NCBI GenBank assembly: GCA_902826815.1
Contig: CADEGF010000007.1
Span: 62,001 to 126,000, forward strand
Source: an uncultured Mycobacteriaceae bacterium
GTDB taxonomy: Bacteria > Actinomycetota > Actinomycetes > Mycobacteriales > Mycobacteriaceae
Length of the DNA: 64,000 bases
Reading direction: 5' to 3'
The translations under genes were made by a program, and so were the position numbers. Position 1 is the stretch's first letter. Every line of letters starts with the position of its first letter. The notes below the pieces were generated by a model, which was not told the origin of the DNA, ran no database searches, and saw nothing but the letters and a program-made list of their open reading frames with translations. Below are positions 1-64,000 of the stretch, one piece after another.

Positions 1-2
1 TG

Positions 3-506
3 CTTCGCGGCTTCTACTACTTCTTCCTCGGCATGGTGATCTTCCAGGTCTCCGGGGCGTTGGCCTCGATCTTCGGCAGAGCGGACACGCTTGGCGTGCC
101 CAACTACTTCTCCGGCGGGCTGATCTACGCCGACCTCGCAGGCATCTTCATGTACACGCTCATCGCGATGGGGTTCCGCTTCTGGTCGCTGCGTGTCGAG
201 AAATCGCACACCGCGGACGAGCCACAGCCTCGGATGACGCTGCGAAATGCTTTGTTGTTGTACCGGTTCACCGGGATTCGCGCCAGCATCGCGCGGATCG
301 TCTTCTGGTTGTGGCTGTTTTTGACCGCATTCATCGTCGTCGTGATCGTGATGAGCGCCGTCGACGACCCGCGGATCTTGGCTTCCAACCTCGTTGTACT
401 CGTCGCCTGGATCGGATGGGCGGTCGGCATCCGCTACTGGGCGGAGTCACACAACGAACGCGCCATTGAGCGGGCCGGCCAACGCGCGGAGGCCGCCAAA
501 GGCTAG
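3..506 (+). CDS. Hypothetical integral membrane protein (5' end outside the window)
   Basis: The reading frame is open from the left edge, so the start lies outside the window; an internal ATG at 33 is unlikely to be the true start. About 167 residues are visible with four hydrophobic stretches: near the cut end ([19 protein letters not shown]), around [20 protein letters not shown], around [16 protein letters not shown], and [18 protein letters not shown] charged loop lies between the second and third, and the tail is short and charged. I do not recognise a family. It converges on tatB and the two stop codons overlap by 4 bp. No function is proposed. Confidence 0.7.
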
Positions 507-912
507 GTGGCGTCGCTGTCGTACGGCGTCGCGCCCGGCTGCTTGGAGGTCGGGGTCGACGGTGGTGGCGGCGTCGTCGAATCGGCGGCGGGCTGGACTG
601 CGGGCTTGCCGTCGGGCTGATCGAACTTGCCGGTGAAGATCGAATCATCGCCGTCGAGAAGGTGTTTGGTCAGCGCAGCACGCGGTGTCATACCCCGCAG
701 CTTCTGCAGCTCGCTGAGCGGCTCGCGGAGGTCGTCGAATTCGGGGCCGAAATCGTCGCGCAGCTGCTTGGTCGCACCGCTGACGTAGTCGCGCGCCTGG
801 CGCAGTGCGCCAGACGTCCACCGGATCGCGCCCGGCAGCCGCTCCGGCCCCAGGATCACCAGTCCGGCGATCACCAGGAGCAGCATCTCGCCCCAGCCGA
901 CGTTGGCGAACA

Positions 913-913
<1 letters not shown>
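503..913 (-). CDS. tatB: Sec-independent translocase subunit TatB
   Basis: TatB is the membrane subunit that, with TatC, receives twin-arginine signal peptides for export of folded proteins. The 136-residue protein has the expected design: a very short periplasmic start (MFANVGWGE), one transmembrane helix with the family glycine-proline hinge ([12 protein letters not shown], residues about 18-29), an amphipathic helix to about residue 70, and a disordered Pro/Thr-rich tail. It is the last gene of the sigE-rseA-htrA-tatB series, and its ATG overlaps the htrA stop by one base (TAATG), implying translational coupling. Gene order matches Rv1221-Rv1224 of M. tuberculosis. Confidence 0.93.
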
Positions 914-2472
<1,559 letters not shown>

Positions 2473-2871
2473 CTACCGGCGCTTACGCCGGTCGCGAATC
2501 GTGTCGTCAGCAAACTGGGTCTGGTCACCGTCGCTGGGCTGGACCTGCGAGGTATCTTCGGGAATCTGGGAGAGCATGCCAAGCAGCGAACTGGGGATGG
2601 CAATAGGTCGGGAATCGCGCAGCGCGGCGCGTGCCTGGCGCTGGGCCTCCACCTCACCGGCGCACTGCGGACACAGCGACAGGTGGTGGGCGGCCCGCAG
2701 ATGTGCGGTCATCCGCAGCTCTCCGTCCGCGAAAGCGGCGATGGCCTCGGTGGACAGATGCTCGGTGGAGCCGAACTGGCGCGGGCCTACCGGCGCGTCA
2801 CTCTGCGACGCGAACTGGGAAGGCAGCCAGGAGAACGCGCGGCGAAACACATGCCCCGGGTCGGCCATCAC
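2473..2871 (-). CDS. rseA: Anti-sigma-E factor RseA (zinc-associated anti-sigma domain)
   Basis: RseA is the cytoplasmic anti-sigma factor that holds SigE inactive. The 132-residue protein carries the zinc-associated anti-sigma motif H-x3-C-x2-C at His63, Cys67 and Cys70 within HHLSLCPQC, followed by a helical linker and a basic tail (DRRKRR). There is no transmembrane segment, as in Rv1222. It is 87 bp downstream of sigE on the same strand. The start is doubtful by one codon, because two ATGs lie in tandem. In M. tuberculosis RseA is removed by regulated proteolysis after phosphorylation and the zinc site is redox-sensitive; that is family knowledge, not visible here. Confidence 0.92.
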   Translation of the reverse strand: MMADPGHVFRRAFSWLPSQFASQSDAPVGPRQFGSTEHLSTEAIAAFADGELRMTAHLRAAHHLSLCPQCAGEVEAQRQARAALRDSRPIAIPSSLLGMLSQIPEDTSQVQPSDGDQTQFADDTIRDRRKRR

Positions 2872-2958
2872 CCCGCTCCTCTCGGCCCATCACGATCGCG
2901 ATAGACGGTTCTTACCTTGAATGTAGCGCGGGACAGGTCACCCGACACCCGTGAACGG

Positions 2959-3759
2959 TCAGGCCGACTTGGCCGTGTCGGGCGAATGGCGCGCCAGGTA
3001 GTCCCGCAGCGCCTGTCGACCGCGGTGGATCCGGCTGCGCACGGTGCCCAGCTTCACGCCAAGCGTCGCGCCGATCTCCTCGTAGGACAAGCCTTCGATA
3101 TCGCACAACACCACCGCTGCGCGGAACTCCGGCGGCAGCGAGTCCAGCGCGGCCTGCAGGTCGGGCCCGAGGCGCGAATCGTGGTAGATCTCCTCCGGGT
3201 TGGGCTCATCGGCGGGCACCCGGTCGTAGTCCTCGGGCAGCGCCTCCATCCGGATGCGGCCGCGCCTGCGGACCATGTCAAGGAACAGGTTGGTGGTGAT
3301 GCGGTGCAGCCACCCCTCGAACGTGCCGGGCTGGTAGTTCTGCACCGACCGGAACACGCGGATGAACGTCTCCTGCGTCAGGTCCTCGGCGTCGTGCTGG
3401 TTACCGGACAGCCGGTAGGCCAGCCGGTACACCCGGTCGGCGTGCTGGCGCACCAGCTCATCCCATGAAGGCATGGTGGACTGGTCACCGGTGGCATCGA
3501 ATACCGCGGTGCCCTGTGGCTCTTCGGACGGCTCAACCCATTCCCCGTCGGTGAACCGCTCGAGGTGGGGCATCGAAACAGGGGCCAGATGGGGGGCCGT
3601 AGTGGTTGTGGTCGTCGGATCCTCCAGATCACAGCGCTCACCGCTTATCGGCAACGCGACATCCGCGGCAACACGACGGTCGACATGGTTATTCCCAGAG
3701 CGCCAGCGTCCGCCGTGTTCCATGCGGCTTACCGTTCCCGACCCCGGTGTGGTCCGCAT
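2959..3759 (-). CDS. sigE: ECF RNA polymerase sigma factor SigE
   Basis: SigE is the extracytoplasmic-function sigma factor for cell-envelope, detergent and heat stress. Region 2 runs from about [18 protein letters not shown] to the [11 protein letters not shown] segment. Region 4 contains the helix-turn-helix [20 protein letters not shown]. From residue about 85 onward the sequence is nearly identical to remembered M. tuberculosis SigE. The N-terminal 80 residues diverge, and the true start is uncertain: the ATG at 3723 (MEHGGRW) aligns better with the M. tuberculosis start than the ATG at 3759. It heads the sigE-rseA-htrA-tatB series and is divergent from the O-methyltransferase gene. Confidence 0.95.
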
Positions 3760-3768
3760 ATGAGCGGA

Positions 3769-3784
3769 CTGAACTTTCCCTGAG
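3769..3784 (-). promoter_or_regulatory. Direct repeat upstream of sigE, possible MprA-type site
   Basis: Read on the minus strand, the short motif CTCAG recurs as TTCAG with 6 nt between (plus strand CTGAA at 3769-3773 and CTGAG at 3780-3784). The centres are 11 bp apart, one helical turn. MprA-regulated sigE promoters carry loosely conserved direct repeats of this kind; the assignment is inference. If this is the regulatory site, the start at 3723 becomes more likely than the one at 3759. Confidence 0.3.
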
Positions 3785-3900
3785 AAACCGGATTGTTACC
3801 AACGTCACCCACGTCTCACCAGGGCAAATCACGTGATCGCGAACTGATTTGGCCGCCGCGGAACGGGCGTGTCGCGGCCGCGGCCGATTCAGCACCCCTC

Positions 3901-3906
3901 TACGCT
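3901..3906 (+). promoter_or_regulatory. -10 hexamer TACGCT of the O-methyltransferase gene (leaderless)
   Basis: TACGCT ends 6 nt before the ATG at 3913 and there is no Shine-Dalgarno sequence. This is the spacing expected if transcription begins at or next to the start codon. Confidence 0.5.
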
Positions 3907-3912
3907 GCGGGC

Positions 3913-4593
3913 ATGGCCGATGACCCGGCGAGCCAGCCGCACCCCAGCCGCGCCGAGTCGATCGTCAACCATGCCGAACAGTCGATCTCCGAAGACGCCA
4001 TCGTCGCCGCCGCGCGCGACCGTGCAGTCGAGACCGGCGCGGGCGCGGTCAGCCCCGCCGTCGGGGCCCTGCTGAGCGTGCTGGCCAAGATCAGCGGCGC
4101 GAAGGCCGTGGTGGAGGTGGGTACGGGAGCCGGCGTCAGCGGCTTGTGGCTGCTCTCCGGAATGCGCGACGACGGCGTGCTCACGACGATCGATGTCGAG
4201 CCCGAACATCAGCGCCTCGCCAAGCAGGCGTTCTCCGAGGCCGGCATCGGGCCGTCGCGGACCCGGCTGATCGGCGGGCGCGCCCAGGAAGTCCTGACCC
4301 GCCTGGCCGACGAGTCCTACGACCTGGTGTTTATCGACGCCGACCCCGCCGACCAGCCGGAATTCGTCGTGGAGGGCATCCGGCTGCTGCGGCCCGGCGG
4401 CGCGATCGTCGTGCACCGCGCGGCGCTCGGCGGCCGGGCAGGCGATGCCGCCGCCCGCGATGCCGAGGTCACGTCGGTGCGCGAGGCCGCCCGGCTGATC
4501 GCCGAGGACGAGCGCCTGACACCGGTGCTCGTGCCGCTCGGCGACGGTCTGCTGGCCGCGGCCCGCGACTGGCCGTCCCGCGACGAGGACTAG
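3913..4593 (+). CDS. SAM-dependent O-methyltransferase (Rv1220c-like)
   Basis: This is a class I S-adenosylmethionine methyltransferase of the catechol/caffeoyl-CoA O-methyltransferase type, 226 residues. The SAM-binding glycine motif is [16 protein letters not shown], the acidic end of strand 2 is TTIDVEPEH, and the metal/catalytic-type segment is [22 protein letters not shown] follows as usual. Its substrate is unknown. I chose the ATG at 3913 because the open frame upstream of it has no family sequence and a leaderless promoter fits exactly there. It is divergent from sigE, as Rv1220c is in M. tuberculosis. Confidence 0.88.
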
Positions 4594-4607
4594 GGGTCAC
4601 CTCTCCT

Positions 4608-4668
4608 CGCGAACGTTCCGTACCAGTCGAGAAATTGCCGAAATTTCGACTGGTACGGAACGTTCGCG
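4608..4668. repeat. Long inverted repeat (23-bp perfect arms, 15-nt loop)
   Basis: Positions 4608-4630 are exactly complementary to 4646-4668, giving a 23-bp perfect stem around a 15-nt loop that itself repeats GAAATT. It lies 14 bp after the O-methyltransferase stop and before the tetR operator. A degenerate partial copy of the arm (TACGGAACATT) follows at 4677-4687. There is no T-run, so it is not a classic intrinsic terminator. It may be a mycobacterial palindromic repeat that separates the two transcripts. Confidence 0.8.
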
Positions 4669-4711
4669 GCGATTTCTACGGAACATTGACGGCGAGCCGC
4701 TTGACTGAGTG

Positions 4712-4747
4712 CTGAACGCGCGTTTAGCGTACTAAACATGCGTTCAG
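4712..4747. promoter_or_regulatory. TetR operator overlapping the tetR start codon
   Basis: A 36-bp inverted repeat has 16-bp arms that match at 14 positions (CTGAACGC..GTTTAG, 4 bp centre). The hexamer TAGCGT at 4725-4730 lies inside it, and the ATG at 4738 is in the right arm, 7 nt after the hexamer. This fits a leaderless, autorepressed transcript in which repressor binding covers both the -10 element and the start codon. For the M. tuberculosis homologue Rv1219c, repression of the following efflux operon is established; the exact site here is inferred. Confidence 0.75.
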
Positions 4748-5403
4748 CGGACGATCTCACGGCCGTCGCGAGGATTCGCGACGCCGCGATCGAGCAGGTG
4801 GGTCAGCACGGCTTCAACGTCGGGCTTCGGGCGATAGCCCAGGCCGCAGGCGTCAGCGCCGCGCTGGTCATCCACCACTTCGGATCCAAGGAAAATCTGC
4901 TGCGGGCCTGCGACGACCACATCGCCGAACAGGTCCGCGAGGCCAAGACCGAGTCGCTACGCGCCGCCGACCCGTCGACCTGGCTGCGTCAGGTAGCCGA
5001 GATCGAGAGTTTTGCGCCGATGGTCGCCTACCTCGTCCGCAGCATGCAGTCCGGCGGTGGGCTGGCCAAGACGTTCTGGCAGCGCATGATCGACAACGCC
5101 GAGGAGTACCTCGAAGAAGGTGTTCGCGCAGGCACTCTCAAGCCCAGCCGCGATCCGAAGGCCAGAGCGAAGTTCCTCGGCATGGTCGGCGGCGGCAGCC
5201 TCCTGCTCTACCTGCAGATGCACGACAGCCCCACCGATCTGCGCGCGGTGCTACGCGACTACGGCGAAGAAATGATGCTGCCTGCGTTGGAGGTCTACTC
5301 CAACGGCCTGATGACCGACTCGACCATGTACGAGGCGTTCCTCGCCCAACGCGAACAAGGCATTCCGTTCAGCAGCCCACAATCAGAGGAGGAAAAGCAA
5401 TGA
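4738..5403 (+). CDS. TetR-family repressor of the efflux operon (Rv1219c-like)
   Basis: The 221-residue regulator has an N-terminal helix-turn-helix at about residues 22-60 (VGLRAIAQAAGVSAALVIHH, then FGSKENLL). It is closely similar in memory to M. tuberculosis Rv1219c, the repressor of the Rv1218c-Rv1217c multidrug ABC transporter. The C-terminal two thirds form the helical ligand pocket, with the family segment MVAYLVRSMQSGG. It starts inside its own probable operator, lacks a Shine-Dalgarno sequence, and its stop overlaps the next ATG (ATGA). The gene therefore heads the operon it controls. Confidence 0.93.
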   Translation: MRSADDLTAVARIRDAAIEQVGQHGFNVGLRAIAQAAGVSAALVIHHFGSKENLLRACDDHIAEQVREAKTESLRAADPSTWLRQVAEIESFAPMVAYLVRSMQSGGGLAKTFWQRMIDNAEEYLEEGVRAGTLKPSRDPKARAKFLGMVGGGSLLLYLQMHDSPTDLRAVLRDYGEEMMLPALEVYSNGLMTDSTMYEAFLAQREQGIPFSSPQSEEEKQ

Positions 5404-5777
5404 CCACCCAGACATTCTTCGCCCTGTTCTGGGGATGGCTCACAGTCATCGTCACCGCGATGTTCTTCATTCGACCGAAGGCGCTTCACGACGTCAAGCG
5501 GCTGATCGTGGAGAACCGCGCATTCGGCCTGACCTACGGCTACCTTTCGCTGTTCCTCGGCTTGATTTCGGTTCTCCTGCACAATGAATGGGTTCTGAAC
5601 TGGCATGTCCTCATCACGATCTTCGGATGGCTGGCGCTGATCAAGGGCGTCATCGTCATCGCGTGGCCCGAGATCTCCAGCAACACCAAATACGAAACGC
5701 GCATCAAGTCCACCCGGATCTCACTGGTCGTCGTTGGCGCCCTTGCGATCTGGATGCTGGGCGCCACATACGCCTGA
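5400..5777 (+). CDS. Small four-helix membrane protein in the efflux operon
   Basis: The 125-residue protein is mostly hydrophobic with four predicted transmembrane segments (about 5-24, 41-60, 68-88 and 103-123) and a short basic loop (RPKALHDVKRL). I do not recognise a named family. It overlaps the tetR stop by 4 bp and precedes the ABC ATPase gene by 27 bp, so it is co-transcribed with the transporter. It is absent, as far as I recall, between Rv1219c and Rv1218c in M. tuberculosis. It could be an accessory subunit; that is only inferred from position. Confidence 0.75.
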   Translation: MTTQTFFALFWGWLTVIVTAMFFIRPKALHDVKRLIVENRAFGLTYGYLSLFLGLISVLLHNEWVLNWHVLITIFGWLALIKGVIVIAWPEISSNTKYETRIKSTRISLVVVGALAIWMLGATYA

Positions 5778-5804
5778 TCCTCTGCGAAAGACGGGAGAAC
5801 TGCC

Positions 5805-6698
5805 ATGCACGCTGTCGAAATCCGCGGGCTGAACAAGTCTTTCGGACACACCTTGGCACTCGACGGGCTGGACCTGACCGTTGCACCGGGTGACATCACC
5901 GGCTTCCTGGGTCCGAACGGCGCGGGCAAGTCAACCACCATTCGCGTGTTGCTCGGCCTGCTGCGCGCCAACAGCGGCACCGTGCGACTGCTCGGCGGTG
6001 ACCCGTGGCGCGACGCGGTGACCTTGCACCGGCGAATCGCTTATGTCCCAGGCGATGTGACGCTGTGGCCCAACCTGACCGGCCTGCAGGCCATCGACTT
6101 CCTTGCGCGGCTGCGCGGCGACGGCGCGGTCGACGTCGCACGCCGCGACCAGCTGATCGAGCGGTTCGAACTCGATCCGCACAAGAAGGCGCGCACGTAC
6201 TCGAAGGGCAACCGCCAGAAGGTCGCGATCATCGCTGCCTTCTCAACCTATGCCGAGCTCTTCATTCTCGATGAGCCGACATCGGGTCTTGACCCGTTGA
6301 TGGAGAAGGCTTTTCAAACCTGCGTGCAGGAGGTCGCCGGCCGCGGCGCCGCGGTGCTTCTGTCCAGCCACATCCTCGCCGAGGTCGAAAAGCTCTGTGA
6401 CAACGTGACGATCATCCGCGCAGGCCGCGCGGTGAAGTCGGGCACCCTGGCCGAACTGCGCCACCTGATGCGCACCACCGTGATCGCCCGCACCCGCAAC
6501 GACGGCATGAAGCTCCGGCAGATCCCTTTCGTGCACGACTTTTCGATCGCCGACGGCCACTACGTGTTCTCGGTCGACCGCAGCGATCTTGACCACGCGA
6601 TGGCGGTACTGGCGGATCTGGGAATCATCGATCTGACGGTCACGCCTGCGTCGCTCGAAGATATGTTCCTGCGCGAGTACCAGGGAGCAGGCCGATGA
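5805..6698 (+). CDS. ABC transporter ATP-binding protein (Rv1218c-like efflux ATPase)
   Basis: This is the nucleotide-binding subunit of a drug-efflux ABC transporter, 297 residues. Walker A is GPNGAGKST (about 39-47), the signature is the variant YSKGNRQKV in place of LSGGQ, Walker B is [13 protein letters not shown], and the switch histidine is in LLSSHILAE. The C-terminal 80 residues form the small domain found in the Rv1218c/DrrA branch. GAGAAC lies 5 nt before the ATG as a weak ribosome site. Its stop overlaps the permease start (ATGA), so the two subunits are translationally coupled. Confidence 0.93.
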
Positions 6699-8317
6699 CT
6701 GCCACCGTCGTCGCGCCGCACGCGGGACGGCACGAATCGCGTTCGCCGGCTTCGGCGTTCACCGGGGTCGGCAGCCTGATCAGGCTCGCGCTGCGGCGCG
6801 ATCGGGTCCGGCTCAGCGTGTGGATCGTCGCCCTGACGTTGATGATGGTGTACGCGCCGAACGCCATCAAACTGGCCTACCCGGAGGAGGCGCAGCGCGC
6901 CGCACGCGTCAACCTGCTCAAGACGCCCGCCGGAATGATCCTGGGCGGCCCCATGTTCGGGGTCAAAGAGACCGACCTGGGCGTGATGATGGCCAATGAG
7001 CTCATGATGACGCTCATCATCGCGGCCTCGATCCTGTCCATTCTCACCGTGATTCGACATACCCGCGCCGAGGAGGAAAGCGGCGCAGCCGAATTGGTGC
7101 TGTCGTCGGTGGTGGACCGGCACGCCAGAACGTATGCGGCCCTGATCGTGGTCGGCGGTGTCAACGCGGTGCTCGCGGTGACCATGACTCTGGCGATGGC
7201 CGCGACGGGCTTCGCCATCGTCGACAGCGCGGCGATGTGCTTCGGCGTCACCGCGGTGGCGATGGTGTTCGGCGCGGTCGCGGCCGTCACCGCACAGCTG
7301 TGGCGGCAGGCGCGCGCCGCCACTGGGGCGGCGATGGGCGCGCTCGCGCTGGCCGCGCTGGTGCGCGGGGTCGGCGACGTCATCGACAACTCCGGCAGCG
7401 CACTGTCCTGGTTCTCCCCCATCGCCTGGGCCCAGCAGATGCGTGCGTTCGTCGACGTGCGGTGGTGGCCGCTGGCGTTGCTCGTTGTGCTCGCCGTCGG
7501 CCTGATCGCGGTCGCCGCCGTGCTGGAGAGTGCTCGTCAGTACGACGACGGCGTCATCCCGTCGTCCGGTGAACATCCGAACGCACACCCGATCAGAAGT
7601 GTCTTCGGCCTGCACCTGACGCTGCAGCGGGGTCAGACGATCGGCTGGAGTGTGGGATTGTTCCTGTCCGGCTTGGCATTCGGATCGATGACGAAGTCGC
7701 TGCTCGACGCCGCCGCCGACAACGAACTGTTGCAGCGCGTGCTGGCGCAGCAGGGCACCGACGGTGTGTACACCACGCTGACGCAGTTCCTCGCCGCGGC
7801 GGCAACCGCCTTTGTCGTCTCCGCCGTGTTGCGCTTGCGGGGTGACGAGGAATCCGGCCTCGGCGAGATCGTGCTGGCGGGCGCGGTGTCGCGATGGCGG
7901 TGGCTAGTCACCGCGGTCATCGCAGCGGTCCTCGGATCGGCGGTGCTGATGCTGTCCGCAGGCATCGGGATGGGGCTCGGCGCGGGCATCACGATCGGCG
8001 AGCCGCAGACGATATGGCGGCTCACGCTCGCCGGACTGGCGTTCGTACCCGCGATGGCGGCGATGGCAGGGGTTGCGGCGCTCGCCGTCGCATTCCGGTC
8101 GGCGTGGATCGGTTGGCTGGCAGTCACTTTCGTCGTCATCTCGCTGTACCTCGGCGCGCTGCTTCGGCTGCCGCAATGGCTGCTCGACGCGTCGCCTATC
8201 GGCCAGACCAAGGCGCCGTCCGAATACTCGGTCGTCGCGCTGGCCGCCATGGTCGCCGCCGCAGCGGCACTCACCCTTGTCGCAGGTGCGATCTACCGTC
8301 GCCGCGACGCACTGTGA
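6695..8317 (+). CDS. ABC transporter permease (Rv1217c-like)
   Basis: The 540-residue permease pairs with the preceding ATPase. About twelve hydrophobic segments fall into two similar halves, residues about 25-290 and 310-540. Each half begins with a basic region ([14 protein letters not shown], then [16 protein letters not shown]) leading into the first helix, suggesting an internal duplication as in Rv1217c. Charged loops of the type [20 protein letters not shown] and [20 protein letters not shown] appear once per half; they probably contact the ATPase. It belongs to the exporter class induced when the TetR repressor is released. Confidence 0.92.
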
Positions 8318-8334
8318 ATCGATAGGAGGAAATC

Positions 8335-9009
8335 GTGAAGGTCACTGGTCAACTGTTGGCGTCGACAGTATTCTGCGTCGTCTTCTTCGGACTGCTGCTG
8401 TTCCTGCCCGCGGGCACGTTCGATTACTGGCAGGCATGGGTTTTCATCGGCGTCTTCCTGATCGGCGCCATGGTGCCGACGGTCTACCTGGCGGTGAAGT
8501 ATCCGGATGCGTTGCAGCGGCGGATGAAGTCGGGCCCGTGGAACGAGACCCGGCTGGTGCAGAAGCTCATCACGGTCGGCATCCTCGCGATGGTCGTGGC
8601 GGTGTCCGTGGTGAGTGCCCTTGACCACCGGTTCGGCTGGTCGGATGTACCGACGGCGGTCATCATTCTTGGAAACGTGCTCGTTCTAATAGGTTTCGTG
8701 ATCGCAGAAGCCGTGATCATCCAGAACAACTACGCGGCGGCGACCATCAGGGTCGAAGAGGAGCAGCCGGTGGTCTCCACAGGTCTGTACGGAGTCGTCC
8801 GGCATCCGATGTACGTCGGCGCGCTGATCATGATGGTCGGGATGCCGCTCGCCCTCGACTCGTATTGGGGGCTGCTGACAGCCATCCCGAGCGCGCTGGT
8901 CTTCGTCGCCCGCATAACCGACGAGGAGAAGGCGCTGCGGCAGGAGCTCGCAGGTTACGACGATTACACCGAGAAGGTGCACTATCGCCTGGTTCCCGGG
9001 GTGTGGTGA
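8335..9009 (+). CDS. Isoprenylcysteine methyltransferase-like membrane protein, copy 1 (Rv1216c-like)
   Basis: The protein has 224 residues and about five transmembrane segments. The C-terminal SAM-binding region of the Ste14/ICMT-type (PEMT/NnrU-related) methyltransferases is visible: TGLYGVVRHPMYVGALI with the family RHP-Y motif, then ITDEEKALRQELAGYDDY with the family EE and Y-x2-Y. The substrate is unknown. The GTG start follows AGGAGG by 6 nt, a strong ribosome site. It is 17 bp after the permease gene, so it belongs to the efflux operon as Rv1216c does. Confidence 0.85.
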   Translation: MKVTGQLLASTVFCVVFFGLLLFLPAGTFDYWQAWVFIGVFLIGAMVPTVYLAVKYPDALQRRMKSGPWNETRLVQKLITVGILAMVVAVSVVSALDHRFGWSDVPTAVIILGNVLVLIGFVIAEAVIIQNNYAAATIRVEEEQPVVSTGLYGVVRHPMYVGALIMMVGMPLALDSYWGLLTAIPSALVFVARITDEEKALRQELAGYDDYTEKVHYRLVPGVW

Positions 9010-9011
9010 GA

Positions 9012-9686
9012 ATGAAAACCGCTGTCCAAGCCGTCATCACGTCGGTCGTCGGCGCCGTCGCCTTCGGCGTCCTCGTGTTCCTTCCCGCGGGCACGTTCGA
9101 CTATTGGCGGGGCTGGGCCTTCATCGCGGTGTTCGCCGCCGCGACGCTGATCCCCAGCGCATACCTCGCGGTGGCGAATCCTGACGCACTGCGCCGACGC
9201 ATGCAGGCAGGCCCTGGCGCGGAGACCCGGCCCGTGCAGAAGATCATCATTGCGTTCGCGTTCCTGTCCATGGCCGCCATGATCGTCATCAGCGCGCTGG
9301 ACTTTCGCTTCGGCTGGTCAACGGTGCCGTCGGCAGTCTCGGTCGTCGGACTCGTTCTTGTCGGCGTCGGGCTGACCATCGCCATGTCGGTGACGATCCA
9401 GAACGGCTATGCCGCAGCCAATGTCAAAGTCGAGGCCGGCCAGCAGTTGTCATCGACCGGTTGGTACGGGTTCGTCAGGCACCCGATGTACTTCGGCAAC
9501 GTCATCCTGATGATCGGCAGCCCACTGGCCCTCGGCTCGTACTGGGGGTTGCTGATCGTCGTCGTCGGCCTGATCATCCTGGCCGTGCGCATCAACGACG
9601 AGGAGGCGCTGCTGACGCAGCAGTTGGACGGATACCGCGACTATATGCAGAAGGTGCACTACCGGCTGGTGCCGTATGTGTGGTGA
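9012..9686 (+). CDS. Isoprenylcysteine methyltransferase-like membrane protein, copy 2
   Basis: This is a tandem paralogue of the preceding gene and has the same length (224 residues). Shared landmarks are LPAGTFDYWRGWAFI, a pair of arginines (ALRRRMQAGPGAETR), TGWYGFVRHPMYFGNVI, INDEEALLTQQLDGYRDY and the last residues KVHYRLVPYVW. The ATG at 9012 lies 2 bp after the copy-1 stop; the open frame extends further upstream but overlaps copy 1 and lacks family sequence. M. tuberculosis has one such gene here, so a local duplication is likely. Its 3' end overlaps the convergent neighbour by 28 bp. Confidence 0.85.
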   Translation: MKTAVQAVITSVVGAVAFGVLVFLPAGTFDYWRGWAFIAVFAAATLIPSAYLAVANPDALRRRMQAGPGAETRPVQKIIIAFAFLSMAAMIVISALDFRFGWSTVPSAVSVVGLVLVGVGLTIAMSVTIQNGYAAANVKVEAGQQLSSTGWYGFVRHPMYFGNVILMIGSPLALGSYWGLLIVVVGLIILAVRINDEEALLTQQLDGYRDYMQKVHYRLVPYVW

Positions 9687-10063
9687 CGTCGGGCCGCCCG
9701 CCAAACCAGAAGGAACACCGCCACCACGATGAACCGCGCGACGGTGTTGGCGATCAGCGTGCCGCTCACCTCGGTCATGCCCATGTAGACGAGGTTGAGG
9801 ATGCCGCTGGCCCCGTGCAGCACCACCAACGTCGTCACGACCAGGCCCAGCGCGGTCGGATCCGTCAGCCGGGTCGCGCCGAACGACAGCACCGCGACAG
9901 CGAGTTCGGCTGCTGCGACGAGGTAGGCGAGCAGATACTCCTGCCGCCCGATGGTGATGTCCACCGCCGACGGGATCGCGGTCGGGAACACCGTCAATAC
10001 GATGGCGCCCGCAAGGGTGATCAGGGCGTGCGCGAACAGCACAATGCGAAGTGGGCGGTACAT
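9659..10063 (-). CDS. Hypothetical four-helix membrane protein
   Basis: The 134-residue protein has four hydrophobic segments (about 7-28, 44-64, 76-96 and 104-124) and a basic C-terminus ending RRHHTYGTSR. I cannot place it in a named family. It is convergent with the second ICMT-like gene, overlapping it by 28 bp, and divergent from the ECF sigma gene. AGGGGAG lies a few bases before its ATG, a good ribosome site. The upstream gap to the sigma gene is only 60 bp, so the two promoters overlap and could be regulated together. Confidence 0.7.
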   Translation of the reverse strand: MYRPLRIVLFAHALITLAGAIVLTVFPTAIPSAVDITIGRQEYLLAYLVAAAELAVAVLSFGATRLTDPTALGLVVTTLVVLHGASGILNLVYMGMTEVSGTLIANTVARFIVVAVFLLVWRAARRHHTYGTSR

Positions 10064-10123
10064 GTCGGAGCTCCCCTTCTGTCATGAAACGGCTTCGCGG
10101 ATCGTCATTGGTATGACGATGAA

Positions 10124-10990
10124 GTGCCGGCGGATATGACAGGAGCCGAACCGGTGGATTTCGAAGCACACCGCGAACACTTGCACGGCGTCGCCTTCCG
10201 CATGTTGGGTTCACACAGCGAGGCCGACGACGCGGTGCAGGAGAGCTGGCTGCGAATGAATCGGGGGTCCCCGTCCGATGTGGCCAACCCCCGCGGCTGG
10301 CTCACGACCGTGATCGCTCGGATATGCCTGGACATGTTGCGGGCTCGTTCCGCACGGCATGAGGAGCCGCTGGACGAGGCTGATCATCCGGTCTCAACCG
10401 TCGGCCCCGAGGATCACGCGGTGCTGGCGGATTCCGTCGGCGTTGCGTTGATGGTGGTGCTGCAGACGTTGGCGCCTGCAGAACGCCTGGCGCTGGTGCT
10501 ACACGACATCTTCGACATGCCCTTTGCCGAGATCGCGCCGATCGTTGGCAGGTCGGAGAATGCCGCCGCCCAACTCGCCTCCCGCGCCCGTCGCCGGGTT
10601 CGCGGTCAAACGCCGGATGCTGCAACGGATCTGCCCGCTGCGCGCCGAGTCGTCGACGCGTTTCTGACCGCCGCCCGTGACGGTGATTTCAACTCGCTGC
10701 TCGCCGCTCTGGATCCCGACGTGGTGCTGCGCGTCGACGCCGCCGCGGCAGGCAGCGCGACGACCATCCGCGGCGCACAGGCGGTCGCCGTCAACGCGCA
10801 CGCCTTCTCGGCCAATGCCCGCTTCGCCGAGCCCGCATTGGTCGATGGCGCGGTCGGGATCGTCGTCGCCCCCGAGGGCAGGCTGGCGCTGGTGCTGCGC
10901 TTCGGCGTCGTCGGCGACAGGATCACCGAGATCGACATCGAGGCCGACCCGGACCGGCTCAAGGGCCTCAGTTTGGCCGTATTGGACTGA
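10124..10990 (+). CDS. ECF sigma factor with C-terminal SnoaL-like domain (SigJ/ECF41 type)
   Basis: The 288-residue protein has sigma region 2 (about 12-80: HLHGVAFRMLGSHSEADDAV and NPRGWLTTVIARICLDMLR) and sigma region 4 (about 110-160: ERLALVLHDIFDMPFAEIAP, then VGRSENAAAQLASRARRR). A C-terminal SnoaL-like domain follows (about 170-288: ARRVVDAFLTAARDGDFNSL and onward). In this architecture the tail, rather than a separate anti-sigma factor, modulates activity. No anti-sigma gene adjoins it. The start is either the GTG at 10124 or the ATG at 10136; neither has a strong ribosome site. Its targets are unknown. Confidence 0.85.
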   Translation: MPADMTGAEPVDFEAHREHLHGVAFRMLGSHSEADDAVQESWLRMNRGSPSDVANPRGWLTTVIARICLDMLRARSARHEEPLDEADHPVSTVGPEDHAVLADSVGVALMVVLQTLAPAERLALVLHDIFDMPFAEIAPIVGRSENAAAQLASRARRRVRGQTPDAATDLPAARRVVDAFLTAARDGDFNSLLAALDPDVVLRVDAAAAGSATTIRGAQAVAVNAHAFSANARFAEPALVDGAVGIVVAPEGRLALVLRFGVVGDRITEIDIEADPDRLKGLSLAVLD

Positions 10991-10998
10991 CCCGCGCC

Positions 10999-11004
10999 CA
11001 TACT
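10999..11004 (+). promoter_or_regulatory. -10 hexamer CATACT of the DUF4126 gene (leaderless)
   Basis: CATACT ends 7 nt before the ATG at 11012, with no Shine-Dalgarno sequence between. A leaderless transcript is inferred. Confidence 0.4.
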
Positions 11005-11011
11005 GAATCTC

Positions 11012-11605
11012 ATGGAACTGCTGACCGGCCTCGGCCTGGCCACGGCATCGGGCCTGAACGCCTACATCCCGCTGCTTGCACTGGGCCTGCTCTCCCGGTT
11101 CACCGACCTGATCACGCTTCCGCACGGTTGGGTCTGGCTGGAGAACGGCTGGGTGATGGGCATCGTCGCGGTGCTGTTGGTCGTCGAGATCGTCGCGGAC
11201 AAGATCCCGGCGCTCGACAGCGTCAACGACGCCATTCAGACGTTCGTGCGGCCCACCTCCGGCGGCATCGTGTTCGGCTCCGGCACCGCCGCCCAGACCC
11301 ACGCGGTCGCCGATCCGGGCGCGTTCGCGCAGTCGGGTCAGTGGATCCCGATCGTCGTCGGGGTGGTCGTCGCGCTCGTCGTGTCGCTGACCAAGTCGGC
11401 GGTGCGGCCCGCGGCCAACGTCGCGACAGCAGGGGTGGCGGCGCCGGTGCTGTCCACCATCGAGGACGGTGTCAGCGTCGGGCTGGTGTTCTTCGCGATC
11501 TTGCTACCGGTCGTGGTTCTCGTGGTGCTCGCGCTGCTGGTGTGGGGCGTCTTCAAGCTGTGGCGACGACGGCGACGCCAGAGGGCCGCCACGCAGGCGG
11601 GTTAG
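11012..11605 (+). CDS. DUF4126 family membrane protein
   Basis: The 197-residue protein fits the DUF4126 family. It has an N-terminal GLGLATASGLNAYIPLLALG segment, then a helix VMGIVAVLLVVEIVADKIP, the soluble-looking stretch DSVNDAIQTFVRPTSGGIVF, and three further helices. The tail is very basic (KLWRRRRRQR). Function is unknown for the family. It follows the ECF sigma gene by 21 bp but appears to have its own leaderless promoter, and it converges on the VOC gene with 5 bp between stops. Confidence 0.8.
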   Translation: MELLTGLGLATASGLNAYIPLLALGLLSRFTDLITLPHGWVWLENGWVMGIVAVLLVVEIVADKIPALDSVNDAIQTFVRPTSGGIVFGSGTAAQTHAVADPGAFAQSGQWIPIVVGVVVALVVSLTKSAVRPAANVATAGVAAPVLSTIEDGVSVGLVFFAILLPVVVLVVLALLVWGVFKLWRRRRRQRAATQAG

Positions 11606-11610
11606 ATCCG

Positions 11611-12135
11611 TCAGCCATCAGTGCTCTGACAGAACCTGATCGTGTTCGAGAACGGATCGATAACCTCCATCGTGGGGCCGCCGGGCGATTCGACGTCGAT
11701 CCCCGGGTTCATCCGTGGATAGCCCGTGGCGTGCAACTCTCGCTGCAGCGCGTCCACGTCGTCGACGGGTACCCAGACAGTCGAACCAGGCGTCCCGTCG
11801 CCATGATGCTCGGATAGGTCGAGCACGAAGCGTCCGCGGCGAAGACGCATATACAGCGGCAGCCCATCGTCGAAGCGGTGTTCCCAAACGACGGTGAAGT
11901 TGAGGTAGGCAAGGTAGAACTCCCGTGCCCGAGTCTCATCAAGGCTTCGCAGCACGGGGACCGGAGCACCCATCCCGGCCTTCGGCTCGAGACCGGCCGA
12001 CGCAGTGTTCCAGTCTTGGTACCCGAGCTGATGAGCCACGAGCTCCAAGGCCCGCGAATGTGTGAGGCCGAGCTCTGGCAATTGATCACGCAGACTGCGT
12101 GCCGCCCGCTTCGCCTGATCGACGGTCATATCCAT
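11611..12135 (-). CDS. Glyoxalase-superfamily (VOC) protein with N-terminal helical domain
   Basis: The 174-residue protein has two parts. Residues 1-55 match the helical module found in front of some glyoxalase/bleomycin-resistance proteins (AKRAARSLRDQL, then SRALELVAHQLGYQDWNT). Residues 58-172 form one VOC domain: VPVLRSLDETRAREFYLAY, RGRFVLDLSEHHGDGTPGS, and a final GGPTMEVIDPFSNTIRF. The conserved His (EHHGDG) and Glu (MEVIDP) are compatible with a metal site. The substrate is unknown; drug binding is possible but not shown. Confidence 0.8.
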   Translation of the reverse strand: MDMTVDQAKRAARSLRDQLPELGLTHSRALELVAHQLGYQDWNTASAGLEPKAGMGAPVPVLRSLDETRAREFYLAYLNFTVVWEHRFDDGLPLYMRLRRGRFVLDLSEHHGDGTPGSTVWVPVDDVDALQRELHATGYPRMNPGIDVESPGGPTMEVIDPFSNTIRFCQSTDG

Positions 12136-12398
12136 GAATTCACCTACGTACCGCGGCGCTGTACTGAACCAGTGCCCGCATTGCTGGGTGTCAAGGCACC
12201 GCTTCGAGTAGATGCAGTGGTGACCGAACTGATGTGTTCACCATGCCGAGTCGGCGCGGGCGGCGGGTCACATCGAACCCGGATCACATCGTAGCCAACC
12301 TGTCGTAGCGACCGCGAGCGAGAACTCACGGTTGTGATTTCCGCGAGCTCACGACCAGGAATTCTGTTTCGCGGATGGGCCTACAGCCTGCTAGGGAA
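12136..12398. other. Intergenic region between glgC and the VOC gene
   Basis: This stretch of 263 bp lies downstream of the glgC stop and upstream of the VOC start, both on the minus strand. No gene of credible composition is visible. It presumably carries the VOC promoter and the glgC 3' end, but I see no strong hairpin with a T-run and no clear operator. Confidence 0.5.
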
Positions 12399-13613
12399 CT
12401 AGATCCAGACGCCCTTGCCGACGGCCACCACGCCGCCCGCGCTGATCGCGAACCGCTCGCGATCCTTTTCCAGGTCGACGCCGACCATCTCACCGGGGCC
12501 GACCACGACGTTCTTGTCGAGGATCGCGTGGCGCACCACCGCTCCGCGGCCCACCCGGACACCGGGCATCAGCACGCTGCCCTCCACGATCGCGCCGTCG
12601 TCGACGACGACGTTGGACGACAGCACCGAATTGCGCACCGAGGCCGCGGAGATGATGCTGCCCGCACCGACCACCGACTCCTGCGCGGAACCACCGTTGA
12701 CGAACTTGGCAGGGGCCAGGTTCTCCGACTCTCCCCTGATCGGCCAGCGCTTGTTGTAGAGGTTGAACACCGGGTGCACCGACACCAGGTCCATATGGGC
12801 GTCGTAGAACGCGTCAAGCGTCCCGACGTCGCGCCAGTAGCCGTGGTCGCGTTCGGTGGCGCCCGGCACCTCGTTGTCGGTGAAGTCGTAGACCGCGGCC
12901 ATCCCGTCGGTCACCAGTCGCGGGATGATGTCGCCGCCCATATCGTGATCGGAGTCGTCGTCGTCGGCGTCTGCGCGGATAGCATCGATGAGCACCTTGG
13001 TGGTGAAGATGTAGTTGCCCATCGACGCGAAGGTCGCCTCGGGATCGTCGGGGGTGCCCGGCGGATCGGCGGGCTTCTCGACGAACTCGCGGATGCGCCC
13101 CGACTCGTCGGCGTCGATGCAGCCGAACGCCGTGGCCTCGGCCCGCGGCACGCGGATACCCGCGACCGTGGCACCTGCCCCGCTCTCGATGTGGAACTGC
13201 ACCATCTGCTCGGGATCCATCCGGTACACGTGGTCGGCCCCGAACACGACGATGTAGTCGGGGTCCTCGTCGTAGATCAGGTTCAGCGACTGATAGATCG
13301 CATCGGCTGAGCCGGTGTACCAGCGCGGACCGAGTCGCTGCTGGGCGGGCACCGGGGTGATGTATTCGCCGGCCAGACCCGACAGTCGCCAGTTCTGCGA
13401 GATATGTCGGTCCAAGGAGTGCGATTTGTATTGCGTCAGAACACAAATGCGCAGGTATCGAGCGTTGACCAGATTGGACAGCACGAAATCGATCAACCTG
13501 TACGCACCGCCGAAGGGAACCGCCGGCTTTGCTCTGTCCGCGGTCAGCGGATACAGCCGCTTGCCTTCCCCGCCAGCCAGGACGATGCCGAGGACGTGGG
13601 GCAACTCCCTCAT
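12399..13613 (-). CDS. glgC: Glucose-1-phosphate adenylyltransferase
   Basis: GlgC makes ADP-glucose from ATP and glucose 1-phosphate, supplying GlgM and glycogen synthesis. The 404-residue protein has the nucleotidyltransferase motif [16 protein letters not shown] near the N-terminus, the pyrophosphorylase segment [19 protein letters not shown], the glucose-1-phosphate region FVEKPADPP, and a C-terminal left-handed beta-helix (about 300-400). It is divergent from glgM, the arrangement of Rv1213/Rv1212c. Length matches the family. Confidence 0.95.
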
Positions 13614-13750
13614 GATTCAAACCTATCCGTCGCTACTCGAGCTGACCAGGCATTCGCACTATTGGGACCTGCGCGACTGTCCGTCAAAGTAATTGGCTAG
13701 TACCCACAATTGGGGTTCGTTACATGGCTGCAATGCGCCGCGACGGACAC

Positions 13751-13756
13751 TACGGT
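13751..13756 (+). promoter_or_regulatory. -10 hexamer TACGGT of glgM (leaderless)
   Basis: TACGGT ends 7 nt before the ATG at 13764. No ribosome site intervenes, so leaderless initiation is inferred; this also supports the ATG at 13764 over in-frame starts further upstream. Confidence 0.45.
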
Positions 13757-13763
13757 CGTAACC

Positions 13764-14930
13764 ATGCGGGTGGCGATGATGACGCGGGAGTATCCACCCG
13801 AGGTGTATGGCGGCGCAGGCGTACACGTCACCGAACTCGTCGCACAGCTACGCAACCTGTGCGAGGTCGACGTGCACTGCATGGGCGCGCCGCGCGATGG
13901 AGCCTTCGTTCACCAACCCGATCCCGCACTTAAGGGCGCCAACCCGGCGCTGGCGACGCTGTCAACCGACCTGGTGATGGCCAACGCCGCAGACAATGCG
14001 ACCGTCGTGCATTCGCACACCTGGTACACCGGGCTTGCCGGGCACCTGGCCGCGCTGCTGTACGGGATCCCGCACGTGCTGACGGCCCACTCGCTCGAGC
14101 CGATGCGGCCGTGGAAGGCCGAGCAGCTGGGCGGCGGTTATCGCGTCTCGTCCTGGGTGGAGCGGACCGCGGTGGAGGCGGCCGACGCCGTCATCGCCGT
14201 CAGCTCCGGGATGCGCGACGACGTGCTGCACACCTACCCGGCACTGGATCCCAGCCGGGTGCACGTGGTGCGCAACGGGATCGACACCAAGGTCTGGTAT
14301 CCCGTCGACCACTCAGGGTCCGACGAGTCGGTGCTGGCCGAGCTCGGCGTGGACCCGACCAGGCCGGTCGTCGCGTTCGTCGGGCGGATCACCAGGCAGA
14401 AGGGGGTCGCGCACCTCGTCGCGGCGGCTCACCGATTCTCCCCCGAGGTGCAGCTGGTGCTGTGCGCGGGCGCCCCCGATACCCCGGAAATCGCTGAGGA
14501 GGTGACGACCGCGGTTCAGGAGCTGTCGCGTGCCCGCACCGGCGTGTTCTGGGTTCGCGAGATGCTGCCGATCGGCAAGATTCGCGAAATTCTTTCGGCG
14601 GCAACAGTTTTCGTATGTCCGTCGGTGTACGAGCCGTTGGGGATCGTGAACCTGGAGGCGATGGCGTGCGCGACGGCGGTGGTCGCATCGGACGTCGGCG
14701 GTATTCCCGAGGTGGTCGCGGATCGCCAGACCGGGCTGCTGGTTCACTACGACTCGGCCGACCCGGAGTTCTTCGAGTCCCGGCTGGCCGATGCGGTCAA
14801 CTCCTTGGTCGCCGATCCGGCGCGGGCGCGTCAGTACGGAGAGGCAGGCAGGCAGCGCTGCATTGACGAGTTTTCCTGGGCGCACATTGCCGAGCAGACC
14901 CTGGAGATCTACCGCAAGGTGTCTAGCTAG
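13764..14930 (+). CDS. glgM: GlgM, alpha-maltose-1-phosphate synthase (Rv1212c, formerly GlgA)
   Basis: This is a GT-B glycosyltransferase of 388 residues. In mycobacteria the Rv1212c protein was found to transfer glucose from ADP-glucose to glucose 1-phosphate, making maltose 1-phosphate for GlgE. Landmarks: the N-terminal MRVAMMTREYPPEVYGGAGV with its glycine-rich loop, HSHTWYTGLAG, the basic region RITRQKGVAHLVAA, and the C-terminal E-x7-E motif in PSVYEPLGIVNLEAMACAT. I used the ATG at 13764 because the homologue begins there and a leaderless promoter fits. It converges on the DUF3117 gene with a 4-bp overlap. Confidence 0.93.
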   Translation: MRVAMMTREYPPEVYGGAGVHVTELVAQLRNLCEVDVHCMGAPRDGAFVHQPDPALKGANPALATLSTDLVMANAADNATVVHSHTWYTGLAGHLAALLYGIPHVLTAHSLEPMRPWKAEQLGGGYRVSSWVERTAVEAADAVIAVSSGMRDDVLHTYPALDPSRVHVVRNGIDTKVWYPVDHSGSDESVLAELGVDPTRPVVAFVGRITRQKGVAHLVAAAHRFSPEVQLVLCAGAPDTPEIAEEVTTAVQELSRARTGVFWVREMLPIGKIREILSAATVFVCPSVYEPLGIVNLEAMACATAVVASDVGGIPEVVADRQTGLLVHYDSADPEFFESRLADAVNSLVADPARARQYGEAGRQRCIDEFSWAHIAEQTLEIYRKVSS

Positions 14931-15094
14931 CTGGTGACGCCCTTGAGCTCGTCGCCGAGGGCAGCCGCCTCGTCAGGGGTGAGTTCGACGACCAATCGGC
15001 CGCCGCCTTCCAGTGGTACCCGCATCACGATGCCGCGCCCCTCCTTGGTTGCTTCCAGAGGACCGTCGCCGGTCCGGGGCTTCATCGCCGCCAT
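14927..15094 (-). CDS. DUF3117 protein (Rv1211-like)
   Basis: This is a 55-residue protein of the highly conserved actinobacterial family DUF3117: MAAMKPRTGDGPLEATKEG, then MRVPLEGGGRLVVELTPDEA. The ATG at 15094 is preferred over the one at 15112 because GGAGGGAG lies 6 nt upstream of it, inside the extra six codons. Function is unknown. Its conservation in length and sequence suggests a core role. The 141 bp upstream, before the tag stop, shows no other gene. Confidence 0.9.
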   Translation of the reverse strand: MAAMKPRTGDGPLEATKEGRGIVMRVPLEGGGRLVVELTPDEAAALGDELKGVTS

Positions 15095-15235
15095 CGAGTG
15101 CTCCCTCCACATGCGCCGGCTGCCCAGCCGTGTTGACAGCTCCCGGCACTGAACCGCTCCTGAACTACCCCCATTGTTCCCTATCCGGGCCGTTCGATGT
15201 GCAAAGACCCGGTCAAGATCGTTTCGATGCGCCGT

Positions 15236-15826
15236 TCAGGTGGTGGCGGGGACCCAGCAGGACACCACGTGATCGTCGACCATTCCGGTGGCCTGCATCA
15301 GGGCATAAGCCGTCGTCGGGCCCACGAACTTGAATCCGCGGCGCTTCAATTCCTTCGCCATCGCCTTCGACTCAGGGGTCACGGCAGGCACATCGGAAAG
15401 CTTCGCAGGGCGCGGCCGCGCCTGCGGAGCGAATGACCACAGCAGTTCGCCGAGATCGACGTCCAGGTCTGCGACGGCGCGCGCATTGGCGATGGTCGCC
15501 TCGATCTTCGCGCGGTTGCGCACGATTCCCGCATCGTTCATCAGCCGCTCGACATCGCGGTCGGTGTAGCGCGCGACCTTGCCGATCTCGAACCGGTGGA
15601 ATGCGCGGCGGAAGTTCTCCCGCTTGCGCAGAATGATCAGCCACGACAGCCCGCTCTGGAACGCCTCGAGGCTGACCCGCTCGAACAGCGCCTTCGAGCC
15701 GCGCACCGGTTGACCCCATTCGGTGTCGTGGTAGTCGCGGTAGAGGGTGAAATCGGCTGGCGCCAAACGCGATTGGTCGATCCAACCGCAGCGGACGCGG
15801 CCGTCGTCGTCAGACACCTGCGTCAC
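15236..15826 (-). CDS. tag: DNA-3-methyladenine glycosylase I
   Basis: Tag removes 3-methyladenine from alkylated DNA as the first step of base excision repair. The 196-residue protein shows RCGWIDQ, YHDTEWGQPV (the conserved Tyr-His-Asp-x-Glu-Trp-Gly), FERVSLEAFQSGLSWLIILRKR, and the C-terminal FKFVGPTTAYALMQATGMV...DHVVSC, which supplies the zinc-binding Cys/His set together with the N-terminal Cys. GTG start overlapping the previous stop (GTGA). It matches Rv1210 and is translationally coupled to the DivIVA-domain gene. Confidence 0.93.
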   Translation of the reverse strand: MTQVSDDDGRVRCGWIDQSRLAPADFTLYRDYHDTEWGQPVRGSKALFERVSLEAFQSGLSWLIILRKRENFRRAFHRFEIGKVARYTDRDVERLMNDAGIVRNRAKIEATIANARAVADLDVDLGELLWSFAPQARPRPAKLSDVPAVTPESKAMAKELKRRGFKFVGPTTAYALMQATGMVDDHVVSCWVPATT

Positions 15827-16191
15827 TCGGCCCTGTCCTCCGACGGCAGCGCATGCGCACCGCTATCGGCCGGTTCCTCGTCGCGGGCGTCGTCGGCAAC
15901 TTCCCGGGTCGCCTGCACCGCCGCCAACTCTCCTCGGAGCTGGTCGAGCTCGGCGCCGAGTCGGTCGAGCACCCAGTCCACCTCACTGGTTTTGTATCCG
16001 CGCAGCGCCTGGCTGAACTTGACCGAGTCGATGTCGGCGCCGGTGACGCCGGATGCGGGCAACGCCGTCGCGGTGGTGGCGCGCGGTAGCGGCGGCAGCA
16101 CCTCGCCACGCCCGAACAGAACGCTGCCCACCCCGAACAGCACGACCGCCACCAGGATCAGGACCACGAGATACACCAGGATCAGCGTCAC
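15823..16191 (-). CDS. DivIVA-domain membrane protein (Rv1209-like)
   Basis: The 122-residue protein has an N-terminal transmembrane helix (residues about 2-24, LILVYLVVLILVAVVLFGVG), a linker, then a short DivIVA-like segment (VTGADIDSVKFSQALRGYKT, EVDWVLDRLGAELDQLRGEL) followed by a coiled coil and an acidic tail. Such proteins may localise at poles or septa; for this one that is inference. It overlaps tag and is 51 bp after gpgS, in the same order as Rv1208-Rv1210. Confidence 0.8.
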   Translation of the reverse strand: MTLILVYLVVLILVAVVLFGVGSVLFGRGEVLPPLPRATTATALPASGVTGADIDSVKFSQALRGYKTSEVDWVLDRLGAELDQLRGELAAVQATREVADDARDEEPADSGAHALPSEDRAE

Positions 16192-16242
16192 GATGTCGAT
16201 ACTGCCTCACCGGTCCGACGACGCGGCGCCGCGACCCAGGCG

Positions 16243-17190
16243 CTAGCGCGGGCGCAGCGTGATCATCGGCGGCCGGTCGTCCAGCGATACCTCCGACGTA
16301 CGCGAGGTGTAGTCGTCGCCGTCGGCGAAGAACTGGGTCAGCCCGACAGCAGAGTCCGGGACACCGCAGCGGGACAGCAGCGTGGCGATGACCTGCCTGC
16401 TCATCGTGGCGAGCTCGGTCAGCGGCCGGTTGCGGTGCTCCCGGACGCCGAGGTTGACCTGCGCGATCGCGTCAAGGCCAAGCCGGTCGTAGGTGTCGAT
16501 CAGCAGACCGATCTCCACGCCGTAGCCGGGCGCGAACGGCACCGACGTCAGCAGTTCACGGGTGCCTGCGTATTCGCCGCCCAGCGGCTGCATCAGGTAG
16601 TTCAGCTCGGGCCGAAGCGCGGCAAGCAGGGGGCGCGCCACCAGTTCGGTGACCCGGCCGCCGCCGTTGGCGTCCTCGCTGCCGCTGACCTTCAGCGGGC
16701 GGCGGTAGAAGCCCTTGACCAGGTGCACACCGTCGACCGTCAGCAGCGGGCCGACCAGCCTCGGCACGAACATCGGGTCGGGATCGATCAGGTCGGAGTC
16801 GACGAACACCACGATGTCGCCGGTGGTGGCCGCAAGCGAGCGCCACAGCACCTCGCCCTTGCCGGGTTGCGGCGGGACCTCGGGCAGGGCCACCTCACGG
16901 CTGATCACCCGTGCACCGGCGGCGAGCGCGCGGATCTCGGTGTCGTCGGTGGAGCCGGAGTCCAGCACGATCAGCTCGTCGACCAGCCCGCCGAGCAGCG
17001 GCGTGATGGTTTCGACGACCGATCCGACGGTCAGTTCCTCGTTGAGCGCGGGCAGCACCACCGAGATCGTGCGCGAACCCTTGGCCGCTTCCAGCTCGGC
17101 GATGGTCCACGTGGGTCGGCTGAAGCTGTGGTCGGCCAGCCACCTGCCGGCGACGACGTCCGTGCCGGGAAGTTCCGGAGACAGGGTCAT
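16243..17190 (-). CDS. gpgS: Glucosyl-3-phosphoglycerate synthase
   Basis: GpgS transfers glucose from NDP-glucose to 3-phosphoglycerate, the first step of methylglucose lipopolysaccharide synthesis. The 315-residue GT81 enzyme shows the nucleotide-binding start TISVVLPALNEELTVG, DELIVLDSGSTDDTEIRA, and the metal-binding Asp-x-Asp in IVVFVDSDLIDPDP. The acceptor region YLMQPLGGEYAGTRELL and the C-terminal VREHRNRPLTELATMSRQVI follow. Its ATG is preceded by GGGGGAG at 7 nt, and that ribosome site belongs to an interspersed repeat (17194-17304). Confidence 0.94.
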   Translation of the reverse strand: MTLSPELPGTDVVAGRWLADHSFSRPTWTIAELEAAKGSRTISVVLPALNEELTVGSVVETITPLLGGLVDELIVLDSGSTDDTEIRALAAGARVISREVALPEVPPQPGKGEVLWRSLAATTGDIVVFVDSDLIDPDPMFVPRLVGPLLTVDGVHLVKGFYRRPLKVSGSEDANGGGRVTELVARPLLAALRPELNYLMQPLGGEYAGTRELLTSVPFAPGYGVEIGLLIDTYDRLGLDAIAQVNLGVREHRNRPLTELATMSRQVIATLLSRCGVPDSAVGLTQFFADGDDYTSRTSEVSLDDRPPMITLRPR

Positions 17191-17193
17191 CGT

Positions 17194-17304
17194 TCGACTC
17201 CCCCTCGTCCCCTGCCCTGCGGGCGTGGGCCCACCGGTCCTCGCTCGTCCCTCGTCCCCTGCCCTGCGGGCGTGGGCCCAGCGATCCTCACTCGGGTCCG
17301 TCTC
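17194..17304 (-). repeat. Modular intergenic repeat, copy A (with two 26-bp insertions)
   Basis: This sequence matches copy B (47086-47148) along its whole length, except that two places where B has CT carry here a 26-bp module ending GTGGGCCCA. The larger direct repeat is 32 bp, at 17202-17233 and 17249-17280. Read on the minus strand, the copy ends in GGGGGAG placed 7 nt before the gpgS ATG, so it supplies the ribosome site between folP2 and gpgS. Confidence 0.8.
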
Positions 17305-17308
17305 AGCG

Positions 17309-18184
17309 TCATGCCAGTCCCCTTACCGTGCGCGTGGGCGAACGCACGCCCTGAATCGACGCGACCATTTCGAGTACGCGCCGTGTGGGCCCGACTTCAT
17401 GCACCCGGAACATCGCAGCACCCTCCGCGGCGGCAAGAGCAGTCGCCGCCAGGGTGCCCTCCAGGCGCTCCGTCAGGTCCACACCCAGAGTTTCCCCGAC
17501 GAAGTCTTTGTTGCTCAGCGCCATCAGGACAGGCCATCCGGTATTAACAAGATCTTTTACATGGCGCAACAAAGTAAGGCCGTGATAAGTATTTTTGCCG
17601 AAATCGTGGGTTGGGTCGATTAACACCGCGTCTCGTGAGACCCCGGCGGCCACCGCCCGTTCGGCCGCGGCGGTCACCTCGGCGATGACGTCGTCGACCA
17701 CGCCACGCTCGGATGTCCCGTAGTTGACCCGAAATGGTCGGGTACGCGGCGTCGCTCCGCCGGTGTGGGAGCACACCAGGCCCGCAGCGAACTCCGCGGC
17801 GACGTCGGCCAGCCCGGCGTCGTGTCCGCCCCAGGTGTCGTTGATCAGGTCGGCCCCGGCCGCGCAGGCCTGTTTTGCGACGGCCGAGCGCCAGGTGTCG
17901 ACGCTGATCAACTGGTCGGGATAGCTGTCGCGGAGCCATTCGATGAACGGCACCACCCGCGCGATCTCCTCGTCGACGCCGACGTCGTCGCCCGGCCCTG
18001 CCTTTACCCCGCCGACGTCCACGACATCGGCGCCGTCGGCGATCACTCGATGCGCCGCGGCTTTGGCGGCTTCATCGGTGAAGGTGGCGCCGCGGTCGTA
18101 GAACGAGTCCGGGGTGCGGTTGACGATCGCCATGATCAGCGCTCGATCGCCCGCCACCGGACGGCCGCAGAAGGTCGACTGCAC
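17309..18184 (-). CDS. folP2: Dihydropteroate synthase homologue FolP2
   Basis: The 291-residue TIM-barrel protein has the pterin-binding family signatures: IMAIVNRTPDSFYDRGATF, a GADVVDVGGVKAGPGDDV segment in place of the FolP1 DVGGESTRPG motif, LISVDTW, DLINDTWGG and VLIDPTHDFGKNT. The lost Ser-Thr-Arg part of the substrate loop distinguishes it from the folate enzyme FolP1; the M. tuberculosis homologue Rv1207 was reported to lack dihydropteroate synthase activity. It probably has another role near gpgS, which follows in the same direction across the repeat. Confidence 0.88.
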   Translation of the reverse strand: MQSTFCGRPVAGDRALIMAIVNRTPDSFYDRGATFTDEAAKAAAHRVIADGADVVDVGGVKAGPGDDVGVDEEIARVVPFIEWLRDSYPDQLISVDTWRSAVAKQACAAGADLINDTWGGHDAGLADVAAEFAAGLVCSHTGGATPRTRPFRVNYGTSERGVVDDVIAEVTAAAERAVAAGVSRDAVLIDPTHDFGKNTYHGLTLLRHVKDLVNTGWPVLMALSNKDFVGETLGVDLTERLEGTLAATALAAAEGAAMFRVHEVGPTRRVLEMVASIQGVRSPTRTVRGLA

Positions 18185-18193
18185 CCTTACAGG

Positions 18194-20217
<2,024 letters not shown>

Positions 20218-20299
20218 CGCAACGTGATTCACCATCCACGACCAGGCCTGACGACCTGGCCGGCGATGAAACCTGTCCGACCGATCGAAAGGAACACCC

Positions 20300-22186
20300 A
20301 TGCCACTGCCCGACCGCATCACCGTCGAGGAGTTCTTCAGCCCGCCCGAGAAGGCGGCCGCCACGATCTCGCCGGACGGCACCCGGATCGCCTATCTGGC
20401 TCCATGGAAGAACCGCCTGAACATCTGGGTGGCCGACCTCGCCGACGAGACGGGCGCCGACGCGCGCTGCGTGACCGCCGACGAGACGCGCAGTGTGTTC
20501 CACTTCTCGTGGACCGACGACCCGCGCTGGCTGATGTACATGCAGGACACCGGCGGTGACGAGAACTGGCACGTGTTCAGGGTCGATCTCGACGACCCTG
20601 ACGCCGAGGCCGTCGACCTCACGCCGTTCCCCGGCGCGATGGCCGCCTTCGAACTGCTGCCCGACAAACCAGGCCGGGCGATCGTGCACTGCAACAAGCG
20701 CGACCCGCAGCAGACGGACGTCTACGAACTCGACATCGCCTCAGGCGAACTGACGATGATCGTGCAGAACCCGGGCGGGATATCGGGGTGGCTGGTCAGC
20801 CGCAAGGGCGACCTCTTCGCAACCGAGTTGAACAACGACGGCAACGTGGAGATCCACCAGTGGGACAAGAAGTCCGGGTCGAAGCGCTCGATCGCAGCGT
20901 ACGACGGTGCCGACTACACCATGGGCCTCTACCCCATGGTCGTCACGCCCGACGGCACCGGGATCTGGATGGGGTCCAACGAGGGCACGGACCATACCCG
21001 GTTGGTCCGCCTCGACGTGACAACCGGCACGCAGTCGGCCGTCGACAAGCACCCCACGATGGACGTCGACGGACGCAGCCAGGTATGGGCTGGGTATCCC
21101 GAGCCGTTGATCCAGAGCCGCGCCACCGGCGAACTGCTTGGCGTGCGGTATCTCGGTGAGCGGCAGGTGATTCACGCGCTGGACTCAACCTTCGCCGACG
21201 TGCTCGCCGCCATCGAGAAGCTGTCCGACGGTGACATCGGCGCCCTGTCGTCCGACAAGAGCGGGCAGAAGTGGGTGGTGGGCTTCAATCACGATCGCGA
21301 TCCCGGAGCCACCTACCTCTACGACCACGGCACCGGCGAGAGTCGGCTGCTGTATCGGCCGCACCCGGATCTGGATCCGGAGAAGCTGGCGCCGATGCTG
21401 CCGGTGACGATCCCTTCTCGGGACGGCCTTGATCTGCCGTCGTACCTCACGCTGCCGGTCGGAGTCGAGCAGCGGAGCCTGCCGCTGGTGCTGGTGGTGC
21501 ACGGCGGCCCGTGGACACGGGACTCGTGGATGTACGTGCCCGCCGTGCAACTGCTGGCCAACCGCGGCTACGCGGTGCTGCAGGTCAACTTCCGCGGGTC
21601 GGCCGGATACGGCAAGGCGTTCGTCAAGGCTGCGATCGGCGAGTTCGCGGGCAAGATGCACGACGACTTGATCGACGGGGTGAACTGGGCCGTCGAGCAG
21701 GGCTACGCGGACCCCGAGCGCGTGGCGATCTTCGGCGGCTCCTACGGCGGGTACGCAACGCTGGTCGGCGTCACGTTCACGCCGGACGTGTTCGCCGCCG
21801 CGATCGACTACGTCGGCATCTCGAGCCTGGCCAACTTCATGCGCACGCTGCCCGAGATCGCACGCCCGCACCTGGCCAACAACTGGCATCTGTTCGTCGG
21901 AAATCCCGATGTGCCAGAGGAATTGGAGGACATGTTGGCCCGGTCACCGATTACGAAGGTCGACGAGATCCGCACGCCACTGCTGGTGATTCAGGGCGCC
22001 AACGACGTCCGCGTCGTGCAGGCGGAGTCCGACAACATGGTCTCCGCGCTGCAAGCCCGCGGCGTCGACGTCGAGTACATGGTCAAGGGCGACGAGGGGC
22101 ACGGCTTCGTCAACCCGGAGAACACGATCGAGATGTTCCATGCCGTCGAGCGGTTCCTCGCCGAGCACCTCGGCGGCCGCGCATAA
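20300..22186 (+). CDS. S9-family prolyl oligopeptidase / acylaminoacyl peptidase
   Basis: The 628-residue serine peptidase has an N-terminal beta-propeller (about 1-370) and a C-terminal alpha/beta-hydrolase domain. The triad is Ser481 in FGGSYGGYATL, Asp569 in GANDVRVV, and His601 in DEGHGFVN; the oxyanion region is LVVHGGPWTRDSW. There is no signal peptide, so it is probably cytoplasmic, cleaving short peptides or acyl-blocked residues. GAAAGGAA lies 5 nt upstream of the ATG. It follows tetR in the same direction. It converges on fadD6 with a terminator-like palindrome between. Confidence 0.9.
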   Translation: MPLPDRITVEEFFSPPEKAAATISPDGTRIAYLAPWKNRLNIWVADLADETGADARCVTADETRSVFHFSWTDDPRWLMYMQDTGGDENWHVFRVDLDDPDAEAVDLTPFPGAMAAFELLPDKPGRAIVHCNKRDPQQTDVYELDIASGELTMIVQNPGGISGWLVSRKGDLFATELNNDGNVEIHQWDKKSGSKRSIAAYDGADYTMGLYPMVVTPDGTGIWMGSNEGTDHTRLVRLDVTTGTQSAVDKHPTMDVDGRSQVWAGYPEPLIQSRATGELLGVRYLGERQVIHALDSTFADVLAAIEKLSDGDIGALSSDKSGQKWVVGFNHDRDPGATYLYDHGTGESRLLYRPHPDLDPEKLAPMLPVTIPSRDGLDLPSYLTLPVGVEQRSLPLVLVVHGGPWTRDSWMYVPAVQLLANRGYAVLQVNFRGSAGYGKAFVKAAIGEFAGKMHDDLIDGVNWAVEQGYADPERVAIFGGSYGGYATLVGVTFTPDVFAAAIDYVGISSLANFMRTLPEIARPHLANNWHLFVGNPDVPEELEDMLARSPITKVDEIRTPLLVIQGANDVRVVQAESDNMVSALQARGVDVEYMVKGDEGHGFVNPENTIEMFHAVERFLAEHLGGRA

Positions 22187-22192
22187 GTGAGT

Positions 22193-22233
22193 TCGGCGCG
22201 CTCGCGCACCCTCCCGGTGGGTTAGCGCGCCGA
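22193..22233. terminator. Palindromic element between convergent genes, copy 1
   Basis: Perfect 10-bp arms (TCGGCGCGCT at 22193-22202 and its complement at 22224-22233) flank a 21-nt loop containing CACCCT. It sits between the stops of the S9 peptidase and fadD6. A second element with the same arms, CACCCT placement and following GAAATC occurs at 26821-26857, also between convergent genes. A bidirectional terminator is inferred; there is no T-run. Confidence 0.6.
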
Positions 22234-22243
22234 AATCGCTGGA

Positions 22244-24052
22244 CTACTTGGGCTTCTTGCCGTCCTTGACCTCGGCGAGGTAGCCGTCGTAGAACTCGAC
22301 GTAACCCTCGTCGCGGCCGGACAGCACGTAGATGGGGTCCTCGATCTTGCCCGCCTCTTCGTCGCCCTCGCCGGAGTTGCCGCCGTAGCCCTCCTTGCGA
22401 AGGTCGACCTTCTGGCTCTTGAACGTCGAGGTGTGGGCCAACTCCTTGACGACGCGGACGAACAACGGGACGGCGTAACCGGGCAGGTTGTCGTAGGCGG
22501 CCTTCGCGAAGGCCTTGCCGTCGAACTCCTGGCCCTCCTTGAGCTGGACGGCCACCATGCCCGCCCTTCCTCCGACGTCGGGCACCTCGACGCCGAACAC
22601 CGTCGCCTCCTCGACCTGAGGATCGGTCGACACCGCGGCCTCGACCTCGGTGGTGGCCACGTTCTCGCCCTTCCACCGGAAGGTGTCGCCGAGCCGGTCG
22701 GTGAACGCCGCATGCCCGAAGCCCTGCGAGCGCATCAGGTCGCCGGTGTTGAACCAGACATCGCCGTCCTTGAAAGCGTTGCGCACCAACTTCTTTTCGG
22801 TGGCGTCCTTGTCGGTGTAGCCATCGAACGGCTGGAAGCTGCTGACCTTCGAGATCAGCAGGCCCGGTTCGCCCGACTTCACTTTGCGCACGCGGCCGTC
22901 GTCACCGCGCTTGGGGTCGCCGCTTTCCTCGTCGTACTCCACGAACGCGACGGGCGTCGGGCAGATGCCGGTGCTCTTGTCCATGTTCAGCACGTTGACG
23001 AACGCGGTGTTGCCCTCGCTGGCGGCGTAGAACTCGCATACCCGGTCGATGCCGAAGCGCTCGGTGAACTCGTCCCAGATCGCTGGGCGCAGACCGTTTC
23101 CACCGATCACCCGCACCTTGTGCTTGCGGTCGGTGTCCTTCTCCGGCTGGTTGAGCAGGTATGCACAGATTTCGCCGATGTAGACGAAAGCTGTTGCGTC
23201 ATAACGGATCACGTCGTCCCAGAATTTCGATGCCGAGAACGACTTTCCGAGTGCAAGCGTCGCACCCGAGCTCAACACCGACGACAACGCGACCGTCAGC
23301 GCATTGTTGTGATAGAGCGGCAGGCAGCAGTACAGGGTGTCGTTGCTGTTCAGTCGCATGCCAAGGCCGCCGAACCCGGCCAGCGCCCGCAGCCACCGGT
23401 AGTGCGTCATGATGCTCGCTTTGGGCATGCCGGTGGTGCCCGAGGTGAAGATGTAGAACGCCTTGTCCTTCGCGAGCACGGCCGACGCGGTGGCCGGATT
23501 GCTCGTCGGCGCGGTTTCGGCGAGTGCCTTGAACTCGTCGAGACTCACCAGTGCGTCGGTGTCGGCGCCGCTGTCCTTGATCGAGTCGACGAAGTCGGGG
23601 TCGGCGACCAGGACGGTCGCCGACAGCAGACCAAGGCTGTGGGAGAGCACATCGCCGCGCTGGTGGTAGTTGAGCATCCCGCAAATCGCCCCGCATTTGA
23701 CGGCGGCCAGCATGAGCAGCACCGGCTCAGGCGAATTGCGCAGCATGATGCCGACGACGTCGCCGTGGCCGACTCCGCGCGCGGCGAGCACCGCCGCGTA
23801 CCGGTTGACGGTTTCGTTGGCCTCGCGGTAGGTGAGCTGCTGGTCTTCGAACTTGAGGAACACCTTGTCCGAGTACTGGGCCGCGCGGTCCTGGAAGACC
23901 TTGCCGATCGACGTCTTGGCCGTTGGGCGGGCCCCGAACCCGGTGATCACTCCGCGCAGGATGGTGGGCGTGTCGGCGAGCAGGCCGGGCACTCGGCTGG
24001 CGATGTCCAGCAGCCCGACGCTGCTGCGGGTGCCCGATTTCTCGTCACTCAT
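22244..24052 (-). CDS. fadD6: Long-chain fatty-acid-CoA ligase FadD6 (FATP type)
   Basis: FadD6 activates fatty acids to acyl-CoA through an acyl-adenylate. The 602-residue protein belongs to the very-long-chain/FATP branch: AMP-binding motif YIFTSGTTGMPKA (about residue 201), LPLYHNNALTVALSSVL, the FATP segment FYAASEGNTAFVNV, GDVWFNTGDLM, and the C-terminal lysine region FKSQKVDLRKEG. It corresponds to Rv1206. It sits between LOG and the peptidase, 57 bp after the LOG stop on the same strand. Confidence 0.93.
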   Translation of the reverse strand: MSDEKSGTRSSVGLLDIASRVPGLLADTPTILRGVITGFGARPTAKTSIGKVFQDRAAQYSDKVFLKFEDQQLTYREANETVNRYAAVLAARGVGHGDVVGIMLRNSPEPVLLMLAAVKCGAICGMLNYHQRGDVLSHSLGLLSATVLVADPDFVDSIKDSGADTDALVSLDEFKALAETAPTSNPATASAVLAKDKAFYIFTSGTTGMPKASIMTHYRWLRALAGFGGLGMRLNSNDTLYCCLPLYHNNALTVALSSVLSSGATLALGKSFSASKFWDDVIRYDATAFVYIGEICAYLLNQPEKDTDRKHKVRVIGGNGLRPAIWDEFTERFGIDRVCEFYAASEGNTAFVNVLNMDKSTGICPTPVAFVEYDEESGDPKRGDDGRVRKVKSGEPGLLISKVSSFQPFDGYTDKDATEKKLVRNAFKDGDVWFNTGDLMRSQGFGHAAFTDRLGDTFRWKGENVATTEVEAAVSTDPQVEEATVFGVEVPDVGGRAGMVAVQLKEGQEFDGKAFAKAAYDNLPGYAVPLFVRVVKELAHTSTFKSQKVDLRKEGYGGNSGEGDEEAGKIEDPIYVLSGRDEGYVEFYDGYLAEVKDGKKPK

Positions 24053-24109
24053 GCGGCGTTCCCCTCCGGTGTCATTTGACCGACACCCTATCCATGCCGG
24101 TGAGCGCCA

Positions 24110-24670
24110 TCACGGGGCCGGTGCGCAGGCCGCCAATGCATCGTCGATGTCGTCGACCACAACGAGCCGGTCCAATGCCGACTGAGCAACGTAGCCACTG
24201 TCGATCAGGCCGCGCAACCAGGCGAGCAGCCCGTCGTAATGTCCGAACGGATCGAGCATCACCACCGGCTTGTCGTGCATACCCAGATAGCCCGCCGTCC
24301 AGGCTTCGAAGAACTCCTCCAGCGTGCCGATACCGCCGGGCAGCGCGATGAAGGCGTCGGCCCTGTCCTCCATCACCTGCTTGCGTTCCCGCATGGTCTC
24401 GGTGACGACGAGTTCGTCGGCGTCGACGTCGGCCAGCTCGCGGTGCACGAGCGCCTTCGGGATCACCCCGACGGTTTTGCCTGCGTGCGCCCTCGCCCCG
24501 TTGGCCACCGCACCCATGGCCGAGACGTTTCCGCCGCCGGAGACCAGCGTCCATCCGCGCGCGGCGATGGCGGCGCCGACGCGGTCGGCCAGCTCGAGCA
24601 GCTCAGGGTGCCTCGGTCCCGACGCGCAGTAGACGCAGACGGCCCATTCGTGGTCGGAATCGGTGGACAC
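24110..24670 (-). CDS. log: LOG-family cytokinin riboside 5'-monophosphate phosphoribohydrolase (Rv1205-like)
   Basis: The 186-residue LOG protein hydrolyses cytokinin ribotides to free bases. The family motif is LPGGIGTLEEFFEAWT, and the phosphate-binding start VYCASG and SGGGNVSAMG are intact. The M. tuberculosis homologue Rv1205 is a proteasome substrate whose accumulation sensitises cells to nitric oxide through cytokinin-derived aldehydes. The GTG at 24670 is preferred over the longer open frame because the homologue begins there and TACGTT lies 6 nt upstream as a leaderless -10 element. Confidence 0.92.
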   Translation of the reverse strand: MSTDSDHEWAVCVYCASGPRHPELLELADRVGAAIAARGWTLVSGGGNVSAMGAVANGARAHAGKTVGVIPKALVHRELADVDADELVVTETMRERKQVMEDRADAFIALPGGIGTLEEFFEAWTAGYLGMHDKPVVMLDPFGHYDGLLAWLRGLIDSGYVAQSALDRLVVVDDIDDALAACAPAP

Positions 24671-24676
24671 ACCGCA

Positions 24677-24721
24677 AACGTAGACGAGTACGGCACGGCC
24701 GCCGCGGCCACACCCTAAACT
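24677..24721. promoter_or_regulatory. Divergent leaderless promoters of LOG and the Rv1204c-like gene
   Basis: On the minus strand TACGTT (24677-24682) ends 6 nt before the LOG GTG. On the plus strand TAAACT (24716-24721) ends 7 nt before the GTG at 24729. Neither start has a Shine-Dalgarno sequence. Confidence 0.45.
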
Positions 24722-24728
24722 CCGGCGG

Positions 24729-26810
24729 GTGCCCGTCGACTGGAAGACCGCGCCACCTGAGCCGGCAATCGAACAGGTCGAGGCGGCGGTCTGCGACCGC
24801 GGCGGGGCGGTGATCATCGGTCCAGTCGGTGCGGGAAAGACGACGGTGGCCGGTGCGGCGGGCGAGCGCCTCGGCGGACCGTCGGCGCGGGTGACCGGGA
24901 CCGTCTCCGATCGCGTCGTGCCGTTCGCTGCGGTCCGCGACCTGATCGGGGCGCCCGACGACGGTAAGACGGCGGCGGTGCTGCAGGCGGCACGCGATTC
25001 GGTGACCGACGGGCTTCTGCTGATCGTCGACGACGCGCACCTGCTCGACCATTTGTCCGCCACGCTGGTCTATCAACTGGCCGTCAGCGGGGCGGTGCGA
25101 CTGATCGTCACCGTCGATCCCGAGGAGGGCGCGCCTGACTCGATCAGGGCGCTGCAACTCGACAACGTGCTGCCGCGGATCGAGCTGGCCGCACCGGCCG
25201 CGGACCGCAAGCGCCTGGATGCCTCGATCCGCGAGTTCCTCACCGGGCTGCCGACCGAGGCGCGCGCGGCGCTGAATTTCCTGGCGGTCACCGATCCGAT
25301 GCCGCTTGCTGACCTGACGGCGCTCGCCGGTGAGAGCGCGGTGGCGGCCGCGACGGATGCGGGCGCGGTCACCGTGGTTGACGACGTGGTGCGCGCGGCC
25401 CATCCCCTGTACGCGGGCGAGGCGCTGGAAGCGATGTCCCTCGAGGAGCTGCTCGCGCGGCGCGCCGAGCTGTACGAACAGCTGTCGGCTCAGCAGCCGC
25501 GCGACGTCGTCGACCGGCTGCGACTCGCGGTGCTGGCACTGGACAGTGACAACCCGCAGCCGGTTTCGGTTGTGGTGGCCGCAGCGGCGGACGCGCTTCG
25601 GCTCGGCGACCTGCCGCTGAGCGAGCGGCTCGGCGAGGCGGTTCTCAAACGCGACCCCGACCTGGACGCACGGTTGACGTTGGCCCAGGCGCTGGCGTGG
25701 CAGGGCCGCGGCAGGGAGGCCGACGATGTGCTCGCTGCCGTCGACCCGGCCAAGCTGTCGGACGCCGAACTGATGGCGTGGGCGCTGCCGCGGGCGGCCA
25801 ATCAGTTCTGGATGCTGTCGCAGCCGGAGCGGGCGACCGCGTTCCTGCAGACCACCCGCAACCAGGTGACGTCGCCGGCGGCGCGAACGACGGTGGACGC
25901 GCTGTCAGCCACCTTCGCGATGAACGCGGGTCGACCCGGCCGAGCGGTGGAGATCACCGAGGAGGTGCTGGCCTCGCCGGACGCCGACGACACCGCGATC
26001 GGCTGGTCGGCGGCGGCAGCAGCGCTGAGCTGTGCGCGAATGGGCCGGTTCGCCGAGGTCGACGCGCTCGCCGAGCGGGCGATGGAGGCTCAGCATCCGG
26101 GGCTGTTGCGATTCACCAGTGGCTTCGGCCAGACGACGGCGTTGATGATGGCGGGCGAGTTGGACCGGGCGCAGGAACTGGCGCAGCAGTTGACGGATTT
26201 CGCGCAGATGCAGCAGCCGGGGCGCGCGATCGGTGAGGTGTTGGTCGCCGATGTGCTGATCGAACGGGGCGATTCAGCGGATGCCGCGAAGCTGCTGCGC
26301 GGTGCCGCCGAGGCACTGGCCCCGACCGGGTATTCGTGGGGGCCGCTGGCGTGGATGCTGCTTGCGCGTGCGCTTGGCCATCTGGGCAAGATGGGCGAGG
26401 CCGCAAAAGCGTTGTCCCGGGCGGAGTCCCGGCACGGGTTGAAGTCGATGCTATTCGCGCCTGAGCTGCAGTTGGGGCGGGCCTGGACGACCGCAGCGCG
26501 TCGTGATCCGGCCGGGGCACGGTCCGCCGCGCGCGATGCGGGGCGGGCTGCCGAGCGCGGCGGTCAGTCGGCGGTCGCGGTGCGCGCGTTTCATGATGCG
26601 GTGCGGCTCGGCGACATCCGTGCCGTTGACGCGATCGCTCGGCTCACCGCCGACGTCGATTGTGTGGTCGGCGATTTGGCGTTGCGGCACGCCCGCGCGT
26701 TCGTCGCGGGCGATGCCCAGGCATTGGCGGCGGTGTCGGCCGGATTCGCCGACATCGGGATGATGGCGTCGGCGGCCGATATCGCCGCACAGGCCGACAC
26801 GGCGCGCTGA
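24729..26810 (+). CDS. P-loop ATPase with helical repeats, Rv1204c-like
   Basis: The 693-residue protein resembles STAND/MalT-type regulators but has no recognisable DNA-binding domain. It shows an ATPase start (AVIIGPVGAGKTTVAGAAGE, Walker A at about 28-36), Walker B LLLIVDDAHLLDH, and a winged-helix-like middle. From about residue 290 to the end lie TPR-like alpha-helical repeats rich in alanine (SERLGEAVLKRDPDL, AWQGRGREADDVLAAV, and similar). No C-terminal LuxR helix-turn-helix follows. The role of the M. tuberculosis homologue is unknown. The stop is followed by a palindromic terminator element. Confidence 0.82.
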   Translation: MPVDWKTAPPEPAIEQVEAAVCDRGGAVIIGPVGAGKTTVAGAAGERLGGPSARVTGTVSDRVVPFAAVRDLIGAPDDGKTAAVLQAARDSVTDGLLLIVDDAHLLDHLSATLVYQLAVSGAVRLIVTVDPEEGAPDSIRALQLDNVLPRIELAAPAADRKRLDASIREFLTGLPTEARAALNFLAVTDPMPLADLTALAGESAVAAATDAGAVTVVDDVVRAAHPLYAGEALEAMSLEELLARRAELYEQLSAQQPRDVVDRLRLAVLALDSDNPQPVSVVVAAAADALRLGDLPLSERLGEAVLKRDPDLDARLTLAQALAWQGRGREADDVLAAVDPAKLSDAELMAWALPRAANQFWMLSQPERATAFLQTTRNQVTSPAARTTVDALSATFAMNAGRPGRAVEITEEVLASPDADDTAIGWSAAAAALSCARMGRFAEVDALAERAMEAQHPGLLRFTSGFGQTTALMMAGELDRAQELAQQLTDFAQMQQPGRAIGEVLVADVLIERGDSADAAKLLRGAAEALAPTGYSWGPLAWMLLARALGHLGKMGEAAKALSRAESRHGLKSMLFAPELQLGRAWTTAARRDPAGARSAARDAGRAAERGGQSAVAVRAFHDAVRLGDIRAVDAIARLTADVDCVVGDLALRHARAFVAGDAQALAAVSAGFADIGMMASAADIAAQADTAR

Positions 26811-26820
26811 CTGCGAATTG

Positions 26821-26857
26821 GGCGCGCTAGGCCACCCTCAGCGTGACCCAGCGCGCC
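26821..26857. terminator. Palindromic element between convergent genes, copy 2
   Basis: Arms GGCGCGCT (26821-26828) and AGCGCGCC (26850-26857) enclose a 21-nt loop with CACCCT, followed by GAAATC. It is the counterpart of the element at 22193-22233. An extra GGCGCGCT occurs at 26801-26808, inside the last codons of the ATPase gene. It separates the convergent Rv1204c-like and ABC-F genes. Confidence 0.6.
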
Positions 26858-26861
26858 GAAA

Positions 26862-28454
26862 TCACAACTGCAGCGTCCGGTCGACGCGGATGTTCTGCAG
26901 GAATCTGGCGTCGTGGCTGACGACGACGAACGCACCGCGGTAGGCGTTCAGCGCGGATTCGAGCTGCGCGATGCTGACGAGGTCGAGGTTGTTGGTCGGC
27001 TCGTCCAGCAGCAGCAGCTGCGGCGCCGGGTCGGCATACAGCACGCACGCGAGCGTGGCGCGCAGCCTTTCGCCGCCGGATAGCACGCTGACGGGCAGGT
27101 GAATCATGTTGCCCCGGAACAGGAACTGCGCCAGTAGATGCATCCGCCGCGTCTCGCTCAACGTCGGCGCATACGAGACCAGGTTCTCGAGCACCGTCCG
27201 GTCCTCGTCGAGCAGGTCGAGTCGCTGCGACAGGTAGGCGATCCGCCCGTCGACCCGCTGGATGTCTCCGTCATCCGGTTCGAGTTCGCCGGAGATGATC
27301 CGCAGCAGCGTCGTCTTCCCCGCGCCGTTAGGACCGACGTGCGCGATGCGTTCAGGTCCGCGGATGGTGATGTCGATACCGTCGCCGAATAGGGTCCGCC
27401 CGCCTCGGCATAACCGTATTCCGTTGCCCACGAACAGGTTACGGCCCGCGGGTACCTCGGTTTCCGGCAGGTCAAGCACGATCGACGGATCGTCGCGCAG
27501 CGCACGCTCAGCGTCGTCGAGGCGGGTCCTCGCATCGTCGACCCGCGCGGCGCTCACACCGTCGATGCGTCCGGCGGACTCCTGTGCCCTGCGCTTCATC
27601 GCGCCCGCGATGATCTTCGGCAGCCCGGCGTCCTTCACATTGCGCGCCGCGGTGCTCGACCGGCGCGCAGCGCGTTCACGGGCCTGTTGCATCTGCCGCT
27701 TCTCGCGTTTGACCTGTTGCTCTGCGTTGCGCACGGCGCTCTCGGCGAGGCGTTGGCCTTCGCGCACCGATTCCTCGTATGCGGTGAAATTGCCTCCGTA
27801 GAGGTTCATTTCGCCGCGGTGCAGTTCGGCGATGCGGTCCATCCGGTCGAGCAGCACGCGGTCATGGCTGACCAGTAGCAGTGCCCCCTTGTAGTCGTCG
27901 AGCGCGTTGTAGAGCTTGGCGCGCGCACCGGCGTCGAGGTTGTTGGTCGGCTCGTCGAGCAGCAGGACATCGGGCTGCTTGAGCAGTTCGGCGGCCAACC
28001 CGAGCGAGACCACCTCGCCTCCGCTCAGCGAGCCCAGCCTGCGATCGAGTGCAACGTGCGCGAGGCCGAGCCGGTCGAGCTGCGCGCGGGTGCGCTCCTC
28101 GATATCCCACTCGTCGCCGATTGCGGCGAACACCGCCTCGCCGGCGTCACCGGACGCCAGCGCGTCGAGCGCCTCGAGCACGGGTGCGACACCGAGCACG
28201 TCGGCCACAGCGCGCTCTGCATCGAACGGCAGCGTCTGCGGTAGATAGCCGAGTGAGCCGTCGACGGTCACCGATCCGGCCGACGGCCGGTAGGAACCGG
28301 TGATCAGCTTCAGCAGCGTGCTCTTGCCTGCGCCGTTGGGTGCGACCAGGCCGGTATGCCCGTCGCCCACGGCGAAGGACAACTCCTCGAACAGCGGGGA
28401 CTCCCCCGGCCACGAGAAGGACAGATTCGAACAGACGATGGCGGTTTCAGACAT
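26862..28454 (-). CDS. ABC-F family ATPase (ribosome-associated type, possible antibiotic-resistance factor)
   Basis: The 530-residue protein has two ABC domains and no transmembrane segments. Domain 1: Walker [10 protein letters not shown] (about 38-46), signature [10 protein letters not shown], Walker [12 protein letters not shown]. Between them lies a charged linker (about 215-290) with [19 protein letters not shown], and domain 2 has [18 protein letters not shown] and [15 protein letters not shown] proteins act on the ribosomal E site, either in translation control or in protection from antibiotics. It differs from mycobacterial EttA (Rv2477c), which begins quite differently. It is the first accessory gene of the block. 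Confidence 0.9.
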
Positions 28455-28598
28455 ATGCGGGCTCTCGTGATTGCACGGAAAATGGACGGCAGCATCGATC
28501 CGGGCTTCACCCGGAGATGGCGTCAGCTCACATGCCTCCAGAGTAGGCGCGACGTCAAGCAGATAAGTACCGCCGCAGCCTGCCCGCCGATGGTGCGG
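28455..28598 (-). promoter_or_regulatory. Leader region of the ABC-F gene (possible attenuator)
   Basis: Read toward the ABC-F gene, this region has GGAGG (28535-28539) followed by GTG-AGC-TGA, a possible three-codon leader starting at 28532. A short CCGGG/CCCGG hairpin follows (28500-28514). There is no strong ribosome site just before the ABC-F ATG. ABC-F resistance genes are often controlled by leader-peptide attenuation, but here the leader is only suggestive. Confidence 0.25.
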
Positions 28599-30065
28599 TC
28601 AGCTCGCAGGCGCACCCGCATCCGCGGGGGCCGGGTCGCTTTGGCCTGAGCCGCTCTGGCCGGCAGCCGAATCGCCATCGCCATGCGACGTCACGGCCTT
28701 GACCACAGCTTTGATCGACTTCCTCACCGTTGCCAGCAGCGATCCGTTCGGGCCGGCGATTCTCGGCTTCGACGGTGTCGACGAATTGCCACCAGGAGTC
28801 GCGAACAGCGGCGGCCTCAGCACGTTCAGCTTCGGGCCCGTTCCGTTCGAGTCGTTCACGGCGCCAGGCCCGGCATCGGCCGTCGGCGCAGGCGGCGTCG
28901 CCATCAACGCCTGACCATTGTCATTCTGGTCGACCTCGGCCCCCATGGTCGTCATCGCGAGCGGCTGCGCGTTCGTCGTCGGGCTCATCGTCACCGGTGG
29001 CCCACCGATCCCGTACGCATCCTGGCCCATCGTGCCGGGACCGATTTGTGGTCGCGCGGTGTTCAAGGGACGCCCGGCACCGACGTCCTGGAGCCCGTTG
29101 TCGAGCCCGGTCATGATCGCGACAGGAATGTTCTTGACGAAGGTGGCCGGGTCAGGGAAGTAACCGAAGTCGAACGTGGTTGGCTGGCCGGGACTGATGT
29201 TCCGGTTGTAGCCCGCCTCAACGAGGAGCCGGACAAGCGGGTCGAGCACATCGGCGGCGATCGGCCCGACGACCGGGATCATGTCGATCGGCATCAGCAG
29301 CGGAACCGGGTACGACGGGATCAGGTAGTACGCGGTGTCACCGTATTCGTCCTGCAGCACCGCACCGCTCGGGTTGTCGTAGTTGAGGTGAACGAACAAG
29401 GTACCCATTGCGGCGTTCGTCAGCGCGAACAGGTTGGTCGGGTTCGTCGGAGCGTCAGCAATCGGATCGTACTGGCCGGCATAGTCTTTCGTGGTGATCA
29501 CGCCATCTGCCGCGCCGCTGGTATTGGTGGGGGTCGCCGAGGTGAAGGTCATGTCGAGACCCGGTATGTACAGCCCTGCCATCCGCGACAGGATGCCGCC
29601 GTTGGGCCGGTCCCCGTTCCCGACGAACACGAACTCCGGAACGACGCCGGGCGTCGGATCGGCGTTGAACGCCTTCTTGTACTCGCTACCGACGACGGCG
29701 CCCTGCGAATATCCGAAAATCACCGGTGAAGGGTCACCTGCGGTGGCGAGCTGCAGGGCCGTCACGCCCTGCCGAACCGACTGATCCCAGGTGGGGTCCG
29801 AGAAGCCACCCGGCGACAGCGGGCGCCAAGAGGCCGGGTAGACGACGACGGTCGGCGGAGTGCCGACGGTCCCGACGCCGTACTGGATGGCCATCCCTTG
29901 GATCGCCGGATCGCTGGTGATGTTGAGGATGGGAATCTGGGTGCCTTTCAGGGCATGCGATCCCGTCAGTTGCACCGCCAGCGGCATATTGCCCGATAGC
30001 CCCATCAGGAGCGCGCAGAGAACGGCCAGCAGCGCTACACCGAGTGTTCGAATTGTCTTTCGCAT
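28599..30065 (-). CDS. Secreted PE-PPE-domain alpha/beta hydrolase
   Basis: The 488-residue protein begins with a signal peptide (MRKTIRTLGVALLAVLCALL) and carries a PE-PPE domain (about 45-290), a mycobacterial serine hydrolase/cutinase-like esterase fold, without PE or PPE N-terminal regions. The nucleophile is Ser120 in FGYSQGAVVG; NGDRPNGGI and LFVHLNYDNPSGAVL carry likely acidic and basic partners. The last 150 residues are low-complexity, Pro/Gly/Thr-rich. GGGGGAGGG lies about 5 nt before the ATG. A lipid or ester in the envelope is the probable substrate. Confidence 0.85.
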   Translation of the reverse strand: MRKTIRTLGVALLAVLCALLMGLSGNMPLAVQLTGSHALKGTQIPILNITSDPAIQGMAIQYGVGTVGTPPTVVVYPASWRPLSPGGFSDPTWDQSVRQGVTALQLATAGDPSPVIFGYSQGAVVGSEYKKAFNADPTPGVVPEFVFVGNGDRPNGGILSRMAGLYIPGLDMTFTSATPTNTSGAADGVITTKDYAGQYDPIADAPTNPTNLFALTNAAMGTLFVHLNYDNPSGAVLQDEYGDTAYYLIPSYPVPLLMPIDMIPVVGPIAADVLDPLVRLLVEAGYNRNISPGQPTTFDFGYFPDPATFVKNIPVAIMTGLDNGLQDVGAGRPLNTARPQIGPGTMGQDAYGIGGPPVTMSPTTNAQPLAMTTMGAEVDQNDNGQALMATPPAPTADAGPGAVNDSNGTGPKLNVLRPPLFATPGGNSSTPSKPRIAGPNGSLLATVRKSIKAVVKAVTSHGDGDSAAGQSGSGQSDPAPADAGAPAS

Positions 30066-30341
30066 AACACCCTCCCCCGGGCACGCACTGTCGTATAGCT
30101 ATGGTGCAACGTCACAACTCACTATGTAGCAAATTCGCCACATCGGGCGAAGAAGTCGCATGGCTTTGTCTTTCGGCGAACGTCTCGAACGCCGATACGC
30201 GATTCTCGCTAGATACAGGAACATCTTTCACCATCGAAGTAGGCACTGCTTTACCTCGCACTAGCCCGACACACTCAAGAAGTCAGCGCGTACAGCAAAC
30301 TACACCACAAACCGTTGGCTATCCCGAATTGAACTCGTTTC
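30066..30341. other. Intergenic region between dapD2 and the PE-PPE hydrolase gene
   Basis: This 276-bp region is noticeably richer in A and T than its surroundings. It lies downstream of the lux-dapD2 operon and upstream of the hydrolase gene, both on the minus strand. It presumably holds the operon's terminator and the hydrolase promoter. I see no credible ORF and no long hairpin. Confidence 0.5.
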
Positions 30342-31325
30342 TCAGTCGTTCGCCAGTAGTTCGGCGTTGATGTCGACGCCCTTGCCGGTCCACGGCCAGG
30401 CTTCGACCGCGCCGGTGACGGAGTTGCGGCGCAGGTGGAGATTGCTCATCCCGGCCACCGTGGCCGCAGCGACCGAAGAGCCGTCCGGCCGGAAGACCGC
30501 GGTATCCGCGGCGACGTGCAGCCCCGTCTCGACGACGCAGTCATCGCCGAGGGATATCTCGACTTCGGCGTTGGCCCCGACGAGGCAGCGCTTGCCGATG
30601 CAGATCGTGTGGCCACCGCTGCCGCCACCGACGTCAGAGCCGTCACCGACGACGACGCCTGCGGCAACCTGGCCTTCGATGATCGCGCCACCCAACGTGC
30701 CCGCGTCGTAATCAACGAAACCCTCTGGCATCACCGTGGTTCCCGGCGCCAGGTGGGCGCCGAGCTGTACGCGGGCGCCGTCGGCGATTCGCACGCCCGA
30801 CGGAATCACGTAGTCCACCATCCGTGGCAGCTTGCCGACGCCCTGGACCGTGAACGGCCCGAATGCGCGCATGCGCCGATGCACATTGGAAAAGTCATCG
30901 GCGGCGATCGGGCCGTGATTCGTCCATACCACGTCGGCGAGCAGTTCCTCGACGCCGTCGAGGTTGGCTTCGTGAGGTCGAACCATCCTGTGCGACAGCA
31001 GATGTAACCGAAGGTAGGCTTCGTACGCGTCGCACGGAGCCTTGGCGAGATCGGCGATCGTGGTGCGGACCGCAACCACACTGACCTCACTGACCGGGTT
31101 ACGGCCGATCAACGGCAACAACCGCTCAGGAATCGCGCCGGACGTCAGCATTTCGACCTCGGTGGTCGGGTAGTGACCCAGTTCCGGTTCTGGGTACCAC
31201 ACGTCCAGAACAGCACCGCTCGGGCTCAGCGACGCCAAACCCGTCGCTGAGGCCCCTTGGGAGAGCACCGCCTCCCCCGGTACGTCAGGTACCGGGTTCG
31301 GCGGTGCTTCTGTATCGATGCTCAT
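30342..31325 (-). CDS. DapD paralogue (hexapeptide-repeat N-acyltransferase) in the lux operon
   Basis: The 327-residue protein is a diverged copy of mycobacterial tetrahydrodipicolinate N-succinyltransferase. It keeps [44 protein letters not shown], Glu201 (PEGFVDYDAGTLG, the DapD catalytic position) and NSVTGAVE. Compared with the housekeeping DapD at 39372-40316, 9 residues are missing after DVGGG: 7 residues (SGGHTIC) replace a 16-residue stretch that includes [18 protein letters not shown] has become ANAEVEIS and the conserved MHEGFVN is MPEGFVD. The ATG at 31325 is 5 bp after the luxC stop. A changed acyl donor or acceptor is inferred. Confidence 0.85.
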   Translation of the reverse strand: MSIDTEAPPNPVPDVPGEAVLSQGASATGLASLSPSGAVLDVWYPEPELGHYPTTEVEMLTSGAIPERLLPLIGRNPVSEVSVVAVRTTIADLAKAPCDAYEAYLRLHLLSHRMVRPHEANLDGVEELLADVVWTNHGPIAADDFSNVHRRMRAFGPFTVQGVGKLPRMVDYVIPSGVRIADGARVQLGAHLAPGTTVMPEGFVDYDAGTLGGAIIEGQVAAGVVVGDGSDVGGGSGGHTICIGKRCLVGANAEVEISLGDDCVVETGLHVAADTAVFRPDGSSVAAATVAGMSNLHLRRNSVTGAVEAWPWTGKGVDINAELLAND

Positions 31326-31330
31326 CGCAC

Positions 31331-32887
31331 CTACTTGAGGTTCATTTCCTCGTACACCTTCCAGACCTCCATCGGGTCCGGGTTCTCGGTGTCGTCCCCG
31401 CGGCCGTAGAACAACCGGTCGTCCTCCTCCACGGGGATACCCCAGAACTTGTACTTGAAGGCGACACCGCGCTCGATGGTGACCCACCGGATCAAGCGCG
31501 CCAACGGGAACATGCCGTCGTGCGCGAAGCCCGGCCGAGGCCGTCCCGCCCGGCCCACCTCGGTGATGCGGGCGATGCCAAGGAACGCCAGTTCGTCCGC
31601 GAGTTCCATCGCACGCTCCGGCGGGTAGAGCGCGATCGTCTGAGTATGCTTGTCGACGAAGCCGTACGCCTCTTTCAGGTCCTTCACCGGATGAACGAAC
31701 ATGGTGCGGCTCAACGGATGTGCCGCAATCCTGCACGGCCCGTCGGTCACCACGATGGTCCAGCCCGTGCCGCCATCCTTGGGCGTGATGACGTCCCAGC
31801 CGCGGAACGCCGACTCACGGCGGGTCCTCGCCACGGCGGCCGCCTCGTCCGCAGGAACCGGCGGCTTCGGCATCCGCTTGAGGTTGGTGTCCAACCATCG
31901 ACCCAGCGCCTCGACGTACTCATTCGGGTCCGCTTCGCAGAACGTCTCCTGCGGGCTGAAGCAGGCGACCTGGTCGTAGATGCTGATGTCGTACGCCGCC
32001 TTCATCCCGACGTAGTCGAGATCGGCGCAGTCCTTACCGACCAGGTGCAGGCTGCGCTTCGGGCCGAACTCGACGAACTCGGTCCCGTAGCGGATGCGCC
32101 GCTTGATCGGTTCGATCGACGTCTCGTGACCCCACGCACACACCACATCGGACATATCCAGGATCTCGTCTTCGATCGTCGAGCCCGGATCCCAGTAGGC
32201 GACGGTCAACGACTTGGTGATCGGGTGGTCGGGCGCGACGGCGATGAAGCTCAGCGCGAACAGCAGGCTGGTGACGGCATCGCGCTTCGGCAGCTTGGCG
32301 ATCGTCATGTTCTTGGTCATCACGCTGCGCACGATGGAGAACAGGCCAGCCATCGGGATGTTGCCGACCATGATGTGGGTGCACTTCCCGCGTGGTTCGG
32401 CGTGTAGATACACCGTCTTTCGCGGCAGCCACTCGTCGAGCAGATAGGGGTCCCCGATCTCGCTCTCGAGCATGTCGTACACCTTGATGCGCCGCAGCGC
32501 CGTCGACAGCAGGCCGAGGTCGTAGTAGATGCTCGGACCGACGTATCCGGCTGTCTCGGCGATGGTCTCGGTCACCAACTGCCGAAATTCGTAGTCCTCG
32601 TCGATCCACCTCTTGCAGAGGTCGTTGAGGAAGATCGCGACGTCGTCGATCGACAGCGCGGCGATACCCCGATTGTCGGCCTCGCGGATACGCGCGACGT
32701 CGGCGGCATCCAGGCGCGGAATGCGAACCTCCATGCTGTCGCCGTAGCTCAGCGAGATCGTGTTCTCCGGAGTGGGCAGCTTCACCTCACCGCAGACCAC
32801 GATCGGCAGTTCCAGCACCTTCCCCGAGGGTTCGTCGCGGATCGTGAAACCTTCTTGAGTCACGGTCCGTTCGAGTTGATCTGTCAT
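31331..32887 (-). CDS. luxC: LuxC-type fatty acyl reductase subunit
   Basis: LuxC reduces the acyl group handed over by LuxE to a fatty aldehyde with NADPH, through an acyl-cysteine. The 518-residue protein shows the family landmarks: IMVGNIPMAGLFSIVRSVMT (172-191), HPITKSLTVAYW, the catalytic cysteine Cys309 in YDQVACFS, and FAHDGMFPLARLIRWVTIER (454-473). Family members are about 480 residues; the extra length is split between the N-terminus and a C-terminal tail of some 40 residues. It overlaps luxD by 4 bp and is followed after 5 bp by dapD2. No luciferase genes adjoin it. Confidence 0.92.
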   Translation of the reverse strand: MTDQLERTVTQEGFTIRDEPSGKVLELPIVVCGEVKLPTPENTISLSYGDSMEVRIPRLDAADVARIREADNRGIAALSIDDVAIFLNDLCKRWIDEDYEFRQLVTETIAETAGYVGPSIYYDLGLLSTALRRIKVYDMLESEIGDPYLLDEWLPRKTVYLHAEPRGKCTHIMVGNIPMAGLFSIVRSVMTKNMTIAKLPKRDAVTSLLFALSFIAVAPDHPITKSLTVAYWDPGSTIEDEILDMSDVVCAWGHETSIEPIKRRIRYGTEFVEFGPKRSLHLVGKDCADLDYVGMKAAYDISIYDQVACFSPQETFCEADPNEYVEALGRWLDTNLKRMPKPPVPADEAAAVARTRRESAFRGWDVITPKDGGTGWTIVVTDGPCRIAAHPLSRTMFVHPVKDLKEAYGFVDKHTQTIALYPPERAMELADELAFLGIARITEVGRAGRPRPGFAHDGMFPLARLIRWVTIERGVAFKYKFWGIPVEEDDRLFYGRGDDTENPDPMEVWKVYEEMNLK

Positions 32888-33792
32888 GAGTTTTCCTCCC
32901 GATCTAGCGTTTTCTCTTGACGGTTCTTCTCCACTACGTCGTTGAACGAAGGTGAGACCACCTGTTCGACGTCAATGTCCGCGCCGGTGAGTTCGCGCGC
33001 CACAGCAGCGGTGGCCACCGAGAACGCAGTTCGGGCGGCAACAGGGTTGTATTCGAGCTTGTGAGTCGCCTCGGGCAGGATGTACATCTGGCGCGGCGCC
33101 TGCTCGCAGTCCTCGCCGAAGACAGATTCCGCTTCGTCCAGATTGGTCCAGGCATCGTCTTCGGCGAACACGTGTGTGATCGGGAAACGGCACTGTGCGA
33201 CATCATGTTTCGTCGACTCGAGGGAATGCAGATTGTGCTCGATGGCGTCCATCACGATCTGGCCTCCCACGTGATAGCCGAGCACTTCACGTGCGTGCGG
33301 GACACTGCCCGACAGACCTTCGGCGACGACGTCCTCACCGACGACGGAGTTGAGCGTGTCCTGCAGGTTCACCACACCGACGAGGGACACCAGCGCTGCG
33401 ACGTCGGGCAGATCTCGCAGGGCCCGGAAGGCGATTCGCGCACCCATGCTGACGCTGATGACGCCCACGGGGCCGCGCACTCCCCAGTCGCCGAGGGCGG
33501 CGAACACGGAGCGCAGATCATCTGCGGCTGTGGACAGCTTGTAGTCGAAGACGTGGCCCTCGCTTGCCCCTACGTGGTCGGTGTAGTCGAAGCGCAGCGA
33601 CCGAAAGCCGTTGAGGGTCAAGAACAGCGACAGGGGACCAAAGTGGCGCATCGACAACGCGTAGCTGGGCGCGATGATCACGCACGGGGTCTCAGAATCC
33701 CCAGACGCGGGCACCTCAAGCAGGCCTCGAATCCTTTTGCCTGCGCTGTTGCGGGTCTCCAGAAGAGAGCCCAACTCGGTGAAGGCGGTCAT
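32884..33792 (-). CDS. luxD: LuxD-type acyl transferase (thioesterase)
   Basis: LuxD is the alpha/beta hydrolase that releases fatty acid from acyl-ACP or acyl-CoA for the reductase complex. The 302-residue protein has the expected length and landmarks: SYALSMRHFGPL, LRFDYTDHVGASEG (LuxD R-x-D-x-x-HVG-x-S), nucleophile Ser115 in SVSMGARIAF, LVGVVNLQDTL, acidic Asp212/Asp213 in FAEDDAWT and His244 in EATHKLEY. The tail SPSFNDVVEKNRQEK also mirrors Vibrio LuxD. Start and stop overlap luxE and luxC by 4 bp each, so all three are translationally coupled. Confidence 0.92.
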   Translation of the reverse strand: MTAFTELGSLLETRNSAGKRIRGLLEVPASGDSETPCVIIAPSYALSMRHFGPLSLFLTLNGFRSLRFDYTDHVGASEGHVFDYKLSTAADDLRSVFAALGDWGVRGPVGVISVSMGARIAFRALRDLPDVAALVSLVGVVNLQDTLNSVVGEDVVAEGLSGSVPHAREVLGYHVGGQIVMDAIEHNLHSLESTKHDVAQCRFPITHVFAEDDAWTNLDEAESVFGEDCEQAPRQMYILPEATHKLEYNPVAARTAFSVATAAVARELTGADIDVEQVVSPSFNDVVEKNRQEKTLDREENS

Positions 33793-34979
33793 GACTGTTC
33801 CTCCTCTGCGACTTCGGTTTCGCCGTCCATCGCGCGCGCACAGCCGCGCTCATCGGATGCGGTCACTCTTCGGGTGAAGCTCATCGTCGGCCCTCCTCGC
33901 CCGCACTCGCACGGGCCGTGGTCGACCACGCCGAAGTCATCGGAGATGACGAAACCCGGGTAGCCGGTGGGCAATGCGTCCCAGTACGCGAGGACTCCCA
34001 TCTCCCCGGCAGGCACCGGCTGCTGGGTTTCGGAGTCGAGCGCAGCAACGATCAGCCACGGCGGGATGTGCTTGTGCGCGGCCTCGCACTCGAACACCAC
34101 CGTGTTGAGTTCGACCATGTTGTAGGCGTCGCGCACAGAAGCCGAGTCCAGGCCGAGTTGGCCTGCACACCAGGCCCTGAAATCCGCGCTGTCGATCTCT
34201 TCGTCGGAGTGCGTCTTCCAACCGCCGCCGGTGACCAACAGGCCGCGGCGCGCGCCCAGATTCATCGTGATGCCCTGATCGGCGAGGTAGCGCAGCAGGT
34301 ATACGACGAAGATCGGCGGACCGACGATGATCGGCTGGATCTCTTCGTCCAACGCCGTCAGGTCGTCGGCCACCTTGCGTGGATCGAATACGCCGTCGAC
34401 GACGTAGTGCGTTGCCGGGCGCAGCAGGCTGATCAGGCTCATGACGTACGGGAACCAAACGTCTCCGGCATCGTCGGTGTCCGGTCCGAGGTTGAAGACG
34501 TGCGCTCTGACCCTCAGGTCGAGCAGCTGTTCCGCAGACAGCCGAATGGAGCCGACGAATCGTTCCAGGCTGGTGTTGTCGCGGCGGACCCTGCTGATGA
34601 CGCCCTGCGTGCCGCTACTCCGGCAGACCTTGGCGACGGCCTCGCCGGCGACGCTGCTGATCGCCTGTTCCTTGAACATCGATGCCGGGATCAGCGGCAC
34701 CCGGACGATGTCGTCTGGAAACGTCAGCGACTCGGGGTTGACTCCTTCGATAGCGCAGTAGCGCTGATACTGCTTGCAGTTCTCGTAGTGGTAGCGGAAG
34801 GCTTCGGTGAAGACCAGAGCCTGAAATATCCGCGTTCTGGCTTCGTCCCATTGATACGGATCGTCTTCGCCGTAGACGACGGTCTCGACTGCTGTTTGAG
34901 AACCGAGATAGGCACGTGGGCGCCTGATCCGCGAAGCTTGCGGAAGGTCGATCACAACGGATTCATCTACATATGTCAC
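33789..34979 (-). CDS. luxE: LuxE-type acyl-protein synthetase
   Basis: LuxE activates the free fatty acid with ATP and carries it on a C-terminal cysteine before transfer to LuxC. The 396-residue protein shows FTEAFRYHYENCKQYQRYC, VRVPLIPASMFKE, the adenylate-binding CRSSGTQG (119-126), LLVTGGGWKTH, and a C-terminal CECGRGG whose Cys357 and Cys359 are candidates for the acylated residue. The GTG at 34979 is preferred because GGGGAGG lies 6 nt upstream; the longer open frame to 35084 lacks family sequence. It is the first gene of the luxE-luxD-luxC-dapD2 operon. Confidence 0.9.
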   Translation of the reverse strand: MTYVDESVVIDLPQASRIRRPRAYLGSQTAVETVVYGEDDPYQWDEARTRIFQALVFTEAFRYHYENCKQYQRYCAIEGVNPESLTFPDDIVRVPLIPASMFKEQAISSVAGEAVAKVCRSSGTQGVISRVRRDNTSLERFVGSIRLSAEQLLDLRVRAHVFNLGPDTDDAGDVWFPYVMSLISLLRPATHYVVDGVFDPRKVADDLTALDEEIQPIIVGPPIFVVYLLRYLADQGITMNLGARRGLLVTGGGWKTHSDEEIDSADFRAWCAGQLGLDSASVRDAYNMVELNTVVFECEAAHKHIPPWLIVAALDSETQQPVPAGEMGVLAYWDALPTGYPGFVISDDFGVVDHGPCECGRGGPTMSFTRRVTASDERGCARAMDGETEVAEEEQS

Positions 34980-35263
34980 GCTCAGCCTCCCCATTAGCTG
35001 TGATCTTGATTTAGCGCACGATAAATAGAGCCCCACTAGGGACCTATTCATACTGACGCCTGTGTCAACTAGAGCTATCGGCACAGTACAACCTAGTATC
35101 GGTGTGCGTGGCGAAATCTACGGCAAAACTAATTGTGAATTAATTGGACGCCTGTGTATTACATCGATGGCGTTTGCTATGACAACGCGGTTTGTCTTAA
35201 TTTGCCTTAATTTTTCACCGGCTCGAGGGCCGGGAATTTTCTGTGAGTTTGCTGAGCGGACGC
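34980..35263 (-). promoter_or_regulatory. AT-rich upstream region of the luxE operon with repeated motif
   Basis: This 284-bp gap between the mmpL stop and luxE is distinctly A+T-rich for this genome and has no credible gene. The 11-mer GACGCCTGTGT occurs at 35055-35065 and again at 35147-35157, and GGACGCCT recurs at 35258-35265. On the minus strand a consensus -35 hexamer TTGACA (35063-35068) overlaps the first copy; the -10 is unclear. I infer the operon promoter here, with the repeat as a possible regulator site. Confidence 0.4.
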
Positions 35264-37420
35264 CTATTTTTCCGATACGGCAGCTGGCGACTCTAATGCG
35301 ACAGGTCCTGGGGTGGCGACGTCGGCATGACGATGCTGCGCGAACCTCGGCAGCCACCAATTGGCGGGACCCATCAGGGTAACCAGGGCGGGCACGAGAA
35401 GCATGCGCACAATCGACGCATCAAGGATGATCGCAAACGCCATTCCGATGCCAGCAATCTTCATCAAGGCAACCTGGGAGAGCCCGGCAGCGCCCGTGAC
35501 TATGACGAGCAGTGTGGCAGCGGCCGTGATCACGCGGCCCGTCGAGGCAAGTCCTTCTCGCACCGATTCGACGGTGTCAGCACCCTTTTGGTGCGCTTCC
35601 ACCATTCGGGCGACGAGAAACACCTCATAGTCGGTGGAGAGGCCGAAGATCACGGCGATCACCATCACGATCGCAGCCGCGGGAAGCGGGCGCGGGTCGA
35701 CGCCCAACATCTCGGCGCCATTGCCGTCGACGAAGATCCAGGTGAGCACTCCGAGGGTTGCGGTAAGGCTGAGGCCCGCCATGACAACGGCCTTGATCGG
35801 CAACACGATCGACCGGAACGCGATGAACATGAGCACCAGCGTCGCGGCAATCATAATCGCGAGCATGATCGGAAGCCCGTCGAGCACGGCGGTGTTGCTG
35901 TCGGCCCGCACAGCATTCTCGCCGCCGATGAGAACTGTCGTCCCCTGCGGCGGCGGGATGGCTCGCAAGGCGGCGATCGAGTCGCGTGCTTCGTTCGAGA
36001 AATCGTCGCTCGACAGCACCGCATGCAGGATCGTCATATCGTCGCCCGCGGCGAGCGGGTCCACCCGCGTGACGCCTTCGGCCGACTTCGCCTGGCCGGC
36101 GAACTCCGCGATGGACGCCTCCGCCGGAGGACCGTTCTCGCCCTTGATGACGACCGTCGCGCCGTTGTTCACCAGCGGGAAGTCCCTGGTGATCATCTCC
36201 TGGGTGGAGCGAACGGTATTGCTCTTCGGGAGGTCGTGAATGTCGAGGCCGCCAAAGGCGATATCGCGGATCGGCGAGCTGATCAGCGCCAGCCCGACAA
36301 CGATAGGCACAGCAACCAGCACCGGCCTGCGCGTCACCTTGGTGGCAAGCGCGGACCAGAACTTGTATGCGCGCGCCTCACCGCGCTGAGCGGCTCCGCG
36401 CCGCCACGGCAACGCATTGACGCGGTCGCCGAGGATCGTCAGCAGCGCGGGCACCGCCGCCAATGACAGGAACGCCGCGATGCCGACCGCCGCGATGGCG
36501 CCGAAGCCGACGGACCGAACCATGGACAACCGGAACACCGACATGCCGGCCAGCCCGACCGCCAGCAGCAGCGCTGAAAACAGCACGGTGCGTCCGGCTG
36601 TGGCGATCGTGCGCCGGGCGGCGGCGGCCGGTTCCAGGCCGTGCCTTAGTTCCTCCCGAAAGCGCGACACCGTCAACAAGCCGTAGTCGATGGCCATGCC
36701 GAGGCCGAGGATCGAGGCGGTGTTCAGCGCGAACGCACTCACATCGGTCACCATCGACAGCGCATGCAGCGCTCCCAGCGACCCGAAAACCGCCAAACCG
36801 CCCACACATACAGGGATCGACGCGGCTACGAACCCGCCGAAGATCACCACCAGAAGCGCGAGTGTCAGTGGCACTGCGATCGACTCGGCAATGGCCAGAT
36901 CGTGCTTGGACTCGGAGTTGTACGCGCCCGTCGTCGCACTCTGGCCGGAGAAATCGGTCTGCACGCCGGGCACCTGCAGTCCGGGACTGAGGTCGTTGAA
37001 CAGCTTCAACCGCTGGCTGTCGTCGCCCTTCAGGGTCAGGACGGCCAACGCCTTCCGGCGGTCAGGTGAGACGAGCCGCATTCGTTGTTGCGGCGCGGAT
37101 GTCCAATATGCGTCGATCGGCTTTGCCAACATCGACTTGTCAACTGCGTCGAGGCGTTCGGTGACTTGCGGGGTTATATCGTCGACCGTCTTTCCGACGG
37201 GTGCGGTGTACACGAGGACGATGTCGGGAGTTCGGCGGCCGAGGTGTTGGTCGACGAGTCGGTCGGCCTGCGCCGACTCGCTTGTCGGGTCTGCGTAGCC
37301 GGCGAGGTTGAGCCGGTCAAAGACGCCAAGCCCCCACAGTCCGGACGCCAACACCGCACCCACCGTCACGAGGACGACGAGCAGAGGCCTAGTTGTGACT
37401 AACCGCGCCCACCTGTCCAT
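35264..37420 (-). CDS. MMPL/RND-family lipid transporter
   Basis: The 718-residue protein is an MMPL-type proton-driven transporter, which in mycobacteria exports lipids to the envelope. It has an N-terminal helix, a large extracytoplasmic domain (about 35-165), five helices, a linker, a second helix, a second extracytoplasmic domain (about 390-505) and five more helices. The paired Asp-Tyr proton-relay motifs are present: GMAIDYGLLTVSRFREE and GLSTDYEVFLVARMVE. The C-terminal tail is short, unlike MmpL3. It follows the methyltransferase gene by 28 bp and precedes the luxE operon on the same strand. Confidence 0.9.
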   Translation of the reverse strand: MDRWARLVTTRPLLVVLVTVGAVLASGLWGLGVFDRLNLAGYADPTSESAQADRLVDQHLGRRTPDIVLVYTAPVGKTVDDITPQVTERLDAVDKSMLAKPIDAYWTSAPQQRMRLVSPDRRKALAVLTLKGDDSQRLKLFNDLSPGLQVPGVQTDFSGQSATTGAYNSESKHDLAIAESIAVPLTLALLVVIFGGFVAASIPVCVGGLAVFGSLGALHALSMVTDVSAFALNTASILGLGMAIDYGLLTVSRFREELRHGLEPAAAARRTIATAGRTVLFSALLLAVGLAGMSVFRLSMVRSVGFGAIAAVGIAAFLSLAAVPALLTILGDRVNALPWRRGAAQRGEARAYKFWSALATKVTRRPVLVAVPIVVGLALISSPIRDIAFGGLDIHDLPKSNTVRSTQEMITRDFPLVNNGATVVIKGENGPPAEASIAEFAGQAKSAEGVTRVDPLAAGDDMTILHAVLSSDDFSNEARDSIAALRAIPPPQGTTVLIGGENAVRADSNTAVLDGLPIMLAIMIAATLVLMFIAFRSIVLPIKAVVMAGLSLTATLGVLTWIFVDGNGAEMLGVDPRPLPAAAIVMVIAVIFGLSTDYEVFLVARMVEAHQKGADTVESVREGLASTGRVITAAATLLVIVTGAAGLSQVALMKIAGIGMAFAIILDASIVRMLLVPALVTLMGPANWWLPRFAQHRHADVATPGPVALESPAAVSEK

Positions 37421-37448
37421 AGTTCGACCCCTCCCGTGGTCATCCTGA

Positions 37449-38093
37449 TCACCGGCCGCACTCCCACACCTCGATGGTTCCGAACACCGATGGCACCCGC
37501 GCGACCGAACCCACGGAGGAGAAGGTGTCGCGCATTGCGGCCTCGAAACTGCCGTCGTGGTTGGACTGCTTGCCGCCGACGGGATCCGACAACGCCGACA
37601 GCTTGGACAGGATCACCTGACCGGGTCCGTGATGATGGCCGGTGAAGTCCGCAATCACGAACTTGCCGTCCTCGGCGAGCAGGCCATGGATCCGAGCGAA
37701 CACCTCTTGTTTGGCCTCGAGGTTCAGATGATGCAGGACGAGCGTGCTGTAGACCCTGTCGTAGATGCCCTCCAGCGGGCACGTGACGAAGTCGCCAAGC
37801 ACGAAGTCGATATCGACCCCGGCCTGCCCGGCGCGGTTCTTCGCGACCTTCATGATGTCGCGGTTGCCGTCCACCGCGGTGATCGCCACCTTCGGGTGCT
37901 CGCTCTTGATCTTGATTGCGAGACGCCCTGATCCGCAACCGAGTTCGAGCAGTCGTTGTCCGGGCTCCAACTCGAGAGCGTCGACGACGACGTCGCGCAT
38001 CTTGTTGCCCGCAGGCCAGCGCGCGGTCAGAGGATCGTAAGCGCCTGTGAACCACGACGGCCCCAGCGGTTGGATGATGGAATTTTTCGCCAT
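37449..38093 (-). CDS. Class I SAM-dependent methyltransferase
   Basis: The 214-residue protein has the SAM-binding motif RLLELGCGSGRLAIKI (about 48-63), an acidic residue at the end of strand 2 (TAVDGN), the FVLGDFVTCP segment, and a YDRVYSTLVLHHL stretch typical of small-molecule methyltransferases. It has no membrane segment. Substrate unknown. It is immediately upstream of mmpL and probably co-transcribed; together they adjoin the lux operon. Its product could be modified before export, but the link is inferred only from position. Confidence 0.85.
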   Translation of the reverse strand: MAKNSIIQPLGPSWFTGAYDPLTARWPAGNKMRDVVVDALELEPGQRLLELGCGSGRLAIKIKSEHPKVAITAVDGNRDIMKVAKNRAGQAGVDIDFVLGDFVTCPLEGIYDRVYSTLVLHHLNLEAKQEVFARIHGLLAEDGKFVIADFTGHHHGPGQVILSKLSALSDPVGGKQSNHDGSFEAAMRDTFSSVGSVARVPSVFGTIEVWECGR

Positions 38094-38278
38094 AGGAATC
38101 GCCTACCCCTGTTTGCGCCGAATGCCGTCGAAGGACGGCGCGCCTGACTGCAAGCTAACACCGGTATCGCAGATCGGGGGCTGATTCTCGCGAGAAATTT
38201 ACCTAACGGCAAATTCAAGTGACCGCGACCATCCAGGTGTCTCACAGCCGAAAACCGTTGCTGTGGCTAATGCTGGCG
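38094..38278 (-). promoter_or_regulatory. Upstream region of the methyltransferase-mmpL pair with a 12-bp palindrome
   Basis: The perfect palindrome TTCTCGCGAGAA lies at 38185-38196. On the minus strand TTGCCG and GAGAAT, 17 bp apart, could be -35 and -10 elements, and the palindrome overlaps the -10. A small perfect hairpin (GCCGTC, 4-nt loop, GACGGC; 38124-38139) follows in the leader. These suggest a repressible promoter, but no regulator gene adjoins it. Confidence 0.35.
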
Positions 38279-39346
38279 TCAAGCGGTCAAGTAGCGCCGC
38301 AACATGTCCGTCGCCGCGGTGATCTGCGCGACCTCAACCCGCTCATCGACACGGTGCGCAAGGTTCGGGTCACCGGGGCCGAAGTTGACGGCAGGCACGC
38401 CAAGCGCCGCGAATCGCGCCACGTCCGTCCAGCCGTATTTGGCGCGCACCTGCCCGCCCGCGGCCTCGACCAGCGCAGCGGCGGCGGGTTTCGTGAGCCC
38501 CGGAAGCGCGCCAGCGGCGGCGTCGGTCTGCTCGATCTGCACATCGAGACCGTCGAGGACTTCGCGCATGTGTTGGCCCGCCTGTTCGACGCTTCGGTCG
38601 GGCGCGAAGCGGAAGTTGACGGTGACCGACGCGGCGTCGGGAATGACGTTGCCTGCCACCCCGCCGTCGATACGCACCGCCGACAGACCCTCGCGGTAGA
38701 CACAGCCGTCGATGTCGACGCTGCGCGCCCGGTAGGCGGTCAGCCGATCGAGCACAGCACCGAGTTTGTGAATCGCGTTGTCGCCCAACCACGACCGCGC
38801 CGAGTGCGCGCGGGTGCCGGCTGCGCTGACGACGACGCGCAGCGTGCCCTGACAGCCCGCCTCGATGAATCCGCCAGACGGTTCACCGAGTATCGCGACA
38901 TCGGCGTGCAGCCACTCCGGCAACTCGCGCTCGATGCGGCCCAAACTGTTCGCGGAAGCCTCGATTTCCTCGCAGTCGTACATGACCAACGTGATGTCGT
39001 GGGCCGGGTCACCGACGGTGGCCGCCAGGTGCAGGAACACCGCGTCGCCCGACTTCATGTCCGAGGTACCGCAGCCGTGCAGTTCGCCGCCGCTGCGGCG
39101 GCTCGGCACGTTGTCGGCGATGGGGACGGTGTCGAGGTGTCCGGCCAGGATCACCCGCGACGGCAGGCCGCGGTCCGTGCGGGCGAGCACGGTATTGCCG
39201 GTGCGGACGATCTCGAACCCCGTGGTCTGTTCGCGAAGCGCGGCCTCGACCTCGTCGGCGATGCGCCGCTCGTCGCGCGACTCGCTGGGGATGTCCACCA
39301 GCGCCGCGGTAAGCCCTATCGGGTCGCCATGCAAGTCCAGGCCCAC
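38279..39346 (-). CDS. dapE: Succinyl-diaminopimelate desuccinylase
   Basis: DapE removes succinate from N-succinyl-LL-2,6-diaminopimelate in lysine and peptidoglycan synthesis. The 355-residue M20 metallopeptidase has [15 protein letters not shown] (first metal His, Asp), [14 protein letters not shown] (bridging Asp), MYDCEEIEA (Glu pair), EPSGG, and a C-terminal His in [10 protein letters not shown]. The GTG at 39346 matches the homologue's length; TAGCCT ends 8 nt upstream, consistent with a leaderless message. It corresponds to Rv1202 and is divergent from dapD. Confidence 0.93.
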
Positions 39347-39354
39347 ACCCGTTG

Positions 39355-39364
39355 AGGCTAGTCT
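39355..39364. promoter_or_regulatory. Overlapping divergent -10 elements of dapE and dapD
   Basis: TAGTCT (39359-39364, plus strand) ends 7 nt before the dapD GTG. TAGCCT (39355-39360, minus strand) ends 8 nt before the dapE GTG. The starts are only 25 bp apart, so both transcripts are probably leaderless and their promoters overlap. Confidence 0.45.
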
Positions 39365-39371
39365 TAGCGTC

Positions 39372-40316
39372 GTGACCTCAGCTTCAGGTATCGGCTTAGC
39401 GACGATTGCCGCGGACGGATCCGTGCTGGACACGTGGTTTCCCGAGCCGCAGCTGAGCGGGGAAGGCGCGTCGGGAACGGTGCGGCTGTCGGCTGCCGAG
39501 ATCCCCGATGAGCTGACCAGCATGATCCGCCGAGACGAGGACCGCGGCACCGAGACGGTCGCGGTGCGCACGGTCATCGAGTCACTCGACGACCAGGCTG
39601 TCGACGCCCACGACGCCTACCTGCGACTGCACCTACTGTCACACCGCCTCGTGCGCCCACACGGGTTGAATGCGGACGGCTTCTTCGGCGTGCTCGCCAA
39701 CGTGGTGTGGACGAATTACGGTCCCTGCGCCGTGGCGGGCTTCGAGATAGTTCGGGCCAAGCTTCGGTCCCGCGGTCCGGTCAACGTCTACGGCGTCGAC
39801 AAGTTCCCCCGCATGGTCGACTACGTGATACCGGCAGGCGTGCGGGTCGCCGACGCCGACCGGGTTCGGCTGGGAGCACACCTTGCCGACGGCACAACGG
39901 TCATGCACGAGGGCTTCGTCAACTACAACGCGGGCACACTCGGAAAGTCGATGATCGAGGGGCGGATCTCCGCGGGTGTGGTGGTCGGCGACGGCAGCGA
40001 CGTGGGCGGCGGCGCCTCCATCATGGGCACCCTCTCAGGCGGCGGCAAAGAGGTGATTTCAATCGGCCAGCGCTGCCTGCTCGGTGCGAATTCCGGGCTC
40101 GGCATATCCCTCGGTAACGACTGCGTAGTCGAAGCCGGCCTCTATATAACAGCGGGCACAAAGGTCACGTTGCCCGATGGTGCGGCCGTCAAGGCAGCAG
40201 ACCTGTCCGGCGCCGACAATCTGCTGTTCCGTCGTAACTCCGTTTCCGGCGCCGTCGAGGTGGTCGCGCGGGACGGCACCGGCATCTCGCTCAACGAGGC
40301 GCTGCACGCCAACTGA
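39372..40316 (+). CDS. dapD: 2,3,4,5-tetrahydropyridine-2,6-dicarboxylate N-succinyltransferase
   Basis: DapD succinylates tetrahydrodipicolinate in lysine/diaminopimelate synthesis. The 314-residue trimeric left-handed beta-helix enzyme is nearly the M. tuberculosis sequence throughout: [35 protein letters not shown] (catalytic Glu), [16 protein letters not shown], and [16 protein letters not shown]. It is the complete housekeeping copy and the reference against which the lux-operon paralogue is judged. GTG start, no ribosome site. It is adjacent to the sdaA stop with no gap, convergent. Confidence 0.94.
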
Positions 40317-41702
40317 TCAGCACTCGACGACGTTGAGCGCGAGGCCGCCGCGCGCGGTCTCCTTGTACTTGTCCTTCATATCGGCGCCGGTTTCGCGCAT
40401 GGTCTTGACGGCCTTGTCCAGCGACACTTGATGGGTGCCGTCGCCGCTGAGCGCGATCCGGGCGGCGGTGATGGCCTTGACCGCGCCGACGGCGTTGCGT
40501 TCGATGCACGGGATCTGGACGAGGCCGCCGACGGGGTCGCACGTGAGGCCGAGGTTGTGCTCGATGCCGATCTCGGCGGCGTTCTCCACCTGCTGTGGTG
40601 ACCCGCCGAGCAGTTCGGCGAGGCCTGCCGCCGCCATCGAGCACGCCGACCCGACTTCCCCCTGGCAGCCGACTTCGGCGCCGCTGATGGAGGCGTTCTC
40701 CTTGATGATGCTTCCGATGCCCGCCGCGACGAGAAGGAAGCGCACGGTGCAGTCGTCGTCTGCGCCGTCGACGAAGTTGTGGAAGTACTGCAGCACGGCG
40801 GGGATGATGCCCGCGGCGCCGTTGGTCGGTGCGGTGACCACCCGCCCGCCCGCGGCGTTCTCCTCGTTGACCGCGATGGCGTACAGGTTGACGCGGTCCA
40901 TCGCGATCAGCGGATCGCTCGAACCCCCTGCAACCGAGAGCTTTTCAGCCAGCTGCGGGGCCCGCCGACGCACCTTGAGGCCCCCCGGCAGTACAGCGAT
41001 CGTGGTGTTGATGCCTGCCTGGATGCACTCCTGCATCACCGACCAGATCCGCAGCAGCTCGGAACGGACGTGATCTTCTGTGTGCCAGGTCATTTCGTTG
41101 GCCATCACGATATCGCTGATGCGCAGCCCGGTCTCGGCCGCATGAATGAGTAGCTCATCGCCGGTGCGGAACGGGTAGCGCACCGGCGTCTGGTCGGCGA
41201 CCACAACGGGGTCGTCATCGTCGGACACCTGTGTGTCGTCGACGACGAAGCCACCGCCGATGGAGTAGAAGGTCCGCTCCGAGAGCGTCGCACCGTCGTC
41301 GTCATAGGCGCGGAACACCATGGCGTTGGAGTGGAACCGGGCCTGTTTATTGCGGTGCAGGATGATGTCGTCGGCGAGGTTGAATGCGATCGAGTGTTCG
41401 CCGAGCAGCGACAGCCGTCCGGAATCGGTGATCGCGGCGATGCGGTCGGGCGTGCGGTCGGGGTCGACGGCGTCCGGTCGCTCCCCCATCAGGCCGAGGG
41501 CGACGGCGGGGATGCTGCCGTGGCCCTTACCCGTCGCGCCGAGGGATCCGAACAGTTCGACGGTGACGTGCCGTGTCGAGGCGAGCGTCGCATCCTTCGC
41601 CAGCCCGCGGACGAACCTGTCGGCGGCGATCATCGGGCCGACGGTGTGTGAACTCGACGGTCCGATGCCGATCTTGAACAGATCGAAGACGCTCAGTGCC
41701 AT
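40317..41702 (-). CDS. sdaA: L-serine ammonia-lyase (iron-sulfur type)
   Basis: SdaA deaminates L-serine to pyruvate and ammonia with a [4Fe-4S] cluster. The 461-residue single-chain protein shows [21 protein letters not shown], the [14 protein letters not shown] region, and the cluster cysteines in [16 protein letters not shown] and [18 protein letters not shown]; the C-terminal [12 protein letters not shown] ends with the conserved cysteine. Its ATG lies 1 bp after the stop of the flavoprotein gene upstream, so it is part of that operon. Serine formed from glycine would be its natural substrate here. Confidence 0.93.
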
Positions 41703-41703
41703 G

Positions 41704-44160
41704 TCATGGTCTTATTTTGGTGCTGGTTGGATCATAGATCGGCCGCAGCGACACCGATATGGGATAGGGCTCGCCACCCACGTTGACCTGGTAATTACCT
41801 GCCTTGGCCCAGCCCGCGTCGATGACGGAGTTGTCGCCGGCGCGCACGTAGGCCAACCCCACGCAGCCGCCCGCGGTTTCGCCCCACGCCGCCGAGGTGA
41901 CCTGACCGGCGACCGCACCGTCGCGCAAAACCAGTTCGCCGCCCCACAACATCGCGTCGGGCGCGTCGACGCTGAACCCGACGAGTTTGCGGCGCGTGCC
42001 CTCCGCCTTGGCTTTCTCGACGGCAGCACGGCCGAGGAATCCGATATCGGTCTTGAGCTTGCAGGCGAACATCAGCCCGGCCTCGACGGGGTTCTCGCTT
42101 GGCGTCAGCTCCCGGCCGAATGCGCGATAGCCCTTCTCCAGCCGCATCGATTCGATCGTGTAGTAGCCGCCGCGCCCGACCCCGAACTGTTCGCCCGACT
42201 CCATCAGGTCCTGGTACACGCCGACGGCGAACTCGGCGGGTACGTAAAGTTCCCAACCCAATTCGCCGACATAGGTGATCCGGGTCGCCCGCACGGTCGC
42301 ATATCCGAGCGCGATCTGCTGGCTGGTGCCGAACGGGAACGCCTCGTCGGACAGGTCGGCCGACGTCAGCGTGGACAGCAGCGCCCGCGAATTCGGGCCC
42401 ATCACACCGAGGACCGCGTACGCCGACGTCACGTCGACCAGCGATGCGCGAGTGTCGGCCTGCAGGTTTCTGCGGATGTGGTCCTTGTCGCGTTCGGTGG
42501 TGGCCGCGCTGCTGACGATGAAGTACTCGTCGGCGCCGGTACGGGTGACCGTCACGTCGGACTCGTAGGTGCCGCGCTCGTTGAGCATTCCGGTGTAGAC
42601 GGCCTTGCCGACTTCGACGCCGACGTCCGCCGTGCACAGCCACTGCAGCGCCGCTTCGGCATCGGGCCCGACCATCAGGTATTTGGAGAACGAGGTCTGG
42701 TCGAACACTGTGACCGCGTTGCGCGTATTGGACTGTTCGGCCGCAGACCATGTCAGCCAGTTCGGCTTGCCCCAGGTGTACTCGATCGCAGGGTCGGTGC
42801 CTGCGGGGGCGAAGAAATTGGCCCGTTCCCAGCCGTTTCGGCTGCCGAAGTTGGCGTTGGCCGCCTCAAGCAGATGATGTACCGGCGAGCGGCGGAACGG
42901 GCGCGCGGTCTTCATCTCCCTGTTGGGCCAAGGGATTTCGTAGTGCAGGCCGAGCACCTCGGCGACGCGGTCGTGCAGCCAGCGGTTGTTGCCGTTGAAC
43001 GGTGCGAAGCGGCGAATGTCGACACCGGTGAGATCGCTTGTGGGGGCGCCGTTGACGATCCACTCGGCAAGCGCCCGGCCCGCACCGCCCGCGGTCGCGA
43101 TGCCCACCGAGTTGAATCCGGCGCCGACGAAGAAGTTGTCGAGTTCGGGCGCCTCACCGAGGATGAACTGATTGTCGGGGGTGAAGCTCTCTGGGCCGTT
43201 GTAGAACTTCTTGATGCCGGTCACCTCGAGCGCGGGGATGCGCAGCAAGGCGTTGTTCATCAGGATCTCGAAGTGATCCCAATCCTCGTCCAGCAGTTGG
43301 AATTCGAACGGATACGGGATGGCGTCGGGCGATACCCACGGCTTGGCTTCCGGCTCGAACCCGCCGATGACGAGGCCGCCGACCTCTTCCTTGAAGTAGG
43401 TGTAGCCGTCGGGGTCGCGCAGGATCGGCAGGTCGGGGTGCACGCCGTTGATGTCCTCGGTCACGACGTAGAAATGCTCGGCCGAGTGCAGTGGCACGTT
43501 GACACCGGCCATCGCGCCGACCTGTTTGGCCCACTGTCCGGCGCAGTTGACGACGATCTCGGCCTCGACGTCACCCCGGTCGGTGCGGACACCGGTGACG
43601 CGTCCGTCACTGGTGAGAATGTCGGTGACCCTGGTCTTTTCGACCACGCGGGTGCCGCGCATCCGGGCACCCTTGGCAAGCGCGAATGTCAGGTCCGTCG
43701 GGTTGGCTTTGCCGTCGGCGGGCAACCAGATGGCGCCGACGAGGTCGTCCACCCGCATGACGGGATAGCGCTCGAGAGCCTGTTCGGGGCTTAGCAGTTC
43801 GCATTCCATGCTGAACGCCGCGGCGTTCGCAGCGGTGCGCCGAAGCTGAACCATCCGATCCTCGCTGCGGGCCACCGTCACTCCGCCGCACTGCTTGTAT
43901 CCGGCCGACAACCCGGTCTCATCCTCGAGTTCGGCGTACAACTGCGTTGAGTACTGCACCAGCCGGGTCGCGCTCTCCGATGCGCGCAGCTGGCCGACCA
44001 GCCCGGCGGCGTGCCAGGTGGTGCCGCTGGACAGTTGCCCCTGCTCCAGCAGCACGACGTCGGTGAGGCCGAGCTTGGTCAGGTGGTAGGCGACGCTGGT
44101 GCCGATGACGCCGCCGCCGATGATGACGACGCGCGCTCGGTCCGGGAGTTCGGTGGCCAC
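41704..44160 (-). CDS. FAD-dependent dimethylglycine/sarcosine dehydrogenase-like protein (GcvT fusion)
   Basis: The 818-residue protein has an N-terminal DAO-type FAD domain ([15 protein letters not shown], about 13-27; TTWHAAGL with His50 at the position of the covalent FAD histidine in mammalian DMGDH), an FAO linker (about 380-435), and a C-terminal GcvT tetrahydrofolate-binding domain with its barrel (about 440-815: [55 protein letters not shown]). Such enzymes demethylate dimethylglycine or sarcosine and pass the one-carbon unit to folate. Its GTG overlaps the kinase stop (TAGTG). Confidence 0.87.
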
Positions 44161-45083
44161 TAGTCGGCCGCCTGCACGTCGTCGAGCAGCCGGGCCAGAT
44201 CCGGACCCTTGAACGCGGCCACCGCGCCCTCATATCTTTCCATCGCCCATCCCCAGAAGTCGAAATCGATTGCGCTGGACCCGTTCTGGATGCAGCCCCA
44301 CAGTGTCCAGCCGTATTTGCCGACGATGCCCTGCAGGTGGGCCCTTGCGATCTTGTGACGTAGCCGCCGCCCGTAGTAGGCGCTCACGTAGTCGTCGAGT
44401 TGGTCGGTGGTCATGCCCGTCTCGCACCAGGTATTGCCCAGTTCGAAGCACGGATCGTTGTTGCCCGAGTACTCGTAGTCGATCAGCCAGATCTTGTCGC
44501 CGTCTTCGATGAAGTTTCCGGCAAGCAGGTCGTTGTTGCACGGCACCGTCGTTTGATCGGTCGCCGTCAGCACCCTTGCGATCTCGTCGAACGTATCCGC
44601 GTGGTCAAGGTAGTCCGCAGGAAGCCGGAATCCGTTGTCCATCACAGTCTTCAGATAGACGGGTTGCCGCTCGAACATGTTGAAGCGGCCCTGAAAACGC
44701 GGGCCCTCGTGCAGGGCGCGGACCGCGGTGGCGGCCTTGCGCAAGATCTCCGGGCGCTGAAAGTCGTCGTTGTCCAGCGTCTGCCCCTCCAGATAGCTCA
44801 GCAGCAGGATCCCCAGGTCGGGTCGGTAGTCGATCACCTCTGCGCCGACGCCTGCCTGCGCGGCGGCCTTCGTGTTGTGGAATTCGCGGGCGCGGTCGAT
44901 GCCGAGGAAGTTGCTGCCCATGTCACAGCACCTGGCCACGTACACACCGTCCGGTGTGGTGATCTTGACGTTCCGGTTGGTCAGGCCGCCGGACAGTTCG
45001 TCGAGTTGCCGCGGCCGCCCAGCCAGCACAGGGAACTCCTCGAACATCTCGTTGAGCTGTTCGTCAGTGAGCGATGACGGCAC
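44160..45083 (-). CDS. Choline/ethanolamine kinase-like phosphotransferase
   Basis: The 307-residue protein has the choline-kinase/APH fold signatures: SGGLTNRNVKI (nucleotide loop), catalytic Asp185 and Asn190 in PCNNDLLAGNFI (in place of H-x-D), metal-binding Asp202 in WLIDYEYSGNND, and CFELGNTWCETGM. It would phosphorylate a choline-like amino alcohol; the actual substrate is unknown. First gene of the kinase-dehydrogenase-sdaA operon. GTG start with TAGAGT ending 6 nt upstream, so probably leaderless. Confidence 0.87.
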   Translation of the reverse strand: MPSSLTDEQLNEMFEEFPVLAGRPRQLDELSGGLTNRNVKITTPDGVYVARCCDMGSNFLGIDRAREFHNTKAAAQAGVGAEVIDYRPDLGILLLSYLEGQTLDNDDFQRPEILRKAATAVRALHEGPRFQGRFNMFERQPVYLKTVMDNGFRLPADYLDHADTFDEIARVLTATDQTTVPCNNDLLAGNFIEDGDKIWLIDYEYSGNNDPCFELGNTWCETGMTTDQLDDYVSAYYGRRLRHKIARAHLQGIVGKYGWTLWGCIQNGSSAIDFDFWGWAMERYEGAVAAFKGPDLARLLDDVQAAD

Positions 45084-45089
45084 CGGCCC

Positions 45090-45123
45090 ACTCTAAGCCG
45101 ACTCCCGTGCAAAGGTCTAGACT
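45090..45123. promoter_or_regulatory. Divergent leaderless promoters of the kinase operon and the HAD gene
   Basis: TAGAGT on the minus strand (45090-45095) and TAGACT on the plus strand (45118-45123) each end exactly 6 nt before a start codon (GTG at 45083, ATG at 45130). No ribosome sites are present. Confidence 0.5.
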
Positions 45124-45129
45124 TTCTGA

Positions 45130-45876
45130 ATGCCATCCGCGACGGACGTGATCCACGAGTGGCTGAACAGCGGTCAACCCGCCGTCATCTTCGATTTCAA
45201 CGGCACGCTATCGAACGACGAACACATACTGTTCGAGATCTTCGGCGACCTGTTTCGGGATCATCTCGGCTGGGCGATGACGGCCGACGAGTACCGCGGT
45301 GAGCTACTCGGCCGCAGTGACCGCGAGATCATCGAACGGGCCGTCGCGCTTCACGGCCGCGGGACCGGCAACGAGGTCACCGAGTTATTGCGCCTCCGCA
45401 AAGTCGCCTACAAGCAACATGTCACGCGCGAGCATCCGATCGAAGAAGCGACGGTGCAGCTCGTCAACATCCTGGCGGGCAATGGGATTCCGATGGCGAT
45501 CGTCACCGGCGCCCAACGCGACGAGGTTCTTGCCGTCCTTGGAAGCAGCACGGCCGGAGCGGCGTTCGCAGCGTTGGTCACCGAGGAGGACGTCGCCGAT
45601 GGCAAGCCGCATCCCGAAGGGTTTCTGACCGGCGCCCGGCTACTCGGGCGTCGGCCGCGAGACATCCTGGTGTTCGAGGATTCGGTGCCCGGCGTGCGCG
45701 GGGCACTGGCCGCGGGCATGCACTGCGTCGCCGTCAGCACTCATCCGAGCGCCGAGTTGGTGGCTGCCGCACCCGCGATCGTGCCGCGATTGACGGCGGG
45801 CCTGTTGCCCGATGCGCTGGTCAGGAGGCCGGAAGCGAATCCGTCCGCGTCAGTCGATCCTCGACCCTCGACTTGA
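45130..45876 (+). CDS. HAD-family phosphohydrolase
   Basis: The 248-residue protein has the HAD motifs: nucleophile Asp in VIFDFNGTLSND (motif I), the Thr of IVTGAQRDEV (motif II), the Lys of DGKPHPEGF (motif III) and the acidic pair of VFEDSVPGVRG (motif IV). The cap sits between motifs I and II, as in beta-phosphoglucomutase-like phosphatases. Motif I has Asn (DFNGT) in place of the usual Asp+2 acid/base residue, so it resembles phosphatases rather than mutases, with possibly altered activity. It overlaps the convergent GntR gene by 56 bp. Confidence 0.85.
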   Translation: MPSATDVIHEWLNSGQPAVIFDFNGTLSNDEHILFEIFGDLFRDHLGWAMTADEYRGELLGRSDREIIERAVALHGRGTGNEVTELLRLRKVAYKQHVTREHPIEEATVQLVNILAGNGIPMAIVTGAQRDEVLAVLGSSTAGAAFAALVTEEDVADGKPHPEGFLTGARLLGRRPRDILVFEDSVPGVRGALAAGMHCVAVSTHPSAELVAAAPAIVPRLTAGLLPDALVRRPEANPSASVDPRPST

Positions 45877-46615
45877 TGCGGATCCGCGCGCGGTCCGAGC
45901 GGTGGTAGTCGCGCGAGAACTCGACGGCGACGCCTGCGTCGGTGAACGATGTCCGCGTGATCAGCAGAAGCGGGCTCCCGGGGTCGACGCCGAGGACGTC
46001 GGCTTGCTGCTCGTTGGCCTGCGTGGCTTCGATCTGCTCGTCTGCGGAGAACGGGGCCGCGTCGTATTCGCGCATCGCCGCGTACAACGAGCCGCTCAGA
46101 TCTGCGGAGAGCAGACCGGGGAAAACGGCCGCGGGTAAGTGGGCCTCCTCCAACACGATTGGCTCGCCGTTGGCCGAGCGTGCACGAAGGATCTCGTGCA
46201 CGCGGCCGCTGCGGGGCAGGCCCAGGCTCTTGCGGACTTCGGCTGACGCCACTCGCGTGGTCGCACTCAGCACCCGTGCACCGGCCTCGACGTGGATGCG
46301 GCGCATCTGCTCGGTGAATCCTGGCAGGCTCGCATGGTCGAACTCGATGCGCGGCGTCGCCACGAAGTTGCCGCCGAAACGGCCGCGTCGCCGATCGATC
46401 AGTCCCTTGGCCTCTATCGAGGCCAGCGCCTGGCGCAGAGTCATCCGGCTGACGCCGAGCGCGTTGGCGATCTCCACCTCGGCGGGCAGCTTGTCGCCCG
46501 GCCGCAGGGTCTTCGTGGCGATGAGCTGCTCCAGCCAGTGGCCGATCCGCAGGTGCGCGGGCGACTCTCCGGCACCGGCGAGGTCCGGCCGGACCGCCAG
46601 CGCTGGATCATCCAT
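45821..46615 (-). CDS. GntR-family regulator, HutC/UTRA subfamily
   Basis: The 264-residue regulator has an N-terminal winged helix (about 18-85: LRPGDKLPAEVEIANALGVS, RMTLRQALASIEAKGLIDRR, GRFGGNFVATPR) and a C-terminal UTRA ligand domain (about 95-255: RVLSATTRVASAEVRKSLGL, VHEILRARSANGEPIVLEEA, ITRTSFTDAGVAVEFSRDYH). The start is taken at 46615 because upstream codons enter a long hairpin. It converges on the HAD gene. Adjacent genes for amine and phosphate metabolism suggest an amine or phosphorylated ligand; that is inference. Confidence 0.86.
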   Translation of the reverse strand: MDDPALAVRPDLAGAGESPAHLRIGHWLEQLIATKTLRPGDKLPAEVEIANALGVSRMTLRQALASIEAKGLIDRRRGRFGGNFVATPRIEFDHASLPGFTEQMRRIHVEAGARVLSATTRVASAEVRKSLGLPRSGRVHEILRARSANGEPIVLEEAHLPAAVFPGLLSADLSGSLYAAMREYDAAPFSADEQIEATQANEQQADVLGVDPGSPLLLITRTSFTDAGVAVEFSRDYHRSDRARIRIKSRVEDRLTRTDSLPAS

Positions 46616-46649
46616 GCTCAGCGCGCGCACGTTACGAGAATAGCCACGG

Positions 46650-46725
46650 CTCTCGCACCGCGAGCGTGCGCGTTTGTACGCGACACGCCGCGCGATGTTG
46701 TCCATCTGCGCACGCTCGCGGTGCG
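46650..46725. repeat. Long inverted repeat (20-bp perfect arms, 36-nt loop)
   Basis: Positions 46650-46669 (CTCGCACCGCGAGCGTGCGC) are exactly complementary to 46706-46725. The element fills the space between the VOC stop (46729) and the GntR start (46615), both on the minus strand. It could terminate the VOC transcript or form an interspersed palindromic repeat. The GntR promoter must lie within or beyond it. Confidence 0.8.
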
Positions 46726-46728
46726 AGG

Positions 46729-47082
46729 TCAGTCGTTGGGCGCCAGGATGCAGAACTCGTTGCCCTCGGGGTCGGCGAGCACCACCCAGGACTCGTCGCC
46801 GGTTTGGCCGATGTCGACGTGCCGGGCCCCCATTCCGATGACCCGGTCGACCTCGGCCTGCTGGTCTTCTCCTTTGAAGTCCAGGTGGATGCGGTTCTTG
46901 ACGACCTTCTCATCGGATACCGCGATGAAGATCCAGGGCGGCCCCTGGCCCGGCGGTGGCTGCAGCCGTACGTCGCCGTCGTCGTCGACGCCGTGCGGCC
47001 AGCCCAGCACCTCGGCCCACCACTCGCCGAGTGCGGTGGCGTCATGGGCGTCGATGCAGATCTCGTCGAACTTCAAGACCAA
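46729..47082 (-). CDS. VOC-family (glyoxalase-like) protein
   Basis: The 117-residue protein is one VOC domain: VLKFDEICIDAHDATALGEWW, VLGWPHGVDDDGDVRLQPPP, NRIHLDFKGEDQQAEVDRVI, and WVVLADPEGNEFCIL. The His of IHLDF and Glu of EGNEFCI could bind metal. The start appears to be TTG at 47082, because GAGGGAG lies exactly 7 nt upstream inside a repeat that gives gpgS its ribosome site at the same distance. It is downstream of fadD36 on the same strand. Confidence 0.8.
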   Translation of the reverse strand: MVLKFDEICIDAHDATALGEWWAEVLGWPHGVDDDGDVRLQPPPGQGPPWIFIAVSDEKVVKNRIHLDFKGEDQQAEVDRVIGMGARHVDIGQTGDESWVVLADPEGNEFCILAPND

Positions 47083-47085
47083 TGG

Positions 47086-47148
47086 TCGACTCCCTCTCGC
47101 TCCGGTCCTCGCTCGTTCCTCGCTGCGATCCTCACTCGCGTTCGTCTC
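47086..47148 (-). repeat. Modular intergenic repeat, copy B (short form)
   Basis: This 63-bp copy has the same backbone as copy A (17194-17304) without the two 26-bp modules. Read on the minus strand it begins inside the last codons of fadD36, supplies its stop codon, and ends with GAGGGAG 7 nt before the VOC start codon. It thus joins two genes of one operon. Confidence 0.8.
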
Positions 47149-48553
47149 CGAGCCATCCTGCCAACTCCTTCTTCAGCACCTTGCCCATCGCGTTGCGCGG
47201 CAGACTGCCCACGATCCGCACCTCTCGCGGCCGCTTGTGCACCGAAAGCTGTTCGGCGACATAGCCGATCAACGCATCGGGGTCGGCATCGCCGACGACG
47301 AACGCGACGATCCGTTGGCCGAGGTCGTCGTCGGGCACACCGACCACCGCCGCCTCCTGCACACCGGGGTGACCGAGAAGCACCGTCTCGACCTCGCCCG
47401 CGCCGACCCGGTAACCGCCGGTCTTGATCAGGTCGACCGATTCGCGTCCGACGATGCGGTGCATACCGTCGCCATCGATGACGGCCGCGTCGCCGGAGCG
47501 GTACCAGCCGTCGGCGTCGAATGCGTTCGTGGTGGCGTCGCGCAAGTTGAGGTATCCGTCGAACATCGTCGGGGTCTTAACCTGTAGCGCCCCAATGGTT
47601 TCGCCGTCGTGTGGGGAAGGTGCGCCATCGTCGTCGACCAGCCGGGTCTGCACACCGTTCAGCGGAAGCCCGACCCAGCCGGGCCGACGCTCGCCGGCGG
47701 CGCGGGTGCTGATGGTGATCAAGGTTTCGCTGGCGCCGTAGCGCTCCACGGGTGGGTGGCCGGTCAGTTCGGCGAGCCTGTCGAACACCGGCACCGGTAG
47801 CCCGGCGCTGCCCGAAACCAGCAATCGGGCCGACGCAAGCGCCCTCGCGGCATCGGTGTCGTCGACGACACGCGACCACACCGTCGGCACCCCGAAGTAC
47901 AGCGAACCGTGAGCCTCGGCGTAACCCGCGGGCGTCGGTTTTCCGGTGTGCACGAAGCGGTTTCCGATCCGAAGCGATCCGAGCAGGCCGAGCACAAGCC
48001 CGTGGATGTGGAACAGCGGGAGCCCGTGCACAAGGGTATCGTCTGCGGTCCACTGCCATGCGTCGGCCAGCGCGTCGATGTCGGCGGCGATGGCGCGCCT
48101 GCTGACCAGCACGCCCTTCGGCGGCCCGGTGGTACCGGAGGTGTACATGATCAGTGCGATTGCCTCCGGCGGCGGTTCGGCGTAGCGGTGCCACGACCGC
48201 GCGTGCAGCCGTACCGGGATGTGAGGCAGCCCTTCTGGTTCGTCGGGCTTCTCCCCCAGCCACAGCTGCGCACCTGAGTCGGTCAGGATGTGTCGTCGCT
48301 CGGCCGAGCCGACGTCGGCGGGCACAGGGACGATGGGTACGCCCGCGATCAGGCAGCCGGTGACGGCCAGCACGGTGGCGGCCGTCGGCCGGGCGAGCAC
48401 CGCAACCCGCTGCGCACCGCCGACCCGTTCGGCGACCGATGTCGCGGCGCCGACGAGGTCGCTGCGGCTCAGCACGGCTCCGTCGATGCGCACCGCGTCG
48501 CCGATGTCGGCGCCCCCCGCGACCGCCGCGGGGTTCAGCGAGGCCAGCAGCAC
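47132..48553 (-). CDS. fadD36: Fatty-acid-CoA ligase FadD36
   Basis: The 473-residue adenylate-forming enzyme equals the length of remembered M. tuberculosis Rv1193. Motifs: MYTSGTTGPPKGVLVS (phosphate loop), PLFHIHGLVLGLL, ERYGASETLITIST, the GYLNLRD region, DGWYRSGDAAVIDGDG, and the C-terminal catalytic lysine in NAMGKVLKKEL. The GTG at 48553 is chosen from the homologue; TAGCCT ends 7 nt upstream, so it is probably leaderless. The last residues (GWLGDERE) are encoded by the repeat element. Confidence 0.92.
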   Translation of the reverse strand: MLLASLNPAAVAGGADIGDAVRIDGAVLSRSDLVGAATSVAERVGGAQRVAVLARPTAATVLAVTGCLIAGVPIVPVPADVGSAERRHILTDSGAQLWLGEKPDEPEGLPHIPVRLHARSWHRYAEPPPEAIALIMYTSGTTGPPKGVLVSRRAIAADIDALADAWQWTADDTLVHGLPLFHIHGLVLGLLGSLRIGNRFVHTGKPTPAGYAEAHGSLYFGVPTVWSRVVDDTDAARALASARLLVSGSAGLPVPVFDRLAELTGHPPVERYGASETLITISTRAAGERRPGWVGLPLNGVQTRLVDDDGAPSPHDGETIGALQVKTPTMFDGYLNLRDATTNAFDADGWYRSGDAAVIDGDGMHRIVGRESVDLIKTGGYRVGAGEVETVLLGHPGVQEAAVVGVPDDDLGQRIVAFVVGDADPDALIGYVAEQLSVHKRPREVRIVGSLPRNAMGKVLKKELAGWLGDERE

Positions 48554-48560
48554 GCTAGCG

Positions 48561-48587
48561 AGGCTACCCGCACTCGCTCGGCATACT
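48561..48587. promoter_or_regulatory. Divergent leaderless promoters of fadD36 and the Nudix gene
   Basis: TAGCCT on the minus strand (48561-48566) ends 7 nt before the fadD36 GTG. CATACT on the plus strand (48582-48587) ends 6 nt before the Nudix GTG at 48594. The two starts are 40 bp apart and neither has a ribosome site. Confidence 0.45.
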
Positions 48588-48593
48588 TGGCGC

Positions 48594-49130
48594 GTGGATG
48601 AGATCCGGCGCATCGATTCTCGCGAGGTGTACCGCAACGACTGGATGACGGTGCGCGAGGACCGGGTCCGTCGACCCGACGGGTCGGACGGCATCTACGG
48701 CGTCATCGACAAACCGGCCTACGCGCTGATCATCGCGGTCGACGGCGACCGGTTCCGGCTCGTCGAGCAGTTCCGGTATCCGCTCGGCCTGCGTCGCTGG
48801 GAGTTCCCGCAGGGCACGGCACCGGGACGGGTCGATCTCGACGCCACCGCGCTCGCCCACCGCGAACTGCGCGAGGAGACCGGGCTGCGCGCCGAATCGA
48901 TCATCCCCATCGGTCTGCTCGATGTCGCCGCGGGCATGAGCAGCCAGCGCGGCCGGGTATTCGTCGCCACCGGCGTCACCGAGGGCGAGCACGATCGTGA
49001 ACACACCGAACAGGACATGCACAGCGAATGGTTCAGCCGCGCCGACGTCGAGCGGATGATGCGGGACGGTGAAATCACCGACGCCCAGTCGCTGGCGGCA
49101 TGGACACTGTTTCTGTTGAGCGAAGGATAG
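48594..49130 (+). CDS. Nudix-family hydrolase (ADP-ribose pyrophosphatase-like)
   Basis: The 178-residue protein has a Nudix fold with the core helix HRELREETGL intact. The first part of the Nudix box is atypical: after GTAPGR the usual Glu is missing and two extra residues precede the helix. The upstream RFRLVEQFRYPLGLRRWEFP is characteristic of the ADP-ribose/nucleotide-sugar pyrophosphatase branch. Catalysis is likely since the E-E-x-x-E-type residues of the helix remain. The GTG at 48594 is chosen by family length. HipB operator O1 begins 1 bp after its stop. Confidence 0.85.
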   Translation: MDEIRRIDSREVYRNDWMTVREDRVRRPDGSDGIYGVIDKPAYALIIAVDGDRFRLVEQFRYPLGLRRWEFPQGTAPGRVDLDATALAHRELREETGLRAESIIPIGLLDVAAGMSSQRGRVFVATGVTEGEHDREHTEQDMHSEWFSRADVERMMRDGEITDAQSLAAWTLFLLSEG

Positions 49131-49131
49131 C

Positions 49132-49155
49132 TAATGCTTGGAGCAGCAGGCATAA
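49132..49155. promoter_or_regulatory. HipB operator O1
   Basis: TAATGCTTG and CAGGCATAA are separated by 6 bp; arms match at 7 of 9 positions. It has the same 9-6-9 architecture as O2 and O3. Confidence 0.65.
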
Positions 49156-49192
49156 GCCCTTGATCTTCGGAGGCTAACGGCCCATCATTGTC

Positions 49193-49216
49193 CTATGCCT
49201 GACGATCCATGCGTAA
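49193..49216. promoter_or_regulatory. HipB operator O2
   Basis: CTATGCCTG and CATGCGTAA are separated by 6 bp. The left half site is identical to that of O3 and the right is degenerate. It lies just before the hipB ribosome site, and its centre is 61 bp from that of O1. Confidence 0.6.
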
Positions 49217-49224
49217 GGTAGACG

Positions 49225-49485
49225 ATGGCTGATCCGCGTCGGACAAAACCACGTCGTGATGACTCTATGCCTGAGATTGCAGGCATAGGGCGTCAGATTG
49301 CGGCCCGCCGAGTTGAACTACACCTCACTCAACAAACGCTTGCCGACCTCGCTGGCGTCTCCAGATGGAGCCTGCAAGCTTTGGAATACGGATCGGGATC
49401 CGTCAAATTGGCATCGGTTGTCCACATTGCAGACGCCCTCGGGTTGCAGTTGAAGCTCGCCACGCCGTCAGACGACGCGGGATGA
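49225..49485 (+). CDS. hipB: HipB-type antitoxin (helix-turn-helix regulator)
   Basis: The 86-residue protein is an XRE/Cro-type DNA-binding domain: IGRQIAARRVELHLTQQTLA, then GVSRWSLQALEYGSGSVKLA, and ADALGLQLKLATP. It is the antitoxin and autorepressor of a HipBA pair. AAGGTAG precedes the ATG at 49225; a second in-frame ATG at 49267 lies inside operator O3. Its stop overlaps the hipA start (ATGA), so the two proteins are translationally coupled. The first 14 residues are basic and not typical of the family, so the shorter form (72 residues) is possible. Confidence 0.88.
   Translation: MADPRRTKPRRDDSMPEIAGIGRQIAARRVELHLTQQTLADLAGVSRWSLQALEYGSGSVKLASVVHIADALGLQLKLATPSDDAG
49265..49288. promoter_or_regulatory. 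HipB operator O3 (perfect palindrome within hipB)
   Basis: CTATGCCTG and its exact complement CAGGCATAG are 6 bp apart. The palindrome lies in the beginning of the hipB coding sequence and includes the alternative ATG at 49267. Its centre is 72 bp from that of O2. Confidence 0.7.
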
Positions 49486-50711
49486 CAAGCAGCGAAGCCG
49501 TCGATCTGCGCGAGATGACGGCGGCCGACGTCTATCTCGGCGACGAACCCGTCGCCAGCCTTCGCCGCGTCAGCGACGACGTCATTTTCGAGTACAACTC
49601 GACATCGAGCGAGAACGGCAGATCTGTACGCGAGCGATCTGTCGCATGGTCGCTTCTCGTAACTGGGGCCTATCCCAGGACCACCACCGGCGGCGCCGTT
49701 CCACCGTTCTTCGCCGGCCTGCTACCAGAAGGTGTTCGGCTCGGCGTTGTCGTCTCGTCCGCAAAGACATCGCCGGACGACCACTTCACCCTGCTTCTTG
49801 CGATAGGCGCAGACACCACGGGCGACGTCCGAGTCGTTCCAGCCGGAACTCGACCACCCGAACGCGCGCCGATGTTCGCGCCCGAGCGGGACAAAGACTT
49901 CCGTGTTGTTTTCGAACGCCTCACGGGTTCAGTGGATGCAGACCCGCGTGGACTTGCCGGAGTTCAGCCGAAAGTAAGTGCTGCGACGTGGACGACCCCG
50001 GCACGAACGTCGTCTGGCCCGGCAATTCTGAAACTCAATCCCGCCGAAGGCTATCCACGACTGGTCGAGAACGAACACTTCTTCATGCGGATGGCGGCAA
50101 GCTGTGGTTTGCGCGTACCGAAGACGCAGCTGCTGCGGGACGAGCACGGACAGAGCGCCTTGCTCGTGTCCCGCTTCGACCGCGACAAGGGCGTCCGGAT
50201 CGCGCAAGAAGACGCGTGCCAAGTGGCCGACCTCTATCCAGCGTCGAAGTACCGAATCAAGACAGAAACCGCGATCACGGTGTTGGCAGACGCATGTGCA
50301 CGCGGGGGAGGTTCACGACCTGTTGCAGCACTGGAACTGCTTAAAACAGTTGCGTTTTCGTGGCTGATAGGCAACGGCGATCTGCACGGAAAGAACCTGT
50401 CGATATACGCGCCAAACGGCTTGTGGCAGCCGACGCCCGCCTACGATCTGCTCACCACCCAGCCATACGTCGGATGGAAGGACCCCATGGCGTTGAGTCT
50501 GTACGGCCGAGCCAACAAGTTGACGCGCAGCGACTTCGTCGACGCATCAACTCGGCTCGGCCTTCGCGAACGTGCGACGACCAGGATGCTCGATTCGATG
50601 ATCGATCCGGCCAACGAATGGCCTGACCGTTGCGAGGAAATCGGCTTCAGTACAAGACAAACGGAGCTCCTCTCTGACCTGCTACGAAGGCGGATCAAGT
50701 CGTTGAAGTGA
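49482..50711 (+). CDS. hipA: HipA-type serine/threonine kinase toxin
   Basis: HipA toxins phosphorylate aminoacyl-tRNA synthetases and cause growth arrest. The 409-residue protein has the N-terminal HipA subdomain (VAWSLLVTGAYPRTTTGGAV, PPFFAGLLPEG), a gly-rich region LAGVQPKVSA (159-167), ATP-binding PAILKLNP (Lys184), NEHFFMRMAASCGL, SALLVSRFDRD, the catalytic loop GNGDLHGKN with Asp300 and Asn305, and PTPAYDLLTTQPY with metal-binding Asp322. All catalytic residues are present, so it should be active. The ATG at 49482 overlaps the hipB stop; the longer open frame is antisense-like noise over hipB. Confidence 0.9.
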   Translation: MTSSEAVDLREMTAADVYLGDEPVASLRRVSDDVIFEYNSTSSENGRSVRERSVAWSLLVTGAYPRTTTGGAVPPFFAGLLPEGVRLGVVVSSAKTSPDDHFTLLLAIGADTTGDVRVVPAGTRPPERAPMFAPERDKDFRVVFERLTGSVDADPRGLAGVQPKVSAATWTTPARTSSGPAILKLNPAEGYPRLVENEHFFMRMAASCGLRVPKTQLLRDEHGQSALLVSRFDRDKGVRIAQEDACQVADLYPASKYRIKTETAITVLADACARGGGSRPVAALELLKTVAFSWLIGNGDLHGKNLSIYAPNGLWQPTPAYDLLTTQPYVGWKDPMALSLYGRANKLTRSDFVDASTRLGLRERATTRMLDSMIDPANEWPDRCEEIGFSTRQTELLSDLLRRRIKSLK

Positions 50712-50739
50712 GTTCGTCAACCGAATCGAAGGAGTCCCC

Positions 50740-51528
50740 GTGTCCGCAGCCCTCATCACCGGCGCGTCCACCGGCATAGGCCGCGAGCTGGCAAGGCTTT
50801 TCGCGGCCGACGGTGTCGACGTCGTCGTGGTTTCGAGCGAACGCAGTGTCGCCGGGCTCACCGCCCTCGCCGACGAGTTACGGGCACGCCACGGCATTCG
50901 CGCCGACACGATCACGATGGATCTCGCGAAGCCGGGCGCGGGTGCCGACCTCGTTTCCCGCGTCGACGAACTCGGCGTCGACGTCGCGTACCTGGTCAAC
51001 AACGCGGGTGTCGGCATCCTCGGCCTCACGGTTCAGGACTCTGATCCCGACGCGGTGTCGCGAATGGTTCAGCTGAATGTGGTCACCACGACCGACCTGA
51101 CGCTGCGCTACGCCGAGCGGATGGTCAAGGCGGGCCGCGGGGCGATCCTGAACGTCGGCTCGATTGCGGCGTACGTCATCCCGCACGGGCTGGAGGCGGG
51201 ATACGCCGCAAGCAAGGCTTACGTGAGGAGCTTCTCCGAATGCGTGGCCCACGACTTGCGCGGCACCGGGGTCACGTGCTCCCATCTGGCGCCTGGCCCG
51301 ACCCGCACCGAGTTCATGAGCACGGCCGGGCTGGGTGACACATCGCGGCTGGACCGATACTTCATGGATGCCGAGCCGGTGGCGAAGGCGGGTTACGCCG
51401 CGATGCGGGCGGGGCGCGTCAACGTGATACCCGGGGTGGGTACGAAGATCATGCGCGCCATGTCGGCGATCTCGCCGTCACGGCGCTTCACCGGGGAGCT
51501 GTCAGGCCGCTTTGTGAGCAGGCATTAG
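50740..51528 (+). CDS. Short-chain dehydrogenase/reductase
   Basis: The 262-residue SDR has the classical cofactor motif ALITGASTGIGRELA, the structural NNAGVG, the catalytic Ser in LNVGSIAAY and the Tyr-x3-Lys of YAASKAYV. The acidic residue after strand 2 is replaced by Ser-Ser-Glu-Arg (VVSSERS), which favours NADP(H). Substrate unknown. AAGGAG lies 6 nt before the GTG. It follows hipA by 28 bp but is probably an independent gene. Confidence 0.87.
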   Translation: MSAALITGASTGIGRELARLFAADGVDVVVVSSERSVAGLTALADELRARHGIRADTITMDLAKPGAGADLVSRVDELGVDVAYLVNNAGVGILGLTVQDSDPDAVSRMVQLNVVTTTDLTLRYAERMVKAGRGAILNVGSIAAYVIPHGLEAGYAASKAYVRSFSECVAHDLRGTGVTCSHLAPGPTRTEFMSTAGLGDTSRLDRYFMDAEPVAKAGYAAMRAGRVNVIPGVGTKIMRAMSAISPSRRFTGELSGRFVSRH

Positions 51529-51552
51529 GGCGTCATCGAGTGGGAGAGGCCA

Positions 51553-51780
51553 ATGAGTGACGAACAAGCTATCCGCGACGTGTTCACCAGCTGGGTCGAG
51601 GCGATTCAGACGCAGAACCTGGAAGGCGTTGTGGCCAATCACGATCCGAGCATCGTGATGTTCGACGTGCCGCCGCCCTACAACGGCATACGTGGCATCG
51701 ACGACTACCGCGAGGCGTGGCCGACACGGCGCCGTAATCCGCGGGTTCGCCCGCTGCGGCGGCTACCGTTCCCCTCGTGA
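51553..51780 (+). pseudogene. SnoaL-like/DUF4440 gene, truncated at the 3' end
   Basis: The first 55 residues (DEQAIRDVFTSWVEAIQTQN, IVMFDVPPPYNGIRGIDDYR) are a good start of an SgcJ/EcaC-type SnoaL-like domain. The usual length is about 130 residues. After REAW the frame runs into basic, low-information sequence (PTRRRNPRVRPLRRLPF) and stops inside the next start codon. A deletion joining this gene to the upstream part of the following gene is the simplest reading. The remaining fragment lacks most of the cone-shaped barrel and should be inactive. Confidence 0.7.
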
Positions 51781-52286
51781 GGGCCGCGATTCGTCGAGTG
51801 GGTTCGGCGTTGCTCGCCGTCGGCGTTGTCGGCGCCTGCGCGTGCGCGATGCCCCCCGCAGCCGCGGCTGACCAGGTCTGGAACGGCAAGTACTCGCTGT
51901 TGAGGTACGCAGGCGAGAAGACGGGCACCAGCCTGGCGGCACGCCAGCCCGAGCCGGATTTCAGCGACGTCTACAACTTTGTCACCGACTGCTCCAGCGG
52001 CACCTGTGTCGCCACAGTGGTCGACGGCCCCAAGCCAGCCAACCCGACCCTCCCGCTGCCACCGCGCTACACATGGAACGGTTCGACGTGGGTGCACATC
52101 TATGAGTGGCAGTGGGATTGCTATATGGGCGAAGGTGTTCCGAAGGTGTGGGAACCGGCACGGTCCGTCGCGTACTACACACCGCAACCCGACGGCACCC
52201 TGCGCGGCAGTTGGCGCACCGACATCTACGGCGGCCCATGCGCGGGCTCGGTGATCATGGATGTCGCCGCGTTCCCGGCTCAGTAA
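51777..52286 (+). CDS. Secreted mycobacterial protein of unknown function
   Basis: The 169-residue protein starts with a signal peptide (RAAIRRVGSALLAVGVVGAC, cleavage probably after PAAAA around residue 31). The mature part has four conserved-looking cysteines and aromatic motifs (VWNGKYSLLRYA, TDCSSGTCVATVV, YEWQWDCYMGEG, YGGPCAGSVI), like small cysteine-containing exported proteins of mycobacteria. Function unknown. GTG start overlaps the stop of the truncated SnoaL gene, so its native promoter may have been altered by the same deletion. Confidence 0.78.
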   Translation: MRAAIRRVGSALLAVGVVGACACAMPPAAAADQVWNGKYSLLRYAGEKTGTSLAARQPEPDFSDVYNFVTDCSSGTCVATVVDGPKPANPTLPLPPRYTWNGSTWVHIYEWQWDCYMGEGVPKVWEPARSVAYYTPQPDGTLRGSWRTDIYGGPCAGSVIMDVAAFPAQ

Positions 52287-52296
52287 CACCGCCGAG

Positions 52297-53265
52297 TCAG
52301 TGCCGCCTCTCGGCGAGTGCGCGCAGGAAGAACGTCAGGTTCGCGGGGCGTTCGGCGAGTCGACGGACGAAGTACCCATACCACTGCGTGCCGAACGGAA
52401 CGTAGACGCGGACGTGATTGCCTGCGTCGGACAACCGGCGCTGTTCGGCGTCGCGGATCCCGAACAGCATCTGGTACTCGAAATCGCCCACACCGCGGTC
52501 GTTCTCGCTGACCAGCGCAGGTACGGCCTCGATGATCGCCGGATCGTGTGAGGCCACCATCGGATAGCCCGATCCTGCCATCAACACTCGCAGACAACGC
52601 ATGTACGAGGCGTCGACGTCGTCGCGATCGCGGAAGGCCACCGATGCGGGTTCGTCGTAGGCGCCCTTGCACAACCGGATCCTGGCGCCCGAAGCGGCGA
52701 ACTCCTCGCAATCACCCTCCGTGCGCTTGAGATATCCCTGCAAAACCGTGCCCAGCCAGGGGAAATCGGCGCGCAGGTCGCGAACGATGGACAACGTCGA
52801 GTCCGTCGTCGTGTGGTCCTCGGCGTCGACCGTCACCCAGACACCGGCCCGCTGCGCCGTCTCACAGATGGTGTGCGCGTTGTCGCGTGCGATCTTCTCA
52901 CCGTCGCGCGGTAACGCCTGGCCGAGCGCGGACAGCTTCAGCGACACTTCGAGCGGCCGCACCGTGGCGGTGGTGTTTTCGTCGCGCGTGCCAAGCGCGT
53001 TGAGCAGCTCGAGGTAGGCCTGCACCGTCTTCTCGGCGTCCTCGACCTCGGTGGTGTCCTCGCCGAGGTGGTCGATGCTGACCATGCGATCGCTATCCCG
53101 CAGTTGCGCAACCGAGTTCATGACGTCGGCGACCGTCTCGCCGGGAACGAAGCGGTGTACCACGTCCCTGGTGACCGGTAGCCGCTCCGCGGTGCGTCGC
53201 AGTCCGCTCGACCTGGCGGCCGCGAGAATCGCCGGCCGCGCGACCCGGTGGAAAAGCTCGGTCAT
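52297..53265 (-). CDS. putB: Proline dehydrogenase
   Basis: PutB oxidises L-proline to pyrroline-5-carboxylate with FAD, passing electrons to the respiratory chain. The 322-residue TIM-barrel protein has VSLKLSALGQALP, VTVDAEDHTTTDSTL, VLQGYLKRTEGDCEEF, RIRLCKGAYDEP, and the C-terminal RVYVPFGTQWYGYFVRRLAE, with the arginines that bind proline. The ATG at 53265 overlaps the rocA stop (TGATG), so rocA and putB are coupled, as in Rv1187-Rv1188. Confidence 0.93.
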   Translation of the reverse strand: MTELFHRVARPAILAAARSSGLRRTAERLPVTRDVVHRFVPGETVADVMNSVAQLRDSDRMVSIDHLGEDTTEVEDAEKTVQAYLELLNALGTRDENTTATVRPLEVSLKLSALGQALPRDGEKIARDNAHTICETAQRAGVWVTVDAEDHTTTDSTLSIVRDLRADFPWLGTVLQGYLKRTEGDCEEFAASGARIRLCKGAYDEPASVAFRDRDDVDASYMRCLRVLMAGSGYPMVASHDPAIIEAVPALVSENDRGVGDFEYQMLFGIRDAEQRRLSDAGNHVRVYVPFGTQWYGYFVRRLAERPANLTFFLRALAERRH

Positions 53266-54896
53266 CACTCCGACTCCATGTGGGGATAGTTGTGATCGGT
53301 TGGCGGGACGAAGGTCTCCTTGATCGACCGCGCCGACGTCCACCGAAGCAGGTTCAGTGCCGAGCCCGCCTTGTCGTTGGTGCCCGATGCACGGGCGCCG
53401 CCGAACGGCTGCTGCCCGACGACGGCGCCGGTCGGCTTGTCGTTGACGTAGAAGTTGCCTGCCGCGAACCGAAGTCGGTGCTGGGCCTGCAGCACCGCCT
53501 GACGGTCGTCGGCGATGACGGCTCCGGTCAACGCGTATTTCGCGCCGCGGTCGACCACATCGAGCATCTGCTCGAAATCGGAGTCAGGGTAGACGTAGAC
53601 CGAAAGGATCGGTCCGAAGTATTCGGTGGAGAACGACTCGTCGCCGGGATCATCCGACAACAGCACGGTGGGCCGGACGAAATAGCCTTCGCTGTCGTCG
53701 TATTCGCCGCCTGCAGCGACCGTGACACCGGCCGCGCCCTTGGCGCGTTCAATGGCCTTGACGTTCTTGGCGAACGAGCGGTCGTCGATGAGCGCGCCGC
53801 CGTAGTTGGTCAGGTCGGTGACGTCGCCGTAGCGCAGCGCTTCGGTAGCACCGAGGAAGTCGTCGCCCATCGACTGCCATACCGACCGCGGGATGAACGC
53901 CCGCGAAGCGGCCGAGCACTTCTGCCCCTGGAAGTCGAAGGCGCCGCGGATCAGCGCGGTGCGCAACACGTCGGGACGCGCCGACGGATGGGCCAGCACG
54001 AAGTCCTTGCCGCCCGTCTCACCGACCAGCCGTGGATAGGTGTGGTAGCGGTCGATGTTCGTGCCGACCTCGCGCCACAGGTGCTGGAACGTCCCGGTGG
54101 AGCCGGTGAAGTGGATGCCCGCCAGCCGTGGATCTGCCAGTGCCACATCGGAAACCGCGATCCCGTCGCCTGCGAGCAGGTTGATCACCCCCGGCGGCAG
54201 ACCTGCGGCCTCCATCAGCTGCATGGTCAGGTAGGCGGCGAACGTCTGCGTCGGCGACGGCTTCCACACCACGGTGTTGCCCATCAGCGCAGCCGCGGTC
54301 GGCAGGTTGCCTGCGATCGCGGTGAAGTTGAACGGGGTGATGGCGTAGACGAAGCCTTCGAGCGGACGGTAGTCGGTGCGGTTCCACACCCCGCGCGAGC
54401 TGGTCGGCTGCTGCGCCATGATCTCGCGCGCGAAGCCGACGTTGAACCGCCAGAAGTCGATGAGCTCGCAGGCCGCGTCGATCTCGGCCTGGTAGGCCGA
54501 CTTTGACTGGCCGAGCATGGTTGCCGCGCAGAGCTTTTCGCGCCATGGTCCGGCGAGCAGATCGGCTGCGCGCAGGAACACCGCGGCGCGCTCGTCGAAC
54601 GGGGTGTTCGCCCACTCGTCCTTGGCGGCCATCGCGGCATCGATGGCGGCGGTGGCGTCGGCGTGCTCGGCGTTGGTGAAGGTGCCCAGTTTGACGGCAT
54701 GGCGATGTGGCTGCACCACGTCGACGCGTTCACCGCCGCCCATCCGGTGCGTGCCGCCGATGACGTGCGGCAGGTCGATGGGGTCGTCGGCGAGCTCGGC
54801 AAGCGCGGTGACGAGTCGCGTGCGTTCGGGACTGCTCGGTGCGTATTCGTGTACTGGCTCGTTGATCGGCGCGGGAACCTCGGTGACGGCATCCAT
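53265..54896 (-). CDS. rocA: L-glutamate gamma-semialdehyde (pyrroline-5-carboxylate) dehydrogenase
   Basis: RocA/PruA oxidises glutamate semialdehyde to glutamate with NAD+, completing proline use. The 543-residue aldehyde dehydrogenase shows YAITPFNFTAIAGNLPTAAA, NTVVWKPSPTQTFAAYLTMQ, HFTGSTGTFQHLW, the catalytic Glu in LVGETGGKDFVLAH, the catalytic Cys in GQKCSAASRAFIP, and EYFGPILSVYVY. It is divergent from the activator gene pruC. Confidence 0.94.
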   Translation of the reverse strand: MDAVTEVPAPINEPVHEYAPSSPERTRLVTALAELADDPIDLPHVIGGTHRMGGGERVDVVQPHRHAVKLGTFTNAEHADATAAIDAAMAAKDEWANTPFDERAAVFLRAADLLAGPWREKLCAATMLGQSKSAYQAEIDAACELIDFWRFNVGFAREIMAQQPTSSRGVWNRTDYRPLEGFVYAITPFNFTAIAGNLPTAAALMGNTVVWKPSPTQTFAAYLTMQLMEAAGLPPGVINLLAGDGIAVSDVALADPRLAGIHFTGSTGTFQHLWREVGTNIDRYHTYPRLVGETGGKDFVLAHPSARPDVLRTALIRGAFDFQGQKCSAASRAFIPRSVWQSMGDDFLGATEALRYGDVTDLTNYGGALIDDRSFAKNVKAIERAKGAAGVTVAAGGEYDDSEGYFVRPTVLLSDDPGDESFSTEYFGPILSVYVYPDSDFEQMLDVVDRGAKYALTGAVIADDRQAVLQAQHRLRFAAGNFYVNDKPTGAVVGQQPFGGARASGTNDKAGSALNLLRWTSARSIKETFVPPTDHNYPHMESE

Positions 54897-54937
54897 GCAG
54901 TAAGGATCCCCTTTTCGGGTATCACTAACCGATGGTC

Positions 54938-54978
54938 AATCGGACAACGATCTGAGGATCTATAGTGGAATCGGACAA
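54938..54978. promoter_or_regulatory. Direct repeats in the rocA-pruC intergenic region
   Basis: AATCGGACAA occurs at 54938-54947 and again at 54969-54978, 31 bp apart (three helical turns). TATAGT at 54961-54966 between them is a good -10 element for pruC or, with other spacing, part of the regulatory site. Binding by PruC is inferred from position. Confidence 0.4.
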
Positions 54979-54989
54979 AGGAGTGGTCA

Positions 54990-56624
54990 GTGGCGGAGCG
55001 GGAAGGGCTTTCCCTCGGCCAACTGCTGCTCGCGCTGGACCGCACCATGGTGACGTTGGTCGAGGCGCCCCGCGGGCTGGACATGGCCGTCGGATCGGTC
55101 GCGCTCGTCGACATCGACGACATCCGACTCGGCCTGGCCCTCGGCGCGGGGTCGGCTGACCTGTTCTTCCTGCTCGGCGTGTCCGACGCCGAGGCGGTCG
55201 GCTGGATCGCCGAGCAGGTTCACCGAGCGGGTGCCGATTCGACGCCGCAAGCCGCGCGGCTCCGCGCCCCTGCCGCGATATTCGTGAAGGAGCCGTCGCC
55301 CACGGCGGTGAAACAGGCCGTTGCACTCGGCACCGCGGTCGTCGCCGTCGAGCCGCGGGCCCGCTGGGAGTCGCTCTACAAACTGGTCAACCACGCGTTC
55401 GAGCACCACGGCGACCGAGGCGACCCGGGCAGCGACTCCGGCACCGACCTGTTCGGGCTGGCACAGTCGATCGCCGAGCGCACCCACGCGATGATCAGCA
55501 TCGAGGACGACCAGTCGCATGTGCTGGCCTACTCGGCCTCCAACGAGGAGGCCGACGAACTGCGCAGGCTGACGATCCTCGGCCGCGCGGGTCCGCCCGA
55601 GCACCTGGAATGGATCGGCCAGTGGGGCATCTTCGACGCGCTGCAGGCCAGCGGCGATGTCGTCCGCGTTGCCGAACGCCCGGAGCTTGGCCTGCGGCCG
55701 AGGCTCGCGGTGGCCATCCACCTCCCCGCGACGGATGCGCGGCGCCCGCCAGGCTTCGCGGGCACGATCTGGCTGCAGCAGGGTTCGGCGCCGCTGGCCG
55801 ATGACGCCGAGGAAGTGCTGCGCGGCGGGGCCGTGCTCGCGGCGCGCATCATGTCGCGGCTGTCGGCTGCGCCGTCGACGCACACGGTCCTCGTGCAGAA
55901 CCTGCTCGGGCTCGGCGAGGACTCCGCCGACGTCGGCGCCATCGCCAGGGAGCTGGGGATCGCGGTCGACGGCCGCGCTGCGCTCGTCGGGTTTCGCGGC
56001 GAAGGAACCGCGGTGCCTGCCAAAGTGATCGCCCTGAGCGCGAGCGCTTTTCGGGCTGACGCGCAGGTGGCGTCAACGGGTGAGCGGGTCTACGTGCTGT
56101 TGCCGAAGATCGGGGCGACATCGACGCTGACCTCGTGGGTCCGGGGCATCGCCGCTGCACTGAACCGAGAGTTGAGCCTGACGATGCGGGCGGTGATCGC
56201 CGCGCCGCTGACCGGGCTGGCAGGTGCGGCCACCGCCCGCGCCGAGGTGGATCGCGTATTCGACAGCGCCGAACGGCATCCCGGTGTCATCGGGCAGGTC
56301 ACATCGTTGGACGAGGCGCACACCACGGTGCTGCTCGACGAGATCGTCGCGCATGTGGCGGGTCAGAGCCGGCTCGTCGATCCACGTGTCCGCGAACTGC
56401 GGGAACAGGATCCGATGCTCGCCGACACCTTGGCGGCCTATCTGGATGGCTTCGGCGACATCGCCGCGGTCGCGAAGCGGTTGCACGTACATCCGAATAC
56501 CGTGCGCTACCGCATCCGTCGCATCGAGAAGCTGTTGTCGACGTCCTTGGACGACCCGGACGATCGACTGGTGCTGGCATTGGGCCTACGAGCCACCGAC
56601 CAGCGCTCACCTTCCAAGCGTTAG
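54990..56624 (+). CDS. pruC: PucR-family activator of proline catabolism (PruC, Rv1186c-like)
   Basis: The 544-residue protein has an N-terminal PucR-type sensory region, a central GGDEF-like CdaR domain (about 270-440), and a C-terminal helix-turn-helix (about 475-530: LDGFGDIAAVAKRLHVHPNT, VRYRIRRIEKLLS). In M. tuberculosis and M. smegmatis the orthologue activates the proline dehydrogenase operon in response to proline. GTG start with AAGGAG 6 nt upstream. It converges on the acyl-CoA dehydrogenase gene, overlapping by 4 bp. Confidence 0.9.
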   Translation: MAEREGLSLGQLLLALDRTMVTLVEAPRGLDMAVGSVALVDIDDIRLGLALGAGSADLFFLLGVSDAEAVGWIAEQVHRAGADSTPQAARLRAPAAIFVKEPSPTAVKQAVALGTAVVAVEPRARWESLYKLVNHAFEHHGDRGDPGSDSGTDLFGLAQSIAERTHAMISIEDDQSHVLAYSASNEEADELRRLTILGRAGPPEHLEWIGQWGIFDALQASGDVVRVAERPELGLRPRLAVAIHLPATDARRPPGFAGTIWLQQGSAPLADDAEEVLRGGAVLAARIMSRLSAAPSTHTVLVQNLLGLGEDSADVGAIARELGIAVDGRAALVGFRGEGTAVPAKVIALSASAFRADAQVASTGERVYVLLPKIGATSTLTSWVRGIAAALNRELSLTMRAVIAAPLTGLAGAATARAEVDRVFDSAERHPGVIGQVTSLDEAHTTVLLDEIVAHVAGQSRLVDPRVRELREQDPMLADTLAAYLDGFGDIAAVAKRLHVHPNTVRYRIRRIEKLLSTSLDDPDDRLVLALGLRATDQRSPSKR

Positions 56625-58393
56625 GGCGCGAACGAGCCTGCCGCCAGCTCGTCGAATCGTTCGATGGCGTCCTCGCTTTCGGCGTCAAGCCCACGCAGCG
56701 GCCCGCGGTCGGCGAGATATCGCTGCGCGTACAGACGGGCCACCAAGGCCTTACGGTTGGTTCCGTTTTCGGCCCGCTCCCATGCCGCCTGCTCGGTCAG
56801 CAGCGCACCGGCGTAGACGTCGCCCATGAACTGCGCGAGTGGGAACAGCCGGGCCTCGGCCACCGCGCCGTCGAGCTTGCTCCACGCGGTGATAGCCGAA
56901 TCCAGATCCTCTACGCGGCGGGCGACAAGAGCGGTGGTGTCGTCGGCGTCGGACACCGAGACGGCATCGTGCAGGCGTTGCAACAGCGACTCGTGCGCCT
57001 GCGCCCGCTCGATCCCCCGCCGCACATCGAGGCAGAGGATGTTGTCGGCGCCTTCCCAGATGGTGTTCACCTGTGCATCGCGCAGAATCCTTGCGACCGG
57101 CCAGGTTTCGATATAGCCGTTACCGCCGTGGATTTCGATCGCATCGGATGCCATGGTGATGCCGAGCCGACAGACCTTCATCTTGGTGACGGGTACGGCG
57201 ATGCGCTGGCGCACCGGCCGCGGCTGACGGTGGTTGGCGGCGCCGGTGCCGTCGAACACGAGCGCCTGTGCGGCTTCGACGTCGACCATCATCTCAGCCA
57301 GCTTGCGGCGCATCAGCGGCTTGTCGATCAGCGCATCACCGAATGCCTGCCGCCGTCCGGCGTAGCACAGCGACTCGACGAGAGCGCGTCGCGCATTGCC
57401 GAGCGCGAATAGCGCAATGCCAAGGCGCGCAGCATTCGTCAGCTCCATCATCCGGCCGAGCCCTTTGCCGTCTGACGGGCCTGCACCCTCGCTGGCTTCG
57501 CCGGAAAGCAGGAACGCCTCGGCGTCGACGAACTCGATCTCGCCTGAGGCGACGGAGCGGGTGCCGAGCTTGTCCTTCAGCCGACGCACCCGCACGCCGT
57601 TCCGCGAGCCGTCGCGACGGCTTCGCAGGACCAGGAAATTCGCCACACCCCTGCTCGAGTCGGGCGCCCCCTCGGGTTTGGCGAGCACCACGAACGCCTC
57701 GCCGTTGCAATTCGACGCAAACCACTTGAAACCGTTGAGCAGCCAGGTATCTCCGTTGCGGGTGGCCGTCGTCTCCAGTGCGCCGAGATCGGAACCGCCG
57801 GTCCGCTCGGTCAGCAGTTGAGCGGTCTCGCCCTCCCATTCTCCTGACTCGAATTTGGCAAGCACGTGGTCACGCACGTCCGGCGGTGCGTACGCCGCCA
57901 CGAGCGACTTCACCATGCCGCCACCGGTGCCGAGCGCACATCCCATGCCGATGTCGGCCTGGTTGAGCAGATAGTTCGACGCGAACAGCGGCAGCGTCGA
58001 ACTCATGCGCTCGCTACGGGTGTCCTTGCGTAGCGCCTGTTGCGCATCGAGAACCGCACGGCGGGATTCCACGAACGAGGGCGGCATGATGACGCGGCTG
58101 ATGTCGTGGCCCCACCGGTCGTAGCGTTCGAGCCGCGGCGGGTTGCGGTCGGTCTCCTCGGCCCACCGCGACACCGGGCCCGCCATCAGGTCACCGATGC
58201 GCGTCAGATGCGGCTCGGCCACGCCGAGTTGGTCGGGCTGCAAGTAGTAGGCCATCATCGCCTGCAGGGTCGGGTCGGACGAATACCAGTTCAGGCCAAC
58301 CGCACCCCGGTAGTCCTCGGTGCGGTAGCGCGCGGACTTCTCCGGCGTCGTGAAGGGCAGTCGGTCGACGGCCTCGACGTCGTAATCGCTCAT
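56621..58393 (-). CDS. Acyl-CoA dehydrogenase, AidB-like
   Basis: The 590-residue flavoprotein belongs to the large AidB-related branch. It has MGCALGTGGGMVKSLVAAYA, TAQLLTERTGGSDLGALET (flavin-binding), WLLNGFKWFASNCNGEAFVV, TRSVASGEIEFVDAEAF, ITMASDAIEIHGGNGYIETW, and the catalytic-region ILRDAQVNTIWEGADNILCL. AidB lacks strong dehydrogenase activity and is linked to alkylation damage, so a fatty-acid role is not certain. The ATG at 58393 is chosen because the protein family begins near MSDYDVEAVD. It is downstream of the cupin gene. Confidence 0.88.
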   Translation of the reverse strand: MSDYDVEAVDRLPFTTPEKSARYRTEDYRGAVGLNWYSSDPTLQAMMAYYLQPDQLGVAEPHLTRIGDLMAGPVSRWAEETDRNPPRLERYDRWGHDISRVIMPPSFVESRRAVLDAQQALRKDTRSERMSSTLPLFASNYLLNQADIGMGCALGTGGGMVKSLVAAYAPPDVRDHVLAKFESGEWEGETAQLLTERTGGSDLGALETTATRNGDTWLLNGFKWFASNCNGEAFVVLAKPEGAPDSSRGVANFLVLRSRRDGSRNGVRVRRLKDKLGTRSVASGEIEFVDAEAFLLSGEASEGAGPSDGKGLGRMMELTNAARLGIALFALGNARRALVESLCYAGRRQAFGDALIDKPLMRRKLAEMMVDVEAAQALVFDGTGAANHRQPRPVRQRIAVPVTKMKVCRLGITMASDAIEIHGGNGYIETWPVARILRDAQVNTIWEGADNILCLDVRRGIERAQAHESLLQRLHDAVSVSDADDTTALVARRVEDLDSAITAWSKLDGAVAEARLFPLAQFMGDVYAGALLTEQAAWERAENGTNRKALVARLYAQRYLADRGPLRGLDAESEDAIERFDELAAGSFAP

Positions 58394-58419
58394 GACGCGA
58401 CGGTATAGCGGGCCGCGCC

Positions 58420-58869
58420 TCAGGTCGAGATCCGCAGGTGCGCGCGCTCGCCGATCTCCGCCTCGTCGAGATAGGTCAGCATCGGCACATCGGGAGCGCA
58501 CAGCATGAACACCACGAACTTGCTCGCGATATCGCTGCGGAGATTCGCCGCCTGATAGTGCACCACGTCGAACCCTGGCTCCCAGAACGCCTCGCCCGCC
58601 TTGATCGGATATGGCGACTCTCCCTCTAGTTCGAAGAGGATTTCGCCTTCCAGCACGTAGCCGAACACCGGACCAGAGTGCCGGTGTGGTCCCGAGCCGG
58701 GATCGCCGGGCGGGATGGTGACGGTGGCGACCATTGCGGCGGAATTAGCTGTGATCCGCGGAGTTTCGTGCAGCAGCACGTCGAATGTGTTCGTCGGAGA
58801 CGGCCCGATCGGCATCATGCCGCCAACGCTAGCCTCGCGCACCGGCCACTCGGTGGTCCATTCCGGCAC
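58420..58869 (-). CDS. Cupin-domain protein
   Basis: The 149-residue protein has a single cupin barrel: metal-binding motif 1 in GPHRHSGPVFGYVLEGEILFE (two His, one Glu) and motif 2 in GEAFWEPGFDVVHYQAA (His). Such proteins bind iron, nickel or zinc and serve as oxygenases, isomerases or sensors. The function here is unknown. The GTG at 58869 gives 17 N-terminal residues that look non-domain, so a start at Met17 or Met18 is possible. It is 26 bp upstream of the acyl-CoA dehydrogenase on the same strand. Confidence 0.82.
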   Translation of the reverse strand: MPEWTTEWPVREASVGGMMPIGPSPTNTFDVLLHETPRITANSAAMVATVTIPPGDPGSGPHRHSGPVFGYVLEGEILFELEGESPYPIKAGEAFWEPGFDVVHYQAANLRSDIASKFVVFMLCAPDVPMLTYLDEAEIGERAHLRIST

Positions 58870-58895
58870 CGGATCGATGGGCCAATAGGGCCGGG

Positions 58896-59999
58896 TCAGG
58901 CGGTGAGGCGCTGGACGGCGGCGGCGATTCGTTCGTCGGTCGCCGTCAACGCAATACGAACGTGGTGCGACCCGCGCGGCCCGTAGAACTCACCAGGGGC
59001 GACGAGGATTCCGCGCTGCGCGAGCCATCGGACGGTGTCGCGACAGGCCTCGCCCCGGCTCGCCCAGATGTAGAGACCTGCCTCGGAGTGGTCGACGGCG
59101 AAACCTGCCGCCTGCACCGCGGGCAGAAGCGCTGACCGGCGTCGCTCGTAGCGCTCGCGCTGCTCGCGTTCGTGCTCATCGTCGTCGAGGGCGGCGACCA
59201 TGGCGCCCTGCACAGGCGTCGGCATCATCATGCCCGCGTGCTTGCGCACCGCGAGCAGTTCGGCGACCAGAGTCCGGTCGCCCGCGACGAACCCCGCCCG
59301 GTAGCCGGCCAGCGACGAGGTCTTGGAAAGGGAGTGGATGGCCAGAAGGCCGGTGTGGTCGCCGTCGCACACCGACGGATGCAGAAGCGATAGGGGTTCG
59401 GCGTCCCAGCCGAGCCCGAGGTAGCACTCGTCGGATGCGACGATCGCGCCGCGTTCGCGCGCCCACCCGACGACCTTGCGTAAGTGGTCGGCGCCGAGCA
59501 CGGCACCCGTCGGATTGCTGGGAGAGTTGATGAAGATCAGCGCGGGCGACCGCGGACCGAGCTGGGTCAGCGAGTCGGCAAGTAGCACCTGCGCACCCGC
59601 CAGTCGCCCGCCGACTTCGTAAGTCGGATAGGCCAATTCGGGGACCACGACGATATCTTGTGGACCAAGGCCGAGCAGCGTCGGCAGCCAGGCGATGAGT
59701 TCCTTGGTACCGATCGCGGGCAGCACGGCGCCCTCGTCGAGGTCGGTCACGCCGTAGCGACGATTGAGTGCCGCTACCGCCGACTCGCGAAGCGCGGTCG
59801 TGCCTGCCGTGGTCGGATAGCCTGGCGCTGCGCTCGCCGCTGCAAGCGCCTCGCGGATCAGCGGTGCGACCGGATCAACCGGCGTGCCGACGGACAGGTC
59901 GACGATGCCGTCGGGATGCGAGCGGGCCTGTGCCGTCGCGTCGGCGAGGGTGTCCCAGGGAAAAACCGGAAGCCCCGCGGAGATGCCGCGGCGAACCAC
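58896..59999 (-). CDS. PLP aminotransferase, DapC-like (Rv1178)
   Basis: The 367-residue class I/II aminotransferase is annotated in mycobacteria as N-succinyldiaminopimelate aminotransferase-like (succinyl-DAP pathway). It shows PGYPTTAGTTALRESAV, AIGTKELIAWLPTLLGLGPQ, VPELAYPTYEVG, FINSPSNPTGAVLG, SDECYLGLGWD, the PLP lysine in IHSLSKTSSLAGYRAG, and the C-terminal arginine SHHVRIALT. It lies directly after the ferredoxin gene. The GTG at 59999 gives family length. A role with dapD and dapE in lysine synthesis is possible. Confidence 0.88.
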   Translation of the reverse strand: MVRRGISAGLPVFPWDTLADATAQARSHPDGIVDLSVGTPVDPVAPLIREALAAASAAPGYPTTAGTTALRESAVAALNRRYGVTDLDEGAVLPAIGTKELIAWLPTLLGLGPQDIVVVPELAYPTYEVGGRLAGAQVLLADSLTQLGPRSPALIFINSPSNPTGAVLGADHLRKVVGWARERGAIVASDECYLGLGWDAEPLSLLHPSVCDGDHTGLLAIHSLSKTSSLAGYRAGFVAGDRTLVAELLAVRKHAGMMMPTPVQGAMVAALDDDEHEREQRERYERRRSALLPAVQAAGFAVDHSEAGLYIWASRGEACRDTVRWLAQRGILVAPGEFYGPRGSHHVRIALTATDERIAAAVQRLTA

Positions 60000-60007
60000 G
60001 GCGGCTG

Positions 60008-60331
60008 TTACTCCTCGCCTTGGGGCGCGAGCTCCTTGACCGAGGGCGGGTCGTTCTCGGTCATACCGACCTTGGAAGCGCCGCCTGGCGATCCCAGCTC
60101 CGAGAAGAAGTCGGCGTTGATCTGGGTGTAGGAGCTCCACTGGTCGGGCACATCGTCTTCGTAGTAGATGGCCTCGACGGGGCAGACGGGCTCACATGCG
60201 CCGCAGTCCACACATTCGTCAGGGTGGATGTACAGCATGCGTGCGCCCTCGTAGATGCAATCAACGGGACATTCCTCGATACAGGCTTTGTCCTTGATGT
60301 CGACGCAGGGTTCGGCGATCGTGTACGTCAC
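60008..60331 (-). CDS. fdxC: 7Fe ferredoxin FdxC
   Basis: The 107-residue ferredoxin has two cluster motifs: Cys9, Cys17, Cys21 and Cys25 (CIEECPVDC), and Cys40, Cys43, Cys46 and Cys50 (CVDCGACEPVC). The eight-residue spacing between the first two cysteines is typical of [3Fe-4S]/[4Fe-4S] seven-iron ferredoxins in actinobacteria, which serve cytochromes P450 and oxidoreductases. The tail of 40 residues is extended and acidic. GTG start. It corresponds to Rv1177 and precedes the aminotransferase by 8 bp. Confidence 0.93.
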   Translation of the reverse strand: MTYTIAEPCVDIKDKACIEECPVDCIYEGARMLYIHPDECVDCGACEPVCPVEAIYYEDDVPDQWSSYTQINADFFSELGSPGGASKVGMTENDPPSVKELAPQGEE

Positions 60332-60659
60332 TGAAAGCTCCTCGAGTCCTCTCGATCAACCTGATCAATGGGGCTGCTGCCTGTGGTTAGGGCCCGCCGA
60401 AATTCGCTCCAGTATCCGATGTGGATTTCAGGAGGTTTGTGTCAGCCTGCCCTAACTTTTGGCGCCCACCGTTGGTGGACGCGTAGTTACTGATACTAGA
60501 CGTTGCATATACAAGTGCCTAGTCGGCACACCTTCGTCCGAGTCGACACCGGGTTGACGAACCCGCTCCGGCTTGATCAATCCCTCAGCACGCACAGCGC
60601 TGCGAAATGGGAAATTGTTCTCATGTGCAGCCACTACGTCGAGTAATACCGTCGACGAT
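60332..60659. other. Intergenic region upstream of fdxC and the DUF4333 gene
   Basis: This 328-bp region between the divergent fdxC and DUF4333 genes is less GC-rich than its neighbours and includes several T/A-rich patches around 60440-60530. It contains the divergent promoters. I see no credible gene; the open frame upstream of 60660 (from 60573) has no signal peptide and is probably leader sequence. Confidence 0.5.
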
Positions 60660-61178
60660 GTGGCCGTGCTCCGATCGCACCTCTCGTTGGTCCTGTTAGC
60701 TTCCGCGCTCAGCAGCTGTAGTTTCAATTTTTCGGCGGGCGGGCCGGATTACGGGAAGCTGGAAAGTGGGATCACCGACGAGTTGAACGCGGCGTATGCC
60801 CAGATGTCCCGCCAGGTATCGAGCGTCGTTTGTCCGCGCCAGTCGAACACCCCGAAGGCCGGCGACACATTTGTATGTACCGCCGATGTTGAGGGTCATG
60901 ATGTACGCGTTGAGGTCGAGCTCGCGGACGATGAAAGCGCAGACTTCAGAACGCTCGATGTTCTGTTCGATCTCCCCGACACGGCGAAAAGCCTTTCTCG
61001 CGAGATCTCGGCCGAGCACGGGTTTGCCGTGACTGTCACATGCGGCAAAGGCCTGGAGGTCGTGGCGATCGGGGAATCGTTCGAGTGCACCGCGGCCGAT
61101 CGAGCGGGCGATACCCGCACCGTGAAGGTCACCGCCGGCGAAGTGGGCGTCGAAGACCGCTGGGAGTTGGTCGAATAG
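60660..61178 (+). CDS. DUF4333 lipoprotein (two repeats)
   Basis: The 172-residue protein starts with a lipoprotein signal (RSHLSLVLLASALSSC) whose lipobox ends LSSC, so Cys20 would be lipidated. The mature part has two similar halves of the DUF4333 type: SVVCPRQSNTPKAGDTFVCT with its following beta strand, and VTVTCGKGLEVVAIGESFEC likewise. Each half has two cysteines that probably form a disulfide. The start could be the GTG at 60660 or the one at 60666; the longer frame lacks a signal peptide. Function unknown. It precedes the ATPase regulator by 50 bp. Confidence 0.8.
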   Translation: MAVLRSHLSLVLLASALSSCSFNFSAGGPDYGKLESGITDELNAAYAQMSRQVSSVVCPRQSNTPKAGDTFVCTADVEGHDVRVEVELADDESADFRTLDVLFDLPDTAKSLSREISAEHGFAVTVTCGKGLEVVAIGESFECTAADRAGDTRTVKVTAGEVGVEDRWELVE

Positions 61179-61214
61179 CCCACGTATAAGGCGTGGTCGC
61201 CGACTGATCTGGGA

Positions 61215-61220
61215 TACTCT
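61215..61220 (+). promoter_or_regulatory. -10 hexamer TACTCT of the LuxR-type regulator (leaderless)
   Basis: TACTCT ends 8 nt before the ATG at 61229 and there is no ribosome site. Leaderless transcription is inferred. Confidence 0.4.
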
Positions 61221-61228
61221 GCCTGCCA

Positions 61229-63877
61229 ATGGCGGGCATCGCGTTGCGAGCTGAACTCAATCACGCGCTTGCACAAAGATGGTCGAAGACCCTTCAGGGC
61301 GTTGGTCACGTCGTTGTCCTGCTGGGCGATGCCGGAATCGGCAAGTCGACCACGTTGTCACGGCTAGCCGACCTCATCGGCGATGTAGCGCACCTGACCT
61401 CATGTCGTGGCGGTGATGTCGGGACGCCGATGTCGACGGCCACGGAGATCGCCGCCGCGCTTGCGATTCCCGACGCGCTACCCGTGGACCCGTTGCGGGC
61501 CGCCGACATTCTCTGTGCCGGACTGGAACAAGCCGGTTCGACAGCACTGCTCATCGACGATATCCACGACGCGGATCCATCCAGCCGGACGGCGCTGAAT
61601 CTCGCGCTGCGGCGTGCCGCGGCGACCGGGGTCATGGTCGTTGTAACCGGCCGCAACGTGCCGTCGGCACTGACGTTCGCTGAAGGATTCGATACGCAGG
61701 TACTCGACGGTCTTGCGGCCGCGGATGCCGTTGCGGTGCTGGAGGCAGCGAGCGATGTTCCAATTGCCCCTCAGATTATCCAGCGGTTGCTCGAGGTGGC
61801 TGACGGAAATCCGCTCGCGCTGGCTCACCTGCCCCACGCGCTGTCGCCCGAGCAACTCTCGGGAGCGCAACTGCTGCCCGAGGCTATTCCGCTTGTCGGC
61901 GACCTCCGCGCCGTGTTCACGCGACAGCTTCCACGCCCGGGCACCGCGGCCAGGGAACTGCTCGACCTCGCCGCAGTGTCTGCCGATGGTTCGTGGGCCG
62001 TGCTCACCGCGTTGCACCCCAGCGCCGGGGACGGGTTGGCGGACCTTGAAGACGGGGGGCTGGCGAGCCTGAGCGATGGCCGACTGGTGCTGCGGCACCC
62101 GCTGTTGCGCAGCGCCGCCGTCAGCGCGATGCCCAAGAGTCGATGGCGGGCACTCAACCTGCGCTTCGCAGCGGTGTCGTCGTTGCCCGACGATGTGCTT
62201 CTCGCTCATCGCGCGCGGGGCACACTCGGCCCCGATGACGAGCTGGTGGATGCTCTGGTTGACGCGTCGCGAGTCATGCGGGTCCGTGGTGGCACCGACG
62301 CCGCGGCGCGAATGCTCGACCGAGCCGTCGATCTGACCGGCAGCGATGTGCGCCGCGGACGACTCCGGCTGGAGGCCGCCAAGTTACTGGGCGCCGCAGG
62401 CGAGGCGACCGCCGCGCGGCACCGGCTGGAGGCGGTTCTCGACGACCATGCGTCGCATGACATGCATGTCGACGCGACGCTCACTCTGGCCATCCTCGAA
62501 GCCGTCGACGGCGCACCTGCGGCAGCCTGCCAGCGGCTGATGGAATGTCTGGTGGTCGCGACCCCGGCCGAAGTCGGCTCGGTTCACGCGCGGCTCACGC
62601 TCCCCCTCGGAATGCTGGGCCTCGTCGGGCAGATCGTGATCCACGCCGAAGCCGCTGTGGAGAACAGCAAGCCCGACTCGCCCGAATGGGTTGTCGCACG
62701 CGTGGTTCTCGCGCACGCCGCCAGTGCGCAAAGCGAAAGCCGCGCGACAGAACTCGTCGGCGAACTTCTCGAAGAGGTCGACCTGGTCACCGCGGTCCAG
62801 CACGACCCGATGGCGGGTCTGCACATCGGCCGCGCTCTGTCCATCGCCGAGCAATACGATGCAGCCGTTTCGGCGCTGACCGAGCTCGGCGCCCGGCTGC
62901 GCGGCGAAGGCGCACGATCTGCGCTCGCGATGACCTTCGGAGCTCTGGGCGAAACCCACGTTCGCGCTTCGCGGTTCGATGAGGCACTCGCGTGCCTCGA
63001 TGAGGCGATTGCGCTCAGTCTGGCCACGGGGCAGCGGGCGTTCGCCCCCTTCTGGTTATCGTTGCGCGCGCGGGTGCACGCGGTCCGTGGAGACGACAGG
63101 GCATCCGCGACGGATCTCAGCTTGGGGTTCGCGATCTCAACCGAATTGTCGACATTCGGTGCGCGCTACTTCCTGCTGGCGAACGCTGGACTGGCCGCCC
63201 TGACATCACAGCACTACGACGAAGCGGTGACGCACCTCGCCGAGTGCTGGGCATTCGAACAGGCCGACGCGTTGTTGGCGCCACAACTGGCCAGATGGCA
63301 TGTGGACTTGGTCGAAGCGTACGTGGCATGCGGGCGGCACGACGACGCCGTGCCTGTGCTGGCCCACCTGGTCGCGGTCTCCGCCGAACCAGGGGCAAGT
63401 CGATGGACGAAGGCCACCGCCTATCGGGCGAAGGCGCTGATTTGTGCGGACTCCGACCCCGGTCGGGCGGTGGAACTGCTCGACCTGGCGCTGGCCACCT
63501 ACGATTCGCGCGTCGACTGCTTCGACCGTGCCCGCGCGTTTCTCCAGAAGGCGCTGATGGCGCAGGAGCGCGCTGACCGAGAAGCTGCCTGCGCGGAAGC
63601 CCTCCATGCATTCCACAGACTGGGTGCGGTCCCTTGGGCGGCGCGTCTGACTTCCGCGACACAAACCGACGAAACCGACTCGTTGACCGAAGCGGAGAGC
63701 CGGGTACTCGCCGAAGTCGCCAAAGGTCTGACCAACCGACAGATCGCAAAGCGCTTGCACCTGAGTATCAAGACAGTCGCCAACCACCTGTACCACGCGT
63801 ACCGGAAACTGGGGGTGGCATCGCGCACCGAGGCCGCGCGTTACGTAATCCTCAAGGAGACCGGCAACGGTCGGTAA
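61229..63877 (+). CDS. LuxR-family STAND regulator (ATPase-TPR-HTH)
   Basis: The 882-residue protein has an N-terminal AAA ATPase module (Walker A LLGDAGIGKSTTL at about 29-41; Walker B ALLIDDIHDADPSSR), a TPR-rich middle (about 300-800), and a C-terminal LuxR helix-turn-helix (about 815-875: LTEAESRVLAEVAKGLTNRQ, IAKRLHLSIKTVANHLYHAY). This is the LAL/STAND class, in which the ATPase switches activity upon ligand or partner binding. Target genes unknown. The preceding lipoprotein is a neighbouring candidate. Confidence 0.9.
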   Translation: MAGIALRAELNHALAQRWSKTLQGVGHVVVLLGDAGIGKSTTLSRLADLIGDVAHLTSCRGGDVGTPMSTATEIAAALAIPDALPVDPLRAADILCAGLEQAGSTALLIDDIHDADPSSRTALNLALRRAAATGVMVVVTGRNVPSALTFAEGFDTQVLDGLAAADAVAVLEAASDVPIAPQIIQRLLEVADGNPLALAHLPHALSPEQLSGAQLLPEAIPLVGDLRAVFTRQLPRPGTAARELLDLAAVSADGSWAVLTALHPSAGDGLADLEDGGLASLSDGRLVLRHPLLRSAAVSAMPKSRWRALNLRFAAVSSLPDDVLLAHRARGTLGPDDELVDALVDASRVMRVRGGTDAAARMLDRAVDLTGSDVRRGRLRLEAAKLLGAAGEATAARHRLEAVLDDHASHDMHVDATLTLAILEAVDGAPAAACQRLMECLVVATPAEVGSVHARLTLPLGMLGLVGQIVIHAEAAVENSKPDSPEWVVARVVLAHAASAQSESRATELVGELLEEVDLVTAVQHDPMAGLHIGRALSIAEQYDAAVSALTELGARLRGEGARSALAMTFGALGETHVRASRFDEALACLDEAIALSLATGQRAFAPFWLSLRARVHAVRGDDRASATDLSLGFAISTELSTFGARYFLLANAGLAALTSQHYDEAVTHLAECWAFEQADALLAPQLARWHVDLVEAYVACGRHDDAVPVLAHLVAVSAEPGASRWTKATAYRAKALICADSDPGRAVELLDLALATYDSRVDCFDRARAFLQKALMAQERADREAACAEALHAFHRLGAVPWAARLTSATQTDETDSLTEAESRVLAEVAKGLTNRQIAKRLHLSIKTVANHLYHAYRKLGVASRTEAARYVILKETGNGR

Positions 63878-63953
63878 TCCGTCAGCAGACGGCCGCACAC
63901 CACTATGCGCACAGGTGCAGTGCAACAAGTTGCATATGCCGGCGATGTGCTTC

Positions 63954-63959
63954 TACGCT
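63954..63959 (+). promoter_or_regulatory. -10 hexamer TACGCT of the PadR gene (leaderless)
   Basis: TACGCT ends 6 nt before the GTG at 63966. There is no Shine-Dalgarno sequence. Confidence 0.45.
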
Positions 63960-63965
63960 GCCCGC

Positions 63966-64000
63966 GTGGCCCTTCCTCACGCGATCCTGGTGTCGCTGTC
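63966..64000 (+). CDS. PadR-family regulator, 5' end only (Rv1176c-like)
   Basis: Only 11 codons are visible: a GTG-started peptide ALPHAILVSL that matches the start of the PadR-like Rv1176c. The gene continues beyond the window. Orientation relative to fdxC matches M. tuberculosis, with two extra genes inserted between. Confidence 0.6.
   Translation, partial: MALPHAILVSL

Follow-up and report, generated by a model that had tools for sequence, protein, structure and literature searches.

A luciferase-free luxE-luxD-luxC gene set within an inserted, putative lipid locus of a mycobacterium

Results

In a 64,000-nucleotide stretch of mycobacterial DNA (the window), luxE, luxD and luxC sit in an inserted block together with genes for a methyltransferase, an MmpL3-like exporter and a PE-PPE hydrolase/acyltransferase, an arrangement that is new here. 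In luminous bacteria (Vibrio, Photobacterium, Photorhabdus), LuxCDE forms a fatty acid reductase complex. We propose, with a probability of roughly 0.55 and on the strength of sequence comparisons, that the block is a transferred and re-assembled lipid locus in which an aldehyde made by LuxEDC would feed an exported, non-luminous lipid. This proposal is supported by the catalytic residues of the Lux proteins, a LuxC of the luminous clade, the lack of a LuxA-like gene, the insertion and the relict beside it, and the intact exporter and PE-PPE genes. The features are collected in Table 1.

Table 1. Coordinates of the island, its genes and its flanks in the window
Feature	Position	Strand	Evidence
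Inserted island, seven genes, all minus strand	28455..38278	.	between dapE and the ABC-ATPase gene; G+C 63.2%
ABC-type ATPase gene	26862..28454	(-)	conserved flank
dapE 3'-end relict (LRRYLSA-stop)	28555..28578	(-)	in the old dapE-ABC spacer
PE-PPE-domain serine hydrolase/acyltransferase	28599..30065	(-)	Pfam PE-PPE 1.5e-46
dapD2	30342-31325	(-)	DapD_actino 365.5 bits; 5 bp after luxC
luxC	31331-32887	(-)	Pfam LuxC 279 bits; 7xc6_A 4e-67; trees
luxD	32884-33792	(-)	Pfam Acyl_transf_2 122 bits; 1tht 5.5e-32
luxE	33789-34979	(-)	Pfam LuxE 229 bits; 7xc6_E 3.1e-65
MmpL3-like RND lipid exporter, 718 aa	35264..37420	(-)	Asp-Tyr pairs AIDYGL, STDYEV kept
Class I SAM-dependent methyltransferase	37449..38093	(-)	Pfam Methyltransf_25 2.1e-16
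dapE	38279..39577	(-)	conserved flank
dapD1, genuine DapD	39372..40316	(+)	conserved flank; TIGR03535 527.7 bits, above cut-off, scored in the longer reading frame 38865-40316

The lux genes and their catalytic residues

All three lux genes are intact. An earlier, sequence-only reading had placed them here with a dapD-like fourth gene (dapD2), overlapping by 4 bp at each lux junction and followed by a 5-bp gap, and the coordinates and profile matches confirm both the genes and the spacings. It had also described a complete luxE-luxD-luxC operon with that fourth gene; the genes stand, but the unit is probably larger and made up of all seven island genes. Gaps of 284 bp, between the methyltransferase-MMPL group and luxE-D-C-dapD2, and of 276 bp, between the latter and the PE-PPE gene, mean that the seven need not form one unit. 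A scan for sigma-70-type promoters gave 1 candidate where shuffled sequences gave 1.3, and none stood out.

The nearest solved structure is V. harveyi LuxD (1tht) for LuxD and the P. phosphoreum LuxC-LuxE complex (7xc6) for the other two, and by these closest solved relatives the three proteins are genuinely of lux type. The NCBIfam lux equivalog models were the top matches for each, with scores under the model cut-offs.

Alignment bore out the predicted catalytic residues. Ser115, Asp213 and His244 of LuxD, invariant in six of six LuxD sequences, align with V. harveyi Ser114, Asp211 and His241, which we take to be the catalytic triad. The acylation Cys of LuxC lies, invariant in 7/7 aligned sequences, in YDQVACFS, a landmark already picked out in the sequence-only reading, and is equivalent to P. 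phosphoreum Cys286. For LuxE, the SSGT landmark held, being invariant in all seven aligned sequences, but the C-terminal CECG did not: the LuxE in L183, our reference lux set, has no such region, and the acylated Cys is instead that of the C-terminal GCA motif in ERGCARAMDG, likewise invariant in 7/7.

Search for a luciferase

The genome holds 58 matches to the luciferase-family profile PF00296, none of them close to LuxA. A LuxA-like query found its best match in this genome at 71.5 bits over half the query length, against 264 bits for the same query with V. harveyi LuxA as a control, a rough comparison since the scores come from different program runs. By profile and query together, the whole genome yielded no LuxA-like gene; PF00296 has no match among the seven island proteins, and no luciferase gene adjoins luxEDC. 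Nor was a second lux gene set found in the genome, which contains one LuxE match, one strong LuxC match and three weak ones (21-26 bits). The earlier claim of a full fatty acid reductase set that lacks an adjacent luciferase holds, no LuxA-like gene turned up in the rest of the genome either, and on these searches we reject a luciferase partner encoded elsewhere in it.

Exporter, methyltransferase and PE-PPE gene

MmpL3 is a lipid exporter type of mycobacteria, and the neighbour of luxE appears to be of this type, as had been suggested of a transporter that would suit a lipid product. The protein has MMPL domains, and its AIDYGL and STDYEV motifs align with MmpL3; their two Asp-Tyr pairs are presumably the proton relay. 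Its score with the MmpL3 equivalog model is 544.9 bits against a cut-off of 1400, and from its sequence it is a paralogue, not MmpL3 itself. The methyltransferase gene lies 28 bp upstream. The PE-PPE protein has an N-terminal hydrophobic segment and a GYSQG motif, and both it and the exporter look intact; proteins of these two types go with envelope lipids in mycobacteria. Among the seven island proteins there was no NRPS, PKS, PapA or aminotransferase match, and the flanking stretches examined around the genome's three nearest other MMPL copies contained no lux, DapD or PE-PPE relative.

A diverged DapD paralogue

DapD2 is open over 327 codons and scores 365.5 bits with the NCBIfam DapD_actino model, under the cut-off of 441.5, against 527.7 for the genome's DapD1. 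It keeps 86 of the 122 columns that are invariant across 21 DapD sequences, and also the catalytic Glu (Glu217, equivalent to P. aeruginosa Glu221). The P. aeruginosa residues for the succinyl carboxylate, Arg223 and Ser241, are replaced by Gln219 and a deletion, respectively; the acceptor-binding Asn is lost and the acceptor Asp is changed too. P. aeruginosa Arg181 and Arg193, said to bind the distal carboxylate of the acceptor, land by number on Gly in 3r5a with the fitting offset; at Arg positions near them, Arg179 and Arg185 are kept and one is Gln187 in DapD2. Given the loss of succinyl-carboxylate and acceptor residues, DapD2 is probably not a lysine-pathway succinyltransferase, and it is probably an acyltransferase with other substrates. 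The suggestion that the fourth gene supplies an acyl-transfer step is therefore possible, but not as transfer of the DapD kind.

In a phylogenetic tree that included two rows (L001, L005) that are DapD2's own copies, DapD2 fell among the DapDs of the genus with weak support (85/76) and on a long branch (1.63). Searches of the 296 other genomes of the genus gave no second copy of DapD2.

The insertion and its flanks

The 9.8-kb island lies at the 3' end of dapE. Its G+C content is lower than that of its flanks (66.7% and 66.2%). A stretch of the old spacer remains at its left edge, and the dapE 3'-end relict in it is, as we read the sequence, the left scar of the insertion. Downstream of dapE, 5 of 18 loci of the genus carry the ABC gene and 10 an AAA/TPR gene, while the other 3 have no window gene (one of them ends near dapE); in none of these 18 relatives was an island gene found beside dapE, within at most 1.5 kb downstream. 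No tRNA was found within 20000-50000, and a search for repeats of at least 16 bp in 27900-38600 returned short imperfect pairs only, none flanking the island.

Relationships and distribution of luxEDC

The window's LuxC groups with those of luminous bacteria (support 99/97), apart from the usual mycobacterial LuxC; in a tree rebuilt without L092 the support was 100/97, and the clade appeared in 99% of 200 bootstrap trees. Both trees rule out an ordinary mycobacterial LuxC. With no more than 40% identity to its nearest relative, this LuxC leaves the chain length, and even the type of substrate, uncertain.

Full luxEDC sets were found in four other genomes from three phyla, with hosts that include Frankia, Micromonospora and a Clostridia MAG, and two of the four have a LuxA-like gene. 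All four have biosynthetic neighbours (NRPS, glycosyltransferase, PhzF-like, dehydroquinate synthase or aminotransferase genes), and one has an MMPL exporter. Within the locus DNA examined, none had a DapD relative at E 1e-4. A conserved linkage of luxEDC with the dapD paralogue, which had been named as a check, failed to appear: no second genome in the samples searched pairs luxEDC with dapD2, the island exporter or the island PE-PPE gene, and the pathway proposed below consequently rests on one locus.

The window's LuxD has no match in the 64 other LuxC-bearing genomes of the genus (64/64). Across the phylum, at E 1e-8, LuxD matched 13 of the 396 genomes, the window's own included; the best of the others reached 45.5 bits and covered the model only in part. 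A search of viral contigs for LuxD gave five stretches that fitted a pattern, none of them a relative. The single plasmid record found with LuxD is an E. coli K-12 plasmid carrying a lux construct, whose lux genes we take to be the Photorhabdus-type reference. Contamination by a reporter construct is ruled out by the 29-36% identity of the window's lux proteins to L183, by their G+C of 62-64% and by the conserved chromosomal flanks. In an M. simulans locus (L135), 4 kb separate a LuxE (31%) from a PE-PPE gene, and there is no LuxC or LuxD match; we take this proximity as chance.

Discussion

In the pathway that we propose, LuxD, a predicted acyl transferase/thioesterase, would release a fatty acid from acyl-ACP; LuxE, a predicted acyl-protein synthetase, would convert it to acyl-AMP and then carry it on its C-terminal Cys; and LuxC, a predicted fatty acyl reductase, would take the acyl group onto its own Cys and, using NADPH, reduce this group to a long-chain aldehyde. 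We assign these steps because of family membership and the kept catalytic residues. The aldehyde would then enter a non-luminous lipid pathway that uses other island products, and here we infer both the order of steps and the product: DapD2, having lost recognition of succinyl and amino-dicarboxylate groups, and the methyltransferase may act on the lipid, the MmpL3-like protein would export it, and the PE-PPE protein, probably outside the membrane, could remodel it. Tentatively, and with rather less confidence than in the lipid locus as such, we suggest that the product is an undescribed envelope lipid built from the LuxEDC aldehyde, with DapD2 founding a new, DapD-derived acyltransferase family, dedicated MmpL3-like export and PE-PPE finishing outside. 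Of the sequence-only reading, the luciferase-free luxEDC set and the lipid-type transporter are supported; CECG is not the landmark Cys, acyl transfer by DapD2 is possible though not of the DapD kind, and the linkage named as a check did not appear in the samples searched.

An explanation that we consider unlikely, yet the strongest of the alternatives, is that luxEDC is an orphan supply of aldehyde or alcohol for host enzymes, for example in wax ester synthesis, with its neighbours as passengers and dapD2 decaying. The gaps on either side of the luxE-D-C-dapD2 unit, the very long dapD2 branch and the failure to find conserved linkage elsewhere would all fit; against this, dapD2 is open throughout, begins 5 bp past luxC and retains most invariant columns and the catalytic Glu, and the seven genes lie on one strand in one insertion. 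That the aldehyde goes into a secondary metabolite that diffuses away, and not into a lipid of the envelope, seems less probable still: the neighbourhoods in Frankia, Micromonospora and the Clostridia MAG point that way, but the island proteins have no NRPS, PKS or aminotransferase family match and include an exporter and a PE-PPE protein of the types that accompany envelope lipids.

For M. marinum mel2, a mycobacterial locus whose genes resemble lux genes, a role in defence against reactive oxygen or nitrogen species has been proposed (PMC1793995). Such a role is very improbable here: mel2 is described with a LuxA-like MelF and no clear LuxE, whereas in the island LuxE and LuxD are present and a monooxygenase is absent, and the window's LuxD is unmatched in the 64 other LuxC-bearing genomes of the genus. 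True bioluminescence with a luciferase elsewhere in the genome could appeal to the many PF00296 matches, and is largely refuted by their distance from LuxA and by the lack of a second lux set.

If the lipid-locus reading is right, light-fuel enzymes have been turned into lipid-building ones. Textbooks treat the Lux reductase as part of light chemistry; its occurrence here, intact, luciferase-free and next to genes for lipid export, would show it to be a portable aldehyde-making module. The host genus is specialised in lipids, and the island would open a concrete way towards a new class of lipids, while dapD2 is a test case for the copying and re-tooling of an essential lysine enzyme. A role of LuxEDC outside light emission is testable because these three genes recur in four other bacteria, which span three phyla.

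Comparison with known systems

The island shares with LuxCDE of luminous bacteria all three subunits, the catalytic residues and the LuxC clade; it differs in the gene order E-D-C, in having no LuxA-like gene that we could find, in its modest identity to L183 and in its place beside an MmpL3-like exporter in a mycobacterium. Candidatus Frankia meridionalis (L083/L138) and Micromonospora trifolii (L094), both actinobacterial, have the same luxE-luxD-luxC order. Unlike the island, the Frankia locus has a LuxA-like gene upstream; that of M. trifolii has none within the 21 kb examined. The neighbours in both are glycosyltransferase, methyltransferase or aminocyclitol-like genes, and in neither was a DapD relative found in the DNA examined, in contrast to the island.

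Among the literature matches listed, judged by title and the opening of the abstract, mel2 (melF-melK) was the only relevant locus for lux reductase genes outside luminescence. Like the island it is mycobacterial and encodes LuxC- and LuxD-like proteins; the available text of PMC1793995 mentions no DapD, MmpL or PE-PPE gene, all three of which the island has. DapD2 is 57.6% identical to M. tuberculosis DapD (3fsx) and shares its catalytic Glu and hexapeptide-repeat region, but lacks the Arg/Ser succinate ligands and a 9-residue loop and has a changed acceptor Asn/Asp. Finally, MmpL10 and the acyltransferase Chp2 make and export penta-acyltrehaloses in M. tuberculosis (PMC4183827), a known pairing of an MmpL exporter with a periplasmic acyltransferase that supports the lipid-locus reading; in contrast to that locus, the island's exporter is MmpL3-like, it has no PKS or PapA gene, and its fatty acyl chain would presumably be reduced instead.

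Gene content and catalytic residues

Between dapE and the ABC gene, the seven genes of the island run in the order methyltransferase, MmpL3-like exporter, luxE, luxD, luxC, dapD2 (a diverged paralogue of dapD) and PE-PPE protein. The sequence-only reading of a luxE-luxD-luxC set followed by a dapD paralogue is borne out by the coordinates, which give 4-bp overlaps at the lux junctions and a 5-bp gap between luxC and dapD2, and by Pfam and NCBIfam, which assign all four genes clearly; scores against the NCBIfam lux equivalog models lie below their cut-offs. The nearest solved structures are lux proteins: 1tht for LuxD and 7xc6 for both LuxC and LuxE.

Features of the island and of other lux loci
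Feature	Locus	Position	Strand	Remark
luxE	window	33789-34979	minus	
luxD	window	32884-33792	minus	
luxC	window	31331-32887	minus	
dapD2	window	30342-31325	minus	dapD paralogue
dapE 3' relict	window	28555-28578		LRRYLSA-stop; far edge of island
Candidatus Frankia meridionalis luxA-like + luxE-luxD-luxC	L138 = L083	8386-13570 = 6853-12037		
Spongiibacter thalassae lux stretch	L108	1361-15930		
second Frankia locus	L084	9139-15077		broken luxE
Clostridia MAG luxEDC locus	L092	832-20164		

We aligned the window proteins with those of L183, a reference lux set that we take to be Photorhabdus-type, and of Frankia, Micromonospora, Spongiibacter, the Clostridia MAG and Cellulomonas (the last absent from the LuxD set). 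LuxD keeps Ser115, Asp213 and His244, invariant in all six aligned sequences and aligned with Ser114, Asp211 and His241, the catalytic triad of V. harveyi LuxD. The YDQVACFS cysteine of LuxC and the GCA cysteine near the LuxE C-terminus are each invariant in seven of seven sequences, and correspond to the acylated Cys286 of P. phosphoreum LuxC and the acyl-transfer Cys364 of P. phosphoreum, respectively, as described in PMC8301110. The CECG motif, earlier cited as a LuxE landmark, proved in the alignment to be a site separate from the acyl-carrying GCA cysteine.

Phylogeny and rarity of the module

LuxC matches occur in 65 of 396 genus genomes, the window's own included. The best other genus LuxC scores 162 bits at 35% identity to the window LuxC; P. 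phosphoreum LuxC scores 230 bits, in a different program, so that the comparison is rough. In a tree of 70 rows, the window LuxC grouped with Photobacterium, L183, Spongiibacter, Frankia, Micromonospora, Cellulomonas and the Clostridia MAG (support 99/97). A separate clade (100/100) comprised 49 rows of the genus and class surveys, including a few duplicates. Since a long-branch artefact was possible, we took out the nearest row, L092 of the Clostridia MAG, and rebuilt the tree; the lux group returned at 100/97 and was present in 99% of 200 bootstrap trees, with the window row still on a long branch (1.37). The L092 LuxC is the closest to that of the window (40%). In three other mycobacterial loci (L088, L090, L091), LuxC is of a distinct, commoner family and adjoins a LuxE-like gene, with no LuxD match.

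LuxD is the most telling subunit for the rarity of the module. At E 0.001 it has matches in 18 of 298 order genomes, own included, the best other being partial in coverage (E 1.1e-7, 30.9 bits). The window LuxD found no match in the 64 other LuxC-bearing genus genomes, with a positive Frankia control, and a six-row LuxD profile found nothing above 45.5 bits in 395 other phylum genomes. A LuxE scan with two short patterns over 84,980 species, one genome each, returned 61 loci, 11 with a LuxC match nearby and four with a LuxD match: Clostridia MAG SKW182, Micromonospora trifolii, Spongiibacter thalassae and Candidatus Frankia meridionalis. With these patterns, and with Vibrio and Photobacterium missing from its lists, the scan does not amount to a census. 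On two Cellulomonas contigs, luxC and luxE occur with no LuxD match; at 4.2 and 3.2 kb, these contigs are too short to judge.

Insertion at dapE

We compared 18 genus dapE loci over at most 1.5 kb downstream of each. The ABC gene follows dapE in five and an AAA/TPR gene in ten; no window gene follows in the other three, in one case owing to a contig end, and in none of the 18 does an island gene lie beside dapE within that distance. Old spacer survives at the far edge of the island, with 65-71% identity to three relatives over 87-224 bp. The relict dapE 3' end marks the insertion scar. G+C is 63.2% in the island and 66.7% and 66.2% outside. Read most simply, the island was inserted at the 3' end of dapE, and a second dapE tail came in with it; a donor carrying the island at dapE may exist.

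DapD2, exporter and PE-PPE protein

DapD1, the genome's genuine DapD, is 79.6% identical to M. tuberculosis DapD and 55% to DapD2. The closeness to the M. tuberculosis protein, together with gene content, is the ground for taking the host as a mycobacterium. DapD matches occur in 294 of 297 genus genomes, with two matches in the own genome, G008 and G055. Those of G055 are adjacent pieces of one protein and those of G008 (70% complete) pieces of one protein on two contigs, so that only the own genome among the 297 has a second full copy. In the DapD tree, DapD2 falls among genus DapDs with weak support (85/76; branch 1.63).

DapD2 keeps 86 of the 122 columns invariant among 21 DapD1 proteins. 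Mapped by alignment onto P. aeruginosa residues as given in the structure paper (PMC3281039), catalytic Glu221 is retained (Glu217), succinate-binding Arg223 has become Gln219, acceptor-binding Asn209 Asp205 and Asp168 Gly164, and the Ser241 position falls in a nine-residue deletion. The two acceptor arginines (Arg181, Arg193) map only tentatively; of the Arg positions near them, DapD2 retains two (Arg179, Arg185) and has Gln187 at a third. Such changes would be expected if both acyl donor and acceptor had altered, or from loss of activity; the open reading frame and its tight packing behind luxC lead us to favour altered substrates.

The exporter is nearest to MmpL3 (450 bits against 7nvh), scores under the cut-off of the MmpL3 equivalog model, and retains both Asp-Tyr pairs. 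Counting the query, there are 25 MMPL matches in the own genome, the best other at 39% identity; in the flanking stretches searched, no lux, DapD or PE-PPE relatives adjoin the three nearest. The PE-PPE protein has a hydrophobic N-terminal segment and GYSQG. Chp2 presumably has a PE-PPE domain, and one paper on that domain (PMC3037379) reportedly mentions Rv1184c. According to PMC4183827, the MmpL10 exporter of M. tuberculosis acts together with Chp2 (Rv1184c), a periplasmic acyltransferase.

Luciferase and other lux loci

The genome has 58 PF00296 matches. The Spongiibacter LuxA-like protein (264 bits to V. harveyi LuxA, 287 bits to 8cbb) found 43 matches there, the best at 71.5 bits and 29% identity over half its length; with this query and among the 58 matches, a LuxA-like gene is undetectable. 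Candidatus Frankia meridionalis has one directly upstream of luxE (38% identity across 216 residues; the gene is split by an assembly gap). Thus the luxEDC module occurs both with and without a LuxA-like gene.

The F. meridionalis genes neighbour glycosyltransferase, FkbM methyltransferase and epimerase genes. The Spongiibacter LuxA-like gene, luxC and luxE-luxD share one stretch with an MMPL/RND exporter, cysteinyl-tRNA-synthetase-like, JmjC and class V aminotransferase genes. At the second Frankia locus, the 5' part of luxE breaks off and is followed by GNAT, DUF3050, an MMPL exporter (34% identity to that of the window) and an integrase-core protein. The Clostridia MAG luxEDC adjoins an NRPS with condensation, adenylation, methyltransferase and carrier domains, near homocysteine S-methyltransferase and B12 radical-SAM genes.

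Proposed pathway

Gene content, residues, clade, insertion and the absence of a LuxA-like match are observed, for one luxEDC-dapD2 locus in one genome set against samples of genomes. In the Lux families, as outlined in PMC8301110, LuxD yields free acid, LuxE forms acyl-AMP and then acyl-Cys, and LuxC receives the acyl group and carries out its NADPH-dependent reduction. We hypothesize that the aldehyde would be consumed by the remaining island enzymes, and that the product would then be exported and finished outside. In the four other genomes, luxEDC lies among NRPS, glycosyltransferase, aminotransferase or MMPL genes, which agrees with the view that LuxEDC can serve biosynthesis unrelated to light; these neighbourhoods are, however, unlike each other and unlike the window island.
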